The notes under the pieces were generated by a model. That model was not told the DNA's origin, made no database searches, and saw only the letters and a program-made list of their open reading frames with translations. A stretch of DNA of 64,000 nt. It comes from Phycisphaeraceae bacterium (lineage in GTDB: Bacteria; Planctomycetota; Phycisphaerae; Phycisphaerales; UBA1924). Position numbers and translations under genes: made by a program. This document shows, in pieces, positions 1 through 64,000 of this stretch (the stretch's first letter is position 1; every line of letters starts with the position of its first letter). The stretch lies in NCBI GenBank assembly GCA_019636535.1, contig JAHBXK010000006.1, positions 62,001 to 126,000 on the forward strand. The letters are read 5' to 3'.

Positions 1-1773
1 GAGGGTGATGACGTAGCCGCCGTTGGCGTTGGCGATGTCGAGGAGTTTCTCGGCGTCGAAGGGGATCGAGTACGCGTCGACGAGCGTGGCGCTGATGCCG
101 GCCTTGTCGAGGAGGTCGAGGGCCTTGTTCGCCTCGTGCACCATGTACCCGCAGGCGACCAGCACGAGGTCCCGGCCCTCGGTCAGCACCTCGAAGCCAC
201 CGAGGTTGAAGACCTGATCGTCGCTGTAGAGCAGTTCGGTGTCGGGGCGGAGGGTCCGCATGTAGCATGCGCCCTCGTACTCGGCCATGACGCCGGTGAG
301 CGCGTAGGCCGCGTAGGCGTCGGCGGGCTGGAGGACGTAGCAGGCGGGGTTGCCGCGGTGGTCGCGCACGGTGCTGAGGGAGCGGAACCACGCGACGTCG
401 GGCAGGGCCATCTGGCTCGGGCCGTCGCTGGCAAGGCTGATGCCGGCGTGGCTGCCGACGATCTTGAGGTTTGCGCCACTGTTGATCGCCATCTCGATCT
501 GGTCGTACGCGCGGGTGACGAACTTGGCGAAGGTGGAGACAAAGGGGATCTTGCCGGCGGCCGAGAGGCCCGCGGCGACGGAGATCATGTTCTGCTCGGC
601 GATCTTGCACTCGAAGAATCGCTGGGCGCAGGCCGGGTCCTTGCGGAACATCTCGGCGAAGGTCGAGTTGGAGACGTCGGCGTCGAGGGCGACGACGCGC
701 TCGTTGACCTGGCCGAGCGCGCGAAGGGCGATGCCATAGGCGCGTCGCGTGGCGAGCTTGCCGGACTGCAGCACGGTCTGCTGGTCGATCTTCCGCATGA
801 AATCGCCGAGCGTGGGCAGGTCGGCGACTCGGGGCTGGCGATCGGGCGCTTCGGCGGGGGGCTGGATGGTGAACGCGTCGGTGCTGACCAGGGCGCTGGT
901 GAGTTCGACCCGGCGCTCGTCGAGTTCGGCGAGGGCGCGCTTGAGGTACTCGCCCTCGGCGGGCTTGCCGTGCCAGCCGCTGCCGTGGAGGGAGGGGCAT
1001 CCCCAGCCCTTGACGGTCCTGGCGACGACGGCCAGCGGGGCATGGTCCGTCGATCCCGAGCGCTTGGCGAACTCGTCGAAGACCGCGCGGATCTGGGCCG
1101 GGTTGTGGCCGTCGATCGAGCGGACCTCGAAGCCGAAGGCTTCGAGTTTGGCCTTGATGCGTTCGGGGCTCTGCTGGGGCGAGACGCGGTCGGTCTGTCC
1201 GAACTCGTTGCAGTTGAAGATGGGCAGGACGTTGGTCAGTTTGCGGTCGACCAGGTAGTCGAGCGCTTCGCTGATCTGTCCCTCGCGGCTCTCGCCGTCG
1301 CCGACGATGCAGTAGATCCGCTTGTCGGAGCTGTCGAGGCGGGCGGCCTCGGCGAGCCCGGCCGCGACGCTGAGGCCCTGGCCGAGCGAGCCGGTCGCGG
1401 CGTCGAAGAAGGGGAAGCCTTCCATCGGGTTCGGGTGGCCATCGAGGACGCTGTTCATGGCGCGGAGGGTCTTGGCGTCGTCCATCGACAGTCGGCGGCG
1501 GTTGTCCGCGTCCTTGCCGACCATCACGCCGAGCTTGCAGGCGGCGGCGTAGACGATCGGGACGGCGTGGCCTTCGCTGAGCACCAGCCGGTCGGAGGTG
1601 GGGTAGTCGGGGTAGTCGGGGCTCCAGCGCATGGCGCTGAACATGAGCACGGTGGTGATGTGCGCCAGCGAGAGCGAGGTGCTTGGGTGGCCGGCCCCGG
1701 CGGCGGCGGTCATCTCGAGACTGATCTTGCCCAACTCGATTGCCTGGGCGTGGACGGCGGCTTCGTAACTCAT
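1..1773 (-). CDS. tkt: Transketolase, animal-like short type (C-terminus beyond window edge)
   Basis: Thiamine-diphosphate enzyme that moves two-carbon ketol units in the non-oxidative pentose phosphate pathway; cytosolic. Read from 1773 leftwards, 591 codons remain open to base 1, so the C-terminus is cut off, by roughly 65 residues judging from family length. Visible motifs: AGAGHPSTSLSLAH near residue 27 (cofactor-site His), GDGESREGQISEAL near 155 (diphosphate-binding motif), CNEFGQTD, then the pyrimidine-binding domain with FECKIAEQNMISVAAGL and GSHAGISLASDGPSQMALPD. From memory these segments read closer to human-type transketolase than to the longer E. coli TktA type. The ATG at 1773 has AGGAG nine bases upstream. 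The next gene starts at 2209 on the other strand. Function is firm; the subfamily is inferred. Confidence 0.95.
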   Translation of the reverse strand, partial: MSYEAAVHAQAIELGKISLEMTAAAGAGHPSTSLSLAHITTVLMFSAMRWSPDYPDYPTSDRLVLSEGHAVPIVYAAACKLGVMVGKDADNRRRLSMDDAKTLRAMNSVLDGHPNPMEGFPFFDAATGSLGQGLSVAAGLAEAARLDSSDKRIYCIVGDGESREGQISEALDYLVDRKLTNVLPIFNCNEFGQTDRVSPQQSPERIKAKLEAFGFEVRSIDGHNPAQIRAVFDEFAKRSGSTDHAPLAVVARTVKGWGCPSLHGSGWHGKPAEGEYLKRALAELDERRVELTSALVSTDAFTIQPPAEAPDRQPRVADLPTLGDFMRKIDQQTVLQSGKLATRRAYGIALRALGQVNERVVALDADVSNSTFAEMFRKDPACAQRFFECKIAEQNMISVAAGLSAAGKIPFVSTFAKFVTRAYDQIEMAINSGANLKIVGSHAGISLASDGPSQMALPDVAWFRSLSTVRDHRGNPACYVLQPADAYAAYALTGVMAEYEGACYMRTLRPDTELLYSDDQVFNLGGFEVLTEGRDLVLVACGYMVHEANKALDLLDKAGISATLVDAYSIPFDAEKLLDIANANGGYVITL

Positions 1774-2208
1774 GCTCGGGGTCTCCTGACGGTGCTCGCG
1801 GGGGGGCGAGGGAAGGGTGGAGGGAAAGGGCGCGGGATGCGGTACGCGAGGTTCGCGTCGGGAAGGGTCGACAAGCGTGCGTGCGGGTCAAACCCGAGCA
1901 GTGGGGGTCGAAGAAGGGGCCGAACGGCGTTACGAAGGCCCGAAGTGGTGCGAACCGGGAGAGAATAGGCGGTGCTGACGCGGTTCCTCGTCAACAGACA
2001 ACGTTTTTATGGTTTGGCACGAGATTTGCAGCGCGTCGTCGCTGCGTCGGTACGCATCCGTGGCGAGGCAAAGCCGATGACACGGATTCCGCGGGAAGTT
2101 CTTGACTGCGAGGCGTTCAGCAGCATGCTCAAAGAAACTCGCCTCGGGATTCGGGACGTTTCGCGATTCGCTGGGCGGGAGGGCGACGGCTCGGTTGAGG
2201 AGCGGACC
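1774..2208. other. Intergenic region between divergent genes
   Basis: 435 bases between the transketolase start and the secreted WGEN-repeat gene. No coding region with its own ribosome-binding site is visible. It holds a sigma-54-like promoter for the rightward gene (2015-2029) and a leader of about 170 bases behind it. Confidence 0.6.
2015..2029 (+). promoter_or_regulatory. Putative sigma-54 (-24/-12) promoter
   Basis: TGGCAC (2015-2020), five bases, then TTGC (2026-2029), followed by A. This matches the RpoN consensus with the invariant GG and GC correctly spaced. It points at the secreted protein gene starting at 2209, with transcription expected near 2040. Sigma-54 promoters need an enhancer-binding activator; no activator site was identified. 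Confidence 0.55.
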
Positions 2209-2949
2209 ATGGCCCGAACGTGTGATGGCAAACGGGCGATTCGATCGTCGGGCTTCGGTGCCTTGCCAGTGACGGTCGCCGCCATGAGTCTCGCCGTTCT
2301 GTCGAGCGCGGTAGCGGGCCAGTCGAACGTGCAGCCCGCCAATAAGTTCGCTTGGGGCGAGAACATCGGGTTCATCAACTGCCGCGATGCCGACTCGGGC
2401 GCGCAGGGCGTCGTGGTGCGGCACTTCCGATTGTCCGGGTTTGCCTGGAGCGAGAATTGCGGCTGGATCAATTTCGGCGACGGATCACCCGCAACACCGC
2501 CGCACTATTCGAACGCGACGGGCGCGGATCACGGCGTGAACGTTGAGGCGAACGGCGATTGCTTCGGTTTGGCGTGGGGCGAGAACATCGGGTGGATCAA
2601 CTTCGACACACGCACGCAACTCGGCCCGTTCGGCCAGCAGGCGCGCGTCGACCGATCGGCCAAGCGGCTGCGGGGCTACGCGTGGGGCGAGAACGTGGGC
2701 TGGATCAACCTCGACGATGCGAACGTCTTCGTCGCGTACGACTCGCTCTGCCCCGGCGACTTCAACAACGACGGGGTGGTGGATCTGGCCGACCTGCTCG
2801 ACTTCCTTGGGCTTTGGAATCCCGCGCTCGGGCAGGCGGTTACGCCGGGCACCGGTGCCGACCTGAACGGTGACGGGGTGGTGGATCTGGCCGATCTGTT
2901 GGACTTCCTCGGCGAGTGGAACCCGAATCTCGGCATGACGTGCCCGTAA
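2209..2949 (+). CDS. Secreted WGEN-repeat protein with C-terminal dockerin-like repeats
   Basis: Function unknown. The frame is open back to 1972, but the ATG at 2209 has GAGGAG about seven bases upstream and opens a signal peptide (MARTCDGK then a hydrophobic stretch ending SSAVAGQ), giving 246 residues. Four copies of a short aromatic motif follow near residues 48, 78, 121 and 160: AWGENIGFINC, AWSENCGWINF, AWGENIGWINF and AWGENVGWINL. The last 66 residues are two EF-hand-like dockerin type I repeats (GDFNNDGVVDLADLLDFLG and a second copy) ending in GMTCP. The aromatic repeats could form a small repeat fold; this is inference. The gene converges on the membrane protein gene ending at 2970. 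Confidence 0.85.
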   Translation: MARTCDGKRAIRSSGFGALPVTVAAMSLAVLSSAVAGQSNVQPANKFAWGENIGFINCRDADSGAQGVVVRHFRLSGFAWSENCGWINFGDGSPATPPHYSNATGADHGVNVEANGDCFGLAWGENIGWINFDTRTQLGPFGQQARVDRSAKRLRGYAWGENVGWINLDDANVFVAYDSLCPGDFNNDGVVDLADLLDFLGLWNPALGQAVTPGTGADLNGDGVVDLADLLDFLGEWNPNLGMTCP

Positions 2950-2969
2950 CAGCGAGGTTGTGTCGACGG

Positions 2970-3920
2970 CTATTTCCGCTGTCCGGTCTCGACGTCTCGG
3001 CCGCGGAAGTGCCGGGTCATGTCGCGCATGAGCTGTTGGCCGCGGAGTTGCTGCTGCGGCGATGAGTGCTGCCCCAGACCGTTGCGGAGGAACGACGCCA
3101 TGCCCGCCATCGCGGCGGCGTCGGGGCCGCGTCCGCTGGCGAAGATCTCCTCGTCGCGCTTGGCCTGCCGGCGGGCTTCGTCCAGACGCTGCGCATCGGT
3201 CTTGTCGCTCTCCTGCCCGGCGAGCGTCTCCATCATCTTGAGCAGGTCGAGGTACTTCTGGTCGAGGTAGGCGGGGCGGTCGTCCGGCGGCACACCGACG
3301 TAGTCGATGGCGAACTTGTCCCACACGTCGAGGACGAGTTTGCTCGCGTTCTTCATCATCTGGTCGCGCAGATCGCCCTCGATGCTCGCGGCGAAGGCTG
3401 CCATCAGCACCGAGTCGGAGGCGCCCATGGTCTTGACTCGCTCGATCAACTGCCTGAGCAGGTCGAGCCGGGTGTCGATCGGCAGGCGGTTGAAATCGTC
3501 TTCGAGGAGGGTGTACTCGAGCACGGTGTCCATGGGCGCTGTGGCAAAGTTCGGCTGAGGCGTGGGCCGGAGCGCGATGAACGCCCACACCGCCGCGATC
3601 AGCGCAAAGGAACCGATCGAGGACCAGCGAACACGCGGGCGGTTCCACCACCATTTGATTCCAGCGCGGATGCGCCGATCGAGCCGAACGTCCCATCGTT
3701 CCTTGGCGGGTGTGGCCTTCGCGCTCTTGTGGGCGCTGCGGGCGCCGATGGCCGCGAGGTCTTCCGGCGTGAGCAGGCTGTTGCCCGCTTCGTCACCCGC
3801 CCCGTGCGTTGCGACGTTGCCGGAGCGCGCGCCGTTCGTGTTTGCGACGGCGCTGCGGTCCGGCGTGCCGAACCTTGGGGCGGATGAAGCGGTCGTCGGG
3901 TGTCGTGGCTCGGTGTTCAT
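2970..3920 (-). CDS. Single-span membrane protein of unknown function, downstream of a pseudopilin
   Basis: Not recognised. The ATG at 3920 has AAGGTGAG just upstream, giving 316 residues; the frame is open further upstream, but that part overlaps the pseudopilin gene. The first 110 residues are polar, then comes one membrane segment (FALIAAVWAFIAL, near residue 120), then a helix-rich, charged region with heptad-like stretches (LLRQLIERVK, LDQKYLDLLKMMETL). The C-terminus is rich in Gln and Arg. It begins 14 bases after the stop of the pseudopilin gene on the same strand, so the two are probably one operon. A role in pilus or secretion assembly is possible but rests on position only. Confidence 0.75.
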   Translation of the reverse strand: MNTEPRHPTTASSAPRFGTPDRSAVANTNGARSGNVATHGAGDEAGNSLLTPEDLAAIGARSAHKSAKATPAKERWDVRLDRRIRAGIKWWWNRPRVRWSSIGSFALIAAVWAFIALRPTPQPNFATAPMDTVLEYTLLEDDFNRLPIDTRLDLLRQLIERVKTMGASDSVLMAAFAASIEGDLRDQMMKNASKLVLDVWDKFAIDYVGVPPDDRPAYLDQKYLDLLKMMETLAGQESDKTDAQRLDEARRQAKRDEEIFASGRGPDAAAMAGMASFLRNGLGQHSSPQQQLRGQQLMRDMTRHFRGRDVETGQRK

Positions 3921-3934
3921 CGGCTCACCTTCAG

Positions 3935-4720
3935 TCAGTTGCATCCCGGCAGGGGGCGTCCGCCGAATCGGGAGATCACGTCGCAGATCAGGTCGCGGAC
4001 GATCTGATCGCCCGTGGACTGCACGTCGAGGCTGGCGAGCGGGCTGGCCCAGTCTGCCCTCCAGTCGCCGAAGTAGTTGGCGTTTCGGGCGACTCCGCCC
4101 CGCCGGACGTTGTGCCAGTCGTCGTTGTCGAGCATCACCGGCAGTTCGCGCCATCGGGGCTGCTCGTAGGTCTTGGTGACCGCGCGGGCCGGGTCGTTCA
4201 CGAGCGCCTGCTCAGCGCCGAGCATGATCGCCCCGGCGAAGTACTCGTAACTGACGCCCGCCGAGCGCCACAGCGGTTCGTAGTTGGTGGCCGAGTCGTT
4301 GCCGATCAGGTCGCTGGGGCACTTGAACACGTCGGCGACGTTGGTGAAAGGTGAGGACGGGTCGCCCGGCACAACGCGGACGGGTTTGGGCACGCTCAGG
4401 TAGATCGTCATCACGTCCAGGAGCGACAGATCGTTCGTTCCGGCCGTGTCGGGGTCGTGTAGCGGCCGGACATAGGGCAGCACGTCCTTGGAGTCGTTCA
4501 TGTACGTGGCGATGCCCTGACCGAAACTCCGGAGATTGGCCAGGCACTTGACCCGCCGGCTGGTCTGTCGCGTCGATTCGAGCGCGGGGAGCGTGAGACC
4601 GACCAGGAGCGCGATGATCGAGATGACCACGAGCAACTCGATCAGGGTAAAGCCCCTTGGTCGAGCGGTGACCCGCAAGGTAAGGCGGCGGGCGAGCATG
4701 CGAGCGGGGGGGGAGGTCAT
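3935..4720 (-). CDS. Type IV pilin-like / pseudopilin-type protein
   Basis: Exported protein of 261 residues with a classic prepilin leader: positively charged N-terminus (about 23 residues), then [20 protein letters not shown] with Glu at +5 of the mature form, as prepilin peptidase requires. The mature part resembles the large planctomycete family of pseudopilin-like proteins (often labelled DUF1559 or type II secretion protein G-like): it has the ..[20 protein letters not shown] segment after the helix. The C-terminus ends in GCN and lacks the H-x9-10-DG motif seen in the second copy at 17631-18620. The ATG at 4720 has AGGTG five bases upstream. Substrate and partner unknown. Confidence 0.88.
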
Positions 4721-4949
4721 GGCACACCTGTCTTCGATAGAGGAGATTCGGTCGATGTGCTCGGCTTGGAATCGAGTCGTTTCGGTCGATCGTGACTCGG
4801 GCAGTCCTAGGGAACGCGCAGACGCCGGACGGGTTGTCCGTGAACGCCCTCACATGTCATAAGGTATCGCTTTGGGTGCGTTGCACCCCACAGAATCCGA
4901 TGATTTGGCGTCTGGCCGGCGACCGCTGTGCACGCCCAAAGTGGACGGT

Positions 4950-5882
4950 TCACGCCCCGATAAGGCGGCGAGCGAGACGATTGTTCATCGCATGTCCGGT
5001 GCGGTGGGCGACGATCCTTCCCATGATCGGGCGTCCAACCGCGGCCACATCTCCCAACAGGTCGAGCAATTTGTGGCGGATCGGCTCGTCCTCGAAGCGA
5101 AGCGAGTTGTCGATCGGGCCGTCGGGGCCGAGCACGATCATGTCCCGCGGAGTCAGGTGCGTGAAGAGGCCCGTTCTTCGGGCCGCCTCGGCCTCGGCGG
5201 CCAGGCTGAACGTCCGGGCCGGGGCGATGTGCTTGCGATAGTCCTCCCGGGCGCTCGGATCATCGGAGAAGAAGGCGCGGGCGATGAAACCCCGGCGTCC
5301 GCAGAGGCTCGGCTCGATCGCGGGCGTCATGCCGGGCATGCCGTGATAGTCGAGGTGGTACTCGAGCGTCAGGCCGGGCGGGTCGCCCGGCCGTGGTGGC
5401 GTCGCTTCGATCCACGTGACCGAGTCTGCCTCGACGCGGACGGGTGTGGTGATCACAAGGGGAACGACCGATCCGCCCGAGTGGACAAGACCAGCGCGGT
5501 CGATCGCGTCGACGAACGGCCGTGCCGAACCGTCTCCGATGGGGATCTCGGGACCGTCCACGTCGATCCGAGCGTCGGTCACACCGAGGCCGGCAAGAGC
5601 CGAGAGCAGGTGCTCAACCGTTTGCACGCTCGGCGAGCGCGGATCTGTCGGGTCGAGCACCAGCACGGTCCTTCGGGCTTCCTCGCGAACGCGGTCGGCC
5701 CGCACGGGGAACTCGGGAGCGCTGGGGAGATCGGTCCGCCTGAATCTCCAGCCGTGCCCGGGCTCGGCCGGCGAGATACAGATGCGGCTCTTCGCAGCGG
5801 TGAAGAGCGTGACACCATCGACAATCGCGGCGGACGCGAGAGTCGTCGTTCGGACGGTGGTTTCGGGTTGAGTGATCGCCAT
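4950..5882 (-). CDS. lpxC: UDP-3-O-acyl-N-acetylglucosamine deacetylase
   Basis: Zinc hydrolase that removes acetate from UDP-3-O-acyl-GlcNAc, the committed step of lipid A synthesis; cytosolic. 310 residues, normal for the family. Zinc ligands by motif: H91 in TVEHLLSAL, H270 and D274 in FEDEPIRHKLLDLLGD. Predicted catalytic residues are E90 and H297 (AHRTGHAMNN). The EIPIGDGSARPFV and PARTF motifs are also intact. No strong Shine-Dalgarno precedes the ATG at 5882. lpxD lies about 2.8 kb away on the same strand, separated by a protease gene, so the two probably do not share a simple operon. Its presence implies a lipid A outer membrane. Confidence 0.97.
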   Translation of the reverse strand: MAITQPETTVRTTTLASAAIVDGVTLFTAAKSRICISPAEPGHGWRFRRTDLPSAPEFPVRADRVREEARRTVLVLDPTDPRSPSVQTVEHLLSALAGLGVTDARIDVDGPEIPIGDGSARPFVDAIDRAGLVHSGGSVVPLVITTPVRVEADSVTWIEATPPRPGDPPGLTLEYHLDYHGMPGMTPAIEPSLCGRRGFIARAFFSDDPSAREDYRKHIAPARTFSLAAEAEAARRTGLFTHLTPRDMIVLGPDGPIDNSLRFEDEPIRHKLLDLLGDVAAVGRPIMGRIVAHRTGHAMNNRLARRLIGA

Positions 5883-5933
5883 GCCGCGAGCGGGAGCATA
5901 CCCGCGGACAGGCGATCGGTCAGTCGCGGGCGA

Positions 5934-8516
5934 TCAAGGCAGGCAGTTCGCGCCGAGATTGGACTGCCAGAAGCCAATGAACGTCGTGAGATCAAGAAGA
6001 TCGACCTGTCCGCTGGCGTCGATGTCGGTCTCGAACTCGCCGCCGACTCCGCCGACCTCGGCGAGCCAGTAACCCAGGAACTCCAGCAGGTCGCCGATGT
6101 CAACGCTGCCGACGCCGTCGAACTCGCCCGCGCACGCCAGAGGGATGTCCGCAACCTGCTGCGGAGACGCGTGATTGCCGAACCCCGAGGCTGTTGCGGA
6201 AACGCCGACCGGCGTGGGCGTGGCGGTCGTGAAGAGCGGGCGGACACGCCACTCGGCAACGCGAGACTCTCCGCCGGGAATCGGACCCACCGCGCTCAAG
6301 GTGGGGCCGATCATTCTGAGCAGGACGGTCGTGGAAATGGTGGACTGAGCGGAGCCGAAGTTGAGGTCGCCGACGTTGGAGAGCGTGGCGCGGATGGTGT
6401 TGATCCGGCCCCTGATCAGCGTTGTGGGTTGGATCTCGTGCGAGAGCTTGGGGGCCTCGCGCTCCTCGAAGAGTTCCTCGGTCGCCAGGGCGAAGCGCTC
6501 GACACCGACGAGCGGATCGAGCGAGTTGCCCGCGATCGCGACGCGCAGGATCACCGGGCCGTCCTGTGCCACGCCGATCTGCTCGACGTTGTTGGGCATG
6601 GTGACCGACGAGGTGATGAGCGTTCCGTCGGGGCTGTACGCGTAAAGGTCGAGGTCGGTCAGGGCTCGCACGTCGATCGGCGTGCCGATGCTCTGATAGC
6701 CCAGGTGACGGTTCCAGACGAGGGTGGCTTTTTCGCCCGCGAACATGAAGCCCGAGTAGAAGCGCTCGCGCGGGTGTCCCGATTCGGCGTTGAGCGAAAC
6801 GGTTGAGACGAACACGTCGGGCGCGTTGACGAGCGCCTCGGCCATGTCGAGGTACCCCCAGCCGTACGTGGGGGACCAGTGGCTGCCCTGGAGGTAGAAG
6901 TCGTCCGCCGAGTTCGAGAGCGTGTTGTTGTCACTCATGGCGTCCGCGGTGTTGAGCAGGACGGCCTTGCCCGCGATCGGGTCATCGACACCCCGGGCGT
7001 CCGTCACGAGCAGGTAACACGCGCCGACGTGCGGCGCCGCGGCGGACGTGCCGCCGAAACTCGTGAAATGCGTGCCGCCCGCCCAGCCGGAGTTGGCCGT
7101 GAAGACGCCCTGGCCGGTGGCGGTGATGTCCGGCTTGCGCCGGCCACCGAACGTTGTCCCGCGCGAGGAAGTCGACGTGATTCGGTCGTCGTCGCGGGTG
7201 AGCGTGCCGTGGAAGGTCATGTTGGCCACGCCCATCAGGTTGTACGCCTGGCCGGGCTGGGTGATGGTGCGAGCGCCCGATCCGCCGTTGCCCGTCGACT
7301 TGGAGACCATCGTGGAGGAACTGTTGATCAACGCGTCGAACCATCGCTCGACGTCGTGGTAGTCGTTAGTCGTTGAGCCGAGGCTGAAGGAGATGTTGAT
7401 CACCTCGGCCTTTTCGGGCGCCTGAGCGATCATCCAGTGCCCGTGCAGCCGCGTGTTGTTGCCGCCGGCAAGCCCGACCAGGAAGTGAGAGATCGCGGGG
7501 GCGATGCCCTTGCGGGTCGCGTCGCGAGAGGTCATGATGCCGGTGACGGAGGTGCCGTGGCCGTTCGAGTCGGTCACGCCGACGCCCGAGGCGAGCAGAA
7601 ACGTGAGCCCGCCGGGCGCGAAAGCGGGGTGATTGGCCTGGATGCCCGTGTCGAGCGCTGCGGCGTCCCATACGCCGCCCTCGAAGCCGGCCGAGTGCCA
7701 GGGCGTGACACCGAGCGACGGAAGGGTGACGCTCAACTCGGGCTCGCCGTCGTTCGCGATGAAGACGCGGGTGACTCGATCATCGGCGAGCAGATCGGCC
7801 GATCGTCCCGCGGGCAGCACGATCTCCAGCCCGCTCACGAGCAGCAGACGACCCTCGACCTTGCCTCCGAGTCGTTCGACCAGCGCTGAGACCGCGTCCT
7901 GCTCGGCCTTGACGATCGGCTCGACCACCGCGCGGACTTCGTCGCGGATCGAGACGCCGAGGCGGTCCACCTCGGCCTTGATCCGGTCGATGCGTTCCTG
8001 AGCGCCGGGGGCGAGGAGTGCGCGAAACCGCGGCATCTGCTCGGCCCATTCGTGCTCTTCGCTTTCGCGCAGCGGTCTGTCGGGGAACATGGGTCGCTGC
8101 AACTCGCGCACCTCGGCCGTACGCGATGCGAGCAGCGGCTCGTGCGCATCTCGCACCGCCCGATAGACCTCGGGCCACGGGTTCGTCAGCAGGTTCACGC
8201 TCAGCCGGACGGGTTGGTCGGGCTTCAGGCTCTGGATCAGCGCCAGTTCGGCGGGGTCCATCTTGGGACGCGGGTTCGCGGCGTCGAACGCCAGCACCTG
8301 TTCGAACGTGTAGGCGACGCCCTCGCGGAACCACGTCGTCTCGGCAAAGCCCTCGTACACCCGCTTCTCGTACGTGAACTCGTGGTCGTTGCAGGACAGG
8401 AACGAGCCCCGCTCAACTTCAATTGGACCCGCTGAGGCGTCGGCAGCACCGTGCGCGCACCCAGCGCACAGGGCGAGCGCGAAAACGCTTGAGATCCGGG
8501 CTCTTGCATTGATCAC
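5934..8516 (-). CDS. Secreted subtilisin-like (S8) serine protease with degenerate dockerin-like tail
   Basis: 860 residues from a GTG at 8516, which has GGAGG nine bases upstream; the frame is open to 8615, but that start would bury the signal peptide. The hydrophobic leader SSVFALALCAGC could be a standard signal or a weak lipobox. After a propeptide-like helical region (about 60-270) comes the S8 domain with catalytic D289 (ALDTGIQ), H320 (SNGHGTSV) and S491 (GTSAAAPHVG); STGNGGSG carries the oxyanion Asn. A beta-rich region follows, then 66 residues with two divergent EF-hand-like repeats (GEFDGVGSVDIGDLLEFLG, DIDASGQVDLLDL). It probably acts outside the cytoplasm; substrate unknown. Calcium binding of the degenerate repeats is doubtful. 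Confidence 0.92.
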   Translation of the reverse strand: MINARARISSVFALALCAGCAHGAADASAGPIEVERGSFLSCNDHEFTYEKRVYEGFAETTWFREGVAYTFEQVLAFDAANPRPKMDPAELALIQSLKPDQPVRLSVNLLTNPWPEVYRAVRDAHEPLLASRTAEVRELQRPMFPDRPLRESEEHEWAEQMPRFRALLAPGAQERIDRIKAEVDRLGVSIRDEVRAVVEPIVKAEQDAVSALVERLGGKVEGRLLLVSGLEIVLPAGRSADLLADDRVTRVFIANDGEPELSVTLPSLGVTPWHSAGFEGGVWDAAALDTGIQANHPAFAPGGLTFLLASGVGVTDSNGHGTSVTGIMTSRDATRKGIAPAISHFLVGLAGGNNTRLHGHWMIAQAPEKAEVINISFSLGSTTNDYHDVERWFDALINSSSTMVSKSTGNGGSGARTITQPGQAYNLMGVANMTFHGTLTRDDDRITSTSSRGTTFGGRRKPDITATGQGVFTANSGWAGGTHFTSFGGTSAAAPHVGACYLLVTDARGVDDPIAGKAVLLNTADAMSDNNTLSNSADDFYLQGSHWSPTYGWGYLDMAEALVNAPDVFVSTVSLNAESGHPRERFYSGFMFAGEKATLVWNRHLGYQSIGTPIDVRALTDLDLYAYSPDGTLITSSVTMPNNVEQIGVAQDGPVILRVAIAGNSLDPLVGVERFALATEELFEEREAPKLSHEIQPTTLIRGRINTIRATLSNVGDLNFGSAQSTISTTVLLRMIGPTLSAVGPIPGGESRVAEWRVRPLFTTATPTPVGVSATASGFGNHASPQQVADIPLACAGEFDGVGSVDIGDLLEFLGYWLAEVGGVGGEFETDIDASGQVDLLDLTTFIGFWQSNLGANCLP

Positions 8517-8663
8517 GATGACGCACCTCCGGCTGAGGGGTTCCGGCGAATGTTCGATTGCCAACCGGCGCGCCAATCCGCAGACTCGTCGGCGTGTCGG
8601 CCAGTCTACTCGCACATTCTCAGGGAAATGGACCCCGCGGTCAAGACTGTTCGCGCATCAAGG

Positions 8664-9836
8664 TTAGGACTTTGCCTGGCATGCGTCTTTGCCGCGGGTG
8701 TGAATGGACCCGGTCGCATCGTGGTGGGCCTGACGCTCCAGTTTCCGCAAGACGCCCTCGTACTCGGCCAGACGCTTCATGACCACCTGCATACGCATGA
8801 ACATGCTGTGCGGTTGTCCGGGGTAGCCGCTGTAGACTTTGCCCTCCGGAACGTCGCCGAGGATTCCCGCCAGCGCGGTGACGGTGGCGCGCGGTCCGAT
8901 GGTCACGTTATCGGCGACGCCCGCCTTCCCCGCGACGACCGCGCCGTCGCCGATGGTCACAGAGCCGGCGAGACCCGCGAGGCCACAGATGACGCAGGCA
9001 CGCCCGATCCTGCAGTTGTGTCCGATCTGAACCAGGTTGTCGATTTTGGTGCCGTCACCGATGCTCGTGGCGCCGTACTTGCCGCGGTCGATGCAGGTGC
9101 CAGAGCCGATCTCGACCATGCTGCCGATCTCGACGTTCCCGACGTGCGGGATCTTGATGAGGCCGCGCCCCTGCGGGTCCGGTCGATAGCCGAAGCCGTC
9201 TGCGCCGACGACCACGTTGGCGTGCAGGATGGTCTTGGCGCCGATCCGGCATCGGTCATAGATCACAACGCCCGGGAACAGCACGCTCGCCGGTCCGATC
9301 TCGACATCCGCGCCGAGCGTGACGTTGGCGTGCAGCACGGTGTGCTCGCCGAGGCGTGTTCGCGGCCCCACAACGGAGTTCGGTCCGATCCGGCAGGTCG
9401 GCGGCACGACGGCGGACGGATCGACGACGGCGGTGGGGTGGATGCCCGGCTCGGGGGCGTGGGACGGCGGCTCGAACAGCGTGAGCACCTTGATCATGGC
9501 CTCGTCGGCGTCGGGCACGACGATGATCGCGCGGTCGTCGTCGCCCGGTGTCGGCGGCAGCGGGATGTTTCGGCTGATCAGCACCGCGCTCGCGGCGGAC
9601 TTGGACCACCTCTGCGCGTACTTTGAAGACCGCACGAGCGTCACGGAGCCATCGCGGGCGTCGTCGATCGCGCTGACGCGCTCAATGCGAACGTTCGGAT
9701 TGCCACGCAGTTCCCCGCCAACGGCCTCGCAGATCTGCCCGGCCGTGAAAGCGCGTCCTCCTGGACGCGAAGATGCCGACATCTCGGGCAGAGTGCTGGA
9801 GGCGGACGGGGAAGTCGGCTGAGCCAGCGTGGACAT
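8664..9836 (-). CDS. lpxD: UDP-3-O-acylglucosamine N-acyltransferase
   Basis: Transfers the second 3-hydroxyacyl chain from acyl-ACP onto UDP-3-O-acylglucosamine in lipid A synthesis; cytosolic trimer in the known family. 390 residues, somewhat longer than the usual 340 because of a 25-residue Ser/Pro-rich N-terminus and a charged C-terminal tail. An N-terminal uridine-binding-type domain ([16 protein letters not shown]) precedes a long left-handed beta-helix of hexapeptide repeats (about 130-330) with GADGFGY and IGHNCRIG, the latter carrying the His that is catalytic in E. coli LpxD. The ATG at 9836 is the first in frame. The S8 protease gene begins about 150 bases downstream on the same strand. 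Confidence 0.96.
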
Positions 9837-9906
9837 GGGCGATTCTAGAGGTCATCGGTCGGAGAGTGCGGATCGGGTCTGGTTCGGCGTCGGGGGCCAA
9901 GGAGAA

Positions 9907-9935
9907 AACCCCCCGCACCTCGGGTGCGGGGGGTT
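9907..9935 (-). terminator. Intrinsic terminator of the Ig-like secreted protein gene
   Basis: Perfect 13-bp hairpin: arms 9907-9919 and 9923-9935 with a 3-base loop. Read on the minus strand it is followed by TTTTCTCC. It lies about 50 bases after the stop at 9982 and insulates lpxD. Confidence 0.85.
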
Positions 9936-9981
9936 GCCAAGCGCGTTGGTTTTGGACTCGTGAAGTCCTTACGGGGCCGGC

Positions 9982-12528
9982 TTACGGGCAGGTCTGTCCG
10001 AGGTTTGGGTTCCAGTCGCCCAAGAAGTCGAGCAGGTCGGCCAGATCGACGACGCCGTCCCCGTTCGTGTCACCGTTGGTGCCCGCCGGGACGTTCTGGC
10101 CGAGATTCGGGTTCCACTGGCCCAGGAAGTCGAGCAGGTCGGCCAGATCGACGACGCCGTCGGTGTTGAAATCGCCCGGGCAGGGTGCTCCGCCCGCGAC
10201 CGTGAGCGCCACGGAGACCGTGTTGACCGTGCCGCAGGGGCTGGTCAGGACGCAGTCGTAGTTGCCCGCGTTGGCGGCTGTGACGTTCGTCATGGTCAGG
10301 TTCGTCGTGTTGGCGCCGATGATGCTGCCACCGTCGGAGAGGTTCATGCCGTTCCGCCGCCACTGGAACCCGGTCGCGAAGCCCTGCACGCTGAACATCG
10401 CGGTGTCGCCCGCGTTCAGGCTCTGCGGGGACGGTTGGAACAGCACCGCGGGTGAAACGGGGTTGTTGCCGCCCGGGGTGATGAAGAGGAAGCCGACGTT
10501 GTCGATGCCGACCTCGGCGAAGCCGGTGTTCTCGAACAAGTCGATCGTGAAGGGGCCGAAGCCGGGGCCGCCGAGCGCATCGCCGCCCGCCCAGGCGCAC
10601 GGCTGACCGTTGGGTCCGAAGACCCGCAGAACGAAGTCGGGCGTCCATTGCTCGGGCAGGCCCATGGGGGGTTCCTGCAGGAGGTTCTGTCCGAACTCGC
10701 CGAAGTTGTCGCCGTAGAGGGTGCCGCCGACCTCTCCGACGTAGTAGCCGATCGCGTCAACAACCGTGAAGCCGTCGAGCGCACCGGGATCGATGATGCC
10801 GTCGTCGTTGGAGTCCAGATCCGTGCCGATGGGCGGCGGGTTGCCGTAGCCCAGGATCCACGTCACCGAGCCGTTCTCGAGTTCGGGGACGAACGGGATG
10901 ACGCCCACGAACGTCTGAGCGTCCGGGGCGGGATCGAGTTGATCCGGGCCGTCACGAACCAGCAGCATGCCGTTCGCGCCGGTGAAGAAATCGGAGAAGG
11001 GGATGAGGTGATCGATCACGCCGTTGGCCGGGTGCGGCATGTTCTGGGCGTTCAAGTCTCCCTCCAAGCCCATGAACCAGTACCCGGCGAGCGAGGCGTT
11101 CGGCGTGCCGAAGACCTCGACGAACTCGCGGCCGACGTCGCCGCCATCGGGCGCGTTCACGAAAACCTCGCTGAGATAGAAGCGCTGGCCGCTCCACCAC
11201 GCCCGCTTGGCCTCCGCGGAAGCGGGGCCGCTGGAGAGTGCAACCTCGTCGACGCCGGCGGTGCCGTTCGAGTTGTACGAGAAGGTCGCCTGGCCGCTGC
11301 CGTTGGTCGTCTGCATGCCGCTGGCGCCGGTGTTCGGACCGGCCGTGACCGAGAACATCACCGACTCACCGGCCGCCGGATTGGCGCCGTTGAAAACCGT
11401 GACCGGAACCGTCGCCGAGGAACCCGCGGCGTTGGATCGGAACGACGGGTCGACGGTGATCCAGCGGATGGGATAGAGCGTGAACGCCGGCGCACCCGCT
11501 CCGCCCGTGACGTTGGAGGTGCCCGCCGCGCTGGCGAAGTACTCGGCCGGCGTGCCGGTCTGGCCGATGAACGTGGCGGTCGTTGTGCCGCCGGTGGCGG
11601 GGGCCGTGATCGAGACCGTGACGTCGGAGACGAATGCGGGAGAGGAGACCGTGACCAGAGCGGGGCTGGTGGTCGGCGCGGCCGTGAGCGTGACCTCGAC
11701 CGTTGCGGTTCCGTTCGCGATGAACGGTGCACCCGTGATGCTCAGCGTGCTGACGGAGGGGTTGACCGAGTCGACGACCGTGATGCTCGAGGCCGGCTGC
11801 ATCGGCGATGAGCCGGAGGTCCAGTTCGCCTGGTTGGCGATCGCGGTCAGCCAGTCGTCCTTGGTTCCGGAGACGAGGGTGCTGGTGTTGAAGGCCTTCC
11901 AGGCGTTCGAGTCGCCCGAGAGGTTGAACGTGACGGCGTTGTTGCCGACGATCGAGAGCCCGGGGGGGATGTCGCCGGTCTGCGTGCTGGTGCCCGGCTC
12001 GAAGGCGCCCGTGTCGTCGAAGACGAAGATGTGCGTCATGTCGGCAACGTCGACGATGATGTTCCCCGCCGACGTGCTCTGGAAGGCGTAGATCTGCTCG
12101 CCGTCCTGGCTCTGGCTGATGTGCCGATCCCAGTTGCCCGTCAGGCCGGGTCCGACGGACCCGCTCAGCCATGTCCAGTCGGTGGGGAAGAGATCGGCGG
12201 AGAAGACGATCGTGCCGCGAGGGATTGGGTTCACAGCGCGGAACGCGGTGTAGTTCTCGCTGGGCTTGCCCGTTGTGGCCGATGCGCCTCGGAAGCCCGT
12301 GCCCGTCCATCCGCTGTCGGTGAAGTAGATGGTGGTGTTCGGCGCGAGGTCAACGAACGTGACGAACGCGAACCAGTCGGGCGTGCCCGCGGTGTACGTC
12401 GCGATGACGGCGACGTCGCCTGCCGTGAGTGAGGTCTGGGCCGAGGCGGCGCCGTGCAGTGCCAACGGCAGCGCTGCGGCCGCGGCGACGGCTCGCAGTC
12501 TGTGCTTGAGCGATGTGGGCGGTCTCAT
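9982..12528 (-). CDS. Large secreted protein with Ig-like domain and two dockerin-like repeats
   Basis: 848 residues; AAGGAA precedes the ATG at 12528. A clear signal peptide (LRAVAAAAALPLALHGAASAQ) starts it. The mature part is Gly/Thr/Ser-rich and predicted beta-sandwich: an N-terminal region with DVAVIATYTAGTPDWFAFV and FTDSGW, a central repeated Thr-rich region (ITGAPFIANGTATVEVTL), then a stretch with LSEVFVNAPDGGDVGREFVEVFG that resembles lamin-tail-like domains. Near the C-terminus there is an immunoglobulin I-set-like domain (FSVQGFATGFQWRRNG ... AGNYDCVLTSPCG). The last 66 residues are two dockerin-like repeats ending LGQTCP. Likely a surface or extracellular structural protein. The lamin-tail assignment is tentative. 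Confidence 0.85.
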   Translation of the reverse strand: MRPPTSLKHRLRAVAAAAALPLALHGAASAQTSLTAGDVAVIATYTAGTPDWFAFVTFVDLAPNTTIYFTDSGWTGTGFRGASATTGKPSENYTAFRAVNPIPRGTIVFSADLFPTDWTWLSGSVGPGLTGNWDRHISQSQDGEQIYAFQSTSAGNIIVDVADMTHIFVFDDTGAFEPGTSTQTGDIPPGLSIVGNNAVTFNLSGDSNAWKAFNTSTLVSGTKDDWLTAIANQANWTSGSSPMQPASSITVVDSVNPSVSTLSITGAPFIANGTATVEVTLTAAPTTSPALVTVSSPAFVSDVTVSITAPATGGTTTATFIGQTGTPAEYFASAAGTSNVTGGAGAPAFTLYPIRWITVDPSFRSNAAGSSATVPVTVFNGANPAAGESVMFSVTAGPNTGASGMQTTNGSGQATFSYNSNGTAGVDEVALSSGPASAEAKRAWWSGQRFYLSEVFVNAPDGGDVGREFVEVFGTPNASLAGYWFMGLEGDLNAQNMPHPANGVIDHLIPFSDFFTGANGMLLVRDGPDQLDPAPDAQTFVGVIPFVPELENGSVTWILGYGNPPPIGTDLDSNDDGIIDPGALDGFTVVDAIGYYVGEVGGTLYGDNFGEFGQNLLQEPPMGLPEQWTPDFVLRVFGPNGQPCAWAGGDALGGPGFGPFTIDLFENTGFAEVGIDNVGFLFITPGGNNPVSPAVLFQPSPQSLNAGDTAMFSVQGFATGFQWRRNGMNLSDGGSIIGANTTNLTMTNVTAANAGNYDCVLTSPCGTVNTVSVALTVAGGAPCPGDFNTDGVVDLADLLDFLGQWNPNLGQNVPAGTNGDTNGDGVVDLADLLDFLGDWNPNLGQTCP

Positions 12529-12726
12529 GTTCGTGGAGTTCCTTTGAGTGCATGCGAGCGTGCGCGGACGATCCCCAACTGCGCCCGATCGATTGCGCGG
12601 GCGAGCGGCTCAACCTCCGGGCCGAGCAGGGCGTCAGGCTAGATGGTGCTCGGGTGCCTGCCCACGGCCCGAGTGTCAAGATTGCGTTCAATGTCCCGCA
12701 GATTCTGCGCAGCACATACGACAACA

Positions 12727-12756
12727 GGCCGCGCGATCCGTTTGAATCGCGCGGCC
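12727..12756 (-). terminator. Hairpin terminator of the matrixin protease gene
   Basis: Perfect 11-bp stem (12727-12737 with 12746-12756), 8-base loop, GC-rich. On the minus strand it is followed by TGTTGT, a weak U tract. It lies about 35 bases beyond the stop at 12791. Confidence 0.65.
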
Positions 12757-12790
12757 CGTCGTTCGATCAGGCTGGTTTGTGAAGATTCGG

Positions 12791-15379
12791 TTACGGGCAG
12801 GTCTGTCCGAGGTTGGGGTTCCACACCCCGAGGAAGTCGAGCAGGTCCGCAAGGTCCACGATGCCGTCGCCGTTGGTGTCGCCGTTCGTGCCCGGCGTCA
12901 CGGACTGTCCGAGGTTGGGGTTCCAGGCACCGAGGAAGTCGAGCAGGTCGGCCAGATCGACCACCGAGTCGAGGTTGAAGTCACCGGGGCACGGCGGCGG
13001 GGCGCACGGGTCTCCGTCGCACGTCGAGTCGTTCCCGAGGTAGACGCCGGTGGCGGCGAGGCAGTCGGCCTCGGTCCCGACCAGGCAGAGCACACCCAGG
13101 CAGCACGCACCGGTCGGGAAGCAGGTCTGCGCTTCGCACTCCGTCTCGTCGCCGAGGTACTCGCCGCTCATCGAAGCGCAGTCGGCCTCCGTCGTGATCT
13201 GGCAGGTCAGGCCGGTGCAGCAGGCGCCGGTGGGAACGCACTGATCGACGGTGCAAGGCTCGTCGTCGCCCTTGTAGGTGCCTCCCTGCGAGGCGCACGC
13301 GGACTCGGTGACGATCGAGCAGGTGGTGCCGACGCAGCAGGCGCCGGTGGGGATGCAGATCTGCGCGGTGCAGGCAACGTCGTCGCCGAGGTAGTTCCCG
13401 CCGAGTGTTCCGCACTCGGTGGCGGTGGTCACCTGGCAGTCGGTGCCGACGCAGCAGGCGCCCGTCGGAGCGCAGGTGTTGATCGTGCAGACCGTGCCGT
13501 CGCCCTGATAGACGCCCAACTCGTTGGCGCAGTTGGCGGCGGTCAGGATCACGCAGGACGGGCCGACGCAGCAGGCGCCCGTCGGGTCGGGCGGCGCGGA
13601 AGAGAAGCCCGAGTCGGGTCCGGCCAGCGGCTTGACGACGGAGTCCTGCACCACGTCGACCCAGTATTGGTACGTTGTGCCGCCGACGGCCGTGAAGTCA
13701 TCGAACTGCACGGCGGGCGGCAAGGGCGCACCGATCTGCGTTGCGAGGGCCTTGTTCGTGGAGGTACCCCGCAGGATGCGGTACTCGGTTGCACCGGTGA
13801 TCGAAGACCACTGGACGCGGACGCGGTCGGTGAAGTCGCCGTCGGTGGCCGACATCGTGGGCGTGCTGACGCCCGTGATCGTCAGCGTGTACAACTGGAC
13901 GTTCGACACCGTCGTCGTGGAGCGGACGCTGACGGTCCAATTGCCGGCGGGTGAGAGGAGCAGGCCGCTGCGACTCTCGCCCATGCCGATGCCGTTGGCA
14001 TCGATGCTCAGTTGCACCTGGCCCGATGCGTTGAGCACGTCGAAGGCCAGGTCGCGGATGGCCAACGCGTTCTCGTTTGCAGCGGTGTCAGCGGGACATC
14101 CGCTGGAAGTCGGGGCGTTCTGCTGGTAGGTCGCGTAGTTGGAACCGACCGGCACCAGCGAGATGTTCACCACTCTCGGCGCATCGACGCTGAAGCGGTA
14201 GAAGTCCTGCTCGGAGTTGTTGTCGATGCTCGTTCGTGAAGCGAAGGGCACGCTCGACTGCCCGACGGGCCAGGCCGACGGGTTCAGCGTCTGGCCGTTG
14301 GCGAGCGCCCCCAGCTCGGTCGCGGCGGCGAACGTGTTGTTGTTGCCGAAGAAGTCGCCGTAGTGGCGCTGCGCTGCGCGGACGTCGTCCTGGCGCGGCC
14401 CGTCAAAACTCGTGGAGAGGAAGGGCTCCATCAGTTTGCTGTTGTTGATCGGGCACGAGTGGGCGATGCCGAGGCCGTGCCCGTGCTCGTGCATGATGAT
14501 GTTGCGGGCGAAGCGGTAGTTGTTAGAACTGCTCTGCCAGTTCTCGGCCGAGTCGAGGACCATGTTGCCGCCGCTGCCGTTGCCGGGGAAGTTGTTGTAC
14601 GCCAGCACGCCGCTTCCGCCGTCGATGGGCTTCATGGCGATACGGATGTTGCCCCTCGACGTTGAGCCGCTGCTGCCCCACGAGGCGCCGTCGTCCCAGT
14701 CGTTGCCGCCGACGGTGATCCGCTGGTACGTCAGTCCGGCGACCTGGCTCCATCGCTCGAAACTCTGCTCGAACAGGCCGATCCAGAGTGCCCGGTTGTT
14801 GCCAAACTTGGAGTCCATCGTCGCGAACAGTGTCGACGGCGCTGTGCCCTCGCCGATCCCGTTGGGGATGCTCATTCCGTCGGGCACGAAACTCCAAGTC
14901 AGTTGTCGCGGGGTGCCCTGCGTGCCGCTCCACCGGCTGCCGAGGAAGAAGCGGTCGAGCCCGGCCATCGCCGTCTCGAGCATCTCGATGACCTCGGCCG
15001 AGGGCGGATCGTTCGGGTCGAAGCAGGCGGTGATAAGGGGCCGGCCGTCGGCGTCGAACATCGGGTCGAGCATCATGCCGCGGAACGGCTCGCCCTCGGG
15101 CTCATCGGGCTTGGGAGCACGGATGGACATCGGGATGCCGCGGGCTCGCACACCGCAGCCGAGCGAGAAGAGTGCATCGTCCGGACCGAAGAACCGGTTC
15201 AGGCCGCGCGCGGCTCGCGCGTTCCGCACATCCGACTGCGTGACGACCTCAACCGCTTCGCCGATCGCTGGCTGAGCACCGGCCGTGTATCCATCGGAAA
15301 GTCCGGATGCGCTGGGCATGGAGATGCCGGCAAGACATGCCAGGGACAACGTCACACCAAAGATCGATCGGATCGTCAT
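12791..15379 (-). CDS. Secreted matrixin-type metalloprotease with cysteine-rich repeats and dockerin-like tail
   Basis: 862 residues from the ATG at 15379, which follows GGGAAC and opens a signal peptide (IFGVTLSLACLAGISMPSASG); the longer frame to 15451 has no such leader. The catalytic zinc motif HEHGHGLGIAH is at 297-307 (HExxHxxGxxH, metzincin/M10 type), with the expected small residue and Met downstream (NNSKLMEP). A beta-rich region (about 380-490) and a fibronectin III-like stretch (VRVQWSSITGATEYRILRG, about 520-595) follow. Then come five copies of a PTGACC repeat (about 597-792), each with a regular Cys pattern and a GxYxGD turn. Two dockerin-like repeats end in LGQTCP. Probably cleaves or binds extracellular polymers; substrate unknown. 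Confidence 0.9.
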   Translation of the reverse strand: MTIRSIFGVTLSLACLAGISMPSASGLSDGYTAGAQPAIGEAVEVVTQSDVRNARAARGLNRFFGPDDALFSLGCGVRARGIPMSIRAPKPDEPEGEPFRGMMLDPMFDADGRPLITACFDPNDPPSAEVIEMLETAMAGLDRFFLGSRWSGTQGTPRQLTWSFVPDGMSIPNGIGEGTAPSTLFATMDSKFGNNRALWIGLFEQSFERWSQVAGLTYQRITVGGNDWDDGASWGSSGSTSRGNIRIAMKPIDGGSGVLAYNNFPGNGSGGNMVLDSAENWQSSSNNYRFARNIIMHEHGHGLGIAHSCPINNSKLMEPFLSTSFDGPRQDDVRAAQRHYGDFFGNNNTFAAATELGALANGQTLNPSAWPVGQSSVPFASRTSIDNNSEQDFYRFSVDAPRVVNISLVPVGSNYATYQQNAPTSSGCPADTAANENALAIRDLAFDVLNASGQVQLSIDANGIGMGESRSGLLLSPAGNWTVSVRSTTTVSNVQLYTLTITGVSTPTMSATDGDFTDRVRVQWSSITGATEYRILRGTSTNKALATQIGAPLPPAVQFDDFTAVGGTTYQYWVDVVQDSVVKPLAGPDSGFSSAPPDPTGACCVGPSCVILTAANCANELGVYQGDGTVCTINTCAPTGACCVGTDCQVTTATECGTLGGNYLGDDVACTAQICIPTGACCVGTTCSIVTESACASQGGTYKGDDEPCTVDQCVPTGACCTGLTCQITTEADCASMSGEYLGDETECEAQTCFPTGACCLGVLCLVGTEADCLAATGVYLGNDSTCDGDPCAPPPCPGDFNLDSVVDLADLLDFLGAWNPNLGQSVTPGTNGDTNGDGIVDLADLLDFLGVWNPNLGQTCP

Positions 15380-15633
15380 GGATCGAGTTCCCTTCAGAGC
15401 AAAGCAGCACCAACACATCACCGCACGAGCGTGCGGTGAATGACACGGCATCGCCGTCCCGCCGATGCGAGCCAGTGGGGGCGGGTGGCGAACGAATCGC
15501 TAGCGTCGGAGATGAGTCCTTCCCACGATGCCCAACAATTCGCAAAGAGTGTGTCATCGGCTGCGTTGGGGGCGAGTATTTTCACTGTTGGTCGGATTTT
15601 GATCGGTATTTCGGAGAAGCCCGGTGCGCAGTT

Positions 15634-16536
15634 ATGCTGCCGCCCATGATTCGGCAACCGCTCCGTGCTCCGCGCAAGCGTCCATGGGTTTCAGCCGCGA
15701 TCGGCAGCCTCTCGGCGTGCTGGGTGATGATCGCGGCGACTTCGGTGTCGGCCGAGGTGTTGCGGTTCGATTTCACCGCCTCCTCTGCGTCACAGGCGTC
15801 GTGTGTTCTGGGGGATTTCGCAGGTTCCGCCGGTGTGGTGGCAAGCGGTTCGATCACGGTGGATTGGGACCGAACGGGATCGCGTATCCGCGTGCTGTCG
15901 GCGGGTGCAACGGTGAGCGGGATGTCGGGCGGCGATGTTTTCGTGCCCGTGCCGATCGGCTTTCTCGGGCCGGTGAACGCGCGGCATCAGTCGATGACGC
16001 TCGACCTGGATGAGCCGTCCGTGTGGGCGGATCTCGCGCCGGAGGGCTCGTGGTCCTTGTCCGCGTTGCCGCTGCGGATGCATGCGCTTTGTTCGTACCA
16101 GGGCGATGTTCAACCGTGTGTGCAGTTGTTCAACACGTCTGGTGGCCATCTCCATTGCGCGCTCTCGATCGAACTGGGCGATCTTGCCCCGACGCTCGCC
16201 GAAGTGCATTCGGCGCAGATTTCCGAATCGGAGGGCACCGCCACCTTGTCTGCCTGCCTGCGTGTCCGCGTGCCGCACAACCCGTCGCTGCCGACACTGG
16301 CCTGGACGATGGCGAACGTCTGTTTCACGGCCACCGTCGCCACGACGAGCTGTGCGAGCGACGTCAACGCCGACGGCGTGTCGGATCTCGCCGACCTGCT
16401 GTTCTTTCTCAGCGAGTGGCTCCCGCGTTTGGGTGGTCCGGCTGAGGGGACGCTTGCCGACTTTCACCCCGACGGCGTCGCCGATCTGGTTGATCTGCTC
16501 GATTTTCTAGAGCTTTGGCTGCCGGGCTGTGCGTGA
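15634..16536 (+). CDS. Secreted protein with dockerin-like C-terminus
   Basis: Function unknown. ATGs at 15634 and 15646 are both in frame (300 or 296 residues); GGAGAAG lies a little far upstream of the first. Either opens a signal peptide (AAIGSLSACWVMIAATSVSAE). The mature part is a single beta-rich domain of about 200 residues with few charged clusters and several Cys (HALCSYQGDVQPCVQ). Two EF-hand-like repeats finish the protein (SDVNADGVSDLADLLFFLSE and DFHPDGVADLVDLLDFLE), ending LWLPGCA. The -LWLPGC- ending is shared with the protein at 52637-55129, whereas three other proteins end in -NLGxTCP. It is divergent from the matrixin gene. Confidence 0.8.
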   Translation: MLPPMIRQPLRAPRKRPWVSAAIGSLSACWVMIAATSVSAEVLRFDFTASSASQASCVLGDFAGSAGVVASGSITVDWDRTGSRIRVLSAGATVSGMSGGDVFVPVPIGFLGPVNARHQSMTLDLDEPSVWADLAPEGSWSLSALPLRMHALCSYQGDVQPCVQLFNTSGGHLHCALSIELGDLAPTLAEVHSAQISESEGTATLSACLRVRVPHNPSLPTLAWTMANVCFTATVATTSCASDVNADGVSDLADLLFFLSEWLPRLGGPAEGTLADFHPDGVADLVDLLDFLELWLPGCA

Positions 16537-16886
16537 GATCGTGATCGGACTCTTTCCGGATGACCGACCGCTGGCTTGAGTTATAGGGCTCTGAGGGCCC
16601 TTACCGACAGCGTCGGTCCGAGAATCGGACATTTTCCGGCAATTCCCGCGCTTGAATGTTGGAATTCGCGGGCCTCTCTGCTAACTTGTGATTGACCGCG
16701 ATGCTCGTCGTCTGCGGCGGTAATCCGCCGGTGCTGTTTCCCCTTTTTAGGGCAGCCCGGCCAGAGAGGGTGGAGGAGCGGAGGGGGAGGGCTGAGAGAG
16801 CGTGTTTGTTCTTGTCCCGACGCACGACCGGCGTCCGGCGTGGTTGCGCACACCGCTCCGGCCCGGCACTCTCAGAGGCCAGACCC
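16537..16886. other. Intergenic leader region of the PEP-CTERM gene
   Basis: 350 bases. The frame of the downstream gene stays open through part of it, but no ribosome-binding site or leader supports a start before 16887. It contains a perfect 6-bp hairpin (CGGCGG-TAAT-CCGCCG, 16715-16730) and a purine-rich stretch (16768-16799). No convincing promoter was seen. Confidence 0.4.
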
Positions 16887-17579
16887 ATGCTCAGCACCCG
16901 AATCAGCAAGACCAAGACCGCCCTCGCATCCCTCGTCGCCGCGCTCGCGCTCGGCCAGGCCGGTGCCAACGCCACCGTGCTCACGTTCGACGGCTCCTTC
17001 TGGACGGAGGATCGGGTCGTGCCGGATTCGTACGGCTCCAATGTCATCGGCAACACCAGTTCGTTCATCTACGGTCCGGAGTGCGACATCACGCCGGACG
17101 TGGTGGTGGATTACGTGGGCACGATGCGGTGGAAGAGCACGGGGTACGGCGACCTGCAGAACTTCATCTACGCCGATCACCCGTCCAACGCGACGCAGCG
17201 ATTCCTGACGGTCGTCCTGGCGAACACCGCCCCGGGAGACACGGTGGGGCTGCACTCGTTCGACGTCGCCGCGGAACTGGGCGAGACGCTCCGCATCGAC
17301 TGGATCCGCGTCTACCGCGACGGGCAGTTGGCGTACAACAACATCGAGCCGCTGATCCCCGGCGACGCGGCGAACCCCTCGCGGCTGTCGATCATGTTCA
17401 ACCCTCCGATCGTGGGCACGGTGGTGCAGATCGAACTCAACCTGACACGGCTGCTGCTCAAGAGCGAGCGCATCGGCATCGACAACATCAAGTTCTCGCA
17501 GACGAGCATCCCGACGCCGGGCGCGGCGTTGCTGTTCGCGGCGGGGCTTGGTGTGTTCGCCGCGCGTCGTCGTCGTTGA
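16887..17579 (+). CDS. Secreted PEP-CTERM-like protein
   Basis: 230 residues; the ATG at 16887 has GAGG nine bases upstream and begins a signal peptide (TALASLVAALALGQAGANA). The mature part is beta-rich with an FDGSFWTEDR start and no domain I can name. The C-terminus is a sorting tag: PTPGAALLFAAGLGVFAARRRR, that is a Pro-rich motif, a hydrophobic helix and an Arg cluster. In known systems such tails are processed by exosortase and link to extracellular polysaccharide. The motif is PTPG rather than PEP, a variant common in planctomycetes. No exosortase is in this window. It converges on the second pseudopilin gene. Confidence 0.85.
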   Translation: MLSTRISKTKTALASLVAALALGQAGANATVLTFDGSFWTEDRVVPDSYGSNVIGNTSSFIYGPECDITPDVVVDYVGTMRWKSTGYGDLQNFIYADHPSNATQRFLTVVLANTAPGDTVGLHSFDVAAELGETLRIDWIRVYRDGQLAYNNIEPLIPGDAANPSRLSIMFNPPIVGTVVQIELNLTRLLLKSERIGIDNIKFSQTSIPTPGAALLFAAGLGVFAARRRR

Positions 17580-17630
17580 GCCAACGGACTTGGACGGGGG
17601 GCGAGGTCGTGCGCAACGCGCGGTCGGCGA

Positions 17631-18620
17631 TCACCAGTTCTGGCCTCTGTGCGTGAGCCAGCCGCCGTAGACCTCGCCCTCGAGTTCGTGGTACCTGAGC
17701 GCCGTCCAGCCGGTCGGGAAGAGTTCGACGGTGCCGAGAAACATGCCGTCTCGCCGGCCCTTGTCGGCGAAGACGCGGGCCGATCCGTCGGCGAACGCGA
17801 TCTGGCCGTAGAAGCGGCTGTGGTTCACCTGCGCGGTCTGCACGCGTGAACTCTTGCCGTGCGCCGGTCCGAAGTCCTCGTAGTTCTGCCGGCCGTACAC
17901 GATCTCGCCGGTCGGGGCCCGTGACGAAGCGCCCGGGCCGTCGCCGAGCGCCTTGGCGCCGGGCACACGCTCGCCGTTGAGCAGCACGGCATCGTCGGCG
18001 TTGCCGACAAGGATGGTCGCGTCGCCCATCAGCGGCACCTTGCTCAGGGGCGCAAGGTCGAGCCCGCTGTCGCGGAGCGGGCCTTTGTTGGTGTTCTTGT
18101 TCTTGAAGTCACCGCCCGGGGCCGTGGTCTTCTTGTCGGTGTGGGCCATGTACCACGCCTGGCAGTAGTTGGTGTTGAAGCCACGCTTGACGAGCTCGTC
18201 GAGTTCCGACTGCGACCAAGCCCGCCACCCGTTGCTCCGGTTGACGCGGTTGATGCTCAGGTTCTGGCTCGACCGTGCGGGGCTCGAGGGGCAGAGCATG
18301 TCGCCGGGCTTGCCGAAACCGCCGTTGACGAAATCGGCGACCCACCCGGCCTGATCGAGCGTCCCCCACGAGGCGTTCGAGTTGTTGTCCCACGTGCCGG
18401 AGGAGTAGTAGCCGCGGTTTTCGTTGGCGTAGGAGAGGGCGCCCACGGCAACCTGCCGGAGGTTGGACAGGCAGACCGACTGCCGGCCCGACTCGCGCGC
18501 TGAGCCCACCGCCGGCAGAAGCAGACCGACGAGCAGCGAGACGATGGCGATGACCACCAGCAACTCGATCAGCGTGAAGGCGGAGCGCGCAGCACAGGCG
18601 GGATGGACGTGCGTTTCCAT
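17631..18620 (-). CDS. Pseudopilin-like protein with H-x-DG motif (DUF1559 type)
   Basis: 329 residues from the ATG at 18620; an in-frame TTG at 18629 is possible. The prepilin leader is [20 protein letters not shown], with the +5 Glu. After the helix comes the conserved [27 protein letters not shown] segment of this planctomycete family, and near the C-terminus [19 protein letters not shown], the family's H-x9-10-DG motif. This is a second paralogue beside 3935-4720, and neither lies near pilus assembly genes. Such proteins are numerous in planctomycetes and are thought to be exported and processed by prepilin peptidase; their job is not established. Confidence 0.88.
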
Positions 18621-18862
18621 GCGGTCCAAGTCTTGCGGGATCCCCCGGCGGGGTGTGTGAAGGTCCGATCAAGACTGTGTAAAGGATGCGCGAAGCGGCC
18701 TTCGACTGTCCGAGTTTGCCGCCGGCACGCGAGCTGTCGGAGCGATCAAAAATCCTCGTGCTGCACGAATTTGCATCGGTTGCTCGCCCCTCGCCCCGGT
18801 TGGAGCGCTCCGACGGGCTCGCACCTACGATCGGACCTCGCTCTCTCCCTTGCGTTGCCTTC

Positions 18863-20851
18863 ATGACCGACCCCGGCACAGCCCCGATCGACCCCCCCGG
18901 TGCGCCCACGGATGTGCAGTCCGAGGCCGATGCACGCGTGGCCGAAATGCTTGAGGCCCGGCTTGAGATGGGCGCGCAGGCCCGATCGGCCCAAGCCGAG
19001 TCCGCCGGCCACGGGCATCTGCTCCACCATCACCCGCACAGGGCGGAAGTGGGGGCGGATCGGGGGGGAGAACGGGCGGGCACGCACGTTTCGGATCGCT
19101 TGATCGGCGGTGGTCCGGCGTCGCTGCGCGACTTCATCACCGATGGGTCGGTCTCGGCCCTGTGCGACGAACTGACGAGGCTGTCGGGCGTGCCGGTCTG
19201 GCTGCGCGACCAGTCGGGCGAGGCGATCATTCCCGAGTGGTCGGACCCCGATTCGCCCGGCGGGGTGGGCCATCCGTGGTCGGTGGTGAGCGAGCCGGAG
19301 GCCCGGGCGCGGGCGTTCGGCCTGGCGGGGATCCAGGACACCGGCACGGCGGACCTGCTCCCGGTTCCGCTGCGGATCCGCGCGGGGCTGCTCGGCGCGA
19401 TCGTGGCCGCGTTCCCGAAGAGCACGGGGATCGTGCCGCCCCGGCTGGTGACGCTCAAGCGGGCGCTGGCGCTCCTGTCGTCGTCGGTGGCCGACGTCTG
19501 CGAAGCGCAGTCGCAACTGGCCAAGCGCGTGCAGGAACTCGACGCGCTGTTCCGGCTCAGTTCGCTGCTCTCGGGCGCGGCCGAGCCGGACGAACTCCTG
19601 CAGGTGGCGCTGGACCTTGCGATCGAGGTGCTGCGCGTCGACGCGGGTTCGATCGTCATTCTCGGTGAGGAGTCCGAGGGCGAGGGCGCGCTGACGGTCA
19701 GGGCGTCGCGCGGGCTGACCGACGCGTGGCTGTCGCTGCCCGCGCCGCTGTCGCACGGCGGGAAGTTGCGCGAGATGGCGCTCCGCGGCGACGTCGTGTC
19801 GATCGAGAACCTCGTGACCGACGAGCGCATCGCCGACCACGGCCGCGTGAAGCGCGAGGGGCTGGCGAGCCTGCTCTCGACGGGGCTGCTCGACCAGGGG
19901 CGGCCGATCGGCCTGATCCGGCTCTACACGCGTTCGCCGCGGGTCTTCACCACCGCCGAGGGAGAACTGCTCCGCGCGATCGCCGATCACTCGGCCTCAG
20001 CGCTGACGACCGCCAGACTGCGGAAACTCCGCTCGCAGGACGAGCGGCTGAACCATCAGGTCCGCGTCGCGGCGAGCGTGCAACGCCGCATGCTGCCGCG
20101 GAGCGTGCCGAGCGTCGCCCCGTTCGACGTCGCAGCGCACTACGCCCCGACGCTGGAACTGGGCGGCGACTTCTACGACTTCATGGAACTCGGCGGGCAC
20201 CTGGGGCTGCTGATCGGCGACGTGGCGGGCAAGGGCGTGCCGGCGGCGCTGCTGATGGCCAGCGTGCGCGCGAGCCTGCGGGCCTACGCGCAGGAGATGT
20301 ACCACATCGACCAGGTGCTCGAGCGCGTGAACGCGGCGCTGGTGCGCGACACCCTCGACCACGAGTTCGCCACGGTCTGGTACGGCGTGGCCGATCCGCA
20401 CTCGCTCAGGCTGACGTATTGCAGCGCCGGGCACGACTGGCCGCTGCACATCCGCCCGCCCGCGCAGGGGCCGGTCACCGACGCCGACGTGCGCCGCCTC
20501 ACCGCCGACGGAATGGCGCTGGGGATCGACCCCGCGCAGAAGTACCCCAAGGGCACCGTTCAACTCCGCGCGGGCGACGTGGTGGTGGCCTACACCGACG
20601 GTCTGCACGATGCGCTCAACCCCGACGGCAAACGCTTCGGCGGCACGCGTCTGCGGCGGTCGGTCGTCGAACTGCTGAAACAGGAGCCGAGCGCCGGGCC
20701 GAGCCGCATCATCGACCACGTGCTCGCGGCGGTCCGGCAGCACGCGGGGCTGGCCGGCCGCAACGATGACATCACGGTGATCGCGCTGCGCGTGACCGAT
20801 GCGCCCGTGCCGCCGCAGCCGCTGAGCGCGGCCGGGGCCTCGGCGATCTGA
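18863..20851 (+). CDS. SpoIIE/RsbU-type PP2C phosphatase with sensory domains
   Basis: 662 residues. The ATG at 18863 is chosen because upstream codons are poorly coding and the pseudopilin gene is divergent. Domains: a His/Ala-rich N-terminus; a PocR-like sensor region (LRDFITDGSVSALCDELTRLSGVPVWLRDQSGE, about 90-220); a GAF domain (LDALFRLSSLLSGAAEPDELL, about 235-390); then a PP2C SpoIIE domain (about 405-640) with LGGDFYDF, LLIGDVAGKGVPAALLMA, AGHDWPLHI, VVAYTDGLHDALNPDG and GRNDDITVIAL, which together supply the metal-binding Asp residues. In known systems these phosphatases act on anti-anti-sigma factors. No STAS or kinase partner is adjacent, so the target is unknown. Confidence 0.9.
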   Translation: MTDPGTAPIDPPGAPTDVQSEADARVAEMLEARLEMGAQARSAQAESAGHGHLLHHHPHRAEVGADRGGERAGTHVSDRLIGGGPASLRDFITDGSVSALCDELTRLSGVPVWLRDQSGEAIIPEWSDPDSPGGVGHPWSVVSEPEARARAFGLAGIQDTGTADLLPVPLRIRAGLLGAIVAAFPKSTGIVPPRLVTLKRALALLSSSVADVCEAQSQLAKRVQELDALFRLSSLLSGAAEPDELLQVALDLAIEVLRVDAGSIVILGEESEGEGALTVRASRGLTDAWLSLPAPLSHGGKLREMALRGDVVSIENLVTDERIADHGRVKREGLASLLSTGLLDQGRPIGLIRLYTRSPRVFTTAEGELLRAIADHSASALTTARLRKLRSQDERLNHQVRVAASVQRRMLPRSVPSVAPFDVAAHYAPTLELGGDFYDFMELGGHLGLLIGDVAGKGVPAALLMASVRASLRAYAQEMYHIDQVLERVNAALVRDTLDHEFATVWYGVADPHSLRLTYCSAGHDWPLHIRPPAQGPVTDADVRRLTADGMALGIDPAQKYPKGTVQLRAGDVVVAYTDGLHDALNPDGKRFGGTRLRRSVVELLKQEPSAGPSRIIDHVLAAVRQHAGLAGRNDDITVIALRVTDAPVPPQPLSAAGASAI

Positions 20852-20890
20852 GCGTTCCGATCCGTGCGGGCGTCCGACGCGCAACGGGCT

Positions 20891-21241
20891 TCACGCCGCC
20901 GGGGGCAGGCGGTCGTCGTCGTTGAGATTCGGGAACTTCAGCGACGAGCCGGTTTCGCGCTTGAGTTTGGAGACGCGCTTCTGCATCGCGTCGAGCGTGC
21001 GGTCGATGTCGCGGACCAGGTCGGCGTGCGACAGGACCTCCGGGTTCGCCGGCTCACCGTCGAAGCGCGGGTTGAAGTCGTGGCCGCGCGAGGCTCGCCT
21101 GTTGACACGCCCGGCGACCAGCGATCGCGTGCGCACGCCCTCGGCGGGGAAGGGGAGCACGTCGCGCGGGGAGCGTGCATCGCCTTCGCCGTGCTTGTCG
21201 CTGCCGTTGGTCCCGCGGTGCAGTTTGAGTTTGGGCGCCAT
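20891..21241 (-). CDS. Small hypothetical protein with predicted coiled coil
   Basis: 116 residues from an ATG at 21241 with GGAGGGG about four bases upstream. Not recognised. It is strongly basic in the first half (PKLKLHRGTNGSDKHGEGDAR, SLVAGRVNRRASRGHDFNPR) and has a heptad-like helix near the C-terminus (DLVRDIDRTLDAMQKRVSKLK). No signal peptide or membrane segment. It lies between the phosphatase gene (convergent) and plsY (same strand, 288 bases further upstream). Codon use matches its neighbours and the ribosome-binding site is good, so it is probably real. Confidence 0.65.
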   Translation of the reverse strand: MAPKLKLHRGTNGSDKHGEGDARSPRDVLPFPAEGVRTRSLVAGRVNRRASRGHDFNPRFDGEPANPEVLSHADLVRDIDRTLDAMQKRVSKLKRETGSSLKFPNLNDDDRLPPAA

Positions 21242-21529
21242 GGTCCCCTCCGTCCGAATCCCGGTCGGCCCGGCGTGTCCGGGCGACGCGGCCCAGCGCA
21301 CTGAGGTCGATCGGTGAAGATGGAGAAGACATCGAGCCGAGTCGGTTCCGGAGTGAGCGGGCGCATCCGTGATTTGAGCGGGTCGGTCGTGCAACCGTCA
21401 GGGCTTGACCACGACGGGCGAGATGTTCCTGCTGTGCCGGTCGTGGCGCTTGCATCCGCTCTCGCCGCCACGAGCACTGATCGGACGTGCGTCGGCGGGC
21501 GATGGGGCGGCGTTGGGGATCGGATCGGT

Positions 21530-22216
21530 TCAGCGTCGAGCGCCGATGCGGTTCTCGGTCCCGGCCAGCGTGCGGGCGATGTTCGCCCGGTGCTTGATGA
21601 TGACGACCAGCGCCAGCGGGATAGTGACGGCCAGGTAGGGCCAGAGCGCTGGGCTCGCGTGCCCGTGCGCATCGCCTGCGACCATCGCACGCCACGACGC
21701 GGGCACCCACCGCTGCGCCAGCACGATCAGCGGCAGGGCGATCGCCGCGAAGCACGACGAGATGCCGACCATGCGCGTCAGTTTCGCGCTCACGATCCAG
21801 ACGGCCAGGGCGCCGACCGCGGCGATCGAGAGCACGGGGAAGACGCCGAGCATGGCGCCCAGGCCGGTCGCCACGCCCTTGCCGCCCTTGAAGCGCAGCC
21901 AGATCGGGAACAGGTGGCCCGCGATCGCCGACACGGGCGCAGCAAGCCAGACGAGCACGCGGCCCGGCTCGGCGGCGGGGTTGTTGATCACGCCGAGCCA
22001 TGCCCCCGCGATGAGCGCTGGGGCCAGGCCCTTGAGCACGTCGAGCACGAAGCACGTCAGCCCGAGTCTCCACCCAAGCACGCGCCAGACGTTGGTGGCC
22101 CCGATGTTCCCAGAGCCGTGGGCGCGGATGTCGACGCCGCGAATCCTCGCCAGCAGCAGGCCGAACGGGACCGAACCGGCCAGGTACGAGAGCGCGATGA
22201 TCGCGGCGAGTTCCAC
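21530..22216 (-). CDS. plsY: Acyl-phosphate glycerol-3-phosphate acyltransferase
   Basis: Integral membrane enzyme that makes lysophosphatidic acid from acyl-phosphate (supplied by PlsX) and glycerol-3-phosphate, the first step of bacterial phospholipid synthesis. 228 residues with about six hydrophobic segments. The three signature motifs are present: HGSGNIGATNVWRVLG (about 34-48), GHLFPIWLRFKGGKGVAT (about 100-117) and KHRANIARTLAGTENR near the C-terminus. The start is a GTG at 22216 with only a weak GG upstream. The tRNA-Ala gene lies upstream on the same strand, ended by its own terminator. Confidence 0.96.
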   Translation of the reverse strand: MELAAIIALSYLAGSVPFGLLLARIRGVDIRAHGSGNIGATNVWRVLGWRLGLTCFVLDVLKGLAPALIAGAWLGVINNPAAEPGRVLVWLAAPVSAIAGHLFPIWLRFKGGKGVATGLGAMLGVFPVLSIAAVGALAVWIVSAKLTRMVGISSCFAAIALPLIVLAQRWVPASWRAMVAGDAHGHASPALWPYLAVTIPLALVVIIKHRANIARTLAGTENRIGARR

Positions 22217-22299
22217 GGGCCTGAGCGTAGGGACAGGGCTCTCTGGCGAGCCTGCGCACCGCGGCTCGGCGATGGCTCGGCGGTGCGCTCAAAAACCAA

Positions 22300-22330
22300 C
22301 AAGCCCCGGACTCTTCGTGTCCGGGGCTTG
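22300..22330 (-). terminator. Intrinsic terminator after tRNA-Ala
   Basis: Perfect 12-bp stem (22300-22311 with 22319-22330), 7-base loop, followed on the minus strand by TTGGTTTTT. It lies 12 bases beyond the tRNA 3' end. Confidence 0.9.
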
Positions 22331-22341
22331 GGAACGGGAAG

Positions 22342-22416
22342 TGGAGGCGATGAGACTCGAACTCACGACCTCTTCCATGCCATGGAAGCGCTCTACCAAA
22401 ACTGAGCTACGCCCCC
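22342..22416 (-). tRNA. tRNA-Ala (anticodon GGC)
   Basis: The minus strand folds as a full cloverleaf. Acceptor GGGGGCG pairs with CGCCTCC (one G-U); D arm GCTC/GAGC; anticodon stem CTTCC/GGAAG with loop ATGGCAT, giving anticodon GGC; T arm GTGAG-TTCGAGT-CTCAT; discriminator A. The 3' CCA is not encoded. It reads the GCC codon, which should be very common in this GC-rich genome. Confidence 0.96.
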
Positions 22417-22502
22417 GTTCGATGGCTTGTTGTTTCGTGCGGCTGGCGGCCAGCCGCGGCTATGCGGTTGTGAGGGCAAGTCTAGATCGGCCGGATCGAG
22501 CG

Positions 22503-23675
22503 TCAAACCCACCCGTCCCCAGTGACTTCCCGCACCGCCTCCACCACGGTTTCCAGCCCGATCCGGTCGATCCGGCACCGTTCCGGGTGATCGTCGGCAA
22601 CTTCATCGGGCGGCAGCGACGGATCGGCCACCACGGTGCGGTACCGCTTGTCCGAGCCGGGGAGCGTGGTCCATCGCGGGTCGGTCGGGCCGAACAGGGC
22701 GACGGTGGGGACGCCGAACGCCGCGGCGATGTGGCGCGGGCCGGTGTCGTTGGTCACCATGAGCGAAGCGCCCCGGACGATGCCCTTGAGCGCTCCGAGC
22801 GTCAGCCCGAAGCGCGTCAGGGCGCGGGCGGGCGGGCCGGTGTCGATCCCGTCCGCGATCGACTCGACCAGTTCGCGCTCGTTGGGAGAGCCGCTGACCA
22901 GGACGCGCAGGCCCCTGTCGCGCGCCAGCACGCGGCCGAGTTCGATGAACCGCTCCGCCGGCCAGCGCTTGGCGGGGTTGTTCGCGCCCGGGTTCAGCAC
23001 GGCGTAGCGAGCGCTCGCGTCCACGCCCGCTTCGTTCAAGACGCGCGCGGCCTGCTCTTCCTGCTCCGGGCTCACGCCCAGTTCCAGCCTCGGCGAGGGC
23101 TCACCCGGCAAGGGGGATTCGCACGCATCCGCGTCAACGGCCGCGCTCAGAAGCACGCGTGCCGCGCACAGGTAGTAGTCGACCGCGCTCACGGGCGCGA
23201 AGTGCCTCGACGAGAGCAGCCCGCTCAGCACTCCGGGCTTGGCCCCGGACGGTGGCGCGGCGGCGGCGGGCCGCATGCGCGGCCGGATCGTCCGCGTCAG
23301 CAGCAAGCCCCTTCCGTCGCGGTCGTAGCCGATGCGCTCGGGGATGAAGGCCAGCCGCGTGATCAGCGCGGTGGAGAACGAGTTGGTGAGCAGCAGGGCC
23401 GACTCGTACCGCTGCGGGCGGAGTTTGGCCGCCACGAGTTTCGGGCCCATCACGCCCCGGGCGCGGTCGACGTGGTATTGGTCGATCAGGTCCGAGCCCG
23501 CGAGCAGTTCGTCCAGGCCGGGGCGCATCAGGCCGCCGATCAGGCTGCCGGTCAGATGCGAGCGCAGCAGCCGGAGCGCCGGCGTGGCCATGACCACGTC
23601 GCCCACCCAACTCGGCAGCACCACGAGCAGTCGCAGCGGCTTGCGTTCCACGGGCAAGGGTACGGGGCGGGCCAC
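22503..23675 (-). CDS. waaF: ADP-heptose:LPS heptosyltransferase II-like (GT9 family)
   Basis: Predicted to add L,D-heptose to the inner core of lipopolysaccharide; peripheral to the inner membrane. 390 residues, slightly longer than typical WaaF (about 350). N-terminal motif LLVVLPSWVGDVVMATPAL (about 16-34); C-terminal nucleotide-sugar half with NPGANNPAKRWPAERF and TNDTGPRHIAAAFGVPTVALFGPTD, the GT9 signature. The start is a GTG at 23675 just inside a spacer shared with the divergent pdxH; a palindromic repeat (23690-23738) lies immediately upstream. Fits with lpxC and lpxD. Heptose specificity is inferred from family; WaaC or another GT9 enzyme is possible. Confidence 0.85.
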   Translation of the reverse strand: MARPVPLPVERKPLRLLVVLPSWVGDVVMATPALRLLRSHLTGSLIGGLMRPGLDELLAGSDLIDQYHVDRARGVMGPKLVAAKLRPQRYESALLLTNSFSTALITRLAFIPERIGYDRDGRGLLLTRTIRPRMRPAAAAPPSGAKPGVLSGLLSSRHFAPVSAVDYYLCAARVLLSAAVDADACESPLPGEPSPRLELGVSPEQEEQAARVLNEAGVDASARYAVLNPGANNPAKRWPAERFIELGRVLARDRGLRVLVSGSPNERELVESIADGIDTGPPARALTRFGLTLGALKGIVRGASLMVTNDTGPRHIAAAFGVPTVALFGPTDPRWTTLPGSDKRYRTVVADPSLPPDEVADDHPERCRIDRIGLETVVEAVREVTGDGWV

Positions 23676-23689
23676 GGCCGCGGGCGATC

Positions 23690-23738
23690 GACGAATAGAC
23701 GTTCAAGGCCCGAGGTCGGGCTTGAACGTCTGTTCGTC
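23690..23738. repeat. Long palindromic repeat, copy 1
   Basis: Arms 23690-23713 and 23716-23738 are inverted copies with one bulged G and one G-T mismatch. The arm consensus shared with copy 2 is GCGAATAGACGYTCAAGCCC. It sits between the divergent heptosyltransferase gene and pdxH, so it cannot be an ordinary terminator of either. Confidence 0.8.
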
Positions 23739-23809
23739 CCGCGCGGCCGCGCATCGGGACGCACGCACCGCACATCGGGCAACGCCTGAACCGCGAACTA
23801 CCATGCCGC

Positions 23810-24565
23810 ATGGCCGGGCTGGAAGTCACGGACAACTTCGATCAGAGCGAAGCGCCCGGTATCGATCAGCATCTGCCCGAGCCGCTCCCGCCCGATCCCT
23901 TCCCGCTGTTCGTCCGCTGGTTCGAGGAGGCCCGCTGCGGGCTCGCGGGGCGCGTGCTCCCCAACCCCAACGCCTTCAGCCTCGCGACGGTCGATCCGTC
24001 GGACGGCGGGCACGGCCGCGCTCGCATCAGCAACCGCATCGTGCTCTGCAAGGGCATCGACGCCGAGGGCGGCTCGATCGTCTTTCACACCAACTACCGG
24101 GGCCGCAAGGGCCGGGCGCTCCTGGCCAACCCCGGCTGCGCGGCAACGTTCCACTGGGACCCGCTGGACCGGCAGGTCCGCATGGAGGGGGTGGCCCACA
24201 AGACCACCGACGCCGAGAGCGACGCGTACTTCACCACGCGCCCCTGGATCAGCCGCGTCGGGGCGTGGACGAGCGACCAGAGCGAACCGATCGAGTCGCG
24301 CGCAGCGCTGGAGCGCAAGGTGCGGGAGGTCTTCCGCAGGTTCGGACTCGACGCGGACAACCCGCCCGAGCCCGATGCGCAACTCGACATCCCCCGCCCG
24401 CCGCACTGGGGGGGCTTCCGCATCGTCGTCGACCGCGTGGAACTCTGGGTCGGGGCCAGGGGCCGCCTGCACGACCGGGCCGAATGGGTGCGAACGGTGC
24501 GGGCCAGCGCGGACGGCATGCCGCGCGGTGAGGGGGCGTGGCGTTCGACACGGCTGCAACCCTGA
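23810..24565 (+). CDS. pdxH: Pyridoxamine 5'-phosphate oxidase
   Basis: FMN enzyme that oxidises pyridoxine or pyridoxamine 5'-phosphate to pyridoxal 5'-phosphate; cytosolic. 251 residues, slightly longer than E. coli PdxH (218), from an ATG at 23810. FMN-binding stretches ARISNRIVLCKGID and VFHTNYRGRKGRAL, then VRMEGVAHKTTDAESDAYF, and the C-terminal dimer/PLP motif PPHWGGFRIVVDRVELWVG followed by GRLHDRAEW. All are in the usual order. It stands alone; the next gene on the strand (HDOD protein) begins 187 bases on. Confidence 0.96.
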   Translation: MAGLEVTDNFDQSEAPGIDQHLPEPLPPDPFPLFVRWFEEARCGLAGRVLPNPNAFSLATVDPSDGGHGRARISNRIVLCKGIDAEGGSIVFHTNYRGRKGRALLANPGCAATFHWDPLDRQVRMEGVAHKTTDAESDAYFTTRPWISRVGAWTSDQSEPIESRAALERKVREVFRRFGLDADNPPEPDAQLDIPRPPHWGGFRIVVDRVELWVGARGRLHDRAEWVRTVRASADGMPRGEGAWRSTRLQP

Positions 24566-24577
24566 ACCAGTGCACAA

Positions 24578-24605
24578 GACCGATAACCAAAGGCCCGGAT
24601 CGGTC
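24578..24605 (+). terminator. Weak hairpin after pdxH
   Basis: A 7-bp inverted repeat (GACCGAT ... ATCGGTC, 14-base loop) starting 12 bases after the pdxH stop, followed by GTTTG. No proper U tract. Confidence 0.35.
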
Positions 24606-24752
24606 GTTTGCGGACTTGCCGCCGCTGCGCCCAAAGCCGCGTCTCCCGCCGGTCGATGCTGAGCGTGGGATGCGCAAGACCACGCGAATAAATCCGGGGT
24701 TCACCCTGCACGCCCGGCGGGGGGGCGCCGACGTTTGCGAAGGGGGCGAGCC

Positions 24753-25985
24753 GTGACGACGCGCGCCCAACTCAACGTCCACGACCTGCCGACGCTGCAC
24801 GAGCGGCTCGACCGGATGCTCGCCTCGTGCGGCGTCGAGACGCAGCCGAAGATCGCGCTGCGGCTGCTCGAACTGGCAGGCGACGACAACGCGCAGATCA
24901 AGGACTACGTCGAGGTCATCCGCAACGACTGGGCGATGACCGGGCGCATCCTGCGTCTGGCCAACTCGGCGTTCTACGCGCAGCGCACCGAGGTGACGCG
25001 GCTGGAGCGAGCGCTGGTCATCCTGGGGCTGGAGCGGACCAAGGCCGTGACGCTGGGGTTCTACATCAGCCGCTCGTTGCTCGGCTCGGCGTCGCGCGAA
25101 CTGGGGCGCAGGGTCTGGACGCAGAGCGTCTATCGCGCTGCGCTCGCGCAGGCGCTGGCCAAGGAGCACTGCCCGGCGCTCTCGTCCGAGGCGTACATCG
25201 TCGGGCTGATGCTCGACTGCGGTGTGGCGCTCATGCCCCGCCTGATCGGCGACATGGCCGAGAAGTACGTCGAACTCTTCGACAGCGTGCCCACGCCCGC
25301 CAAACTCTTCTCGACCGAGTTCGAGACCCTGCCCTTCACGCATGTCGACGTCGGTGAGGCGCTGATGCGACGGTGGCGCATGCCCGCGCTCCTGGCCCGG
25401 CCCGTGATGTGGCACCACACCCCGCCCAGCGTCGGCCGCACGCAGGACCCCGCGACGCTCCTGCACCGCGTGGCGTTCTACGCGGGCGCTGTGCAACTGG
25501 GCGAGCGTCCGCACGTCGAGGGCCACCAGTCGTCGCCCGCGCCCTCGACGGTCGGTCGGCTCTTCGAACTCGGCCCCGGCGGGCTCGACCGCGTCGTCAA
25601 GGCGGCGGCAAAGGAGTTCGCCGCCACCATCGGGCTCTACTGCGAGCCCGAGGAGACGCCGGGATCGCTCGACAACGCCGCCGACGCGGTGCAGTTGCAA
25701 CTGGTGGAGATGATGGACGAGCAGATGACGCGCACCACCCGCGTCGAGGAGCGTGGTGGGCCCGAGCGGCTGATCATCGACGGTCTGCACTTCGATCTCG
25801 AGCCGGGCAGGCCGGGCGAGGTCGTCACGTACATCTCCAGCCCCGGCGGCGAGCGGCTGATGAGTTTCGTCGTGCGGCCGCGCAACGAGTCGGCACACAC
25901 CATCCGCAGGCTGCTGGGGCTCGAAGAGACGCCCGACGAAGAGGTCGAGTCGCTGGTGAAGACGATGCGGTCGCTGGCGGCCTGA
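24753..25985 (+). CDS. HDOD-domain protein with extra C-terminal domain
   Basis: 410 residues from a GTG at 24753 that has AAGGGGG about seven bases upstream (the frame is open to 24735). An HDOD domain fills about 15-255: QPKIALRLLELAGDD, VIRNDWAMTGRILRLANSAFY, RLERALVILGLERTKAVTLG and YIVGLMLDCGVALMPRL. HDOD domains are HD-like folds usually without phosphohydrolase metal ligands; here the HD doublet is replaced (LDCG), as is normal. The last 120 residues carry a beta-rich segment (LHFDLEPGRPGEVVTYIS) that I cannot place. Probably a signalling adaptor. A second HDOD protein (46914-47801) has no such extension. Confidence 0.88.
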   Translation: MTTRAQLNVHDLPTLHERLDRMLASCGVETQPKIALRLLELAGDDNAQIKDYVEVIRNDWAMTGRILRLANSAFYAQRTEVTRLERALVILGLERTKAVTLGFYISRSLLGSASRELGRRVWTQSVYRAALAQALAKEHCPALSSEAYIVGLMLDCGVALMPRLIGDMAEKYVELFDSVPTPAKLFSTEFETLPFTHVDVGEALMRRWRMPALLARPVMWHHTPPSVGRTQDPATLLHRVAFYAGAVQLGERPHVEGHQSSPAPSTVGRLFELGPGGLDRVVKAAAKEFAATIGLYCEPEETPGSLDNAADAVQLQLVEMMDEQMTRTTRVEERGGPERLIIDGLHFDLEPGRPGEVVTYISSPGGERLMSFVVRPRNESAHTIRRLLGLEETPDEEVESLVKTMRSLAA

Positions 25986-26037
25986 GTCTGCCCGCGCCCG
26001 CGCCGGCGACGCTCCGGCCCGTCCCTAACCTTTGCCC

Positions 26038-27318
26038 ATGTCCGCCAGCCACTGGATGTGCACGGCCGATCCGCCCCTGGATCCCGCGTCGATCTCGCGA
26101 GCGGCCGCGCGCGCGGGCGGTTCGCGGTCGACGGGGGATCCGGTCGAGTGCGACCTGTGCGTGGTCGGCGGGGGCATCTGCGGCATCAGCGCTGCGCTGC
26201 ACGCCCAGCGGCGGGGGCTCCGTGTCGAGGTGCTCGAAAGAGGCGCGGTCGCCGTCGGCGCCAGCGGCCGCAACGCGGGGTTTCTCATGCGCGGCGCGGC
26301 GGATCACTACGCCGACGCCGTGCGGATCTACGGGCGCACGCGAGCGGCGTTCGTCTGGCGATGGACCGAGGAGAATCTGCGGGGGCTGCGCGCGGAGGGA
26401 ATCGAGCACCTGCCCGGCTACCGGCGCATCCCTTCGTGCCTGCTCGCGCTCTCCAAGCCGCAGGCCGACGATCTGCGCGCATCGCACGACCTGCTCATCG
26501 CCGACGGCTTCGAGTCCGAGTGGATCGAGGGGGCATCGATCGCGCAGAGCGACCGGGCCGACACGCTCTGGCGGCACGCCGGTCCGGTCGCGGGGCTGGA
26601 GAACCCCAACGACGGCTCTGCGCACCCGATCGAGCTGGTGCGGATGCTCGCCTCGAAGCTCGAAAGGCCCGTGCGCGAGGGTTGCGAGGTCGAGTCGATC
26701 GCCGTCGAGGGCGGGGCCGCGCGTGCGGCGTGCGCGAACGGCGCGGAGGTTCGCGCTCCGCGCGTGCTGCTGGCCACCAATGCCTACGCCGGGCTGCTGT
26801 GCGAAGACCTGCGCGGCGGCGTCGTGCCCCGGCGCGGCCAGATGCTCGCGCTCCGCGGCGAGGGGATCACGCTGGCCCGCTCGTACTACCTCAACCACGG
26901 CAGCGAGTACGTCCGCCAGGCGGCCGACGGCACGGTGCTCGTCGGCGGGTGCCGCACCTACTTCGCCGACCGCGAGACCGGCTACGACGATGAGCCCACG
27001 GCGTGGACGCAGGGCGCGCTCGAAGCCTTCGCCGCGAACACGCTGGGCCTGCGAACGATCGACGGCGTGCGCGAACGCGTGATCGCGCGGTGGGCGGGCA
27101 CGATGGGCTTCTCCGAGAGCGGGCTGCCGATCATCACGCCCGTGCGCGAGGGTGCGGGCTCGCTCCCGATCGAGGGTGCTTCGGGCGCGAGCGGTTCGGA
27201 TCAATCCGTCTGGTTCTGCGGCGGCTTCACGGGCCACGGCATGAGCATGGGCTTCAAGACCGCGCAGGCGGCAGTGGGGGTCGTGTGCTTCGGAGAAGAG
27301 AACCCGTTCCCCGCGTGA
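26038..27318 (+). CDS. FAD-dependent oxidoreductase (DAO family)
   Basis: 426 residues from the ATG at 26038. The Rossmann FAD motif CVVGGGICGISAALHAQ lies near residue 41, with the second-strand acid (VEVLERG), and GASGRNAGFL close behind is typical of glycine-oxidase, PuuB-like and sarcosine-oxidase-like amine oxidases. Substrate-domain features: NPNDGSAHPIELVRML and YYLNHGSEYVRQAADGTVLVGG. The C-terminal FAD contact is FCGGFTGHGMSMGFKTAQ. It oxidises an amino acid or amine, but which one is not shown by sequence. The first 38 residues are a low-complexity extension. It lies 52 bases after the HDOD gene and may share its transcript. Confidence 0.88.
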   Translation: MSASHWMCTADPPLDPASISRAAARAGGSRSTGDPVECDLCVVGGGICGISAALHAQRRGLRVEVLERGAVAVGASGRNAGFLMRGAADHYADAVRIYGRTRAAFVWRWTEENLRGLRAEGIEHLPGYRRIPSCLLALSKPQADDLRASHDLLIADGFESEWIEGASIAQSDRADTLWRHAGPVAGLENPNDGSAHPIELVRMLASKLERPVREGCEVESIAVEGGAARAACANGAEVRAPRVLLATNAYAGLLCEDLRGGVVPRRGQMLALRGEGITLARSYYLNHGSEYVRQAADGTVLVGGCRTYFADRETGYDDEPTAWTQGALEAFAANTLGLRTIDGVRERVIARWAGTMGFSESGLPIITPVREGAGSLPIEGASGASGSDQSVWFCGGFTGHGMSMGFKTAQAAVGVVCFGEENPFPA

Positions 27319-27354
27319 GCGTTGTCGGTGCGTGCGGCGCAGCGCTCCCCCGTC

Positions 27355-27966
27355 TCACTCCGCGATCCCCAGATCGGCCTTGGTGAAGAGTGCTTCGAAA
27401 GGCACGCCCGCTGCGAGCATGTTCTCGGTGGCGCCCTCCTGGCGGTCGATCGTCGCGATCACGCCGAGCACGTCGGCCTTCAGACCTTGCAGCACCTTCA
27501 CCGCCTCCAGCGCCTGGCCCGCGGTGGTGGCGACGTCTTCCAGCAGGATCACGCTCTGCCCCGCCTCGACCGACCCTTCGAGTTGCTTGGCCGTGCCGTA
27601 GTCCTTCTTGGCGTTGCGGATGAACAGGCAGGGGATGCCCGTGCGCAGGCTCGCGGCGGTGACCAGCGGGATGCCCCCCAGTTCGGCCCCGGCCAGCCGA
27701 TCGGGCTTCCCCGATGCGACGCCCGCGCGCGAGGCCATCGCACCGATACGTTCGGCGAAGAGTTCGGCCAGCGGCGCCAGCACCTCGGGGCGCGTGCTGA
27801 AGAGGTACTTGTCGAGGTAGTAACTGCTCGTGCGTCCCGAACGGAGTGTGAACGTGCCGCGGAGCAGCGCTGCTTCGGCGATCGCTTTGGCGAGGGTTGC
27901 GCGGTCGACGCCTCCTGCGGAGATACTCGGGCGGGTGGGGGTCGAGGGGGTTGTGGAAGCGCTCAT
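27355..27966 (-). CDS. pyrE: Orotate phosphoribosyltransferase
   Basis: Joins orotate and PRPP to give orotidine 5'-phosphate in pyrimidine synthesis; cytosolic dimer in the known family. 203 residues from the ATG at 27966, close to family length; the longer open frame to 28230 is not coding-like. Motifs: FTLRSGRTSSYYLDKYLFST (about 40-59; Lys and Arg contact PRPP), AGAELGGIPLVTA, IRNAKKDYG and the PRPP loop ILLEDVATTAGQALEAV. It converges on the oxidoreductase gene and is divergent from the secreted protein at 28279. No other pyr gene is nearby. Confidence 0.94.
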   Translation of the reverse strand: MSASTTPSTPTRPSISAGGVDRATLAKAIAEAALLRGTFTLRSGRTSSYYLDKYLFSTRPEVLAPLAELFAERIGAMASRAGVASGKPDRLAGAELGGIPLVTAASLRTGIPCLFIRNAKKDYGTAKQLEGSVEAGQSVILLEDVATTAGQALEAVKVLQGLKADVLGVIATIDRQEGATENMLAAGVPFEALFTKADLGIAE

Positions 27967-28278
27967 GCTCTGGCATGATACGGGTGGGAGGCGTGCGGAT
28001 CGGTCGGTGCGGCCTTGCGCAGCGTTGCTGCAATCGCCCGCTTTTTGCTCCGTTCGGCCCTCGTGTGGTTTCCGCCGGGTCTCGTGGGTGAGCCCGGGTG
28101 TGGGTTGGGGGATGGGGGGTGGGGGGGTTGGATGGGGGGGTGGGGCGAATAGGCGCTCAAGCCCCGTCGAAGGGCTTGAGCGTCTATTCGCGATGAGCGG
28201 GAACGGGCGATCGACGTGCGTGCCCTGCAATCGGTTCGCCGCAAGCCCGATGAACCCCTGCGAGGAACGGGTGTTGAG
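27967..28278. other. Intergenic region between divergent pyrE and secreted-protein genes
   Basis: 312 bases without a gene. It contains a G-rich tract (28102-28145) with many runs of three to eight G, and directly after it copy 2 of the long palindromic repeat (28145-28191). No clear promoter was recognised. Confidence 0.6.
28145..28191. repeat. Long palindromic repeat, copy 2
   Basis: 20-bp arms (28145-28164 and 28172-28191) with a single G-T mismatch and a 7-base loop. The arm is GCGAATAGGCGCTCAAGCCC, nearly identical to that of copy 1 at 23690-23738. Like copy 1 it lies between divergent genes. Confidence 0.82.
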
Positions 28279-29349
28279 ATGGTCAAGTCAATTCGATCCA
28301 CGCGGCTCGGGATTCTGAGCATCATCATCTTGAAGGCATCGACGGTGTTGGCCGTCGGCGGTTCGGCGAGCGCGGCGGTCGATCCGCCCGTCGAGTCAAC
28401 CAAGCCCGGCGCCCCCGCGGCAACGCCGCCCGAAGCCGAGGCCGAAGCGCCCCTGGCCGGGCCAAAGGTCGTGGAGCGCACGGCCGATCAGATCACCGCC
28501 ACGCTGGTTCGCCACGACTTCGACGGGCGCGTGCGCAGGCTCGACGTCGATCCGGCGATCGCCGCGCTCGAGCACCTGTCGCTCACCGCCGAGACGCGCG
28601 AGAAGATCAACCGCGTAGTCGCCGAGCGCAACGCCCTGATCGACCGCATCGTGCAGGAGAACCTCGGCACGCTCGCCGCGGCGGCCCAGTCGGCGCAGAG
28701 CGGCGGAGCGGGCGTCGATCGACGGCGGGCGATGGAAGGCCTGCGCGAGTTGATGGAACTGGCCCGCCCCTTCCGCGGGCGCGGCAGGCTGATCGACGAG
28801 GTCGCCCCGTTCATGCCCGCCGAGCAGGCCGCCGAGGCCCGCCGGCTCGTGCGCGAGTACTGGCGGGCGATCGTGCGTGAGCGCATGGAGATCGGGCCGC
28901 CCGATGAGCCCGGCAAGCGGCTCACCTTCGCCGAGGCCTCCGCCAACGAGATGCTCCTGTCGCTCGGCCAGGAGGCGCGCCAAGCCTTCGAGCGCACCAT
29001 CGGCCAGCAGGCCCGCAACTTCGAGGACCTGATCCGCAGGCTGAACCTCACGCCCGAGCAGGAATCGAAGATCCGAGCGCTGGCGCAGGACTCGGCCACG
29101 GAGCGCATGACGCCGCCCGAGTCGGGCGGCGGCTATCGCGAGCCCACCCGGCGCGACCAACTCCGCAACGCCGGGCGGTTCCTCGAGATCTACGGCATGC
29201 TCGACGCCGACCAGCGGCGGATCCTGCTCGAACAGATGCGGGCGATGCGCGCCTACGAGCCGATGGAGGGCTCCGAGCAGACACAGGGCGATGCGAGCAG
29301 TGGGATGGGCGGAGTCATGCCTCGTCCAAGACGTCAGCGGGGTCGCTGA
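28279..29349 (+). CDS. Exported helix-rich protein of unknown function
   Basis: 356 residues from the ATG at 28279, which opens a signal peptide (LGILSIIILKASTVLAVGGSASA); earlier in-frame codons from 28216 would bury it. After an Ala/Pro-rich linker (35-75) the protein is mostly charged helix, with two segments resembling the LTxxQ-type turn of Spy/CpxP-like periplasmic proteins (LSLTAETREKI, LNLTPEQESKI). The C-terminus is basic (MPRPRRQRGR). Probably periplasmic; a chaperone-like role is only a guess from the LTxxQ resemblance. It converges on the phosphatase gene ending at 29368. Confidence 0.72.
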   Translation: MVKSIRSTRLGILSIIILKASTVLAVGGSASAAVDPPVESTKPGAPAATPPEAEAEAPLAGPKVVERTADQITATLVRHDFDGRVRRLDVDPAIAALEHLSLTAETREKINRVVAERNALIDRIVQENLGTLAAAAQSAQSGGAGVDRRRAMEGLRELMELARPFRGRGRLIDEVAPFMPAEQAAEARRLVREYWRAIVRERMEIGPPDEPGKRLTFAEASANEMLLSLGQEARQAFERTIGQQARNFEDLIRRLNLTPEQESKIRALAQDSATERMTPPESGGGYREPTRRDQLRNAGRFLEIYGMLDADQRRILLEQMRAMRAYEPMEGSEQTQGDASSGMGGVMPRPRRQRGR

Positions 29350-29367
29350 GCGTCCGCCGCGCGACGC

Positions 29368-30789
29368 TCACACCCTTCGGATGACCACCGCCGTCATGTC
29401 GTCCCCCTGCGGTGCGCCGTTCGCGAAGGCGGTCACCGCGCGATCGATCTCGGTGATCAGTCGCTCGGCCGAGTGCCGGGCATTGGCCTCGATCATGTCC
29501 GCCAGGCGTGCGCAGCCGAACATGCCTCCCTTGCCGTCGGAACGCTCCATGAACCCGTCGGTCAGCAGCACCAGCGCATCGCCCGGCTCGAGGTGCAGGC
29601 GCGTGATCGGCGAGTACTTCTCGCCGTCGTTGACGCCCAGCGGCAGGCCGTTGCCGCCGAACTGCTCGGTCTTGCCCGACGATGCGCGGTAGAGAAACGT
29701 CGGGCCGTGCCCGGCGGAGACCATCTCCGCCGATCCGTCGGGGCCGACGACGACGACGGCCATCGTGATGAAGCGTCCGCCGACCACGTCCTGCACGATC
29801 AGGCCGTTGATCCGCTCCAGAAAGTCCGCCGGGTCGCTCGAGCCGGGCGCGGTGGCCCGCGCGTAGGCCCTGCACACCGCCATCACCAGCGCGGGGCCGA
29901 TGCCGTGACCCGTGACGTCGGCGATCGCGACCACCAGCGTGCCGTTGGGCAGCGGCTGCCAGTCGTAGTAATCGCCCCCCGCCTGCGCGGCGGGGCGGGC
30001 CATCCCGGCGATGTCGAACCCCGCCAGGTGCGGCGGTTCCTTCGGCAGCAGGCCCTGCTGGATGTCGCGGGCGATGTCCAGTTCGTGCTCGATCGCGGCC
30101 AACTCGCGCCCCGCCCGCTCCGCCGCCTCGGCCTCGCGCACGGCCTCGCGGATGTAACGGCGCAGGAAGAACGCGAGCGCACCCGCCGCCACGCCCGTCA
30201 GGCAGAGGAGCACCGCGTAGGAATACAGCAGCGGCAGTTCGTGCGCACCCGTCCCGCCGATCCGGTGCGTATCCATCACCAGCGCCGCGTGCAGCCCCGC
30301 CGCGAGCACCCCCAGCGCCAGCGAGAACACGGGCCGCAGCCGCAGCACCGAGAGCATGATCACGATCGGCACCACAAGCAGCACCGGCGCGGAGAGCGCA
30401 TCGTGTGCCCCGCGCGGCGAGTGCAGGTGCAGAAGGAGCAACAGGCCGAACGGCATCCCCAGGTCCACCGCCGCCCCGGCCAGGAGCCTCCACCACGGCA
30501 GGCCCGACCCGGCCCTGATCCGACGGCGCGTGTCGAACATCGCCGCCGAGAGCAACAGCAGCGTCGCGCCCATCACGGCCAGCGCCTGCACGAACATCGC
30601 GTCGTTCGACGCGACCAGGCCGCCCATGGCCCGCCGAGTGATCCACGCCGCGATCATCACGCACACGCAGAGCATCATCAGGGCGATCCGCCACTGCTCG
30701 GCGTGTAGCAGCCGAGACTGGAACGAACGCGAACCGGTGAACGACCTGCCGGATGCGTGCGCGGGTTTCGGAGCGGTCTTGTGGCTCAT
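29368..30789 (-). CDS. Membrane-bound SpoIIE-type PP2C phosphatase
   Basis: 473 residues from the ATG at 30789. The N-terminal half is a membrane sensor with about six hydrophobic segments (for example IALMMLCVCVMIAAWI, LAVMGATLLLLSAAMF, LLVVPIVIMLSVL, YSYAVLLCLTGVAAGALAFFL). A helical linker (REAEAAERAGRELAAIEHEL, about 218-237) leads to the PP2C domain: ARDIQQGLLPKEPP, QAGGDYYDWQPL, VVAIADVTGHGIGPALVMA, SAGHGPTFLY, ALVLLTDGFMERSDGKG and QGDDMTAVVI, so the metal-binding Asp residues are present. Unlike the GAF-containing copy at 18863 its input is in the membrane. No STAS or anti-sigma gene is adjacent. Confidence 0.92.
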   Translation of the reverse strand: MSHKTAPKPAHASGRSFTGSRSFQSRLLHAEQWRIALMMLCVCVMIAAWITRRAMGGLVASNDAMFVQALAVMGATLLLLSAAMFDTRRRIRAGSGLPWWRLLAGAAVDLGMPFGLLLLLHLHSPRGAHDALSAPVLLVVPIVIMLSVLRLRPVFSLALGVLAAGLHAALVMDTHRIGGTGAHELPLLYSYAVLLCLTGVAAGALAFFLRRYIREAVREAEAAERAGRELAAIEHELDIARDIQQGLLPKEPPHLAGFDIAGMARPAAQAGGDYYDWQPLPNGTLVVAIADVTGHGIGPALVMAVCRAYARATAPGSSDPADFLERINGLIVQDVVGGRFITMAVVVVGPDGSAEMVSAGHGPTFLYRASSGKTEQFGGNGLPLGVNDGEKYSPITRLHLEPGDALVLLTDGFMERSDGKGGMFGCARLADMIEANARHSAERLITEIDRAVTAFANGAPQGDDMTAVVIRRV

Positions 30790-30964
30790 GGTGCGAAGCG
30801 GTGCGGCATCAAACGCGGAGCAGGCGATCGGTTCGACTTGAATCGCGGCCGCGATGGCCGCTTGTCAACACCCCGGTCATCGTCGGGCTGTTCGGGTCAT
30901 CTGCGACCCTGGAGGCAGCATCGAGTGCTTGTCGGCGATGCCCTGTAAGAGAATCTGCGGGCCC

Positions 30965-32107
30965 TCACGCACCCGAAGGCCGAGGCCGAACAGGGCGCGG
31001 TCGCTCGCCGCCCCCTCCACCTCCACCACCACCGCCACCGCCACCACCGCCACCACCACCACCACCACTGTGCGGCCGGAAGGGCCGACGGCCCGAGCCG
31101 CCGCTGAACCCACCGCCTCCGCCTCCTCCACCACCGCCCCCCCCGAAACGCGGCCGGCCACCACCGCCCCCTCCGCCGCCACGACCGGACTTGGTCTCGA
31201 CGGGGATCCCCGCCGCGATCATCTGACGCTCGTAGCGTTCCTTGTTGATCTTGTAGTCCATCAGGAAGTGGACCTTCTCCATCGTCTTGTGGCCGACCAG
31301 GTCGGTGAGGCGCTTGCGCGCAAAGCCCAGGTTCGTCCGGCGCGAAACGTGCGTGATCACGATGTGCTTGCACTCGCAGATGCGCAGCCATTCGGCCAGG
31401 CTCTCGGCGTGCAGGTGCAGGCCGGTCTTGGCGCGATCCACGTCCTGCGGCTCGAAGAACGTGCACTCGATCACCGCGATCATCGCCCTGCGCACGTCGT
31501 CGCGCAGCAGCGCGGGGCCGGGCGCCAGGTCGCCCGTGTACGCCACCAGCGGGATCTGCAGCGGCCGCACGATCTCGATCCCGCGCGACTTGAGTTCCAT
31601 CAGTTTGTCCTGCGGCAGACCGACGTACTCGTCCTTGAGTTTCGTCCGCTTCTCGATGATCGAGTAGCCGAACGCCGGCACCGTGTGCTCAACCGCGAAG
31701 CCCTTGAGGAAGATGTTGTTCTTGACCTCCATCTCCTGGTCCGGCTGCAGCGTGATCAGGTTGTAGGGAGTTTCCTGACGCTCGATCTTCACGTAGCCGA
31801 TCATCATCGCGCGCACGTCGTCGGCGATCCGCTCGTCGCAGACGATGTTGCCGATCCCCATGCCCTGGAAGTGGCGCTGCGAGCACCAGTACGCCAGCCC
31901 GCCGACGTGGTCCATGTGCCCGTGGCTCAGCGCCACGTACTTGCTCGAGAGCATCGCCCTCGGGCATGCGCCCATGTCGAAACAGACGTCCAGTTCGGGT
32001 GCCTGGATGCACGTCGCCTCCCCCGCCGTCGATGTGCCCTGGATGCGGAACTGATCGAACAGCAGAAAGCCGAGCGAGACATCACGGGCCGGGGGCTTGG
32101 GGAGCAT
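30965..32107 (-). CDS. Metallo-beta-lactamase-fold RNase Z-like protein with polyglycine tail
   Basis: 380 residues; the first 305 form an MBL-fold domain related to tRNase Z. Motifs: SHGHMDHVGGL (HxHxDH, about 61-71), EHTVPAFGYSI, VAYTGD, ECTFFE and ITHVSRRTNLGF, consistent with a two-metal hydrolase. Family members trim tRNA 3' ends or cleave other phosphodiesters. This one lacks the long exosite arm of bacterial RNase Z as far as I can see, so the tRNA role is uncertain. The last 70 residues are unusual: long Gly runs broken by Arg/Pro/Phe (GRPRFGGG, FSGGSGRRPFRPHSGG, GERPRPVRPRPSGA), coded by GGT/GGC repeats. Similar RGG-like tails bind RNA in other proteins; here that is inference. Divergent from tadA. 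Confidence 0.82.
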   Translation of the reverse strand: MLPKPPARDVSLGFLLFDQFRIQGTSTAGEATCIQAPELDVCFDMGACPRAMLSSKYVALSHGHMDHVGGLAYWCSQRHFQGMGIGNIVCDERIADDVRAMMIGYVKIERQETPYNLITLQPDQEMEVKNNIFLKGFAVEHTVPAFGYSIIEKRTKLKDEYVGLPQDKLMELKSRGIEIVRPLQIPLVAYTGDLAPGPALLRDDVRRAMIAVIECTFFEPQDVDRAKTGLHLHAESLAEWLRICECKHIVITHVSRRTNLGFARKRLTDLVGHKTMEKVHFLMDYKINKERYERQMIAAGIPVETKSGRGGGGGGGGRPRFGGGGGGGGGGGGFSGGSGRRPFRPHSGGGGGGGGGGGGGGGGGGGGERPRPVRPRPSGA

Positions 32108-32158
32108 CGAGAGAAATCCTTCTGAACGTCCGAACTGTCGTCCGGACGAAGGGTTGGG

Positions 32159-32836
32159 GTGTCGGCCATACGCAGTTTAGCGTCCCGCACCGATTCGGGC
32201 GCGCGGATCGACCGCCGATCGCCTCCCCTCGGTCAACAATCCCGCGTGCCGATCGATCCCGCTCCATCGCGCCCGCCCGCAACCGCCCCGGTCCCGACCG
32301 AGTCGCCGTCGCCCGCGCGGTCGGATCGTCGCGAACCCGCGCCCGCCGACGCCGCTTCCCCCGGCGACCTGGCGATGATGCGTCGGGCGCTCGAACTGGC
32401 CCGCACGGCCGCTTCGCTCGGCGAGATCCCCGTCGGGGCGGTGGTCTACGAAACCGCGACGGGCCGCCTGCTCGGCGAGGCCCACAACCGAAGGCACCTC
32501 GACAAGGACCCCGCCGCCCACGCCGAACTGCTCGCCATCCGCCAGGCGGCCCGCGCGCTGGGCGACTGGCGGCTCAACGCATGCTCGCTGGCCGTCACGC
32601 TCGAACCCTGCTGCATGTGCGCGGGGCTGATCGTCAACGCCCGCCTCGGCCGCGTGCTCTACGGCTGCGACGATCCCAAGGCGGGTGGCGCCGGTTCGCT
32701 CTACCGCCTCACCGAAGACGCCCGTCTGAACCATCGCGTCACACCCGTTCGCGGCGTGCTCGCCGACGAGTCCGCCGAACTGCTCCGGTCGTTCTTCCGC
32801 GCCCGACGCTACAGCGCGGGGGCCGGGGAGGTCTGA
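32159..32836 (+). CDS. tadA: tRNA-specific adenosine-34 deaminase
   Basis: Zinc enzyme that converts A34 to inosine in the tRNA-Arg(ACG) wobble position. The deaminase domain starts near residue 70 (DLAMMRRALELARTAASLGEIPVGAVVY) and has the zinc and proton-transfer motifs HAEL (AAHAELLAIRQAAR) and TLEPCCMCAGLIVNARLGRV, then GAGSLYRL. The call uses a GTG at 32159 with AAGGG five bases upstream, giving a Pro/Ser/Arg-rich 70-residue extension absent from typical TadA (about 165 residues). Another GTG at 32246 lacks a ribosome-binding site, so the true start is uncertain. mutM follows after 7 bases, so the two are almost certainly co-transcribed. Confidence 0.9.
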   Translation: MSAIRSLASRTDSGARIDRRSPPLGQQSRVPIDPAPSRPPATAPVPTESPSPARSDRREPAPADAASPGDLAMMRRALELARTAASLGEIPVGAVVYETATGRLLGEAHNRRHLDKDPAAHAELLAIRQAARALGDWRLNACSLAVTLEPCCMCAGLIVNARLGRVLYGCDDPKAGGAGSLYRLTEDARLNHRVTPVRGVLADESAELLRSFFRARRYSAGAGEV

Positions 32837-32843
32837 GCGCACC

Positions 32844-33785
32844 ATGCCCGAACTCCCCGAGGTCGAGTGCGTTCGGCGCAGCCTCGAGCGCGGGCTGATC
32901 GGCCGCACCGTCCGCGCGGTCGAGGTCCGCCGACGCGACGTCATCACCGCCCCCGGCGATCCGCCCGGCGGGTTCGCACGCTCGCGCGCTGCACGCAACC
33001 ACCCGGTCAGGCCGCCCGCACCCGTCACGCCCGCCGATCTGCTCGTCGGGTTCACCATCGAGCGGATCGACCGGCTCGGCAAACAACTGGCGATCCACGG
33101 CGTCGATGCGCGTCCGGGTCGTCGCAGCGCGATCGTCGTGCACCTGGGCATGACCGGGCAACTGCTGCTCGAAGGTCCGTCCAGTGCCGGGTCACAAGCG
33201 GATCACTCGCACATCGTCTGGACCCTCGACGGGCCCTCCGGCCTGCTGATCTTCCGAGACCCTCGGCGGTTCGGCGGCGTGCGTCTGGCGCTGAACGCAG
33301 AGGCGGTCGATCGGTTGTGGGCCGATCTCGGTCCCGATGCGCTCGACATCACGGCCGACGAACTCCGCTCGGCGCTGCGGTCCGCCCGCCGGCCGATCAA
33401 GTCCGCGCTCCTGGATCAGTCCGTGCTCGCCGGTGTCGGCAACATCTACGCCGATGAGGCCCTGTGGCGCGCCCGCATCGCCCCCGGACGCCCGGCACGC
33501 GGGCTCTCGGTCGACGACTGCGAGCGGCTCGCGGCGGGCATCCGCGGGGTGCTGCGTGAGGCGATCGATTCGGGCGGATCGACGATCCGCGACTACGTCG
33601 ACGGTTCGGGGCGGGCCGGCTCCTTCCAGTTGCGGCACGCCGTCTACGGCAGGGCGGGGTTGCCATGTCCGCGCTGCGGCCGGCGCCTCGCGAGCGCGGT
33701 GGTGGCGCAGCGCACCACCGTCTGGTGCCGTGCGTGCCAGCGTGCGAGTTCGCGCACAAGAAAGAAGCAGGCCCCGCGCCGATGA
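32844..33785 (+). CDS. mutM: Formamidopyrimidine-DNA glycosylase
   Basis: Base-excision repair enzyme that removes 8-oxoguanine and formamidopyrimidines and nicks the abasic site. 313 residues, longer than the usual 270 because of a proline-rich insert near residues 36-65. The N-terminus MPELPEVE places catalytic P2 and E3 exactly (after Met removal). Lys in IDRLGKQLAIH is the conserved beta-hairpin residue. The helix-two-turn-helix is ALLDQSVLAGVGNIYADEALW. The C-terminal zinc finger has four Cys: CPRCGRRL ... TVWCRACQ. It starts 7 bases after tadA. It converges on the PDZ protein gene. Confidence 0.96.
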   Translation: MPELPEVECVRRSLERGLIGRTVRAVEVRRRDVITAPGDPPGGFARSRAARNHPVRPPAPVTPADLLVGFTIERIDRLGKQLAIHGVDARPGRRSAIVVHLGMTGQLLLEGPSSAGSQADHSHIVWTLDGPSGLLIFRDPRRFGGVRLALNAEAVDRLWADLGPDALDITADELRSALRSARRPIKSALLDQSVLAGVGNIYADEALWRARIAPGRPARGLSVDDCERLAAGIRGVLREAIDSGGSTIRDYVDGSGRAGSFQLRHAVYGRAGLPCPRCGRRLASAVVAQRTTVWCRACQRASSRTRKKQAPRR

Positions 33786-33830
33786 ACAGCGCAGGGCCCG
33801 TCGTGGGGTTCGTCCACTCGATCGTCGGCG

Positions 33831-35249
33831 TCAACTCGACTTCTCGGGCACACGCACCGGCGGGGTTGGAACAACGGGCTCCGCGGGCGCAACCGGCTGG
33901 CCGTGCCGCTCCATCAACTGCTGCATCATCCGTTCCATCCGCAGCATCTGCTCACGCATCTGCTCCAGGTCGGCGGATGAGCCTGCGCGACCGCCCGGCG
34001 CTGCGCCGCGAATGTCGCGTGCGGACTCGAGCCGTCGCAACGCCTCATGGATCGCGCGCTCGACGCGCTCGTCGAGTGCATCCGCGCCCGAGAAGCCGCC
34101 GAAGCCCGCCCCGAAGTCCGCATCCCCGAACGGCTCGATCTGGATGATCATCGGTGAGCCATCGCCGGCCGGCCCTCCCGAGGCCGCTGGGGCGCTGGGC
34201 GCAACGGCGAAGACGTCGCGATCGCCTGCGAACCACGACGGCATTCCGCCCGGTCCCGTGCTCTGATACACGCGCGCCGACGCGATGGCCTCGACCTTGG
34301 CGTTCTCGAGCGCCCCGGCGTCGTAGGGGACGGGCGACACCGACACCGTGCGACGTTCGCCGCGATGGATCACGGTCAGTGCGATCGCGTCGCCGGCCTT
34401 CATCTCGCGCAGACGTGCGCGGAGGTCGCGCTCAACGACGCCCTCGCTCCCGTCCATGCCGACGATCAAGTCGTACGGACGCAGCCCAGCCGCGTGCGCC
34501 GGCAGCCCCTCGTGCACCGCCGACACGAGCACGGCCTTCCCCGGCTCGATGCCCAAGTGTCCGCACAGCACGTCGGGCGCGGGGGCCATCTGCACGCCGA
34601 TCATCACGCTCGGCGGCTCGATGACCAGGGCGCGAGCCTCCGCTTCGACCATCGAGCGCATGGCGCGCGCTCGCGCGGCTTCCGCCTCGGCCTGAGCCTG
34701 CGCGGAGAGGGCCAACGCCCGGGCCTCCGCCGCGCGGGGCGAAACGAAGCGCTGCACCGCGGCCGGGTCGCCGGGACCCATCACGCGGATGCTCCGCGTC
34801 CGGCGCGTCACGCCCGCATCCTCCGAAGCGAACTCGTGGGAGAACACCGCCTGCCCATCGGCGTCGGTGATCGTGAGCGTCCGGCCTTCGAGCCGGACGC
34901 GCTCGGCGGGAACGTCCCGGCCGTCCATCTTCGCGCTGGTGACCACGCCGTTTCGCATCGAAACTTCGACGCGCTGGCCGTCGCGAACGAACTGGTAGTG
35001 GCCCGAATGCACGCTCGGTTCGTTGGCGGTGGTGGCCACGCTCAGCGCTACGGACGGACTCGCGGGTGTTGCAGGGGCGGGGGCAGCCGCTTCGGATTGA
35101 TCCGCCACGAGTCCCGCGCTGGCCGGGCAAGGCCCCGCACCGGCCATCGCGAGCAGCAACCCCGCGCCAACCGCGAGCGGGCGGAGTGCGTTGAAACGTG
35201 CGTCCGGCCGTGCGGCGGCCCGTGCTTGGTATCGAATCGGCATCGCCAT
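33831..35249 (-). CDS. Exported PDZ-domain protein
   Basis: 472 residues from the ATG at 35249 (a second in-frame ATG is at 35243). Signal peptide: LRPLAVGAGLLLAMAGAGPCPASAG. An N-terminal beta-rich region (YQFVRDGQRVEVSMRNGVVT, about 84-150) is followed by an Ala/Arg helical stretch (ALALSAQAQAEAEAARARAM), then a PDZ domain (about 215-300: MIGVQMAPAP, KAVLVSAVHEGLPAHAAGLRPYDLIVGMDG, ALTVIHRGERRTVSV). The C-terminus holds a Met-rich coiled coil (LEQMREQMLRMERMMQQLME). No protease domain is fused, so it is more likely an adaptor than an HtrA. The dnaA gene lies upstream of it... in transcription order dnaA ends at 35428, 178 bases before this start. Confidence 0.85.
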   Translation of the reverse strand: MAMPIRYQARAAARPDARFNALRPLAVGAGLLLAMAGAGPCPASAGLVADQSEAAAPAPATPASPSVALSVATTANEPSVHSGHYQFVRDGQRVEVSMRNGVVTSAKMDGRDVPAERVRLEGRTLTITDADGQAVFSHEFASEDAGVTRRTRSIRVMGPGDPAAVQRFVSPRAAEARALALSAQAQAEAEAARARAMRSMVEAEARALVIEPPSVMIGVQMAPAPDVLCGHLGIEPGKAVLVSAVHEGLPAHAAGLRPYDLIVGMDGSEGVVERDLRARLREMKAGDAIALTVIHRGERRTVSVSPVPYDAGALENAKVEAIASARVYQSTGPGGMPSWFAGDRDVFAVAPSAPAASGGPAGDGSPMIIQIEPFGDADFGAGFGGFSGADALDERVERAIHEALRRLESARDIRGAAPGGRAGSSADLEQMREQMLRMERMMQQLMERHGQPVAPAEPVVPTPPVRVPEKSS

Positions 35250-35427
35250 GATGTCAGCCCTCCGGTTGGTCTGTGGCCCGCCCAGCCCGAATTGCCGGCT
35301 GTGCGGTCGATCGACTCAGATGCGCGTACAGCACCGTTCCGTCACACGGAATGAACGGAACGAGCCGCGTTCGCGGCCCACAATCGCCCGTTGAGCGCGG
35401 GAGTGGGTGGTTGGGGGGGCGACGGGA

Positions 35428-36963
35428 TCAGGTGATCGACGGGATGCGGACCTGCTCGTCCAGCAGCCGCACCGTGCGGGCGAACTCCTGATCGGTCTCC
35501 ATCCGCGCGTCGATCGTCTTCACCGCGTGCATGACCGTGGTGTGGTCTCGCCCGCCGAAGTACCCGCCGATCTCTTCGAGCGAGTAGCGCGTGTACCGCC
35601 GACAGAGGAACATGCACACCTGCCGCGGGATCGCGACCGATCGGTGCCGGCGCTTGCTCTGCAGGTCTGTCACCTTCACGCCGAAGTACGCGGTCACGAC
35701 GTCGATGATCGTCTGGATCTGCACCTGCCTGCCGGCCGACACGGCGCCGGGGTCGGGCCCGAGCGCGCTGATCGCCATCTCCAGGTCGATCGGCCGCTTC
35801 TCGACGCTGGCCATTACCTGCACCTTGACGATGGCGCCCTCGAGCTCGCGGATGTTCGAGTCGATGCGCGCGGCGATGTGGCAGGCCGCATCGTCGGGGA
35901 GTTCGAACCCGCGCATGCGCGCCTTGTTCTTCAGGATCGCCACGCGTGTCTCATAGCACGGCGGCCCAACGTGGCTGACCAGCCCCCACTTGAAGCGCGA
36001 CACCAGGCGCTCCTCGAGGTCGGGGATCTCCTCCGGCGGCGCATCGGAACTCAGGATGATCTGCTTCTGCGCCTGGTAGAGGCTGTTGAACGTGTGGAAG
36101 AACTCCTCCTGCGTGCGGTCGCGCTTGGCCAGGAAGTGCACGTCGTCGATCACCAGCACGTCCACGTCGCGGAACGTGTGCCGGAAGGCGGACATCTCGC
36201 CCGCCTGCACCGCTTCCATGAACTGCGTGATGAAGCCCTCGCACGAGGTGTAGTAAATGCGAGCGGTGGGGTTGGTCTGGAGGATCTTGAGGCAGACCGC
36301 CTGCAGCAGGTGCGTCTTGCCCAGCCCCACCGAGCCGTGAACGAAGTACGGGTTGTACGCCCGGCCGGGGTTGGCCGAAACGGCCATCGCCGCGGCATGG
36401 GCCAGACGATTGCTCGGCCCGACGACGAAGTGCTCGAACGTGTAGTCGGGGTTCAGTGCCAAGGGCAGCGACGGCCGCGGCGTGCCGTTCAGACCGGCGC
36501 CGACCGCACGCGGCTCCACCGCCGAGTGGGCCGCCTCGGCCGTGCTCCGCGCGGCCTGTTCGGCCGCGACACGCGCAGCGCGCTCCACCGGCCCGTTCCG
36601 ACCGGTCGTTGGCGTTCGACCGTTCACACCGCCCGACGGACGGTCGATCCGCTCGGAAGCGGGCGGGTCGAAGGTCGTCAGCGTGCTCGGCGCCGCCGAG
36701 ACCTGGTCGTCGGGTCCGAGGAACTGCACCGTGATCAGCATCTGGCTGACCGTCCGCGCAGCGTCGTTGAACGGCTCGTTGCACTGTCGTTGCAGGTAGT
36801 CGCGATGGATGTTCGAGTGGGCACGCAGGCGCAGCACCCCGCCGGCCACGCCGACCGGTTCGATCTCTTCGAACCACTGCCGGCACAACTCCGGCGCGTT
36901 GGTCCTCAGGTGCATGAGCATTCCGGACCAGATCTGCCGGTCATGAGTCGCGGTCGCGAGCAA
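35428..36963 (-). CDS. dnaA: Chromosomal replication initiator protein DnaA
   Basis: AAA+ protein that binds DnaA boxes and opens the origin. Domain I (IWSGMLMHLRTNAPELCRQWFEEIEP) is followed by an Ala-rich linker (domain II, about 85-165). Domain III has Walker A GSVGLGKTH (about 210), Walker B VLVIDDVHFLAKRD (about 270), and the NIRELEGAIVKV segment. Domain IV ends with the DNA-binding signature GGRDHTTVMHAVKTID. I chose a TTG at 36963 because GGAGGTG lies six bases upstream; a GTG at 36987 would add eight residues but has no ribosome-binding site. No dnaN, recF or gyrB follows, which departs from the usual order. The spacer upstream is 800 bases long. Confidence 0.95.
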   Translation of the reverse strand: MLATATHDRQIWSGMLMHLRTNAPELCRQWFEEIEPVGVAGGVLRLRAHSNIHRDYLQRQCNEPFNDAARTVSQMLITVQFLGPDDQVSAAPSTLTTFDPPASERIDRPSGGVNGRTPTTGRNGPVERAARVAAEQAARSTAEAAHSAVEPRAVGAGLNGTPRPSLPLALNPDYTFEHFVVGPSNRLAHAAAMAVSANPGRAYNPYFVHGSVGLGKTHLLQAVCLKILQTNPTARIYYTSCEGFITQFMEAVQAGEMSAFRHTFRDVDVLVIDDVHFLAKRDRTQEEFFHTFNSLYQAQKQIILSSDAPPEEIPDLEERLVSRFKWGLVSHVGPPCYETRVAILKNKARMRGFELPDDAACHIAARIDSNIRELEGAIVKVQVMASVEKRPIDLEMAISALGPDPGAVSAGRQVQIQTIIDVVTAYFGVKVTDLQSKRRHRSVAIPRQVCMFLCRRYTRYSLEEIGGYFGGRDHTTVMHAVKTIDARMETDQEFARTVRLLDEQVRIPSIT

Positions 36964-36987
36964 AGCACACCTCCACGCTCCGGGCAC

Positions 36988-37766
36988 ATCACGCCGCCCG
37001 GGCGATACGGTCCGTGCACGAGGGCACGAGTGTACGGCACAGTCAGGGTCCGAGTCGGCAGAACGGTGTGGGGCGATCGCGTCTGCGGAGCCGACCCCGT
37101 GGTCGTGCGTCGTGCTCCGAAATTCCTGCGCCGCTCCCCGCCGTCGACGGGCGGATCGGACCGAACTTTGAAGCGCTCAACGCTAATCGCTCCTGCGCGC
37201 TTGTCAACCGAACCGGCGCGCATTTCCGTGCTCACACGCGTGTGAGATACGCAGTCGACAGACCGTGTGCAGCGCGGCGATGGAGCAACGGCGCACACAC
37301 GCGCGGTGATCCGAACTCAACCCGTCGTCTCGTCGGCTCCCGCACGCCCGCACCGATGGTGGTCCGACTCAAGCCGAGCACGGGTCGTGGTGGTTCGGGT
37401 TGTGCGAGCTCGCACCAACGCGAACGGCATCCGTCCGGAACCGGCCGTTGAGGGGCATCAGTCGGTTGGTGATGGGAGTGGGGCTCGAGCGTGCGTTACC
37501 GGACCGAACTGAATGGCAAGAAATCACGAATAATGGAGCGTGAAGTCGCCAAAAAGTGGTTGTGCCGACTGCGCTGAGGGAAACTAACTGGACTTCGGGA
37601 CGGCGGAGCGAATTGTTGGGGAATCCCCTCGACGATACCGATCGTATGGGCTAAGGTTGTTCCGAGGTGCCATGGCTTCGCACCTCGCACTATCCAGGGC
37701 TTTCATGGCGATTGCCCGGTGCGACAAGTCAATCCATGGCCGGACCTCCATGACTGAGGTTTGACG
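36988..37766. other. Long spacer upstream of dnaA, candidate origin region (unproven)
   Basis: About 780 bases without a gene between divergent dnaA and a luxR-type gene. I searched by eye for TTATCCACA-type boxes on both strands and found none convincing. It contains a perfect 16-bp palindrome (37231-37246), a locally AT-richer patch (about 37500-37565) and a 7-bp hairpin (37664-37686). Position next to dnaA is the only reason to consider it an origin. Confidence 0.3.
37231..37246. promoter_or_regulatory. Perfect 16-bp palindrome upstream of dnaA
   Basis: CTCACACGCGTGTGAG reads identically on both strands. It could be an operator for dnaA control or part of an origin; no factor can be named. 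Confidence 0.5.
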
Positions 37767-38513
37767 ATGAGAACGCTGTCCAATCTGTTCGAGAACCACG
37801 ACTTATTTGCGGACGCTGGAGTCGGGATTGTTGCAATCGACCACGACGGGCGGATCGTCCATTCCAACGAACCCGCAGCGCGCGTCTACACCCGCACCAG
37901 CGCGGCGAAGGTGATCGGGCGCACACTCCGCGATGTTCTTCCCAAGAAGGCCGCTGACGAACGCCTGGCGATCGCTCAGCAGGTGATCACCACCGGCCAG
38001 CCCGCAGCGGTCTATGACCTGTGGTCGGGTGTGGCCCTTCGCGCTGCCGTGCGACGCTACGAGCCCTGCGCCAAGTCACCCAAGCCGACCGCCGTGGCGA
38101 TCGTTCGGCGTGAGGCCGAAGTCGGTGAGGGCATCACGGCGCCCGGCGATGAAGCCGCGCCCTCCGTCCGCGTGGTTTGCACCGTCGAGTGGGACCTCGG
38201 ACCCTTCAAAACGCTCTCGGGGCGTGAACTCGAAGTCTTGTCGCTGATCGGTGAGGGGTTCAGCAACGCCCAGATCGCCGAGCGGATGCACCGCACCGTC
38301 AAGACGGTCGAGTTCCATCGCGGCACGATCAGCCAGAAGACCGGCATCGACAACCGCGTCAAACTCGCCGTGATGGCCCAGCAAGCGCGGCTCTACGAGC
38401 GGCTCTGGGGGAGTCAGGGATGGGTGAAGTCCTGCGATGCGTCTGAGAACAAAGGGTCCAAGAACGGCCACGCGAACGGCGTCATTCACGTCGAGTCGGC
38501 CGGGAAGCCCTGA
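37767..38513 (+). CDS. PAS-LuxR-type transcription regulator, copy 1
   Basis: 248 residues; the ATG at 37767 has GAGGT seven bases upstream. The N-terminus (FENHDLFADAGVGIVAIDHDGRIVHSNEPAARVYTR, about 7-100) is a PAS-like sensor. The C-terminal HTH is of LuxR/FixJ type: LSGRELEVLSLIGEGFSNAQIAERM and HRTVKTVEFHRGTISQKTGI (about 150-205). No receiver domain with the phospho-Asp is present, so control is by the PAS-like part or by abundance. It stands head to tail with a second, clearly related gene at 38686. The C-terminal 30 residues are polar. Target genes unknown. Confidence 0.88.
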   Translation: MRTLSNLFENHDLFADAGVGIVAIDHDGRIVHSNEPAARVYTRTSAAKVIGRTLRDVLPKKAADERLAIAQQVITTGQPAAVYDLWSGVALRAAVRRYEPCAKSPKPTAVAIVRREAEVGEGITAPGDEAAPSVRVVCTVEWDLGPFKTLSGRELEVLSLIGEGFSNAQIAERMHRTVKTVEFHRGTISQKTGIDNRVKLAVMAQQARLYERLWGSQGWVKSCDASENKGSKNGHANGVIHVESAGKP

Positions 38514-38596
38514 TTTTAGGGAAAGGTCAGCCGAATATCTCGGGTTTGCTCGGGATCTTACCCCATTCCTGTGGGCGAATAAATCGAGTAGACTGC

Positions 38597-38658
38597 GCGT
38601 TCTTCCCGTCAGGGCTTCGGTTGCGTATCCGGAGTTGTTTCCCGGGCGGGAAGAACGC
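38597..38658 (+). promoter_or_regulatory. Long inverted repeat in the leader of the second luxR-type gene
   Basis: GCGTTCTTCCCG (38597-38608) and its exact reverse complement (38647-38658) enclose 38 bases. It lies 28 bases before the GTG start and just before the AGGA ribosome-binding site. No U tract follows, so a terminator is unlikely; an operator pair or an RNA leader structure fits better. Confidence 0.55.
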
Positions 38659-38685
38659 AATATCTTTCCGCACCAGGACTTGTGT

Positions 38686-39393
38686 GTGAAAACAATCTCG
38701 GATGTTCTCGCGAACCATGAACTGTTCGCAGACGCAGGCGTCGCAGCGTTTTGCGCTGATGCGCAGGGTCGGCTGCTCTGGGTAAACGACATGTTTTCCC
38801 GGCTCTATTGCAAGGCGCCGGCGGACGCGGTGCGCGGCCGTTCCTTGAGCGAGTTCATCCAAGAACCCGCTCTGCAGGAGCGCCTGGAGATTCTCCGTTC
38901 GTCGATCCTCGCACGCGAGCGCACGCTCGTCTACGACATCTGGGGCGGCACAGCGCTGCAGACTGTGCTCACGCCGCTGGCGCCGCACGACGACGCCCCC
39001 GACGGGTGCGTGCTCGGCATCACTCGCCGCGAGCCGGCTCTGGTGGACGACCCGGTGTTCGCGGGTGAGGGTCAACGCAGGGCCAGCCGGGTGATCCGCA
39101 CGCGCACGTGGGATCTTGGTGTGCTCGCGCCGCTGTCGCGCCGTGAACTCGAGATTCTCGCGCTGCTCTCGGAGGGCCTGAGCAACGCACAGGTCGCCGA
39201 ACTGGTGCACCGCACGGTGAAGACCGTCGAGTTCCACCGCGCATCGATCAGCGCCAAGACGGGGATCGCCAGCCGGGTGCGACTCGCGCGTGCTGCGCAG
39301 CAGGCGGGCCTGTACGACCGGCTCCGTGGTGTGGGGTACCGCGTGCCGGACATCGCGGACCTGGACAAGGACCCGGACCTGCAGGCGGTCTGA
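38686..39393 (+). CDS. PAS-LuxR-type transcription regulator, copy 2
   Basis: 235 residues from a GTG at 38686 with AGGA nine bases upstream; the longer open frame to 38437 overlaps copy 1 and its leader. Same architecture as copy 1: LANHELFADAGVAAFCADAQGRLLWVNDMFSRLY (PAS-like) and LSRRELEILALLSEGLSNAQVAELV with HRTVKTVEFHRASISAKTGI. The HTH helices are almost identical between the two, so they may bind related sites, while the sensor parts have diverged (copy 2 carries more Cys). This looks like tandem duplication. It converges on the MoxR gene after 25 bases. Confidence 0.88.
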   Translation: MKTISDVLANHELFADAGVAAFCADAQGRLLWVNDMFSRLYCKAPADAVRGRSLSEFIQEPALQERLEILRSSILARERTLVYDIWGGTALQTVLTPLAPHDDAPDGCVLGITRREPALVDDPVFAGEGQRRASRVIRTRTWDLGVLAPLSRRELEILALLSEGLSNAQVAELVHRTVKTVEFHRASISAKTGIASRVRLARAAQQAGLYDRLRGVGYRVPDIADLDKDPDLQAV

Positions 39394-39418
39394 GTTGGCT
39401 CCGCCAGTTTGATTCAGG

Positions 39419-40495
39419 TCACTTCAGCACGGCGTCCATTCGGCGCTGTTCCTCTGCGGTGAGCCCCTCAACGGGGATGTCGCGGAGCAGGCCGTCGATG
39501 ATCGCGTCGGTCGTAACCTGGTCGGCCTCTGCGTTGAAGTTGGTCAGCAGGCGGTGGCGGAGCACCGGCTTGGCGACCGAGCGCACGTGCTCGGGCGTGG
39601 CGTGCATGGAGCCCGAGAGGACCGCCCGAGCCTTGGCGGCGAGGATGATGTTCTCGCTGGCCCGCGGCCCCGCGCCCCAGCCGACGTAGGCCTTGACGAG
39701 TTTCGGTCGTTCGGCTGCGCCCGAGTCGCCGCCGCTCGGCTCGAAGGCCTCGCTGACGCGTGTGGCGCGCACGAGCCTGATGGCGTAGCGGGTGACGTAG
39801 TCCGGAACGGCGACGGCGCGGACGAGTTCCTGCACGCGCGTGATCTCGGCCGAGGTCAGCACGGCCTCGGGCGTGCCGCGCGACGCCGACGTCGTGCGTC
39901 GCACGATCTCCAGTTCCTCCTCCGCCGTGGGGTAGCCGATGCGGATGTTGAACATGAAGCGGTCCAGCTGCGCTTCGGGGAGCGGGTAGGTTCCTTCCTG
40001 CTCGATCGGGTTCTGCGTCGCGAGCACGAAGAACGGCTGCGGCAGTTTGTGCTGCACCCCACCGACCGTCACCTGCTGCTCCTGCATCGCTTCGAGCAGC
40101 GCGGCCTGCGTCTTGGGAGGGGTGCGGTTGATCTCGTCGGCGAGGATGACGTTCGCGAAGATCGGTCCCTTGACGAAGCGCAGTTCGCGCACGCCGGTCG
40201 ACTTGTCCTCTTCGATCACCTCGGTGCCCGTGATGTCGCTGGGCATCAGGTCCGGCGTGAACTGGATGCGCGAGAAGCCGAGGCTGAGCGTGCGTGCGAT
40301 CGTCGAGATCAGGAGCGTCTTGGCCAGACCCGGCACGCCCTCGAGCAGGGCGTGGCCCTTGCACATGATGGCCATGAGCACCTGGTCGACGACCTCGTCC
40401 TGCCCGACGATGACCTTGGCGACCTCGGTTCGAAGCCGCTGGTAGGCGTTCTGAACCTGCTCGATGGCTTCTTGCGGATTCGCGTTGGTGGACAT
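39419..40495 (-). CDS. MoxR-family AAA+ ATPase
   Basis: 358 residues from the ATG at 40495. Chaperone-like ATPase of the MoxR group, which in known cases helps assemble or activate metal enzymes or VWA-domain proteins. Walker [13 protein letters not shown] (about 54-65), Walker [25 protein letters not shown], sensor 1 [20 protein letters not shown] followed by QLDRFMF, and a C-terminal lid region with [16 protein letters not shown]. MoxR genes usually sit with DUF58 and VWA genes; here the downstream neighbour on the same strand is dnaA, over 2.4 kb away, so the customary partners are missing from the window. Confidence 0.94.
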
Positions 40496-40818
40496 GGAGG
40501 GTGTGGTCCTGGTTGAGGTGCATCGGCTCGAGGTACCGCCGATTCGGGTGTGGTACGAGCCGATCCGATCGACCGTTCATATCGGCAGGGGCTCGCTTCG
40601 ATGCGGAAAGCACCGCTTGCTCACGACTTGTCCACGTCGATCACCAGCTTCTCCAGGCCAATCGACAGCGGTGAGGCGATGGCCAAGGCACATTCAAAGG
40701 CATCGACGAGTCGGCCACCGCAGGCTATTTCGCGTAAATAGTTGCAATTAAACAGCTTAGACTGTTGAAATGACAGACGGTTGACGCTCAGCGGTCCGGG
40801 CTCTCTTGGGGGGATGGG

Positions 40819-40840
40819 ACCCGATCAATCTCGGGTTTTT
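40819..40840 (+). terminator. Small hairpin with U tract just before a promoter
   Basis: ACCCGA-TCAATC-TCGGGT (6-bp stem) followed by TTTT. It ends two bases before the -35 box of the next promoter. No gene on this strand needs terminating here, so it may block read-through into the gene at 41046. Confidence 0.45.
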
Positions 40841-40842
40841 GC

Positions 40843-40870
40843 TTGACAGGGGTGACGCAACGCGTATCTT
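40843..40870 (+). promoter_or_regulatory. Sigma-70-type promoter of the PEP-CTERM propeller gene
   Basis: -35 TTGACA (40843-40848), 16-base spacer, -10 TATCTT (40865-40870). The best vegetative promoter seen in the window; transcription would begin near 40877. Confidence 0.65.
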
Positions 40871-41045
40871 AGAGCTGATTGCTTGGGTTTCACCGAGCAG
40901 CGGAGGGAGAGAGAGCCCCCTCCACGCTTGTGATCGATTCCGTTTCGAGCCGTACGCAGAGCTCGAAGCGGTACGCGGCTGTCACCGGATCGCGGTGTCA
41001 ACCCGCGACTTTGTTCTGTGAGGTAACAAGGAAAGGAAGAGAGAG

Positions 41046-42098
41046 ATGAGCAAATCGACATTCAATCGCGTGATTCCCGCGGCGATCGCCGTTGCAGCGC
41101 TGGCCGGCTCGGCGATGGCCATGCCAACGTGGACCGTGGCGTACGACCAAACGGGCGTACCGAGCTCGGGGGGCACGCACGGCATGCGTTCGGTCGCGGT
41201 GGGCAACAACTCGGTCTATTTCGGGTTTATCCAGAGTTCGCCGAACCGGAACGTCTATCGCCACGACTGGGACGCTCCGTACGGGTTCATGAACAACCGG
41301 GGCGCGAACAGCGGTGACCAGCCCAAGGCGATCGCGACGGACGACCGCGGTAACGTCTTCATCGGCAACCGCGTGTCCGGCACCCAGACCACGATCGTGA
41401 AGGTCCATGATGCCGCGCTGACCGAACAGCATTCTTTCAACTTCTCGACCAACGAGTTCGGGGGCGTGGCCGTCGCCAAGCACGGGTCGGACTACTTCCT
41501 CTACGTCTCGCGCGAGGCGGGCCGGCAGATCAACCGCTACAACATCAACGACGTGAGCAACATCACGCTCGACGTGAGTTTCGGCACGGGTGGGACGTAC
41601 ACGCTGCCGATGGCCAACTCGTCGAGCGGCGTGCTCCGCGGCCTGTGGGTTCAGCCCGACGGAACGATCTACGTGACGAGCCGGGCGGATCAGGTCGGCG
41701 GCATGGCCGGTGCGTTGCATCGGGTCGCCTCTGATCTCTCGACCGTGGACTCGATCCACGTTGCATCCGCCCAGGATGTCGCGTTGTTTCAGGGCAAGGC
41801 GTACGTCACGTCGTACGCGGGGTTGAACTCGAAGATCTCCGTCGTCGATCTCGGGCCGTACGCGGTCTCCGAAGAATGGACGGTTGCGGACATCGGATTC
41901 GCGCGAGGCAGCAGCGAAGGCTACGCCGGCATCGACATTGACCCCAAGGGTCGCATCTGGCTCACGGACCACTACTACGGCGGTTCCTCCAGCCTTGGTT
42001 GGAGCGACCGCCTGCTCGTCTCGTCACCGATTCCCGCGCCGGGCGCGCTGGCACTGCTGGGCCTGTCGGGGCTGTACGCGATCCGCCGCCGACGCTGA
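41046..42098 (+). CDS. Secreted beta-propeller-like PEP-CTERM protein
   Basis: 350 residues; GGAAAGGAAG directly precedes the ATG. Signal peptide: NRVIPAAIAVAALAGSAMA. The body consists of repeated short strands with a regular rhythm (VAVGNNSVYFGF, IATDDRGNVFIGNR, GVAVAKHGSDYFLYVS, LWVQPDGTIYVTSR, IDIDPKGRIWLTD), which fits a six-bladed NHL-like propeller. The C-terminal tag PIPAPGALALLGLSGLYAIRRRR matches the planctomycete PEP-CTERM form (Pro-rich motif, hydrophobic helix, Arg cluster). Probably surface-attached; ligand unknown. It is likely a single-gene transcript from the promoter at 40843 to the terminator at 42207. Confidence 0.88.
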   Translation: MSKSTFNRVIPAAIAVAALAGSAMAMPTWTVAYDQTGVPSSGGTHGMRSVAVGNNSVYFGFIQSSPNRNVYRHDWDAPYGFMNNRGANSGDQPKAIATDDRGNVFIGNRVSGTQTTIVKVHDAALTEQHSFNFSTNEFGGVAVAKHGSDYFLYVSREAGRQINRYNINDVSNITLDVSFGTGGTYTLPMANSSSGVLRGLWVQPDGTIYVTSRADQVGGMAGALHRVASDLSTVDSIHVASAQDVALFQGKAYVTSYAGLNSKISVVDLGPYAVSEEWTVADIGFARGSSEGYAGIDIDPKGRIWLTDHYYGGSSSLGWSDRLLVSSPIPAPGALALLGLSGLYAIRRRR

Positions 42099-42206
42099 AC
42101 GATCGGCCTGATTGGTGCTTCCTTCACTTGGCGCTCCGTCGAACGGGGGGGACGGACGAAGGGAACGCGAGAGCCCTTCGATCCCGTTGACCGGGCAACA
42201 ACGACC

Positions 42207-42247
42207 AAGCGCACCCGGCCCCGCTCCGTGCGGGGCCGCGTGCGCTT
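42207..42247 (+). terminator. Large GC-rich hairpin after the propeller gene
   Basis: 18-bp stem with one mismatch (arms 42207-42224 and 42230-42247), 5-base loop, followed by only TTGG-type sequence. It lies 108 bases after the stop, so a terminator role is likely but the U tract is poor. Confidence 0.6.
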
Positions 42248-42316
42248 TGGCGGTGCGTTCTGGAGCGTTGGTGGAGTGGCGGCAGCACGGCGGCGAGCCG
42301 CTCTGCACCGGTTACC

Positions 42317-43726
42317 ATGCTGCGCATGGCGTGGGAACGCATCAGCGCTGCCGAAGCGCAGCAGTTGGCCGACGGTCAGCGCTCGGCCGATCCATTCGGC
42401 ACACGCTTGCACGCCGCCTTCGCGGCGATGACGTGCTTCTTCGCCGGCTGGCCGACGAGTTTTGTGGCCTGGGCGGGGTTGCCGCTGTTGATCTGCTTTG
42501 TCGTGCGCATGACCGGGCACTGGCGTGTGCTGGGGCCGCTCTTCTGGCAGACCTCCACACGGTTCTTGGTCGCGTGGAGCCTCTGGATCGGGCTGAGCCT
42601 GCTCTGGTCGATGGACCGCTCGCAAGGCGTGAAGGAGATCGGCCCGTCGATGTTCGGCCTGTTCATCCTGGGGATCTGGCCGGTGATCGACCACCGACGG
42701 CTGCTGGTCGGTGCGATCGTTGCGGGCGTGTTCTGCGGGCAGTTGAGCCAACTGGCGCACGGGATCGGTCCGACGCTGGGGATCGACGCGATCACGTTCA
42801 ACCGTCTGCCTGGGCGGAACAGCGGCTGGTGGGACCCCGTGGTGGGCGGCAGCGTGCTGTGCGCAGCGCTGGGGTTGCACATGGCCGCGGCCTTCACGGG
42901 CGCGAAGCGGTGGGTTCGGCTGCTGGGCATGGCGGGGATGGCGCTGTGCGTGACGAGCATCGCCGCGACGGGCACTCGCGGCGCATGGATCGGAGCGCTC
43001 TTCACGATCGGTGCGGGGCTGGTGGTGTGCGGCTGGTGGTCGGTCCGCACGCGAGATCGTCGGATAGCGCGCAACGTCCTGCTGTTCGCGGCGGTGGGGA
43101 TCGTGACGCTGACGGCGAACCTTGCCGCGAGGCCCGCCGCGATCCAGACGCGGTATGAAGCGGCGGTGCGCGAAGTGCGCGCAGCGCTGCGCGAGGGTGA
43201 CTACCGATCGGACACGGGCCTGCGGATCGCGATGGCGCAGTGGGCGTTCGCCGCAGCGCGGTGCAGCCCGCTCGTGGGCGTTGGCGCGGGCGGGTTCAAG
43301 CCGTGGGTGCTGCGTGAGTCGGAGACCGCGCGGGAGGCCGCCGCGCGCGGCGAGCCCCGGCGGGGTTGCGCATCGATCGGGCCGGTCGATGGCGGCGGCG
43401 ACGGCGTGCACGCGCACGCGCACAGTTGGTTCCCGCACGTGCTCGCGACGACGGGGATCGTCGGGCTGGTGATCATGCTCGGGCTGGTCGTGAGCGCGAT
43501 CCGCGAAGGGCTCATCGGGGCTTGCCGGTTCGGAGTGGGCGGTTACGCCGAGATCGGGCCGGCGATGGGCCTGATCGGTCTGATCGGCGCGGGCCTGTTC
43601 GACTCGATCAGCGTGAACCAGCAGACCTGGAACATGGCGATGGTGCTGTTGGCGCTCTGCGGTGTGCTCCGGCCTCGCTGCGTGCGTTCGGAAGGCGAGG
43701 CAGAGGCACGATCGGTGCGAGATTGA
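42317..43726 (+). CDS. O-antigen ligase-like (Wzy_C/WaaL family) membrane protein
   Basis: 469 residues from the ATG at 42317 (another at 42326). About ten membrane segments, among them TSFVAWAGLPLLICFVV, FLVAWSLWIGLSLLW, IGPSMFGLFILGIWPVI, LLVGAIVAGVFCG, LLGMAGMALCVTSIAATGTRGAWIGALF and LLFAAVGIVTLTANL. A large periplasmic loop near 280-385 includes PLVGVGAGGFK and HAHAHSWFPHVLATTGIVGLV, the pattern of O-antigen ligases and polymerases, where His and Arg in this loop act on the glycan. It may ligate O-antigen to core or polymerise another surface polysaccharide; sequence does not decide. The squalene-hopene cyclase gene follows after 41 bases, so they may share a transcript. Confidence 0.85.
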   Translation: MLRMAWERISAAEAQQLADGQRSADPFGTRLHAAFAAMTCFFAGWPTSFVAWAGLPLLICFVVRMTGHWRVLGPLFWQTSTRFLVAWSLWIGLSLLWSMDRSQGVKEIGPSMFGLFILGIWPVIDHRRLLVGAIVAGVFCGQLSQLAHGIGPTLGIDAITFNRLPGRNSGWWDPVVGGSVLCAALGLHMAAAFTGAKRWVRLLGMAGMALCVTSIAATGTRGAWIGALFTIGAGLVVCGWWSVRTRDRRIARNVLLFAAVGIVTLTANLAARPAAIQTRYEAAVREVRAALREGDYRSDTGLRIAMAQWAFAAARCSPLVGVGAGGFKPWVLRESETAREAAARGEPRRGCASIGPVDGGGDGVHAHAHSWFPHVLATTGIVGLVIMLGLVVSAIREGLIGACRFGVGGYAEIGPAMGLIGLIGAGLFDSISVNQQTWNMAMVLLALCGVLRPRCVRSEGEAEARSVRD

Positions 43727-43767
43727 GGTTTGTTGGGTGGTGCACGGCGGTCATACGATGCCCACCC

Positions 43768-46041
43768 ATGACCATGACCCCCGCCATGGATGTTGAAAGC
43801 GGTGTTCGGTCTCTGACAGCCGAGCGCAGCGCACGATCCGAGTCTCACGCTCAGCCGGTGCACCAGCGTGCGCAGCGGACGCTGGAGAGCGCGGTGGCTG
43901 CGCTGATGGCCAAACTGCGGAGCGAGCGGTTTCACGATCGGCCCGGTGACGCCGCCGGGCGCGGTGAGGGCGAGTTGCTGCACTGGTGCGCGGAGTTGGA
44001 GGGCGACTCGATCCTCTCCAGCGAGTACCTGCTGATGAAGTTGATCCTCGGACAGGAGGGGGATCGGCAGCCCACCGAGCGCGGCGGAGCGAACTATCTT
44101 CAGCGCATCGTCAACCACCTGCGGCTGGTGCAGCGGGAGGACGGCACGTGGGGCCAGTACCCAGGGTCTCCACCCGACATCAGCGCCTGTGTGAAGTCGT
44201 ACCTGGCGCTCAAGGCGTTCGGAGAGGACGCGGAAGCGCCGCACATGGTCCGCGCGCGAGAGGCGATCCTGCGGCTCGGTGGGGCGGAGCGGTGCAACAC
44301 GTTCAGCACGTTCTATCTGGCGTGCCTGGGGTGCGTCGACTGGGACGCGTGCCCGGCGATCCCGCCCGAGATTGTGCTGTTCCCGCGCTGGTTCCCTTTC
44401 CACATGGACAAGGTCGCGGCGTGGACGCGGACGATGATCCTGCCTTTGGCGATGTGCTGTGCGCTGCGGCCGGTGCGGAGGCTCGTCGACACACAAGGGG
44501 GTGAGATCGACATCAACGAGTTGTTCGTCGATCTCAAGTACACCCGCCGATTGAGCAAGGAGATCGACCGCGACGATCCCGCCACGTGGAAAAACTTCTT
44601 TCTGCTCTGCGATCGCGTGCTGAAGTTCGTGCAGCGCAACGGCCTGAGCCCGTTGCGCACCCGCTCGATCCGCGAGGCGGAGCGATGGATCGTCGAGCGC
44701 GTCGATCCGAAGACGACCGAGGGTCTCGGCGCGATCTTCCCGCCGATGGTCTATCTGCAGATCGCCTTCAAGGCGCTGGGCTATCCGCGCGAGCACCCGC
44801 TGATCCAGCGCGCGGAGAAGGACCTCGACGACTTTATCGTTGTGCACGACCACGCCGACCCCAAGTTGGACCACGTGCGCCTGCAGCCGTGCTTCAGCCC
44901 CGTATGGGACACGGGCATCGCGCTCTATGCGCTGACGGAGGCGGGGCTGACCGCCGCGAACGACGGCTGCGTTGCACGCGTGTGCGACTGGCTCGTGGCG
45001 CGGCAGGTGCGCCGGCCCGGCGACTGGGGGCGCAACCTGCGGCCGGAGGATCGGGGCATTGAGTTGGGTCGTGACGCTTCGGCGTGGGCGTTCGAGTATC
45101 TCAACGACTGGTACCCGGACGTCGACGACACGGCGATGATCGCCAAGGCGATGTGGCGTGCGGCAGGGGATGTTGAGGCGGTTGTGGCCGACCGGTCCGA
45201 CGGAGAAGGTTCGGACCGGTTGCGGCGGTATCGACAGACGGCCGCGAGCGCTGCACGCTGGGTCTTTGCGATGCAGAACGACGATGGCGGGTGGGCCGCC
45301 TTCGATCGCACACGCCACCGCGAGTGGATGGAGGCCGTGCCGTTCGCGGATCACAACGCGATGCAGGACCCGAGTTGCGCGGACATCACCGGTCGGACGA
45401 TCGAGTCGCTGGTGACCTGCGGCGTATCGCCCGATCACCCGCGCATCCGGCTCGCCGTCGAGTACCTGCTCAGCAAGCAGGAGCCGGAGGGGTGCTGGTG
45501 GGGACGCTGGGGCGTGAACTACGTCTACGGCACCTGGCAGGCGATGGGCGGGCTGGTGTACGCGGGCTTTGCACCCGATCACCCCGCGCTCGCTCGCGCC
45601 ACGTCGTGGATCAAGAGCGTGCAGAACGAGGACGGCGGATTCGGCGAGTCGGCCAACTCGTACCTGGATCGCTCGCTGATGGGAAAGGGACCGAGTACGG
45701 CGAGCCAAACGGCGTGGGGGCTGGCGTGCCTGCTCTACACCTGCCGGCACGACGACCCCTCCTGCATCGCCGCGGTCCGCTGGCTCTGCGACCACCAACT
45801 CGCGGCGGACAAGCCCGCGTTCGCGAAGTCGCGGTGTGCGGGACCGGAAGCCGAAGTGCCGGGCAGCGATGACCTTGCCGGGACGGACTTCCAGGCCGAC
45901 GTGGCGGGCGGGTGGCACGAGCACCACTTCACCGGTACGGGCTTTCCGAAGGTCTTCTACCTGCGGTACAACCTTTACCGGCACTACTTCCCGGTGATGA
46001 GCCTGGCCAGATGGGTGAAGTTGGCGCAGCGAGGCGGTTGA
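43768..46041 (+). CDS. shc: Squalene-hopene cyclase
   Basis: Class II triterpene cyclase that folds squalene into hopene for hopanoids; monotopic membrane enzyme. 757 residues from the ATG at 43768, somewhat longer than the usual 630-720. The acid motif DVDD is at 451-454 (WYPDVDDTAMI), the protonating DxDD of squalene cyclases rather than the DCTAE of oxidosqualene cyclases. QW repeats: QREDGTWGQY, QNDDGGWAAF, QEPEGCWWGRWGVNYVYGT and QNEDGGFGES. Aromatic residues lining the pocket near the C-terminus include HEHHFTGTGFPKVFYLRYNLYRHYFP, a family end motif. No hpnC/D/E squalene synthesis genes are in the window; dxr is about 12 kb further on. Confidence 0.95.
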   Translation: MTMTPAMDVESGVRSLTAERSARSESHAQPVHQRAQRTLESAVAALMAKLRSERFHDRPGDAAGRGEGELLHWCAELEGDSILSSEYLLMKLILGQEGDRQPTERGGANYLQRIVNHLRLVQREDGTWGQYPGSPPDISACVKSYLALKAFGEDAEAPHMVRAREAILRLGGAERCNTFSTFYLACLGCVDWDACPAIPPEIVLFPRWFPFHMDKVAAWTRTMILPLAMCCALRPVRRLVDTQGGEIDINELFVDLKYTRRLSKEIDRDDPATWKNFFLLCDRVLKFVQRNGLSPLRTRSIREAERWIVERVDPKTTEGLGAIFPPMVYLQIAFKALGYPREHPLIQRAEKDLDDFIVVHDHADPKLDHVRLQPCFSPVWDTGIALYALTEAGLTAANDGCVARVCDWLVARQVRRPGDWGRNLRPEDRGIELGRDASAWAFEYLNDWYPDVDDTAMIAKAMWRAAGDVEAVVADRSDGEGSDRLRRYRQTAASAARWVFAMQNDDGGWAAFDRTRHREWMEAVPFADHNAMQDPSCADITGRTIESLVTCGVSPDHPRIRLAVEYLLSKQEPEGCWWGRWGVNYVYGTWQAMGGLVYAGFAPDHPALARATSWIKSVQNEDGGFGESANSYLDRSLMGKGPSTASQTAWGLACLLYTCRHDDPSCIAAVRWLCDHQLAADKPAFAKSRCAGPEAEVPGSDDLAGTDFQADVAGGWHEHHFTGTGFPKVFYLRYNLYRHYFPVMSLARWVKLAQRGG

Positions 46042-46053
46042 GGTTTGACTGCT

Positions 46054-46647
46054 TCAGGTTCGGGTGAGCGACTCGCTCACGCTCGTGCCGCACTCGGGGC
46101 AGCGGTCGGCCGAGCCCAGTTGCAGCAGGTCGTATCCGCAGTGTGCGCAGGTTCCTTCGTACAACTTGGGCATCTCCGCTTTGGAGACGCCGATCAACCC
46201 GACTTGCGCGCCCGTCACGCGCAGGATCGTGGTCGCCCGTCCGTTGATGCTCAGCAAGAGCAACAGGCCGACAAGCGGGATAAGCATGAGCAGGCAGATG
46301 AACACGATGCTGAGCACGTTGTACTTCAACCGGTATGCGAGCATTGCCGCGACGACGATCGTGGCGATGCCGCTCAGAAAGAGCAACACATTGACGAACA
46401 TGACGCCGATCATCACCGTGCCCTGACCCCGACCGGCGGTCCCGGCGATCGCAAGGGCAAAGAACGAGAAGTAGATCACGATTCCCACGAGGACGGTGAC
46501 GATGGCGTATCGCTGCAGTCTCGCGACCGGCACGGGATCAACCAGGTGCTTGCCCTGACGCACTTTCTTTGGTCGTCGCCGGGCGAGGTCTCGTGCCGCG
46601 GCCGCGGTGGGTGGGAGAGGCGCGGTCGCTGGGGCGATCTCTGGCAT
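46054..46647 (-). CDS. Membrane protein with C-terminal zinc ribbon
   Basis: 197 residues from the ATG at 46647; the frame is open upstream to 46686, but that part has no ribosome-binding site. Three strong hydrophobic segments: YAIVTVLVGIVIYFSFFALAI, VMIGVMFVNVLLFLSGIATIVVAAML and IVFICLLMLIPLVGLLLLL. The C-terminus has four Cys as CAHCGYDL ... RCPECGTS, a zinc ribbon of the type found at the end of planctomycete membrane proteins. A second, smaller protein with the same CxxCGYDLxx...CPECG pattern is at 50126-50539. It converges on the cyclase gene. Function unknown. Confidence 0.78.
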   Translation of the reverse strand: MPEIAPATAPLPPTAAAARDLARRRPKKVRQGKHLVDPVPVARLQRYAIVTVLVGIVIYFSFFALAIAGTAGRGQGTVMIGVMFVNVLLFLSGIATIVVAAMLAYRLKYNVLSIVFICLLMLIPLVGLLLLLSINGRATTILRVTGAQVGLIGVSKAEMPKLYEGTCAHCGYDLLQLGSADRCPECGTSVSESLTRT

Positions 46648-46913
46648 GGCGTCGGCACGGTACCAGACGTTGCAGACTGCTGTCAATCAAGGCGGTCCGT
46701 CGCCCGGACGTGCTCGACCATGCTCGGACCGAGACCGCTCGCGCTGCAAAGGCACAGGTTCTCGGACTTTCCTCCGCACTCCGCGGACGGGGAGAAGTCC
46801 CTTCAACCGCGCCCCCGGCGAGAGTTGAGCAAAGTGTGCCCGCGCAGGGGCCGATACCACCTGTGATCGGCGTTGCGCCCGACGCTCAATCGCGCGCGGC
46901 CCAGGAGGCACCC

Positions 46914-47801
46914 ATGAGCAACGTTCAGCCGCTGAGCAAGGATCAGGCCGTCGCGGGCGCTGTGCGCGAGATCTCGCACATCGCCACGCTCCCCGAGATC
47001 ACGCTCAAGATCATCGAACTGGTCGAGAGTCCGTCGTCGACGGCGCAGGACCTGCACAAGGTCATCGCCAACGACCCAGCGCTCTGCTCGCGCATTCTGA
47101 AGGTCGTGAACTCGGCCTTCTACGGGTTGCCTGGGCAGATCGGTTCGATCAACCGGGCCATCGTGCTGCTGGGCCTCAACGCCGTCAAGAACATCGCGAT
47201 CGCCGCCAGCCTCGCCAAACTCTTCCGAGGCGGCTCGCTCACGCCGAACTTCTCGGCCAAGGACCTCTGGTCGCACTCGATCGCGACCGCCGCGGCGAGC
47301 AAACTGATCGCCGATCAGGTCAAACTCGGCCTGGCCGACGAGTGCTTTCTCGCGGGCCTGATCCACGATCTGGGCATCATCGTCGAGATCCAGTACGACC
47401 GGCACCGGCTGATCGACGTGCTGGGCCGCGTGGCGCCCGACGCCTCGGGCGTGCCGACGCAGGACATGCTCATGATCGAAGAGGAGATCTTCGGCGCCAC
47501 GCACCAGGACTTCGGCTTCGGCCTGTGCGAGAAATGGAAGTTCCCCCGCACGTTCGTGAACGTCTGCGGGTTCCACCACCGTCCGCTCGAACTGCCGACC
47601 GAGGCCCGCACGATCGTCTCGATCGTCTCCATCGCCGACCGCCTCGCGGGCGGGATCGACAAGGGGTTCCGGCTCGACCTGACGTCGCTGGAGATCCCGG
47701 CCGACGTGATGGACGACATCAAACTCAGCAACGAGGGGCTCGACGCGGTGCGAGCGCGACTGCCGGAGCAGTTGGACGTGGTCAACGCGATGCTGTCCTG
47801 A
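46914..47801 (+). CDS. HDOD-domain signalling protein
   Basis: 295 residues; the strong site AGGAGG lies five bases before the ATG at 46914. The whole protein is one HDOD domain: LPEITLKIIELVESP, VIANDPALCSRILKVVNSAFY, GSINRAIVLLGLNAVKNIAIA, DLWSHSIATAAASKLIAD and CFLAGLIHDLGIIVE. Unlike most HDOD domains, His-Asp is present in AGLIHDLG, and a later His pair (GFHHRP) is also seen, so a functional HD-type site cannot be excluded. The paralogue at 24753-25985 has LDCG at that place. Such proteins link chemotaxis, motility or second-messenger signals; no partner is adjacent. Confidence 0.9.
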   Translation: MSNVQPLSKDQAVAGAVREISHIATLPEITLKIIELVESPSSTAQDLHKVIANDPALCSRILKVVNSAFYGLPGQIGSINRAIVLLGLNAVKNIAIAASLAKLFRGGSLTPNFSAKDLWSHSIATAAASKLIADQVKLGLADECFLAGLIHDLGIIVEIQYDRHRLIDVLGRVAPDASGVPTQDMLMIEEEIFGATHQDFGFGLCEKWKFPRTFVNVCGFHHRPLELPTEARTIVSIVSIADRLAGGIDKGFRLDLTSLEIPADVMDDIKLSNEGLDAVRARLPEQLDVVNAMLS

Positions 47802-47832
47802 TCGGCGTCGATCGGCTCGCCGGGGTTGAGGG

Positions 47833-49068
47833 CTACTCGGGCTTGCCGGCCTTGCCCATCTCGCGCTCGCGGTCGGCCTCGGACTCGAAGCGTTGGATCT
47901 CGACCGCCGTCGGGTAGGCGAAACTGATGCCCTCAGCGCGGAACCGCTCGAACAACTCGAGGTTGATCGCCTGCTGGATGTTGAGGTAGACCGCCATGTC
48001 GCGGTTGTGGACGTAGAAGACCGCCTCGAAGTTCAGCGAGTAGTCACCGAAGTTCTTGAAGTGGCATCGGTCGAACCGCACCACGGGCACCTCGCCGTCA
48101 CCCTTCTGGTGCTCGATCGCCTCCTTGATGATGCCCGCCACCTTGCGGAGTTTCTCGGGGGGCGTCTCGTAGACCACGCCCACGTTGAAGATCGCCCGGC
48201 GCTCCTGCATGCGCCTGAAGTTCTGGATGCGGCTGCTCAGCAGGTCGCCGTTGGAGAAGATGAGTTGCTCGCCGCTGAGCGCCCGGACGCGGGTCGACTT
48301 GATCCCGATCTTTTCCACCGTGCCCATCTTGTCGCCGACGATGATGAAGTCGCCGACGGTGAAGGGCTTGTCGAGGAGGATGGTCAGCGAACTGAAGAGG
48401 TCGCCGAGGATGTTCTGCACCGCCAGGGCGACGGCGATGCCGCCGATGCCCAGCCCCGTGAGCATGGGCGTGATCTCGACGCCGAGGTTGTCGAGCGCAA
48501 GCAGGACGACGATGATGATGAGCAGGCCCAGGAGCGCCACGCGCAGCACGCTCAAACTGCCCGCGAGTGCCGGATCGGGCTGGCCGTCGTTGTCGCGAGA
48601 TCGCGAAACGATCACGTCGAGGATCGAATCGACGACGATGCGCGAGGCGAGGATCAGTTGCGCGGCGATCCCCACCATCGCCAGCACGTGCAGCACGCGG
48701 TGCACCGAGTAGGGGATCAGCAGCAGCGACGAGGCGGCGAAGACCAGGGCGGGGAAGACCAGCCACAGCCGTATGTCCTTGAGGACTCGAACCAGCGCAT
48801 CGTCCCACTTGAGGTTTGTTCTCGCGGCGATCCGTTCGAGGCGCTGGGCAAGCACTTCGCGCACGATCCGTACGACGAGCAGCGACAGCAACAGGATCGC
48901 GATCGCCACCAGCCAGTTCAGCAGCGGGTTGCCCAGAAACTCCGCTTCCAGGATGGAAGCGGGCTCACCCAGCGCCGCTTGAGCCCCAAGCGCCGGCTCG
49001 GTCGGGGTGGGGGAGACGGACGCGCTGGATTCGGGCTCGCTCGTCATGCTCAACTCGTGGATGCTCAC
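47833..49068 (-). CDS. MscS-family mechanosensitive channel
   Basis: 411 residues. The GTG at 49068 has GGAGAA seven bases upstream; an ATG at 49047 would shorten the protein by seven residues. An N-terminal low-complexity Ser/Pro stretch is followed by four or five membrane helices (WLVAIAILLLSLLVVRIV, LWLVFPALVFAASSLLLIPY, LHVLAMVGIAAQLILA, VALLGLLIIIVVLLALDNLG). The pore helix and vestibule signature follow: LTGLGIGGIAVALAVQNILG, DLFSSLTILLDKPFTVGD, IKSTRVRALSGEQLIFSNG. It opens under membrane tension to release solutes on osmotic downshock. Divergent from prmC. Confidence 0.95.
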   Translation of the reverse strand: MSIHELSMTSEPESSASVSPTPTEPALGAQAALGEPASILEAEFLGNPLLNWLVAIAILLLSLLVVRIVREVLAQRLERIAARTNLKWDDALVRVLKDIRLWLVFPALVFAASSLLLIPYSVHRVLHVLAMVGIAAQLILASRIVVDSILDVIVSRSRDNDGQPDPALAGSLSVLRVALLGLLIIIVVLLALDNLGVEITPMLTGLGIGGIAVALAVQNILGDLFSSLTILLDKPFTVGDFIIVGDKMGTVEKIGIKSTRVRALSGEQLIFSNGDLLSSRIQNFRRMQERRAIFNVGVVYETPPEKLRKVAGIIKEAIEHQKGDGEVPVVRFDRCHFKNFGDYSLNFEAVFYVHNRDMAVYLNIQQAINLELFERFRAEGISFAYPTAVEIQRFESEADREREMGKAGKPE

Positions 49069-49163
49069 GGGGCATTCTCCCACCCAATGGCCCCGAGTCT
49101 ACTCGTCGCTCAGCGCGCTGGGGCTGGCGCAACCGGCGCAACGGCGAACGTACACTCCGACCG

Positions 49164-50129
49164 ATGTCCGATCGACCCGGCACAGCCCAGCAGGAAGACT
49201 GGAACACCAAGAGACTGCTGAACTGGATCACCGAGGCCTTCCAGAAGAAGGGGCTGGAGTCGCCCCGCATGCGTGCCGAGATGCTCGTTGCGCACGTGCT
49301 CGGGTGTCAGCGCCTGGAGTTGTACACGCGCTACGAGCGTCCCGCCTCGCCGCTGGAAAGGCAGTCGCTGCGAGACCTGGTCGGCCGGGCGCTCAAGGAT
49401 GAGCCGATCGACTACCTGATCGGGGAGCGCTGGTTCTTCGGCCTGCCTTTCCACGTTTCCCGGGCGGTGCTCGTGCCGCGGCCGAGCACCGAGACCATCG
49501 TCGAACAGGTGCTGCTGCATTGCCGGGCTTCGCACGGCGGATCGCCCGGATCGAGGGGTCGCACGGGAGAGGGCATCCGATTCGCCGACATCGGAACCGG
49601 TTCGGGGTGCATCACGGTTGCACTCCTGAAGAACCTCCCGAAGGCGACGGCGATCGCGACCGACCTGTCGGCCGATGCCCTCGAGATTGCTCGCAAGAAC
49701 GCCGTGCGCCACAGCGTGGCGGACCGAGTGGAGTTCATTCAGGGCGACCTGCTCGCCCCGCTCGTGGAGCACCCGGCGGGACGCGGCGGGGGTGCGCCGT
49801 TCGACTACCTGCTCTCGAACCCGCCCTACATCCCCGATCCGGAGTGGGCCGAGGTTCCGCCGGACGTGAAGCACTACGAGCCGGAGTCGGCCCTGCGTGG
49901 CGGCGCGGACGGGCTGCGGTTCCTTCGGCCGCTGTTGAACGACGGGCCGGGCCTGCTTCGACCGGGGGGCGAGGGCCAGGCGGGGGTGCTGATGCTTGAG
50001 ACGGCGGCGTCGACCGCCGAGCGGCTGAAACTCATGGCCCGCGCCCATCCGGACTTGGATCCGGAGACGTGCCGGGTGGTGGACGATGGGGACGGTTTGC
50101 CGCGGGTCGTGGTGGCGGCGCGGCGTTAG
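49164..50129 (+). CDS. prmC: Peptide chain release factor N5-glutamine methyltransferase
   Basis: Methylates the Gln of the GGQ motif in RF1 and RF2 with S-adenosylmethionine; cytosolic. 321 residues from the ATG at 49164, with the N-terminal helical release-factor-binding domain (RLLNWITEAFQKKGLESPRMRAEMLVAHVLG), the linker motif YLIGERWFFGLPF with VPRPSTETIVEQ, the SAM-binding FADIGTGSGCITVALL (about 133-148) and the catalytic NPPYIPDPEW. It is slightly longer than average (280) owing to a Gly-rich insert near 120-135 and one at 205-215. It overlaps the convergent zinc-ribbon gene by four bases. Confidence 0.95.
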   Translation: MSDRPGTAQQEDWNTKRLLNWITEAFQKKGLESPRMRAEMLVAHVLGCQRLELYTRYERPASPLERQSLRDLVGRALKDEPIDYLIGERWFFGLPFHVSRAVLVPRPSTETIVEQVLLHCRASHGGSPGSRGRTGEGIRFADIGTGSGCITVALLKNLPKATAIATDLSADALEIARKNAVRHSVADRVEFIQGDLLAPLVEHPAGRGGGAPFDYLLSNPPYIPDPEWAEVPPDVKHYEPESALRGGADGLRFLRPLLNDGPGLLRPGGEGQAGVLMLETAASTAERLKLMARAHPDLDPETCRVVDDGDGLPRVVVAARR

Positions 50130-50539
50130 TCACCTTGCGGTTCGTCGAAATGTTCAATCACGACCACCTTCGCGGGCGATCGTGCACGTTCCCCGCACCG
50201 TTCATCGCTCCACGCCGAGCCGCACTCCGGGCAGTGCCGGCATCCGTCCGGCTCTGCGGGTGAGCGCGACAGGTCGTACCCGCACACCGGGCATCGAAGG
50301 GCGCTGAGCATGGCCGACGCGATGTCTCCCGCGAGCGAATTGCCGACTCCGAAGAGGCCCCGACCCGAGATCATCAGCAGCGTCATCAGCGGCACATAGA
50401 CCGGCGAGAACACAAGCAGCCCGATCGCCATCGCGCGGTCCTGCGTCATCAGCACCGCGATCACACCGAGGATCATCGCTGCCCCCACGGCCGGCAGCAA
50501 CACAGACAAGACGCGCACTGACGTGAGCAATCGAGTCAT
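50126..50539 (-). CDS. Small membrane protein with C-terminal zinc ribbon
   Basis: 137 residues from the ATG at 50539; the frame stays open to 50722, but those codons are Arg/Pro-rich and not coding-like. Two hydrophobic segments (SVLLPAVGAAMILGVIAVLMT and AIGLLVFSPVYVPLMTLLMI) and then the zinc ribbon RCPVCGYDLSR ... HCPECGSAW. The ribbon pattern matches the larger protein at 46054-46647, but the membrane part is not obviously alignable. Stop codons of this gene and prmC overlap. Function unknown. Confidence 0.72.
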   Translation of the reverse strand: MTRLLTSVRVLSVLLPAVGAAMILGVIAVLMTQDRAMAIGLLVFSPVYVPLMTLLMISGRGLFGVGNSLAGDIASAMLSALRCPVCGYDLSRSPAEPDGCRHCPECGSAWSDERCGERARSPAKVVVIEHFDEPQGD

Positions 50540-50876
50540 GGTCGCCAGCGTCGCTCGGACCGTTCGTCGGCGCGTCGGCGAGTTCGGTTGACATGGGGAG
50601 CCGGCGGCGAGGGGCTTTCGCGGCGAGCGCGCCAACCAGACGATGTGCGACAGAGGGACTCTGACCGGTCGGTCGAGATCGTCGATGGAACGCATGGAGA
50701 TCATGTTTCGTTCGCTTCGCACCTCGCCGACCGGCGCGATGATTGGGACCAGTCACCCCGTGCAATCGTCGTCCACGCTCCGTCACTCCGCATTGTTCGG
50801 CGCGTTGCGCAGCCCGGGTGCCGCGAGCATGACGGAGACGACTCGGGCGTGGCCTGCACCCCTAAACTGTCCGTCC
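50540..50876. other. Intergenic region upstream of map
   Basis: 337 bases between the divergent zinc-ribbon gene and map. Both frames stay open across part of it (an effect of GC content) but neither has a ribosome-binding site there. No promoter or structure recognised. Confidence 0.4.
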
Positions 50877-51746
50877 ATGACCGAGCCCGGTCGATCCACA
50901 ACACCGTTCCCGCGTGTTTCCTGGCCCGTGATCGGCGAGGGTGAGGCGGAGTTCGCTTACGCCGCAGCGCAGAAGGTCGTGCTGACGCATCGCCGCCTGA
51001 TCGAGTTCCTGAAGGTCGGTCAGACGCTCGCTCAGATCGATCTGTTCGTCGCCCGCACGCTGGCGGATGTGGACTGCCGGTCGTGCTTTCTGGGCTATCG
51101 CGTCGGCAAGTCGCCCGCGTTCCCGTCGCACGCCTGCCTGAGCGTGAACGACTGCATCGTCCACGGAACGGCCGCGAGCCACCTGAGCCCGATGCGACCG
51201 GGCGACGTGCTGAAGATCGACATCGGCGTCTGGCACAAGGGGTGGATCGGGGACGCCGCGTGGACCTATGCCTTTGCCGACTATCCGTCAGCACGCGTCA
51301 AGGAACTGTTGGAGGCGGGTCGCGAGTCGCTGCGGCTGGGGATCGCGCGGATGCAGCCCGGCATGGCGCTGGTCGAGTACGCACGGGCGGTGCAGAACTG
51401 CGTCGAGCACACCCACGGCTTCCGATTGACGCGCGGCCTGGGTGGGCACGGCATCGGTCGCAAGTTGCACGCTCCGCCCTACGTCTCGAACGTGGTGCCC
51501 GAGCTGGGCGACGGGCAGCCGTGGGCCGAGGCTTCGCTGCCGTGGGTGCCCGGCACGCTCGTCGCCGTTGAACCGATGCTCGCCATCTCGTCCGAGCAGG
51601 GCGTCGTTCGCAAGCGCCACGACTGGCCGGTGTACACCGCGGACGGTTCGGTTGCAGCGCACTTCGAGCACGACGTGCTCGTTACGACCTCCGGCCCGCG
51701 CGTCCTGACCGAGGGTCTCGACGATCTGCCGCTGGTCGTGGGGTGA
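50877..51746 (+). CDS. map: Type I methionine aminopeptidase
   Basis: Removes the initiator methionine from new proteins; dinuclear metal enzyme in the cytosol. 289 residues from the ATG at 50877. Substrate His in VNDCIVHGTAAS; metal ligands by motif: first Asp in KIDIGVWHKGWIGDAAWTY (two Asp), His in GLGGHGIGRKLHAPPYV, Glu in LVAVEPMLAI, Glu in AAHFEHDVLVT. All five are present. It is longer than E. coli MetAP (264) by an N-terminal extension of about 25 residues. trpA follows after 31 bases, so the pair probably forms an operon, an unusual pairing. Confidence 0.95.
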   Translation: MTEPGRSTTPFPRVSWPVIGEGEAEFAYAAAQKVVLTHRRLIEFLKVGQTLAQIDLFVARTLADVDCRSCFLGYRVGKSPAFPSHACLSVNDCIVHGTAASHLSPMRPGDVLKIDIGVWHKGWIGDAAWTYAFADYPSARVKELLEAGRESLRLGIARMQPGMALVEYARAVQNCVEHTHGFRLTRGLGGHGIGRKLHAPPYVSNVVPELGDGQPWAEASLPWVPGTLVAVEPMLAISSEQGVVRKRHDWPVYTADGSVAAHFEHDVLVTTSGPRVLTEGLDDLPLVVG

Positions 51747-51777
51747 TGTCGGTGTCCGCGTCATACGCTGGTAGTCC

Positions 51778-52629
51778 ATGAACCGCATCGACGCCGCGTT
51801 CACCGATCTTCGCGTCCGCAAGGCCAAGGCCGTCCTGCCGTTCGTGGTCGGCTGCTCTCCGGGTTTCGGCGACACGGCGATGCTCATTCCCGCGCTCGCC
51901 GGGGCCGGTGCGCCGGTGATCGAGGTTGGGATCCCGTTCTCCGACCCGATCGCGGACGGCCCCGTGATCGCCGAAGCGATGCACAAAGCGATCGGACGCG
52001 GCGCTGCGCCGCGGGCGGTCTTCGACCAGGTTGCGGCTTCTCGCAGGGATCCTGCGGCGGCGAACGTGGGCGTCGTCGCGATGATGAGCGTCTCGCTCGC
52101 CTGGCGGCTGGGGTTCGATCAGACCGTCGCGATGGCCGTTGAGTGCGGTGTCGACGGGTTCATCTTCCCGGACCTGCCGCTCGAAGAGTCGGACGAACTG
52201 CGGGCGAAGGTGCTCGACGCCGGTCTGGTGATGCCGATGCTGATCGCGCCGACCACGCCGGCCGAGCGCGCAGCACGCATCGCCCGGGCGTGCACGGGGT
52301 TCATCTACCTCCTTGCTCGAACCGGGATCACGGGTGAGGGGGGAAGCGGCCCGGTCGGGCAACAAACAAGCCTCGCCGATCGCGTGCGTTCGCTGCGTGC
52401 CGTCACCGATCTGCCGATCGCCTGCGGGTTCGGCATTTCCACTCCGGACGATGTTCGCGCGGTGGTGCGAGACGGAGGGGCTGACGCGGCGATCGTCGGC
52501 AGCGCACTGGTGCGACGCCTGGAACAGTCCGAGGCCGAACCGAACGCGAAGAACGCGGATCGATCCCCGCTCGTTCAAGCCGCTGTCCATTTCGTGGAAG
52601 ATCTGGTTCGCGCTGCAAGCACCGGCTGA
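51778..52629 (+). CDS. trpA: Tryptophan synthase alpha chain
   Basis: Cleaves indole-3-glycerol phosphate to indole and glyceraldehyde 3-phosphate and channels indole to TrpB. 283 residues from the ATG at 51778. Catalytic Glu and Asp are in VIEVGIPFSDPIADGPVIAEA (E near 49, D near 60); later family motifs are VDGFIFPDLPLEES, LIAPTTPAERAARIA, GFIYLLARTGITGEG (flexible loop) and PIACGFGISTPDDVRAV. trpB, trpC and trpF are not next to it, so the trp genes are scattered in this genome or elsewhere. It converges on the dockerin-type gene eight bases beyond its stop. Confidence 0.96.
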   Translation: MNRIDAAFTDLRVRKAKAVLPFVVGCSPGFGDTAMLIPALAGAGAPVIEVGIPFSDPIADGPVIAEAMHKAIGRGAAPRAVFDQVAASRRDPAAANVGVVAMMSVSLAWRLGFDQTVAMAVECGVDGFIFPDLPLEESDELRAKVLDAGLVMPMLIAPTTPAERAARIARACTGFIYLLARTGITGEGGSGPVGQQTSLADRVRSLRAVTDLPIACGFGISTPDDVRAVVRDGGADAAIVGSALVRRLEQSEAEPNAKNADRSPLVQAAVHFVEDLVRAASTG

Positions 52630-52636
52630 CGTGCGG

Positions 52637-55129
52637 CTATGGGCAGCCCGGCAGCCAGACCTCGAGGAAGTCGAGCAGGTCGGCAAGGTCCCACACGCCG
52701 TCGCCGTTGAAGTCGCCCGCACACCACGTCGGCGGTGGGGGGGGTGTTCCACCCTGGACGTTCGGCACCGGGCACCCGCGATTGAGTTTCCGTCCGGCGA
52801 GGTAGAACGACAGATCGCGACGGACGCCCGGCGACACGGTCGTATGGCTCAGTCGGCTCCAATCGGAATTCAGCCCGCCGCTTCCGGAACCCAGGGACGG
52901 TCCCCGCACCACCGCCTCGTTGAAGCGGACGCGGCAGGCCGGTTCGGAGCAGTCGAGCGAGAACGACCAGAGGGCCTTCTGGCGCAGGGATCCCGCGCCA
53001 GTCAACACCACGCTCAGCGCATAGTTGTTCCCGCCGGGCAACAACCAGAACAGGTCGAACGCTTCGACGTCGTAGCCGCGCAGGATCTCGCCCTGGTAAC
53101 TGATCAGCACGTCGACCGGGGTGATGCGTGAGAACGGAGCGCTGAGCACCGGCGTAACGGCCCCTGCGCCTCCACCGCCCGGACCGTTCGGTCCGGCGGG
53201 TGTGCCGGGCCTTCCGCAGGCGGTCTCGTACAACTCGAAAGCACCGACGATCGGGTCGCAGTTGGTGTAGATGCGTGCGCGGGCGTAGCAGACCAGGTAA
53301 TCGGTGTGCAGGGGCACGGGCACGTCGTCGGCGGACTGCGTGCTCGAGTCGGTGTTACTTCGCAGAGAGGGTGAGCCGGGCGGGCCTGGCACGGCCGAGA
53401 TCGGGATCGGGCCGCCGTTGTCCAGCAGCGTGCCGCAGCGGATGCCCTCAATGCGGAAGGCAAAGTCGGAGCAGCCGCACGGGAGGTGGCTGACGCTGAT
53501 CCAGTCGGCAAAGCCGAGTGAAGGCGCCTTGAACTTGCCCGGCCTGCCCATGATCTTCTGGTTGCCGGACGTTCCCCAGTACCAGGGAGACGGGGCGCTT
53601 GGCGAGTTTGCGACGCCCGCGACGGTGACCCAGTACGACCGGCCACCCGACCCACCCTCGAGCCAGAGATCGGGCGTCGTGGCCTTCACGGCCAGGATCC
53701 GCAACCCGCTGAACGTCTGTCCGGTGTCGGTCACGGTTGCATCGGCCGTGCGGAGAATCTCGCCGGGTGTGCCGTCGCAGTCGGCATAAATGATGACCTT
53801 TGCCTTCGGCGCTGGCGACAGCGGCACATTCGAGAACATCGTCGCGTGCACCGCGTCGATGCGGTAGATCGCGTGGGGCTCGAGGTAGAAGTCGTCGGCT
53901 GTCAGAGCGTCGCCCGTTGCGGCGCCCACCATGGACAACTGCCCATTCCGCAGGTCGAAAGCGCCGTCGAACTCGTTGCCGGTCAGGCCGCCCGTCGTCC
54001 AGATCTTGCCGCTGGTCCGCAGCGAGCCCGGGCCGGAGAGGGGCGCGAGGTTGGCGAGGTTGGATTCCAAGTTGACCAGTCGCACCGTTGCGCCTGGTGA
54101 GGCAATCAGTTCGGATGCAGAGTAATCGATGAGCAGGATCCGACCGTCGGAGGTGAACGCAACGAGTCGGCCCTCGCCGTCCACGGTTCCTCCGAGCAGC
54201 CGTGCGCTACCCAACTGTCCGGAGAGATTCCGATCCGAGACAATCGACATGGTGATCGGCGAGACGCTCCAGTTGACCGCGACCTGCGTGATCTGCTGCT
54301 GGCCGATGACCAGCAGGTGGCCCGTGAGCGGATCGACCACCAGCGCGCTGGTTCGTTGCTGCGGTACGGCGGGGTTACTCGGCGCCGCCGCGGCCAGACC
54401 CGTGAGCAGGCGCGTGGTCGTGAAGGAGGAAGTGTCGAGCACGCCCAGGGATCCGCCGCCTACGCCCGCCGGCGAGCTGTAGAACGCTCGCCCGCCCGCG
54501 AATCCCAGTCCGTGGATGACCGTGTCGACGCCCTGCAGCGCGTGCGATGTGCCGGGAGAAAGCGTCGGCTTGATCGGCACCCGTGCGATCCGACCGTCAA
54601 CGCCCGGCGCCCACAACGCCGTGTTCGAGGGGTCCATGCGCAGCGAGCCGGAGATCGGTGGCGGCGGGCTCGATGCGGCGAGCGAGAGGATCGAGAACGT
54701 CACCGCGCCGGTGAGGCGATCAACGCGGTGCAGATTCGAGTTGCGTGAGAGCGCAAAGACCGTTCCGTCGCCGAGCAACGCAACGCCGTCCGCCGCCCCC
54801 GGCGTTCCGCCGCCGTACCCCATGGGCAACGTGGCAACGGTCGAGATCGACCCGACGGCCGCTGTCGCCGGGCCACCTCCGGACGGAGCCGGGTCGTAGA
54901 TCAACGTGGTGCGCTTGACCCTCGGCGGCGAGGTCGTCGTGGTGTAGACGATCGGGAACTCGATCGGCTCGGCGAGTGCTGAATCCGTCGGGCGGATCAC
55001 CAACACAAGCAGAACGATGAGCAGAGCCCGGAACGATGCGCATGTGCTGGCGGCTCGACGCGCACGCAACAGGAGCGCGCTGGCGGCACGTTGCGACACA
55101 CCGGGTTGAAGTTCATGCGCGCGGTCCAT
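52637..55129 (-). CDS. Large secreted protein with dockerin-like C-terminus
   Basis: 830 residues from the ATG at 55129. An Arg-rich start is followed by a long hydrophobic leader (FRALLIVLLVLVIRPTDSALA), best read as a signal peptide with cleavage near residue 53. The first half carries propeller-like repeats (GVALLGDGTVFALSRNSNLHRVDRLTG, DPLTGHLLVIGQQQI, GTVDGEGRLVAFTSDGRILLID). The second half is beta-rich with several Cys (LPCGCSDFAFRIEGIRCG, YTNCDPIVGAFELYETACG). A Pro-run (TPPPPPTWC) leads to one dockerin-like repeat (GDFNGDGVWDLADLLDFLE) and the ending VWLPGCP. Likely extracellular; ligand unknown. Confidence 0.85.
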   Translation of the reverse strand: MDRAHELQPGVSQRAASALLLRARRAASTCASFRALLIVLLVLVIRPTDSALAEPIEFPIVYTTTTSPPRVKRTTLIYDPAPSGGGPATAAVGSISTVATLPMGYGGGTPGAADGVALLGDGTVFALSRNSNLHRVDRLTGAVTFSILSLAASSPPPPISGSLRMDPSNTALWAPGVDGRIARVPIKPTLSPGTSHALQGVDTVIHGLGFAGGRAFYSSPAGVGGGSLGVLDTSSFTTTRLLTGLAAAAPSNPAVPQQRTSALVVDPLTGHLLVIGQQQITQVAVNWSVSPITMSIVSDRNLSGQLGSARLLGGTVDGEGRLVAFTSDGRILLIDYSASELIASPGATVRLVNLESNLANLAPLSGPGSLRTSGKIWTTGGLTGNEFDGAFDLRNGQLSMVGAATGDALTADDFYLEPHAIYRIDAVHATMFSNVPLSPAPKAKVIIYADCDGTPGEILRTADATVTDTGQTFSGLRILAVKATTPDLWLEGGSGGRSYWVTVAGVANSPSAPSPWYWGTSGNQKIMGRPGKFKAPSLGFADWISVSHLPCGCSDFAFRIEGIRCGTLLDNGGPIPISAVPGPPGSPSLRSNTDSSTQSADDVPVPLHTDYLVCYARARIYTNCDPIVGAFELYETACGRPGTPAGPNGPGGGGAGAVTPVLSAPFSRITPVDVLISYQGEILRGYDVEAFDLFWLLPGGNNYALSVVLTGAGSLRQKALWSFSLDCSEPACRVRFNEAVVRGPSLGSGSGGLNSDWSRLSHTTVSPGVRRDLSFYLAGRKLNRGCPVPNVQGGTPPPPPTWCAGDFNGDGVWDLADLLDFLEVWLPGCP

Positions 55130-55245
55130 GCGCTCCGACCGTCTTCCCGGCGGCGAACGGGTGTGGAAACGACTCTTGGCAGGCGAGATGCGTCCGCCGG
55201 GAAGCGGTGTAAGTGTGGCCGCGCCGCGGATGCAAACAAGCCGGA

Positions 55246-55261
55246 ACTCGGAATTCCGAGT
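55246..55261. terminator. Perfect 16-bp palindrome, possible terminator of the DUF2950 transcript
   Basis: ACTCGGAATTCCGAGT, flanked by CGGA and CCG that nearly extend the stem. It lies 120 bases beyond the stop of the DUF2950 gene. On the minus strand CTTGTTTGC follows, a weak U tract. It could equally be a binding site for the gene starting at 55129. Confidence 0.4.
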
Positions 55262-55382
55262 CCGTAAACTTCTATTTGGCAGGAGGTTATGATGATCTGT
55301 GAATTATGAGACGCTGACGCTCGGCGCTCCCGCACGAGGCACGAGAGCCTCGGATAGGCGACGCGCCTTGCGGTCGGTCTAC

Positions 55383-56285
55383 TCACTTCTGAATCGGCTC
55401 CCAACCCTCGTGTCCGGTGCCGGCCGCTCGGACGGTTTGTCCGGCACGGGGCGTGCCTGCAAAGCCAAGGTCTTTCTCATAGATCACCCCGTCGGCACCC
55501 ATCGCGAACGTCATGACGCCGGTCCGGTCATACACCGCCGGGTACGCGATGACCAGGTACCCGCTCTCAAGGTCGTTCTCCGTGCCCTGCTTGGGCAGCA
55601 CGAGGAAAAAATACCCGTTGTAGCCGAGCGTCTGACTCAAGGGAACTTCACCTTGCACGTAGAAGAACCCCAGCGGCGACGCCGGCTCGTCAGGCTTGGA
55701 ATCCCAGTACAACCCGTCTCGCTTCCCCTCGGAACTCAGGATTCGCGACGCGTATCGGCGGTGTCCATCCCGATCAGCGTCGGTGCCGCGGAATTCCTCT
55801 TGCGCAAGGTGTATCGCCCGCAGCGCGGCGATGGTGCGGAGTTCGTGATAACCCACGCGAATGTCTGTCAGCCGCTCGACCCCCTCGGGCGTGTCGAACA
55901 GCCATCGATCGCCGTAACGAACAATCGGCGCCGGGAAGGGAATGGAGCGCTCGCCGACCAGGATGTCGACGCTCCCGTCGTCATTGGCCCGCAATTCGCT
56001 GCGGCGATTGACCGCGGCGATGAACAAGGTGCGCTCATACACATCGACGGCCGGGTCGCCACTGGAGAACTCATCGACTTCCGGCCCGAAGAGCGACCGG
56101 GAGTACTCGCGATCGCCCGTGGCGGCGGCATAGCGGAGCGCGGCGAGCGCGTCCTCGGGCGAGTCGAAAGAGAGTTGGGTGACTGTGCCCGATTTGCTCG
56201 AAGCGCACGCCCCCAGCCCGGCCGTGCAACCGGCGAGAATTGCGAAGAGAACGAGTCGAGCAAGAGAGAAGATGCGGCGGTTCAT
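55383..56285 (-). CDS. DUF2950 family lipoprotein-like protein
   Basis: 300 residues. The leader LVLFAILAGCTAGLGACASS contains two possible lipobox Cys (LAGC and GAC), so it is probably a lipoprotein. The body matches DUF2950: SFDSPEDALAALRYAAATGD near the start and GYLVIAYPAVYDRTGVMTFAMG with GVIYEKDLG near the end. The role is unknown. Genes of this family commonly sit beside DUF3300 genes, and here the DUF3300 gene ends 81 bases upstream on the same strand, so an operon is likely. Confidence 0.88.
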   Translation of the reverse strand: MNRRIFSLARLVLFAILAGCTAGLGACASSKSGTVTQLSFDSPEDALAALRYAAATGDREYSRSLFGPEVDEFSSGDPAVDVYERTLFIAAVNRRSELRANDDGSVDILVGERSIPFPAPIVRYGDRWLFDTPEGVERLTDIRVGYHELRTIAALRAIHLAQEEFRGTDADRDGHRRYASRILSSEGKRDGLYWDSKPDEPASPLGFFYVQGEVPLSQTLGYNGYFFLVLPKQGTENDLESGYLVIAYPAVYDRTGVMTFAMGADGVIYEKDLGFAGTPRAGQTVRAAGTGHEGWEPIQK

Positions 56286-56366
56286 GGGAGTTCCGGATTC
56301 GAGGCGGAGCGAGCGGAGAGACGGGCGTGAAGCAAGAAGGACTATGAGGGCAATATCGCGAGACGG

Positions 56367-57632
56367 TCACCGGCGCCCGCCGCCTCGACCCCCGCCGCCA
56401 CCGCGACTCGATCCTGCGGATCGAGAACCGCGGCTCGAAGCTCCACGCGACGCGGACCTCTCGGTATTGCCGGAGTTGCTGAAGGCGCTCGGACGCGAGC
56501 CCGTAGGGGCCGGGCGGGCACCGCTGGATCCCGATGTTGGTGGGGCCGCCGGCGGACGCTGCGAGGCCGGTGGAATGGACGGTCGGGCTGCGGGCGTCGT
56601 GCTCTGCCTTTGCATGCTGCTCGGACGATTCACCGGCTGCGCCGACGGTCGCGTGGCTGCGCCGGTCTGCTGAGCGGCCTGCTGGCGTGACCGGGTGGTC
56701 TGTGACGGCTTGGGCGCGGATCGACCGGCGATCGGCTTGGCACCGGCGGCTCGGTTGGGCACGGTCGCGTTCGTTGCGCGGCCTGACGAGACGCCGCGGT
56801 AGTTGTTCAGCGATGTAGGGCGACCGGCCTTGATGTCGCTGCCCAGTTTGTTCTGGTTGGGCTTCCACTGGTTGCCGTTGTTCTTGATGTTGTTGATCTG
56901 TGAGTTATCGATGTTGATATCGCCGCGATTGATGTCGATGTCGACGTCGCCGTGTCCCCATCCGCACCCATAGCAGCAGCCGCCGCCGTGCCAGTCGCAG
57001 TCGACGTTGTTGGCGATGATCAGGCCCGCCGTGATGCCCAACCCGAACCCGATGACCCCTGCCACGACTTCGTCGTCGTCATCGTCAACGTAGACGACGC
57101 TGGGCTGATAGGTCGGAACATAAATCACATCCGGCTGGGCCGGCTGGATGATGATGGTGTCCTGCTGGGCGTGAACAACCTGCTGCTCGGTGGACTCGAG
57201 GGCGCCGCTGGCGTAGGCGCGAGCCCGGAGCCTCTGCACCGCCGCCATCACGTCCTTCGATTGCAGGATGAACGCTTCGCCGAGCGCCCTGGTCCAATCC
57301 GGGTAGTCGGTCAACAACTTCAGGGCGTCGGGGATCTTGGCGATCGCCTGAACCGACGGCTCCCAGTCCGCGGAGTTGCCCTGCCCGCTCGCAGCCTGCG
57401 CCAGTTCCTCCGGATAGCACGCCGCCGTCAGCACGTTGGCCAACAGCGGGTCCGGGTACAGCGCAATCGGCGCAAGCAGTTCCTCGAGGTCGGCCGGAGG
57501 AATGCCCGTGGCCGCAACGGCGTATTCGTGCACGGCTACCGAATCGGCCTTGGCAATAGCGCTCGTTGTGAGCGCTAATTGAGCAACCAGCAGCGCCAAT
57601 GTGACGCGCACGACAGTGGCAAAGAGCGGCAA
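56367..57632 (-). CDS. DUF3300 family exported protein with Ser/Arg/Gly-rich tail
   Basis: 421 residues. The start is a TTG at 57632 with GGAGG five bases upstream, a strong site. Signal peptide: VVRVTLALLVAQLALTTSAIA. The conserved DUF3300 region is at about 45-175: LEELLAPIALYPDPLLANVLTAACYPEEL, then WTRALGEAFILQSKDVMAAVQRLR, and PDVIYVPTYQPSVVYVD. A single hydrophobic segment (VVAGVIGFGLGITAGLIIANNV) is followed by DCDWHGGGCCYGCGWGHGDVDIDINRGDIN, rich in Cys, Gly and Asp. The last 150 residues are low-complexity Pro/Ser/Arg, ending in RGGGGGRGGGRR. Function unknown. First gene of the pair with DUF2950. Confidence 0.9.
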   Translation of the reverse strand: MPLFATVVRVTLALLVAQLALTTSAIAKADSVAVHEYAVAATGIPPADLEELLAPIALYPDPLLANVLTAACYPEELAQAASGQGNSADWEPSVQAIAKIPDALKLLTDYPDWTRALGEAFILQSKDVMAAVQRLRARAYASGALESTEQQVVHAQQDTIIIQPAQPDVIYVPTYQPSVVYVDDDDDEVVAGVIGFGLGITAGLIIANNVDCDWHGGGCCYGCGWGHGDVDIDINRGDINIDNSQINNIKNNGNQWKPNQNKLGSDIKAGRPTSLNNYRGVSSGRATNATVPNRAAGAKPIAGRSAPKPSQTTRSRQQAAQQTGAATRPSAQPVNRPSSMQRQSTTPAARPSIPPASQRPPAAPPTSGSSGARPAPTGSRPSAFSNSGNTERSASRGASSRGSRSAGSSRGGGGGRGGGRR

Positions 57633-57746
57633 CTGAGCCTCCGTTCATGAATCGGCACCCCTGCCCTTTGAGTCTGCGCAAACAAGACTGGCCGATCCAG
57701 TATGACACTGTACCCGTGATGCCCCCGGTTTGTCGGATGGGCGGAA

Positions 57747-58121
57747 TCACGCTGACATCGGCTTCCACAGCCCGATGGCGTTCCCTTCCGGGTCGTGGAA
57801 CCACGCGAAGTGTCCCATGCCCGGCACCTCGGTCATCGGCACCAGCGTCTTGCCGCCCATGCCCTCGGCCTTCTTCAGCGTCGCGGGAATGTCGTCCACC
57901 ATCGCGTACACAGTCACGTACTGGTGCGGCGGGTGGCCGAGGCTGTTGATGTGCCCGCCGATGCCCGTCGTCGGGTTCGGCACGTGGCCACCGATGTTCG
58001 ACACCATGCCCATGTTGGGCATCGACGAGTCGAACGTCCAACCGAACAGATCGCCGTAGAACTTCTTAGTCTTCTCCAGGTCCTTGCAACCGATCTCGAA
58101 GTGCACAACGGGCGCGGGCAT
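57747..58121 (-). CDS. VOC-family (glyoxalase/dioxygenase fold) protein
   Basis: 124 residues from the ATG at 58121, which has AAGGAG six bases upstream; the GTG at 58136 is therefore not the start. Single-domain vicinal oxygen chelate fold: VVHFEIGCKDLEKTKKFYGDLFGWTF at the start, VYAMVDDIPATLKKAEGMGGKTL in the middle and GHFAWFHDPEGNAIGLWKP at the end. Candidate metal ligands are the N-terminal His and the C-terminal Glu, as usual for the fold. The substrate cannot be told from sequence. It stands alone between the DUF3300 gene and dxr, all on the minus strand. Confidence 0.88.
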   Translation of the reverse strand: MPAPVVHFEIGCKDLEKTKKFYGDLFGWTFDSSMPNMGMVSNIGGHVPNPTTGIGGHINSLGHPPHQYVTVYAMVDDIPATLKKAEGMGGKTLVPMTEVPGMGHFAWFHDPEGNAIGLWKPMSA

Positions 58122-58388
58122 GTCGATCTCCTTCACGTGGGATGAGTGTCCGCCACGCGCCCGGCGGAAGCGCGCGACGACCGCAGACTACGTTGCCCAC
58201 CGCTCCAACGCAAGCACCAAGCACCCTGCCCCGTTCACACCCGAGTGAACCGAACGATCGTCGTTCTAGCCGTCCGTTGGATCATCGTGAACCGCGCTCG
58301 TTTATGGCCATCGGCGTGCGAGCGGAGACCTCCGCCCAACAGTGTCCGATGCAAAGCGGACCCCGATCGCGCCGGATCGGCCCTCCGA

Positions 58389-59672
58389 TCACCGCGCGGG
58401 AGCCATCCGCTGGGCCAGCGCTGCCTGAACGAATGCCCGCGCTTGCCGGTCCGCTTCCAGCACGTCCGCGAGGTCGCGAACCGGCGAAGTCCCGATCTCG
58501 TGCAGTGCCCGCGCCGTCAATTCGGGGATCGCGCCGAACGGCACGCCCGCCGCCGTTCCCGCTCCCCCGTCCGACTCGGCCAGAAACGCCTCCACCGCGG
58601 CCTCGTTCGCCGCGTTGAAGACCGCCCCCGACGTGCCGCCCGTCCGGATCACGTCGTACGCCAGCCCGAGCGCGGGGAAGCGCTCCATATCTGGCTCCTC
58701 GAAGTCCAGCCGCGAGAGCGCCCGCCAGTCGAGCTTGCGAGCCACACCCTCGGGCCGATGGGGGAACGTCAGCGCGTACTGAATCGGCGCCCGCATGTCG
58801 GGCGAGCCGAGCTGCGCGATCACCGAGCCGTCGGCGTACTCGACGAAACTGTGCACGATCGACTGGGGATGCACCAGCACGCCGATCCGCTCGGCGGGCA
58901 TCGCGTACAGCCAGTGGGCCTCCAGCACTTCCAGGGCCTTGTTGGTCAGCGATGCCGAGTCGATCGTGACCTTACGGCCCATCGTCCACGTCGGGTGCTT
59001 GAGCGCCTCCGCGGGGGTGGCGGTCAGAATCTTCTCGCGCGGCCAGGTGCGGAACGGACCGCCCGACGCCGTCAGCACGATCCGCGAAACGCTGGCGGGC
59101 GGCGAGGCGAACGGCGGGCAGCACGCACCGTCAGCGCTCTCGTGCGTTCCTTGCAGACACTGCCAGAGCGCGGAGTGTTCGCTGTCCACCGGCAGCAGCC
59201 GCGCGCCGGACTTGAGCGCGGCGGGCACGACCAGTTCCCCCGCAGCGACGAGCGTCTCCTTGTTCGCCAGCGCCACGTCGATGCCGCGCGTCACGGCCTC
59301 CAGCGTGGCGGGCAGCCCCGCTGCGCCGACCATCGCCGCGAGCACCAGGTCGCAGGGTGTGGCACGGACCAGTTCGATCGCGGCGTCGGACCCGCGGAGC
59401 GTGCCCGGGGGGAGCCTCGTGTCGTTCGGGCAGCCGATGCCGTTCGCCAACGCCAAACGCGCTTCCGGATAGCGCACGCCCAAATCCGCCAATCCCGCCG
59501 CGTTGGATCCGGCGGCGAGCCCCACAACCTCGAACCGCGTGGGATACGCGCCGCGCGCGGCGAGGGCGTTGAGGTGGTCGATCGCCTCGGCGGTCTGCGT
59601 CCCGATGGACCCGGTGCAGCCGAGGAGGATGACGCGGCGGGTGTTCGCGACGGAGTTTGCAGAAGCGGACAT
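58389..59672 (-). CDS. dxr: 1-deoxy-D-xylulose 5-phosphate reductoisomerase
   Basis: Second enzyme of the MEP isoprenoid pathway: rearranges and reduces DXP to MEP with NADPH. 427 residues from the ATG at 59672, slightly longer than typical. NADPH motif RRVILLGCTGSIGTQT (about 12-27); DVALANKETLVAAGE; metal ligands Asp and Glu in PVDSEHSALWQCLQG, with the second Glu in TNKALEVLEAHWLY; RIVLTASGGPF; HPTWTMGRKVTIDSASL. The C-terminal helical domain has NAANEAAVEAFL. Together with the squalene-hopene cyclase it fits hopanoid synthesis. The SpoVR gene ends 53 bases upstream on the same strand. Confidence 0.97.
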   Translation of the reverse strand: MSASANSVANTRRVILLGCTGSIGTQTAEAIDHLNALAARGAYPTRFEVVGLAAGSNAAGLADLGVRYPEARLALANGIGCPNDTRLPPGTLRGSDAAIELVRATPCDLVLAAMVGAAGLPATLEAVTRGIDVALANKETLVAAGELVVPAALKSGARLLPVDSEHSALWQCLQGTHESADGACCPPFASPPASVSRIVLTASGGPFRTWPREKILTATPAEALKHPTWTMGRKVTIDSASLTNKALEVLEAHWLYAMPAERIGVLVHPQSIVHSFVEYADGSVIAQLGSPDMRAPIQYALTFPHRPEGVARKLDWRALSRLDFEEPDMERFPALGLAYDVIRTGGTSGAVFNAANEAAVEAFLAESDGGAGTAAGVPFGAIPELTARALHEIGTSPVRDLADVLEADRQARAFVQAALAQRMAPAR

Positions 59673-59725
59673 TCACCTCATCGTATCGGCGGTGCTGCAC
59701 CGGCGTCCGTCCCTTGCAGACACTG

Positions 59726-61423
59726 TCACCCAATCACATGCGCTGGTGTCGGGGTCTCTTCGTCGATCTTCTGCTTCTTGAAACCCGCGCCGCCCGCGCC
59801 ACCCCCGTCCTTGCCGCTCGCCTCCCCATTGGTCGGCACCACCTGCTCGCAACTCAACAACCACATCTGGTCGTCCACCCGCACGCTCAGGTGCACCGGC
59901 CGGCCCCAGATCAGCCTCAGGTTGCTCAGCGTCTCTTTGGCCTTGGCCATGTCCACCTCCAGCCCGTTGAACTGGTGCGACAGGTACAACTCGCCCCGGT
60001 TGCGGTAGTTCGCGTCGACCACGTAGATGAAAGGCTGGCCCATGTTGGTCAGTCGGTAGAGCAGCGTCTGCTTGATCCGGTCGAAATCGCGCGAGACGAT
60101 CCTCGCTTCACCCGTCTGCGGGTCGGTCTTGTAGTGGTACATCTTGTGCCGATCGACGAACTCCGGCGTCAGGAACTCGTCGATGAACTGCACGTCGTTG
60201 TAGATCCGCCGGACCTCGAAGATCTTCTCCCGCCCCTTCATCGACTTGTCGTCGTACGCCGACTTGGCGCCGATCCCTTCCAGGTTCTCCCACGCCGAGC
60301 CGTGCTGGCCGCGGTCCCAACGGCGCTCGATGTCCTTGAACAGTTCGTACCCGATCTTGTACGGGTTGAACCCGCCGGGTGCCATCGCCAGCACGCCCGA
60401 GTGCTGGTCGGCGTAGTCGATGATCTCCTTGGCCTCCACGAAGTGCTGCGTCATCAGCTTCGAGTGCCAGTAGACCGCCCACCCCTCGTTCATCACCTTG
60501 GTCATCGCCTGCGGGGCGAAGTAGTACGCCTCATCGCGGATGATCGACAGCACGTCCTGCTGCCAGTCGGCCAGCGGCGCGTGCTTCAGCAGGAATAGCA
60601 GGACGTCGCGCGTCGGTTTGCGGGGGAACTTGCTCTGGGCCTCGCGCTGCCGCTCGGCTTGCTCGCGCCGCTGCCGTTCCATCAACTCAGGCGGGTTGAT
60701 GAAGGGGTCCATGTAACTCTTGGCCGGGAGCAGGTCCGCCCCGCCCCCGCCCCCCTCGTCCGCGCTCATTGCGTGGAACTCGGCGTCGAGTTCGTCGTCG
60801 CTCTGCCCGGCGCCGCCCGCGCCGCTCCGCCCCCGCCCCATGCCCGAGGCCGATCGCGGCCGCGATGTGCCCGAGCCATCTCCGCCCGAGCCGCCGCGCG
60901 ACATGAACATCGAATGCGGGTCGATCAGGTGCTCGAGGCTCAGGCACGCGTCGATGAACCGCTCCACCGTCTCCTGTCCGTAGCGCTCGGCGTGCCGGCG
61001 GATCCGCGTGGCGTGGTTCGCCATCTGGTCCATCATCTTGCGGTCGGTGCGCGAGAAGTACAGGTTGTTCTTGAAGAAGTCCGCGTGCCCGTACACGTGC
61101 GCCATCACCAGTTTCTGGTCCGTGACGGCGTTGGATTCCTGCAGGTACGCGTACACCGGATCGTTGTTGATCACCATTTCGTAGATGCGGCCAAGCCCGT
61201 AGGCGTCGCGCTTCGAGAGGTTGTCGTACTCCATCCCCCACCGCCAGTGCGGGTAGCGAGTGGGGAAGCCCCCGTAGGCCGCGATCTGGTTCATCACGTC
61301 GAACGGCAAGACCTCGAACACGACCTCGTAAAACGTCAGCCCGTACTCGACCGCTTTGGCCTTGATGGCCCGCATGTGCTCAAGCAGTTCGGGTGACAGA
61401 TCGGTGTGCGTGACGCCGGGCAT
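59726..61423 (-). CDS. SpoVR family protein
   Basis: 565 residues; the ATG at 61423 has GGAGG about nine bases upstream. Matches SpoVR/YcgB: LTFYEVVFEVLPFDVMNQIAAYGGFPTRYPHWRWG near the start, YGLGRIYEMVINNDPVYAYL, KLVMAHVYGHADFFKNN (HVYGH could bind metal), then DVLLFLLKHAPLADWQQDVLSIIRDEAYYFAPQ, NEGWAVYWHS and NPYKIGYELFKDIERRWDRG. A Gly/Ser/Arg-rich insert at about 175-230 lies between the two conserved halves. The C-terminus ends in a Gly/Lys-rich tail. Usually co-occurs with PrkA kinase and YeaH-like genes, which are not next to it here. Biochemical function unsettled. Confidence 0.93.
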   Translation of the reverse strand: MPGVTHTDLSPELLEHMRAIKAKAVEYGLTFYEVVFEVLPFDVMNQIAAYGGFPTRYPHWRWGMEYDNLSKRDAYGLGRIYEMVINNDPVYAYLQESNAVTDQKLVMAHVYGHADFFKNNLYFSRTDRKMMDQMANHATRIRRHAERYGQETVERFIDACLSLEHLIDPHSMFMSRGGSGGDGSGTSRPRSASGMGRGRSGAGGAGQSDDELDAEFHAMSADEGGGGGADLLPAKSYMDPFINPPELMERQRREQAERQREAQSKFPRKPTRDVLLFLLKHAPLADWQQDVLSIIRDEAYYFAPQAMTKVMNEGWAVYWHSKLMTQHFVEAKEIIDYADQHSGVLAMAPGGFNPYKIGYELFKDIERRWDRGQHGSAWENLEGIGAKSAYDDKSMKGREKIFEVRRIYNDVQFIDEFLTPEFVDRHKMYHYKTDPQTGEARIVSRDFDRIKQTLLYRLTNMGQPFIYVVDANYRNRGELYLSHQFNGLEVDMAKAKETLSNLRLIWGRPVHLSVRVDDQMWLLSCEQVVPTNGEASGKDGGGAGGAGFKKQKIDEETPTPAHVIG

Positions 61424-61562
61424 CGCGATGGCCCTCCGGGGACAGGGGTTCATCGGCGATCCGAACGGCCCCCTCCCTCTGATACGGCTCGCACGCCGGC
61501 TCGGTTCGGTGTGTGTGAGGTGGTGGCAAACCGGCGGCGAGTTGCGTCCGCGGCCTGCGAAC

Positions 61563-61979
61563 CTACCGTTTCTCTTCAACCCAGAGACGGCCGGCGGTCC
61601 CGTCACCCTCCTGTCGCACCGTCAGGAAGACCGTGCCGCCCTCCAGATCCACTGTTACGGGTCGGCCGGGGTTGGGCATCGTGTCGATCTGGGCGAAGGC
61701 GCCCGGCGGGATCTCGATTTGCCGGACCGGCCCGACCAGCGCCCGATCTCCCGGCCCGAGCCGTCGGCTCGCTCCCAACGTCGCCGGGCGTCCCTGGTTG
61801 CCCTTGACGAAGATCTGCACGAACAGCGGCTGCGGCGTGGTGTTGTGCACGTCCGCGGCGACATCAGCGCGATGGCAGCCGCCGACAATCGCGGCCGATG
61901 TGAACATCGCGGCGATCAATCGGTATGTCTTGCTCTTGGTCGATTCCGCTGAGGGCGGATCAGAATCGGGTCCGACCAT
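61563..61979 (-). CDS. Small putative lipoprotein
   Basis: 138 residues from an ATG at 61979 (the frame is open to 62036). It has an N-terminal polar stretch, then YRLIAAMFTSAAIVGGC, a hydrophobic segment ending in a lipobox (VGGC). The mature part is a small beta-rich domain (HNTTPQPLFVQIFVKG, VRQIEIPPGAFAQIDTMPN, VTVDLEGGTVFLTVRQEG) that resembles the general fold of YcfL-like lipoproteins, but I cannot assign it firmly. It lies 140 bases upstream of the SpoVR gene on the same strand. Confidence 0.68.
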   Translation of the reverse strand: MVGPDSDPPSAESTKSKTYRLIAAMFTSAAIVGGCHRADVAADVHNTTPQPLFVQIFVKGNQGRPATLGASRRLGPGDRALVGPVRQIEIPPGAFAQIDTMPNPGRPVTVDLEGGTVFLTVRQEGDGTAGRLWVEEKR

Positions 61980-62096
61980 TTGAACGGACGCTGTCGCAAC
62001 CGCAAGACCGGGAATTTGAACTCTGGTCAAAGTCATACGGAAGCGTACCTGCGATGATGTCCATCGGTTTCGCGTATCTCGCCGTGTGGAACCTGC

Positions 62097-63530
62097 TTAC
62101 GCAACCGGACAGACCAGCAGTACACCGGTTCCGTCCCCGATCGCGAACGGTAGATTCCGTCCGATGATCAGGCCGTCCTGGCCCATACCAAGCAGATCCG
62201 GTGTCAGTCTGACGTGATACTGATGCGTGAACGCCAGCACAGGATGGACTCGCTCGTAGAGCGTCTTTGTGATCCAGGAGCCCGACGGGTCCATCGGGTC
62301 GGGCGACTCGATTGCCAGCACGGCGAATCCTGTGCCCGGTGTCACGCTGCCAACAACTGAGTTCGACTCGACCCGCACGATCACGTCGGCAACTCCATCG
62401 CCGTTGGAATCGGAGAAGCCGACGATGCTGGTGTTCTGCACTCGGCCGTCGACGATCGTCGGCACGATGGTCCCAATCTGGTGAGGCTGTAGGTACCCTC
62501 CCGCACCGTCGTCTGCGAGAAGGTACACGCCCAGTTCGTGCTCACCGACCGTGGTGAACTGCGGCAACCGGCCGATCAGGATGATGTCGGGGTGATTGTC
62601 GCCGGTCAGGTCGTGCAATCCTGCGGAGCGAACGATTCCCTGGAACATGCCGACGAGCACATCGACGTACAGCGATTCGGATTGCTCGTCTCGAATCGCA
62701 ATGCTCACGATGACCTGGCCGGACCCCGCGCTGCGAACCATCACCCAATCATCGAGACCGTCGTTGTTGACGTCGGCGATCGCGTACGGAGCGATGTCGA
62801 GATTCACTTCTTCGTCGATGATCTTCAGCCGCTCGGGCCCGATGGCGAAAACCGTAGTGCGCGTGGCGAACGCACCGTGGATCTCGTTCGGTTCCCGCGC
62901 CATGAGCAGAATCTCATCCGTGCCACCCGGGCGGATCTGCGCTGAAGACAACGACCCCGCGACCGGGACGGGCCGTCCCAGTCCCGGCGTCAATCCGCCC
63001 ATCGAGTCCTGGATGATCAACCGGACGCTCGAGTTGTTCGGTCTCCCCGGCACCGGCGGCTGCATCACCGCAAGGTCGAGCACGTCGTCGTTGTTGAACT
63101 GGCCGGCCGTGATGCTTGTGGCGCGGTATCCCAAATCAAACAACGTGCGGCGCGTGAAGTAGGCTGAGGGTCCGTCGTCGTACACCCGCACCAATCGGTT
63201 GCCGGTCAGCACCGCCAGATCGCCGTCCCCGTCGCCATCAAGATCACCGATCACAAAGCCGATCACCGGTTCGTTGAAGCCGACGTACCTGGGCGCGAGG
63301 TGCCCGCCCAAGCCATCCGAGAGGGCGATACCGACCTGGCGAAACGCCGCGGCGACCACGTCGAGGTGACCGTCGCCGTTGACGTCCACGTGCACGGTCT
63401 GGTTGTGATCGATTTCCCGGCGGAATTCCATGACGATGTGCGCATCGGAACTCAACAGCGTGCGAGGTTCGAGCGGCTGGACGCCTCCTTCAAAGCCATG
63501 CCCATGCACGATGCGTACGCGCTGACGCAT
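62097..63530 (-). CDS. FG-GAP (VCBS-like) repeat protein with LEPR-xLL leader
   Basis: 477 residues; the ATG at 63530 has GGGAG six bases upstream, whereas the longer frame to 63632 lacks one. The N-terminus carries the planctomycete LEPR-xLL motif (VQPLEPRTLLSSD, about 18-30), seen on many large surface proteins of the phylum. The rest is a chain of FG-GAP-type repeats with calcium-binding Asp loops: DVNGDGHLDVVAAAF, GDLDGDGDGDLAVLTG, GQFNNDDVLDLAVM, ADVNNDGLDDWVMV, HDLTGDNHPDIILIG and SDSNGDGVADVIVRV. Probably a seven-bladed propeller. No classic signal peptide follows the leader. Ligand unknown. Confidence 0.88.
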   Translation of the reverse strand: MRQRVRIVHGHGFEGGVQPLEPRTLLSSDAHIVMEFRREIDHNQTVHVDVNGDGHLDVVAAAFRQVGIALSDGLGGHLAPRYVGFNEPVIGFVIGDLDGDGDGDLAVLTGNRLVRVYDDGPSAYFTRRTLFDLGYRATSITAGQFNNDDVLDLAVMQPPVPGRPNNSSVRLIIQDSMGGLTPGLGRPVPVAGSLSSAQIRPGGTDEILLMAREPNEIHGAFATRTTVFAIGPERLKIIDEEVNLDIAPYAIADVNNDGLDDWVMVRSAGSGQVIVSIAIRDEQSESLYVDVLVGMFQGIVRSAGLHDLTGDNHPDIILIGRLPQFTTVGEHELGVYLLADDGAGGYLQPHQIGTIVPTIVDGRVQNTSIVGFSDSNGDGVADVIVRVESNSVVGSVTPGTGFAVLAIESPDPMDPSGSWITKTLYERVHPVLAFTHQYHVRLTPDLLGMGQDGLIIGRNLPFAIGDGTGVLLVCPVA

Positions 63531-63764
63531 ATCAAACTCCCGGTTGAAGAAATCGAACGACCTGCGCCTGCGCTGCGTCCAGGTCCTGCCCCGCCCGGAC
63601 CTCTCTCGGCCCGAGACTTCCACCCGCCGCATCGGTCTGCACCGACCCGGCTCAACCGAGTATGCCCCTCGATTGCGACCAAGTCCAGTCGAAGCGGCGT
63701 TCTTTACGAGTCTCTTAGTGCTCGTTCTGGCGGTCCGATTGCCGGGGTTCTAACCTCCCCCCGC

Positions 63765-64000
63765 CATGGCGACCCAGATCCAACTTCAGGACCTGACCAA
63801 GCGGTTCGACTCGACCACGGGCAAGAGCGGCGCGGGAGGCGGCACGCTGGCCGTCGATCGCGTCACCCTCACCATCCAGCCCGGCGAGCTGTTCTTCCTC
63901 CTTGGCCCCTCCGGCTGCGGCAAGACCACGCTGCTGCGCATGATCGCCGGGTTCATCGAGCCCACCAGCGGGCAGATTCTCTTCAAGACCTCCGATGGCT
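63765..64000 (+). CDS. ABC transporter ATP-binding protein (partial, runs off the right edge)
   Basis: 78 codons are visible from the ATG at 63765. [11 protein letters not shown] is followed by a variable Gly-rich insert (about 15-28), then [30 protein letters not shown] (Walker [10 protein letters not shown] near 50) and [14 protein letters not shown]. The [19 protein letters not shown] string is typical of importers for spermidine/putrescine, iron or sugars (PotA/FbpC/MalK type). The Q-loop, signature and Walker B lie beyond the window, so the substrate is open. Divergent from the FG-GAP gene. Confidence 0.9.

Follow-up and report, generated by a model that had tools for sequence, protein, structure and literature searches.

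GC-type dockerin tails with paired cysteines on exported proteins of a Phycisphaeraceae bacterium and their possible role in docking

Dockerin tails in the window

In the window (the whole stretch of 64,000 nucleotides that was analysed, from a Phycisphaeraceae bacterium), six long ORFs end in an EF-hand-like tail, which in each case runs up to the stop codon (Table 1). A preliminary description made from the sequence alone had pointed out all six, and all were found where it placed them, except that the tail beginning at 52640 is three bases longer than given there (52640-52723). This tail has one repeat only, of 28 residues, and the other five have two. The endings had also been read correctly: three tails end in -NLGxTCP (x is M in the 2749 tail, Q in those at 9985 and 12794), two in -WLPGC (16351 and 52640), and the tail at 5937-6134 is degenerate, giving no match to NF041540.

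Table 1. Positions of the dockerin tails in the window and of the proteins that carry them
Feature	Position	Strand	Evidence and remarks
Two-repeat GC-type dockerin tail, 66 aa, CPGDFN...NLGMTCP	2749-2946	+	NF041540 30.5 bits, PF00404 28.6 bits
Host ORF of the 2749 tail	1972-2949		Likely start near 2209, where the signal peptide begins
Degenerate two-repeat tail, CAGEFDG...NLGANCLP	5937-6134	-	PF00404 E=0.088 in the genome-wide scan; both Cys kept
Host: exported subtilase (S8)	5934-8615	-	PF00082 E=2.8e-25
Two-repeat tail, CPGDFN...NLGQTCP	9985-10182	-	NF041540 31.3 bits; AF2 model; best Foldseek match 2y3n_B
Host: exported protein with I-set Ig domain	9982-12528	-	PF07679 E=1.7e-6; signal-peptide-like N-terminus
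Two-repeat tail, CPGDFN...NLGQTCP	12794-12991	-	NF041540 23.9 bits, below cut-off
Host: exported matrixin (M10) metalloprotease	12791-15451	-	PF00413 E=1e-15
Two-repeat tail, CASDVN...WLPGCA	16351-16533	+	NF041540 28.7 bits, 0.3 below cut-off
Host: exported protein, function unassigned	15307-16536	+	ORF; signal-peptide-like start inside the ORF; no Pfam match of the body
One-repeat tail, CAGDFNGDGVWDLADLLDFLEVWLPGCP (...WLPGCP)	52640-52723	-	NF041540 12.5 bits over half the profile; both end Cys kept
Host: one of five homologous one-repeat-tail proteins of the genome	52637-55129	-	BLASTP

The hosts had been described as a protease, a metalloprotease, Ig-like and propeller-like proteins. The Pfam matches support the first three assignments, and a Pfam search of 52637-55129 did not confirm a propeller-like body. 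All six tails are carried by exported proteins that are not cellulases, in keeping with the earlier remark that the hosts are not cellulosomal enzymes. Two prepilin-like proteins are also encoded in the window, both on the minus strand (3935-4720 and 17631-18629); such proteins are common in planctomycetes.

The tails belong to the NCBIfam family NF041540 (dockerin_GC), whose members are named "GC-type dockerin domain-anchored protein". The curated cut-off of this family, 29 bits, is passed by the tails at 2749 and 9985 and narrowly missed by that at 16351; those at 12794, 52640 and 5937 fail it when taken alone. The cut-off of Pfam Dockerin_1 (PF00404) is passed, among the six, by the 2749 tail only. 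The GC-type dockerin is already known but functionally unexplained, and its recognition in the window is a correct rediscovery; a literature search found no paper on GC-type dockerins.

The structure of the 9985 tail was modelled with AF2 (pLDDT 96.1) and contains two helices, at residues 13-26 and 47-60. Its end cysteines are Cys1 and Cys65. In Foldseek, the best match of the model was the dockerin 2y3n_B (probability 1.00, TM 0.55/0.59), and the top 15 matches against the PDB were all dockerin entries, led by a type II dockerin of Bacteroides cellulosolvens. A profile search with the sequence likewise ranked this dockerin first (PDB 2y3n, E=3.2e-10). As modelled, the tails fold as dockerins, with two calcium-loop/helix repeats as in the solved structures, and the Asp/Asn/Gly ligand pattern of their loops predicts, at the level of sequence, that they bind calcium.

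Tails and hosts across the genome

The genome around the window comprises 3.56 Mb in 71 contigs and is 92.5% complete; its nearest named relatives, judged by transketolase, are Phycisphaerales metagenome-assembled genomes with 87% identity at best. NF041540 matched 69 places in this genome at E<=0.1, and 40 of these are over the cut-off (34 alone and 6 together with neighbours in frame). When 14 control genomes were searched, one gave a match and none a match over the cut-off; the count in our genome is far above chance. Listing all tailed proteins, a check proposed in the preliminary description, gave about 74 genes, five of which were added by a scan with Dockerin_1. The tail is indeed a recurring C-terminal tag, as had been claimed: 66 of the 69 NF041540 matches lie no more than 15 residues from the stop codon, and in 60 of these 66 a Cys is among the last 5 residues. 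Of the remaining three matches, one is an internal copy, and the ORFs of the other two extend beyond the stretch examined. At two loci (L054 and L060; G000:C34:1224-1388 and G000:C37:1484-1633) the dockerin pair is followed by an RHS-like stretch (NRKGYAGYEHEPWW) and hence is not C-terminal.

A signal-peptide-like start, called by a simple hydrophobicity rule, was present in 60 of 72 complete hosts, as compared to 24 of 108 control long ORFs of the window. The hosts include proteases (S8, M10, M12B and trypsin) and P-domain, lamin-tail, Ig, cadherin, FG-GAP, cytochrome and oxidase proteins; carbohydrate enzymes are few, with isolated amylase and GH57 matches only. By BLASTP, 71 host bodies fall into 38 groups, the largest of which (n=28) is held together by partial matches and may comprise more than one family. 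The tail genes are clustered, with 25 neighbouring pairs less than 6 kb apart vs. 8.6 expected under random placement; on contig G000:C18, nine lie within 50 kb, where about one is expected. Two relatives contain at least 150 tails each, and one of them (G030) is a single-contig genome of 3.6 Mb. Among the members of the order, f1 and f4 are tail-rich, and no tails were found in f2, f3 and f5.

One-repeat tails are found in six proteins of the genome, that at 52640 and five others. Five of the six read C[AG]GDYNxDGVWDLADLLDFLExWLPGCP or nearly so, and five of the six hosts are mutually homologous over about 400 residues; the protein encoded at 52637-55129 shares 27-33% identity with the other four of this group over 365-389 residues (BLASTP). 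Since the one-repeat tails keep both cysteines, the clasp discussed below may matter even in half a dockerin.

The thirty full-length tails of this genome have a mean protein identity of 77%. Where their residues are identical, the codons match in 56.2% of cases, vs. 53.6% expected from the codon usage of the tails, and four-fold sites match in 46.1% vs. 43.2% expected. Between tails whose host bodies belong to different groups, the protein identity is 76% and codons match in 54.9% vs. 53.5% expected. The synonymous sites are close to saturated, and recent duplication or gene conversion between proteins was discarded as the cause of tail uniformity, considering that codon matches are near-random; a few tail pairs share up to 90% of their codons. 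High protein identity combined with near-random synonymous codons points to selection on the protein rather than recent copying. The uniformity of the tails is kept at the protein level, as would be expected if all of them had to fit one partner. Repeats 1 and 2 of the same tail share 70% of their codons vs. 50% expected, which exceeds the level between proteins and indicates some internal homogenisation.

Cysteine pair and recognition positions

The cysteines at the two ends of the domain were counted in 148 tails from 29 genomes. The count was anchored on the alignment, the N-terminal Cys being sought 2-4 residues before the first Asp of the first calcium loop and the C-terminal Cys within the last five residues. 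Both were present in 135 tails, neither in 10, only the C-terminal one in 3 and only the N-terminal one in none (Fisher p=2.8e-13, an optimistic value, considering that the sequences are related). The sample was mostly drawn by a model containing the terminal Cys. The ten tails lacking both are spread over five genomes, and in two of the three with only the C-terminal Cys, position 7 of the first loop is a Cys instead. When the N-terminal Cys was sought up to six residues out, three tails with only this Cys were added, all having it at the sixth residue. In a sample of the class drawn with Dockerin_1, neither Cys was present in 15 of 18 C-terminal domains. The head and the tail of a C. thermocellum dockerin are joined by a clasp made by ring-stacking of Tyr5 and Pro66 (PMC4728124); as this clasp sits at the same ends of the dockerin, a disulfide is the simplest reading of the Cys pair. 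The pattern suggests a disulfide clasp at the ends of the domain and not a sorting Cys, and the bond itself probably forms, judging from the pairing of the two residues. A search for VKOR, with oxidative folding in mind, gave a weak match below the cut-off.

The tails are worded differently from genus to genus: the repeats read VVDLADLLDFLG in this genome, ELTIFDFLAFQN in genus g2, VVNTLDFIAFLN in g12, LDFFDVQAFLN in g8, VTIADLNYYIG in g14 and VDAADFFYYLD in g17. Within a tail, repeats 1 and 2 are 78% identical (positions 7-18); the identity of tails between genera is 32%. When six genera were compared, positions 10 and 14 of the repeat carried the strongest signal for the genus, followed by 15, 18, 11 and 13, in both repeats; the signal is nil at positions 5, 6 and 12, which are the Asp and Gly of the loop, and lower than expected at position 17. 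In cellulosomal dockerins, recognition is putatively assigned to positions 10, 11, 17 and 18 (PMC3413522), and the repetition of recognition residues underlies the dual binding mode of these dockerins (PMC4728124). By this analysis, the genus-specific wording, doubled in both halves of the tail, falls mainly at the positions by which cellulosomal dockerins recognise cohesins, an argument that relies on homology with the cellulosomal domains. The wording could also partly reflect a small number of founders per genus.

Docking partners and comparison with known systems

The preliminary description had noted that no cohesins were visible and had proposed a search for cohesin-like partners. This search agrees with it, in that no cohesin was found in the genome with PF00963, with a profile built from 28 class cohesins or with a second class profile nearer to the family. 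With PF00963 and the second class profile, two single-contig relatives (G030 and G231) also gave no credible cohesin, the only match in G030 having E=0.58. Within the family, all 23 sampled genomes contain at least 20 tails (the counts being lower bounds), with one PF00963 match, below the curated cut-off; the more sensitive planctomycete profile built from 28 cohesins gave a convincing cohesin in about 9 of 61 family genomes. In the class, cohesins are present in 43 of 248 genomes. Counted by hand, PF00963 matches were obtained in only 4 of about 40 tail-rich genomes, one of them below the cut-off. A cohesin was rejected as the general partner, as there is no class-wide association: cohesins occur in 21 of 112 genomes with GC-type tails vs. 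22 of 136 without tails (hand count). This lack of association, together with the single-contig genome G030, where at least 150 tails were counted but no credible cohesin was found, indicates that a missing contig is not a general explanation. The cohesin protein of one relative (L193, G288:C162) itself ends in a GC-type tail and has an adaptor-like architecture. In three other proteins of relatives (L130, L195 and L197), a cohesin-like domain precedes a calcium-loop stretch that lies close to the C-terminal end and lacks the terminal Cys.

We consider it most probable, with a probability of about 0.58, that the clasped dockerin serves to dock many surface proteins on a single receptor, which they share and which is specific to the lineage. 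The host protein would be exported by Sec, its tail would fold with calcium, and the disulfide clasp would close between the ends of the domain; one face of either repeat would then dock the host onto a single receptor at the cell surface or in the envelope. This receptor would be specific to the genus and would not be a cohesin that present profiles can recognise. It is probable that such a receptor exists and has gone unrecognised, considering that even the closed genomes of relatives gave no known docking partner, and the negative cohesin searches are the reason why we propose docking without naming a partner. The broader proposal, that surface docking in Phycisphaerales is independent of cohesins and that in each genus one uncharacterised receptor reads the genus's own disulfide-clasped dockerin code on exported proteins that number from dozens to more than 150, is more tentative, and we give it somewhat less than an even chance.

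That the tail docks onto a true cohesin which was missed, because it is too diverged, lies in an assembly gap or comes from another species, appears unlikely. The occurrence of cohesins in part of the family and of the class, and the GC-type tail on the G288 cohesin protein, speak for it, and the negative profile searches in this genome and in G030 and G231, with the scarcity of PF00963 matches among tail-rich genomes, speak against it. The preliminary description had favoured a sorting or anchoring signal over docking. Anchoring is plausible, by way of docking; sorting instead of docking agrees poorly with the dockerin fold, the recognition positions and the Cys pair. An enzyme of the export or envelope machinery that processes or lipidates the terminal Cys, as with other CTERM tags, has a still smaller chance of being the explanation. 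The strictly terminal place of the tail, the Cys in the last residues, the dozens of unrelated hosts with signal peptides and the NCBIfam name, which calls the hosts "anchored", would all suit such an enzyme, which would not require a second Cys upstream, at the domain's opposite end. Moreover, the tail is a folded dockerin in which neither the hydrophobic helix nor the basic end of PEP-CTERM-type signals is found. The genome already contains one exosortase (G000:C14:15660-16442) and, adjoining a dockerin-tailed gene of the window, a candidate substrate for it, an exported PEP-CTERM-like protein that ends in PTPGAALLFAAGLGVFAARRRR (16692-17579, plus strand), so that two C-terminal tagging systems appear to coexist. 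On the sequences and the model, anchoring by docking to a partner would fit better than a sorting signal.

Two further readings do without a receptor, and both seem improbable. A calcium-dependent folding cap that shields the C-terminus from proteases would be well served by calcium loops and paired cysteines, and several hosts are proteases; such a cap, which we regard as very unlikely, would have no need of recognition positions whose residues are specific to the genus and repeated in both halves, nor of uniform tails with near-random codons on unrelated hosts. The least probable reading is that the tails bind each other and build a surface matrix, which would account for the missing cohesins, the genus-specific self-recognition and the symmetry of the repeats; we know of no homotypic pairing of dockerins between proteins in such a matrix-building role.

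A dockerin is known as half of a pair, and this family of Phycisphaerales has very many dockerins, mostly with no detectable other half, also in single-contig genomes. The rule that the cysteines come in pairs may explain the family name "GC" and leads to a simple chemical prediction, and the genus-specific code is a route to the receptor through co-variation. A receptor common to so many exported proteins, if it exists, would be an entry point into the surface biology of planctomycetes, and a compact clasped docking tag could serve in protein display.

Compared to NF041540 as a whole, the local tails have the same length, C-terminal place and Cys at the end, but they end more often in -NLGxTCP than in -GC, and their one-repeat and degenerate forms score below its cut-off. 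PEP-CTERM/exosortase sorting likewise puts one C-terminal tag on many unrelated exported proteins; the tag studied here differs in being a folded soluble domain, and the exosortase of the genome is separate from it. In the "Planctosome" proposed for the freshwater Nemodlikiaceae (PMC6461901), dockerins likewise occur together with exported peptidases and with proteins that have P-domains or lamin-tail domains, but that model needs a cohesin on anchoring and adaptor proteins, and none was found in this genome. A clasped dockerin on a subtilase is known from Clo1313_0689, an S8 protease of C. thermocellum whose double dockerin has been proposed to hold it at the cell surface (reviewed in PMC12484212); this dockerin binds a known cohesin, and its clasp is not described as a disulfide in PMC12484212. 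A cellulosome is not what was found here, as no scaffoldin cohesin was detected and the dockerin hosts are not mainly plant-cell-wall hydrolases. The local tails differ from the type I dockerins of cellulosomes (PF00404) in their paired end cysteines, in hosts that are mostly not glycoside hydrolases and in a genome with no detected cohesin, and share with them the two F-hand repeats, the dockerin fold, the internal symmetry and the species-specific recognition positions.
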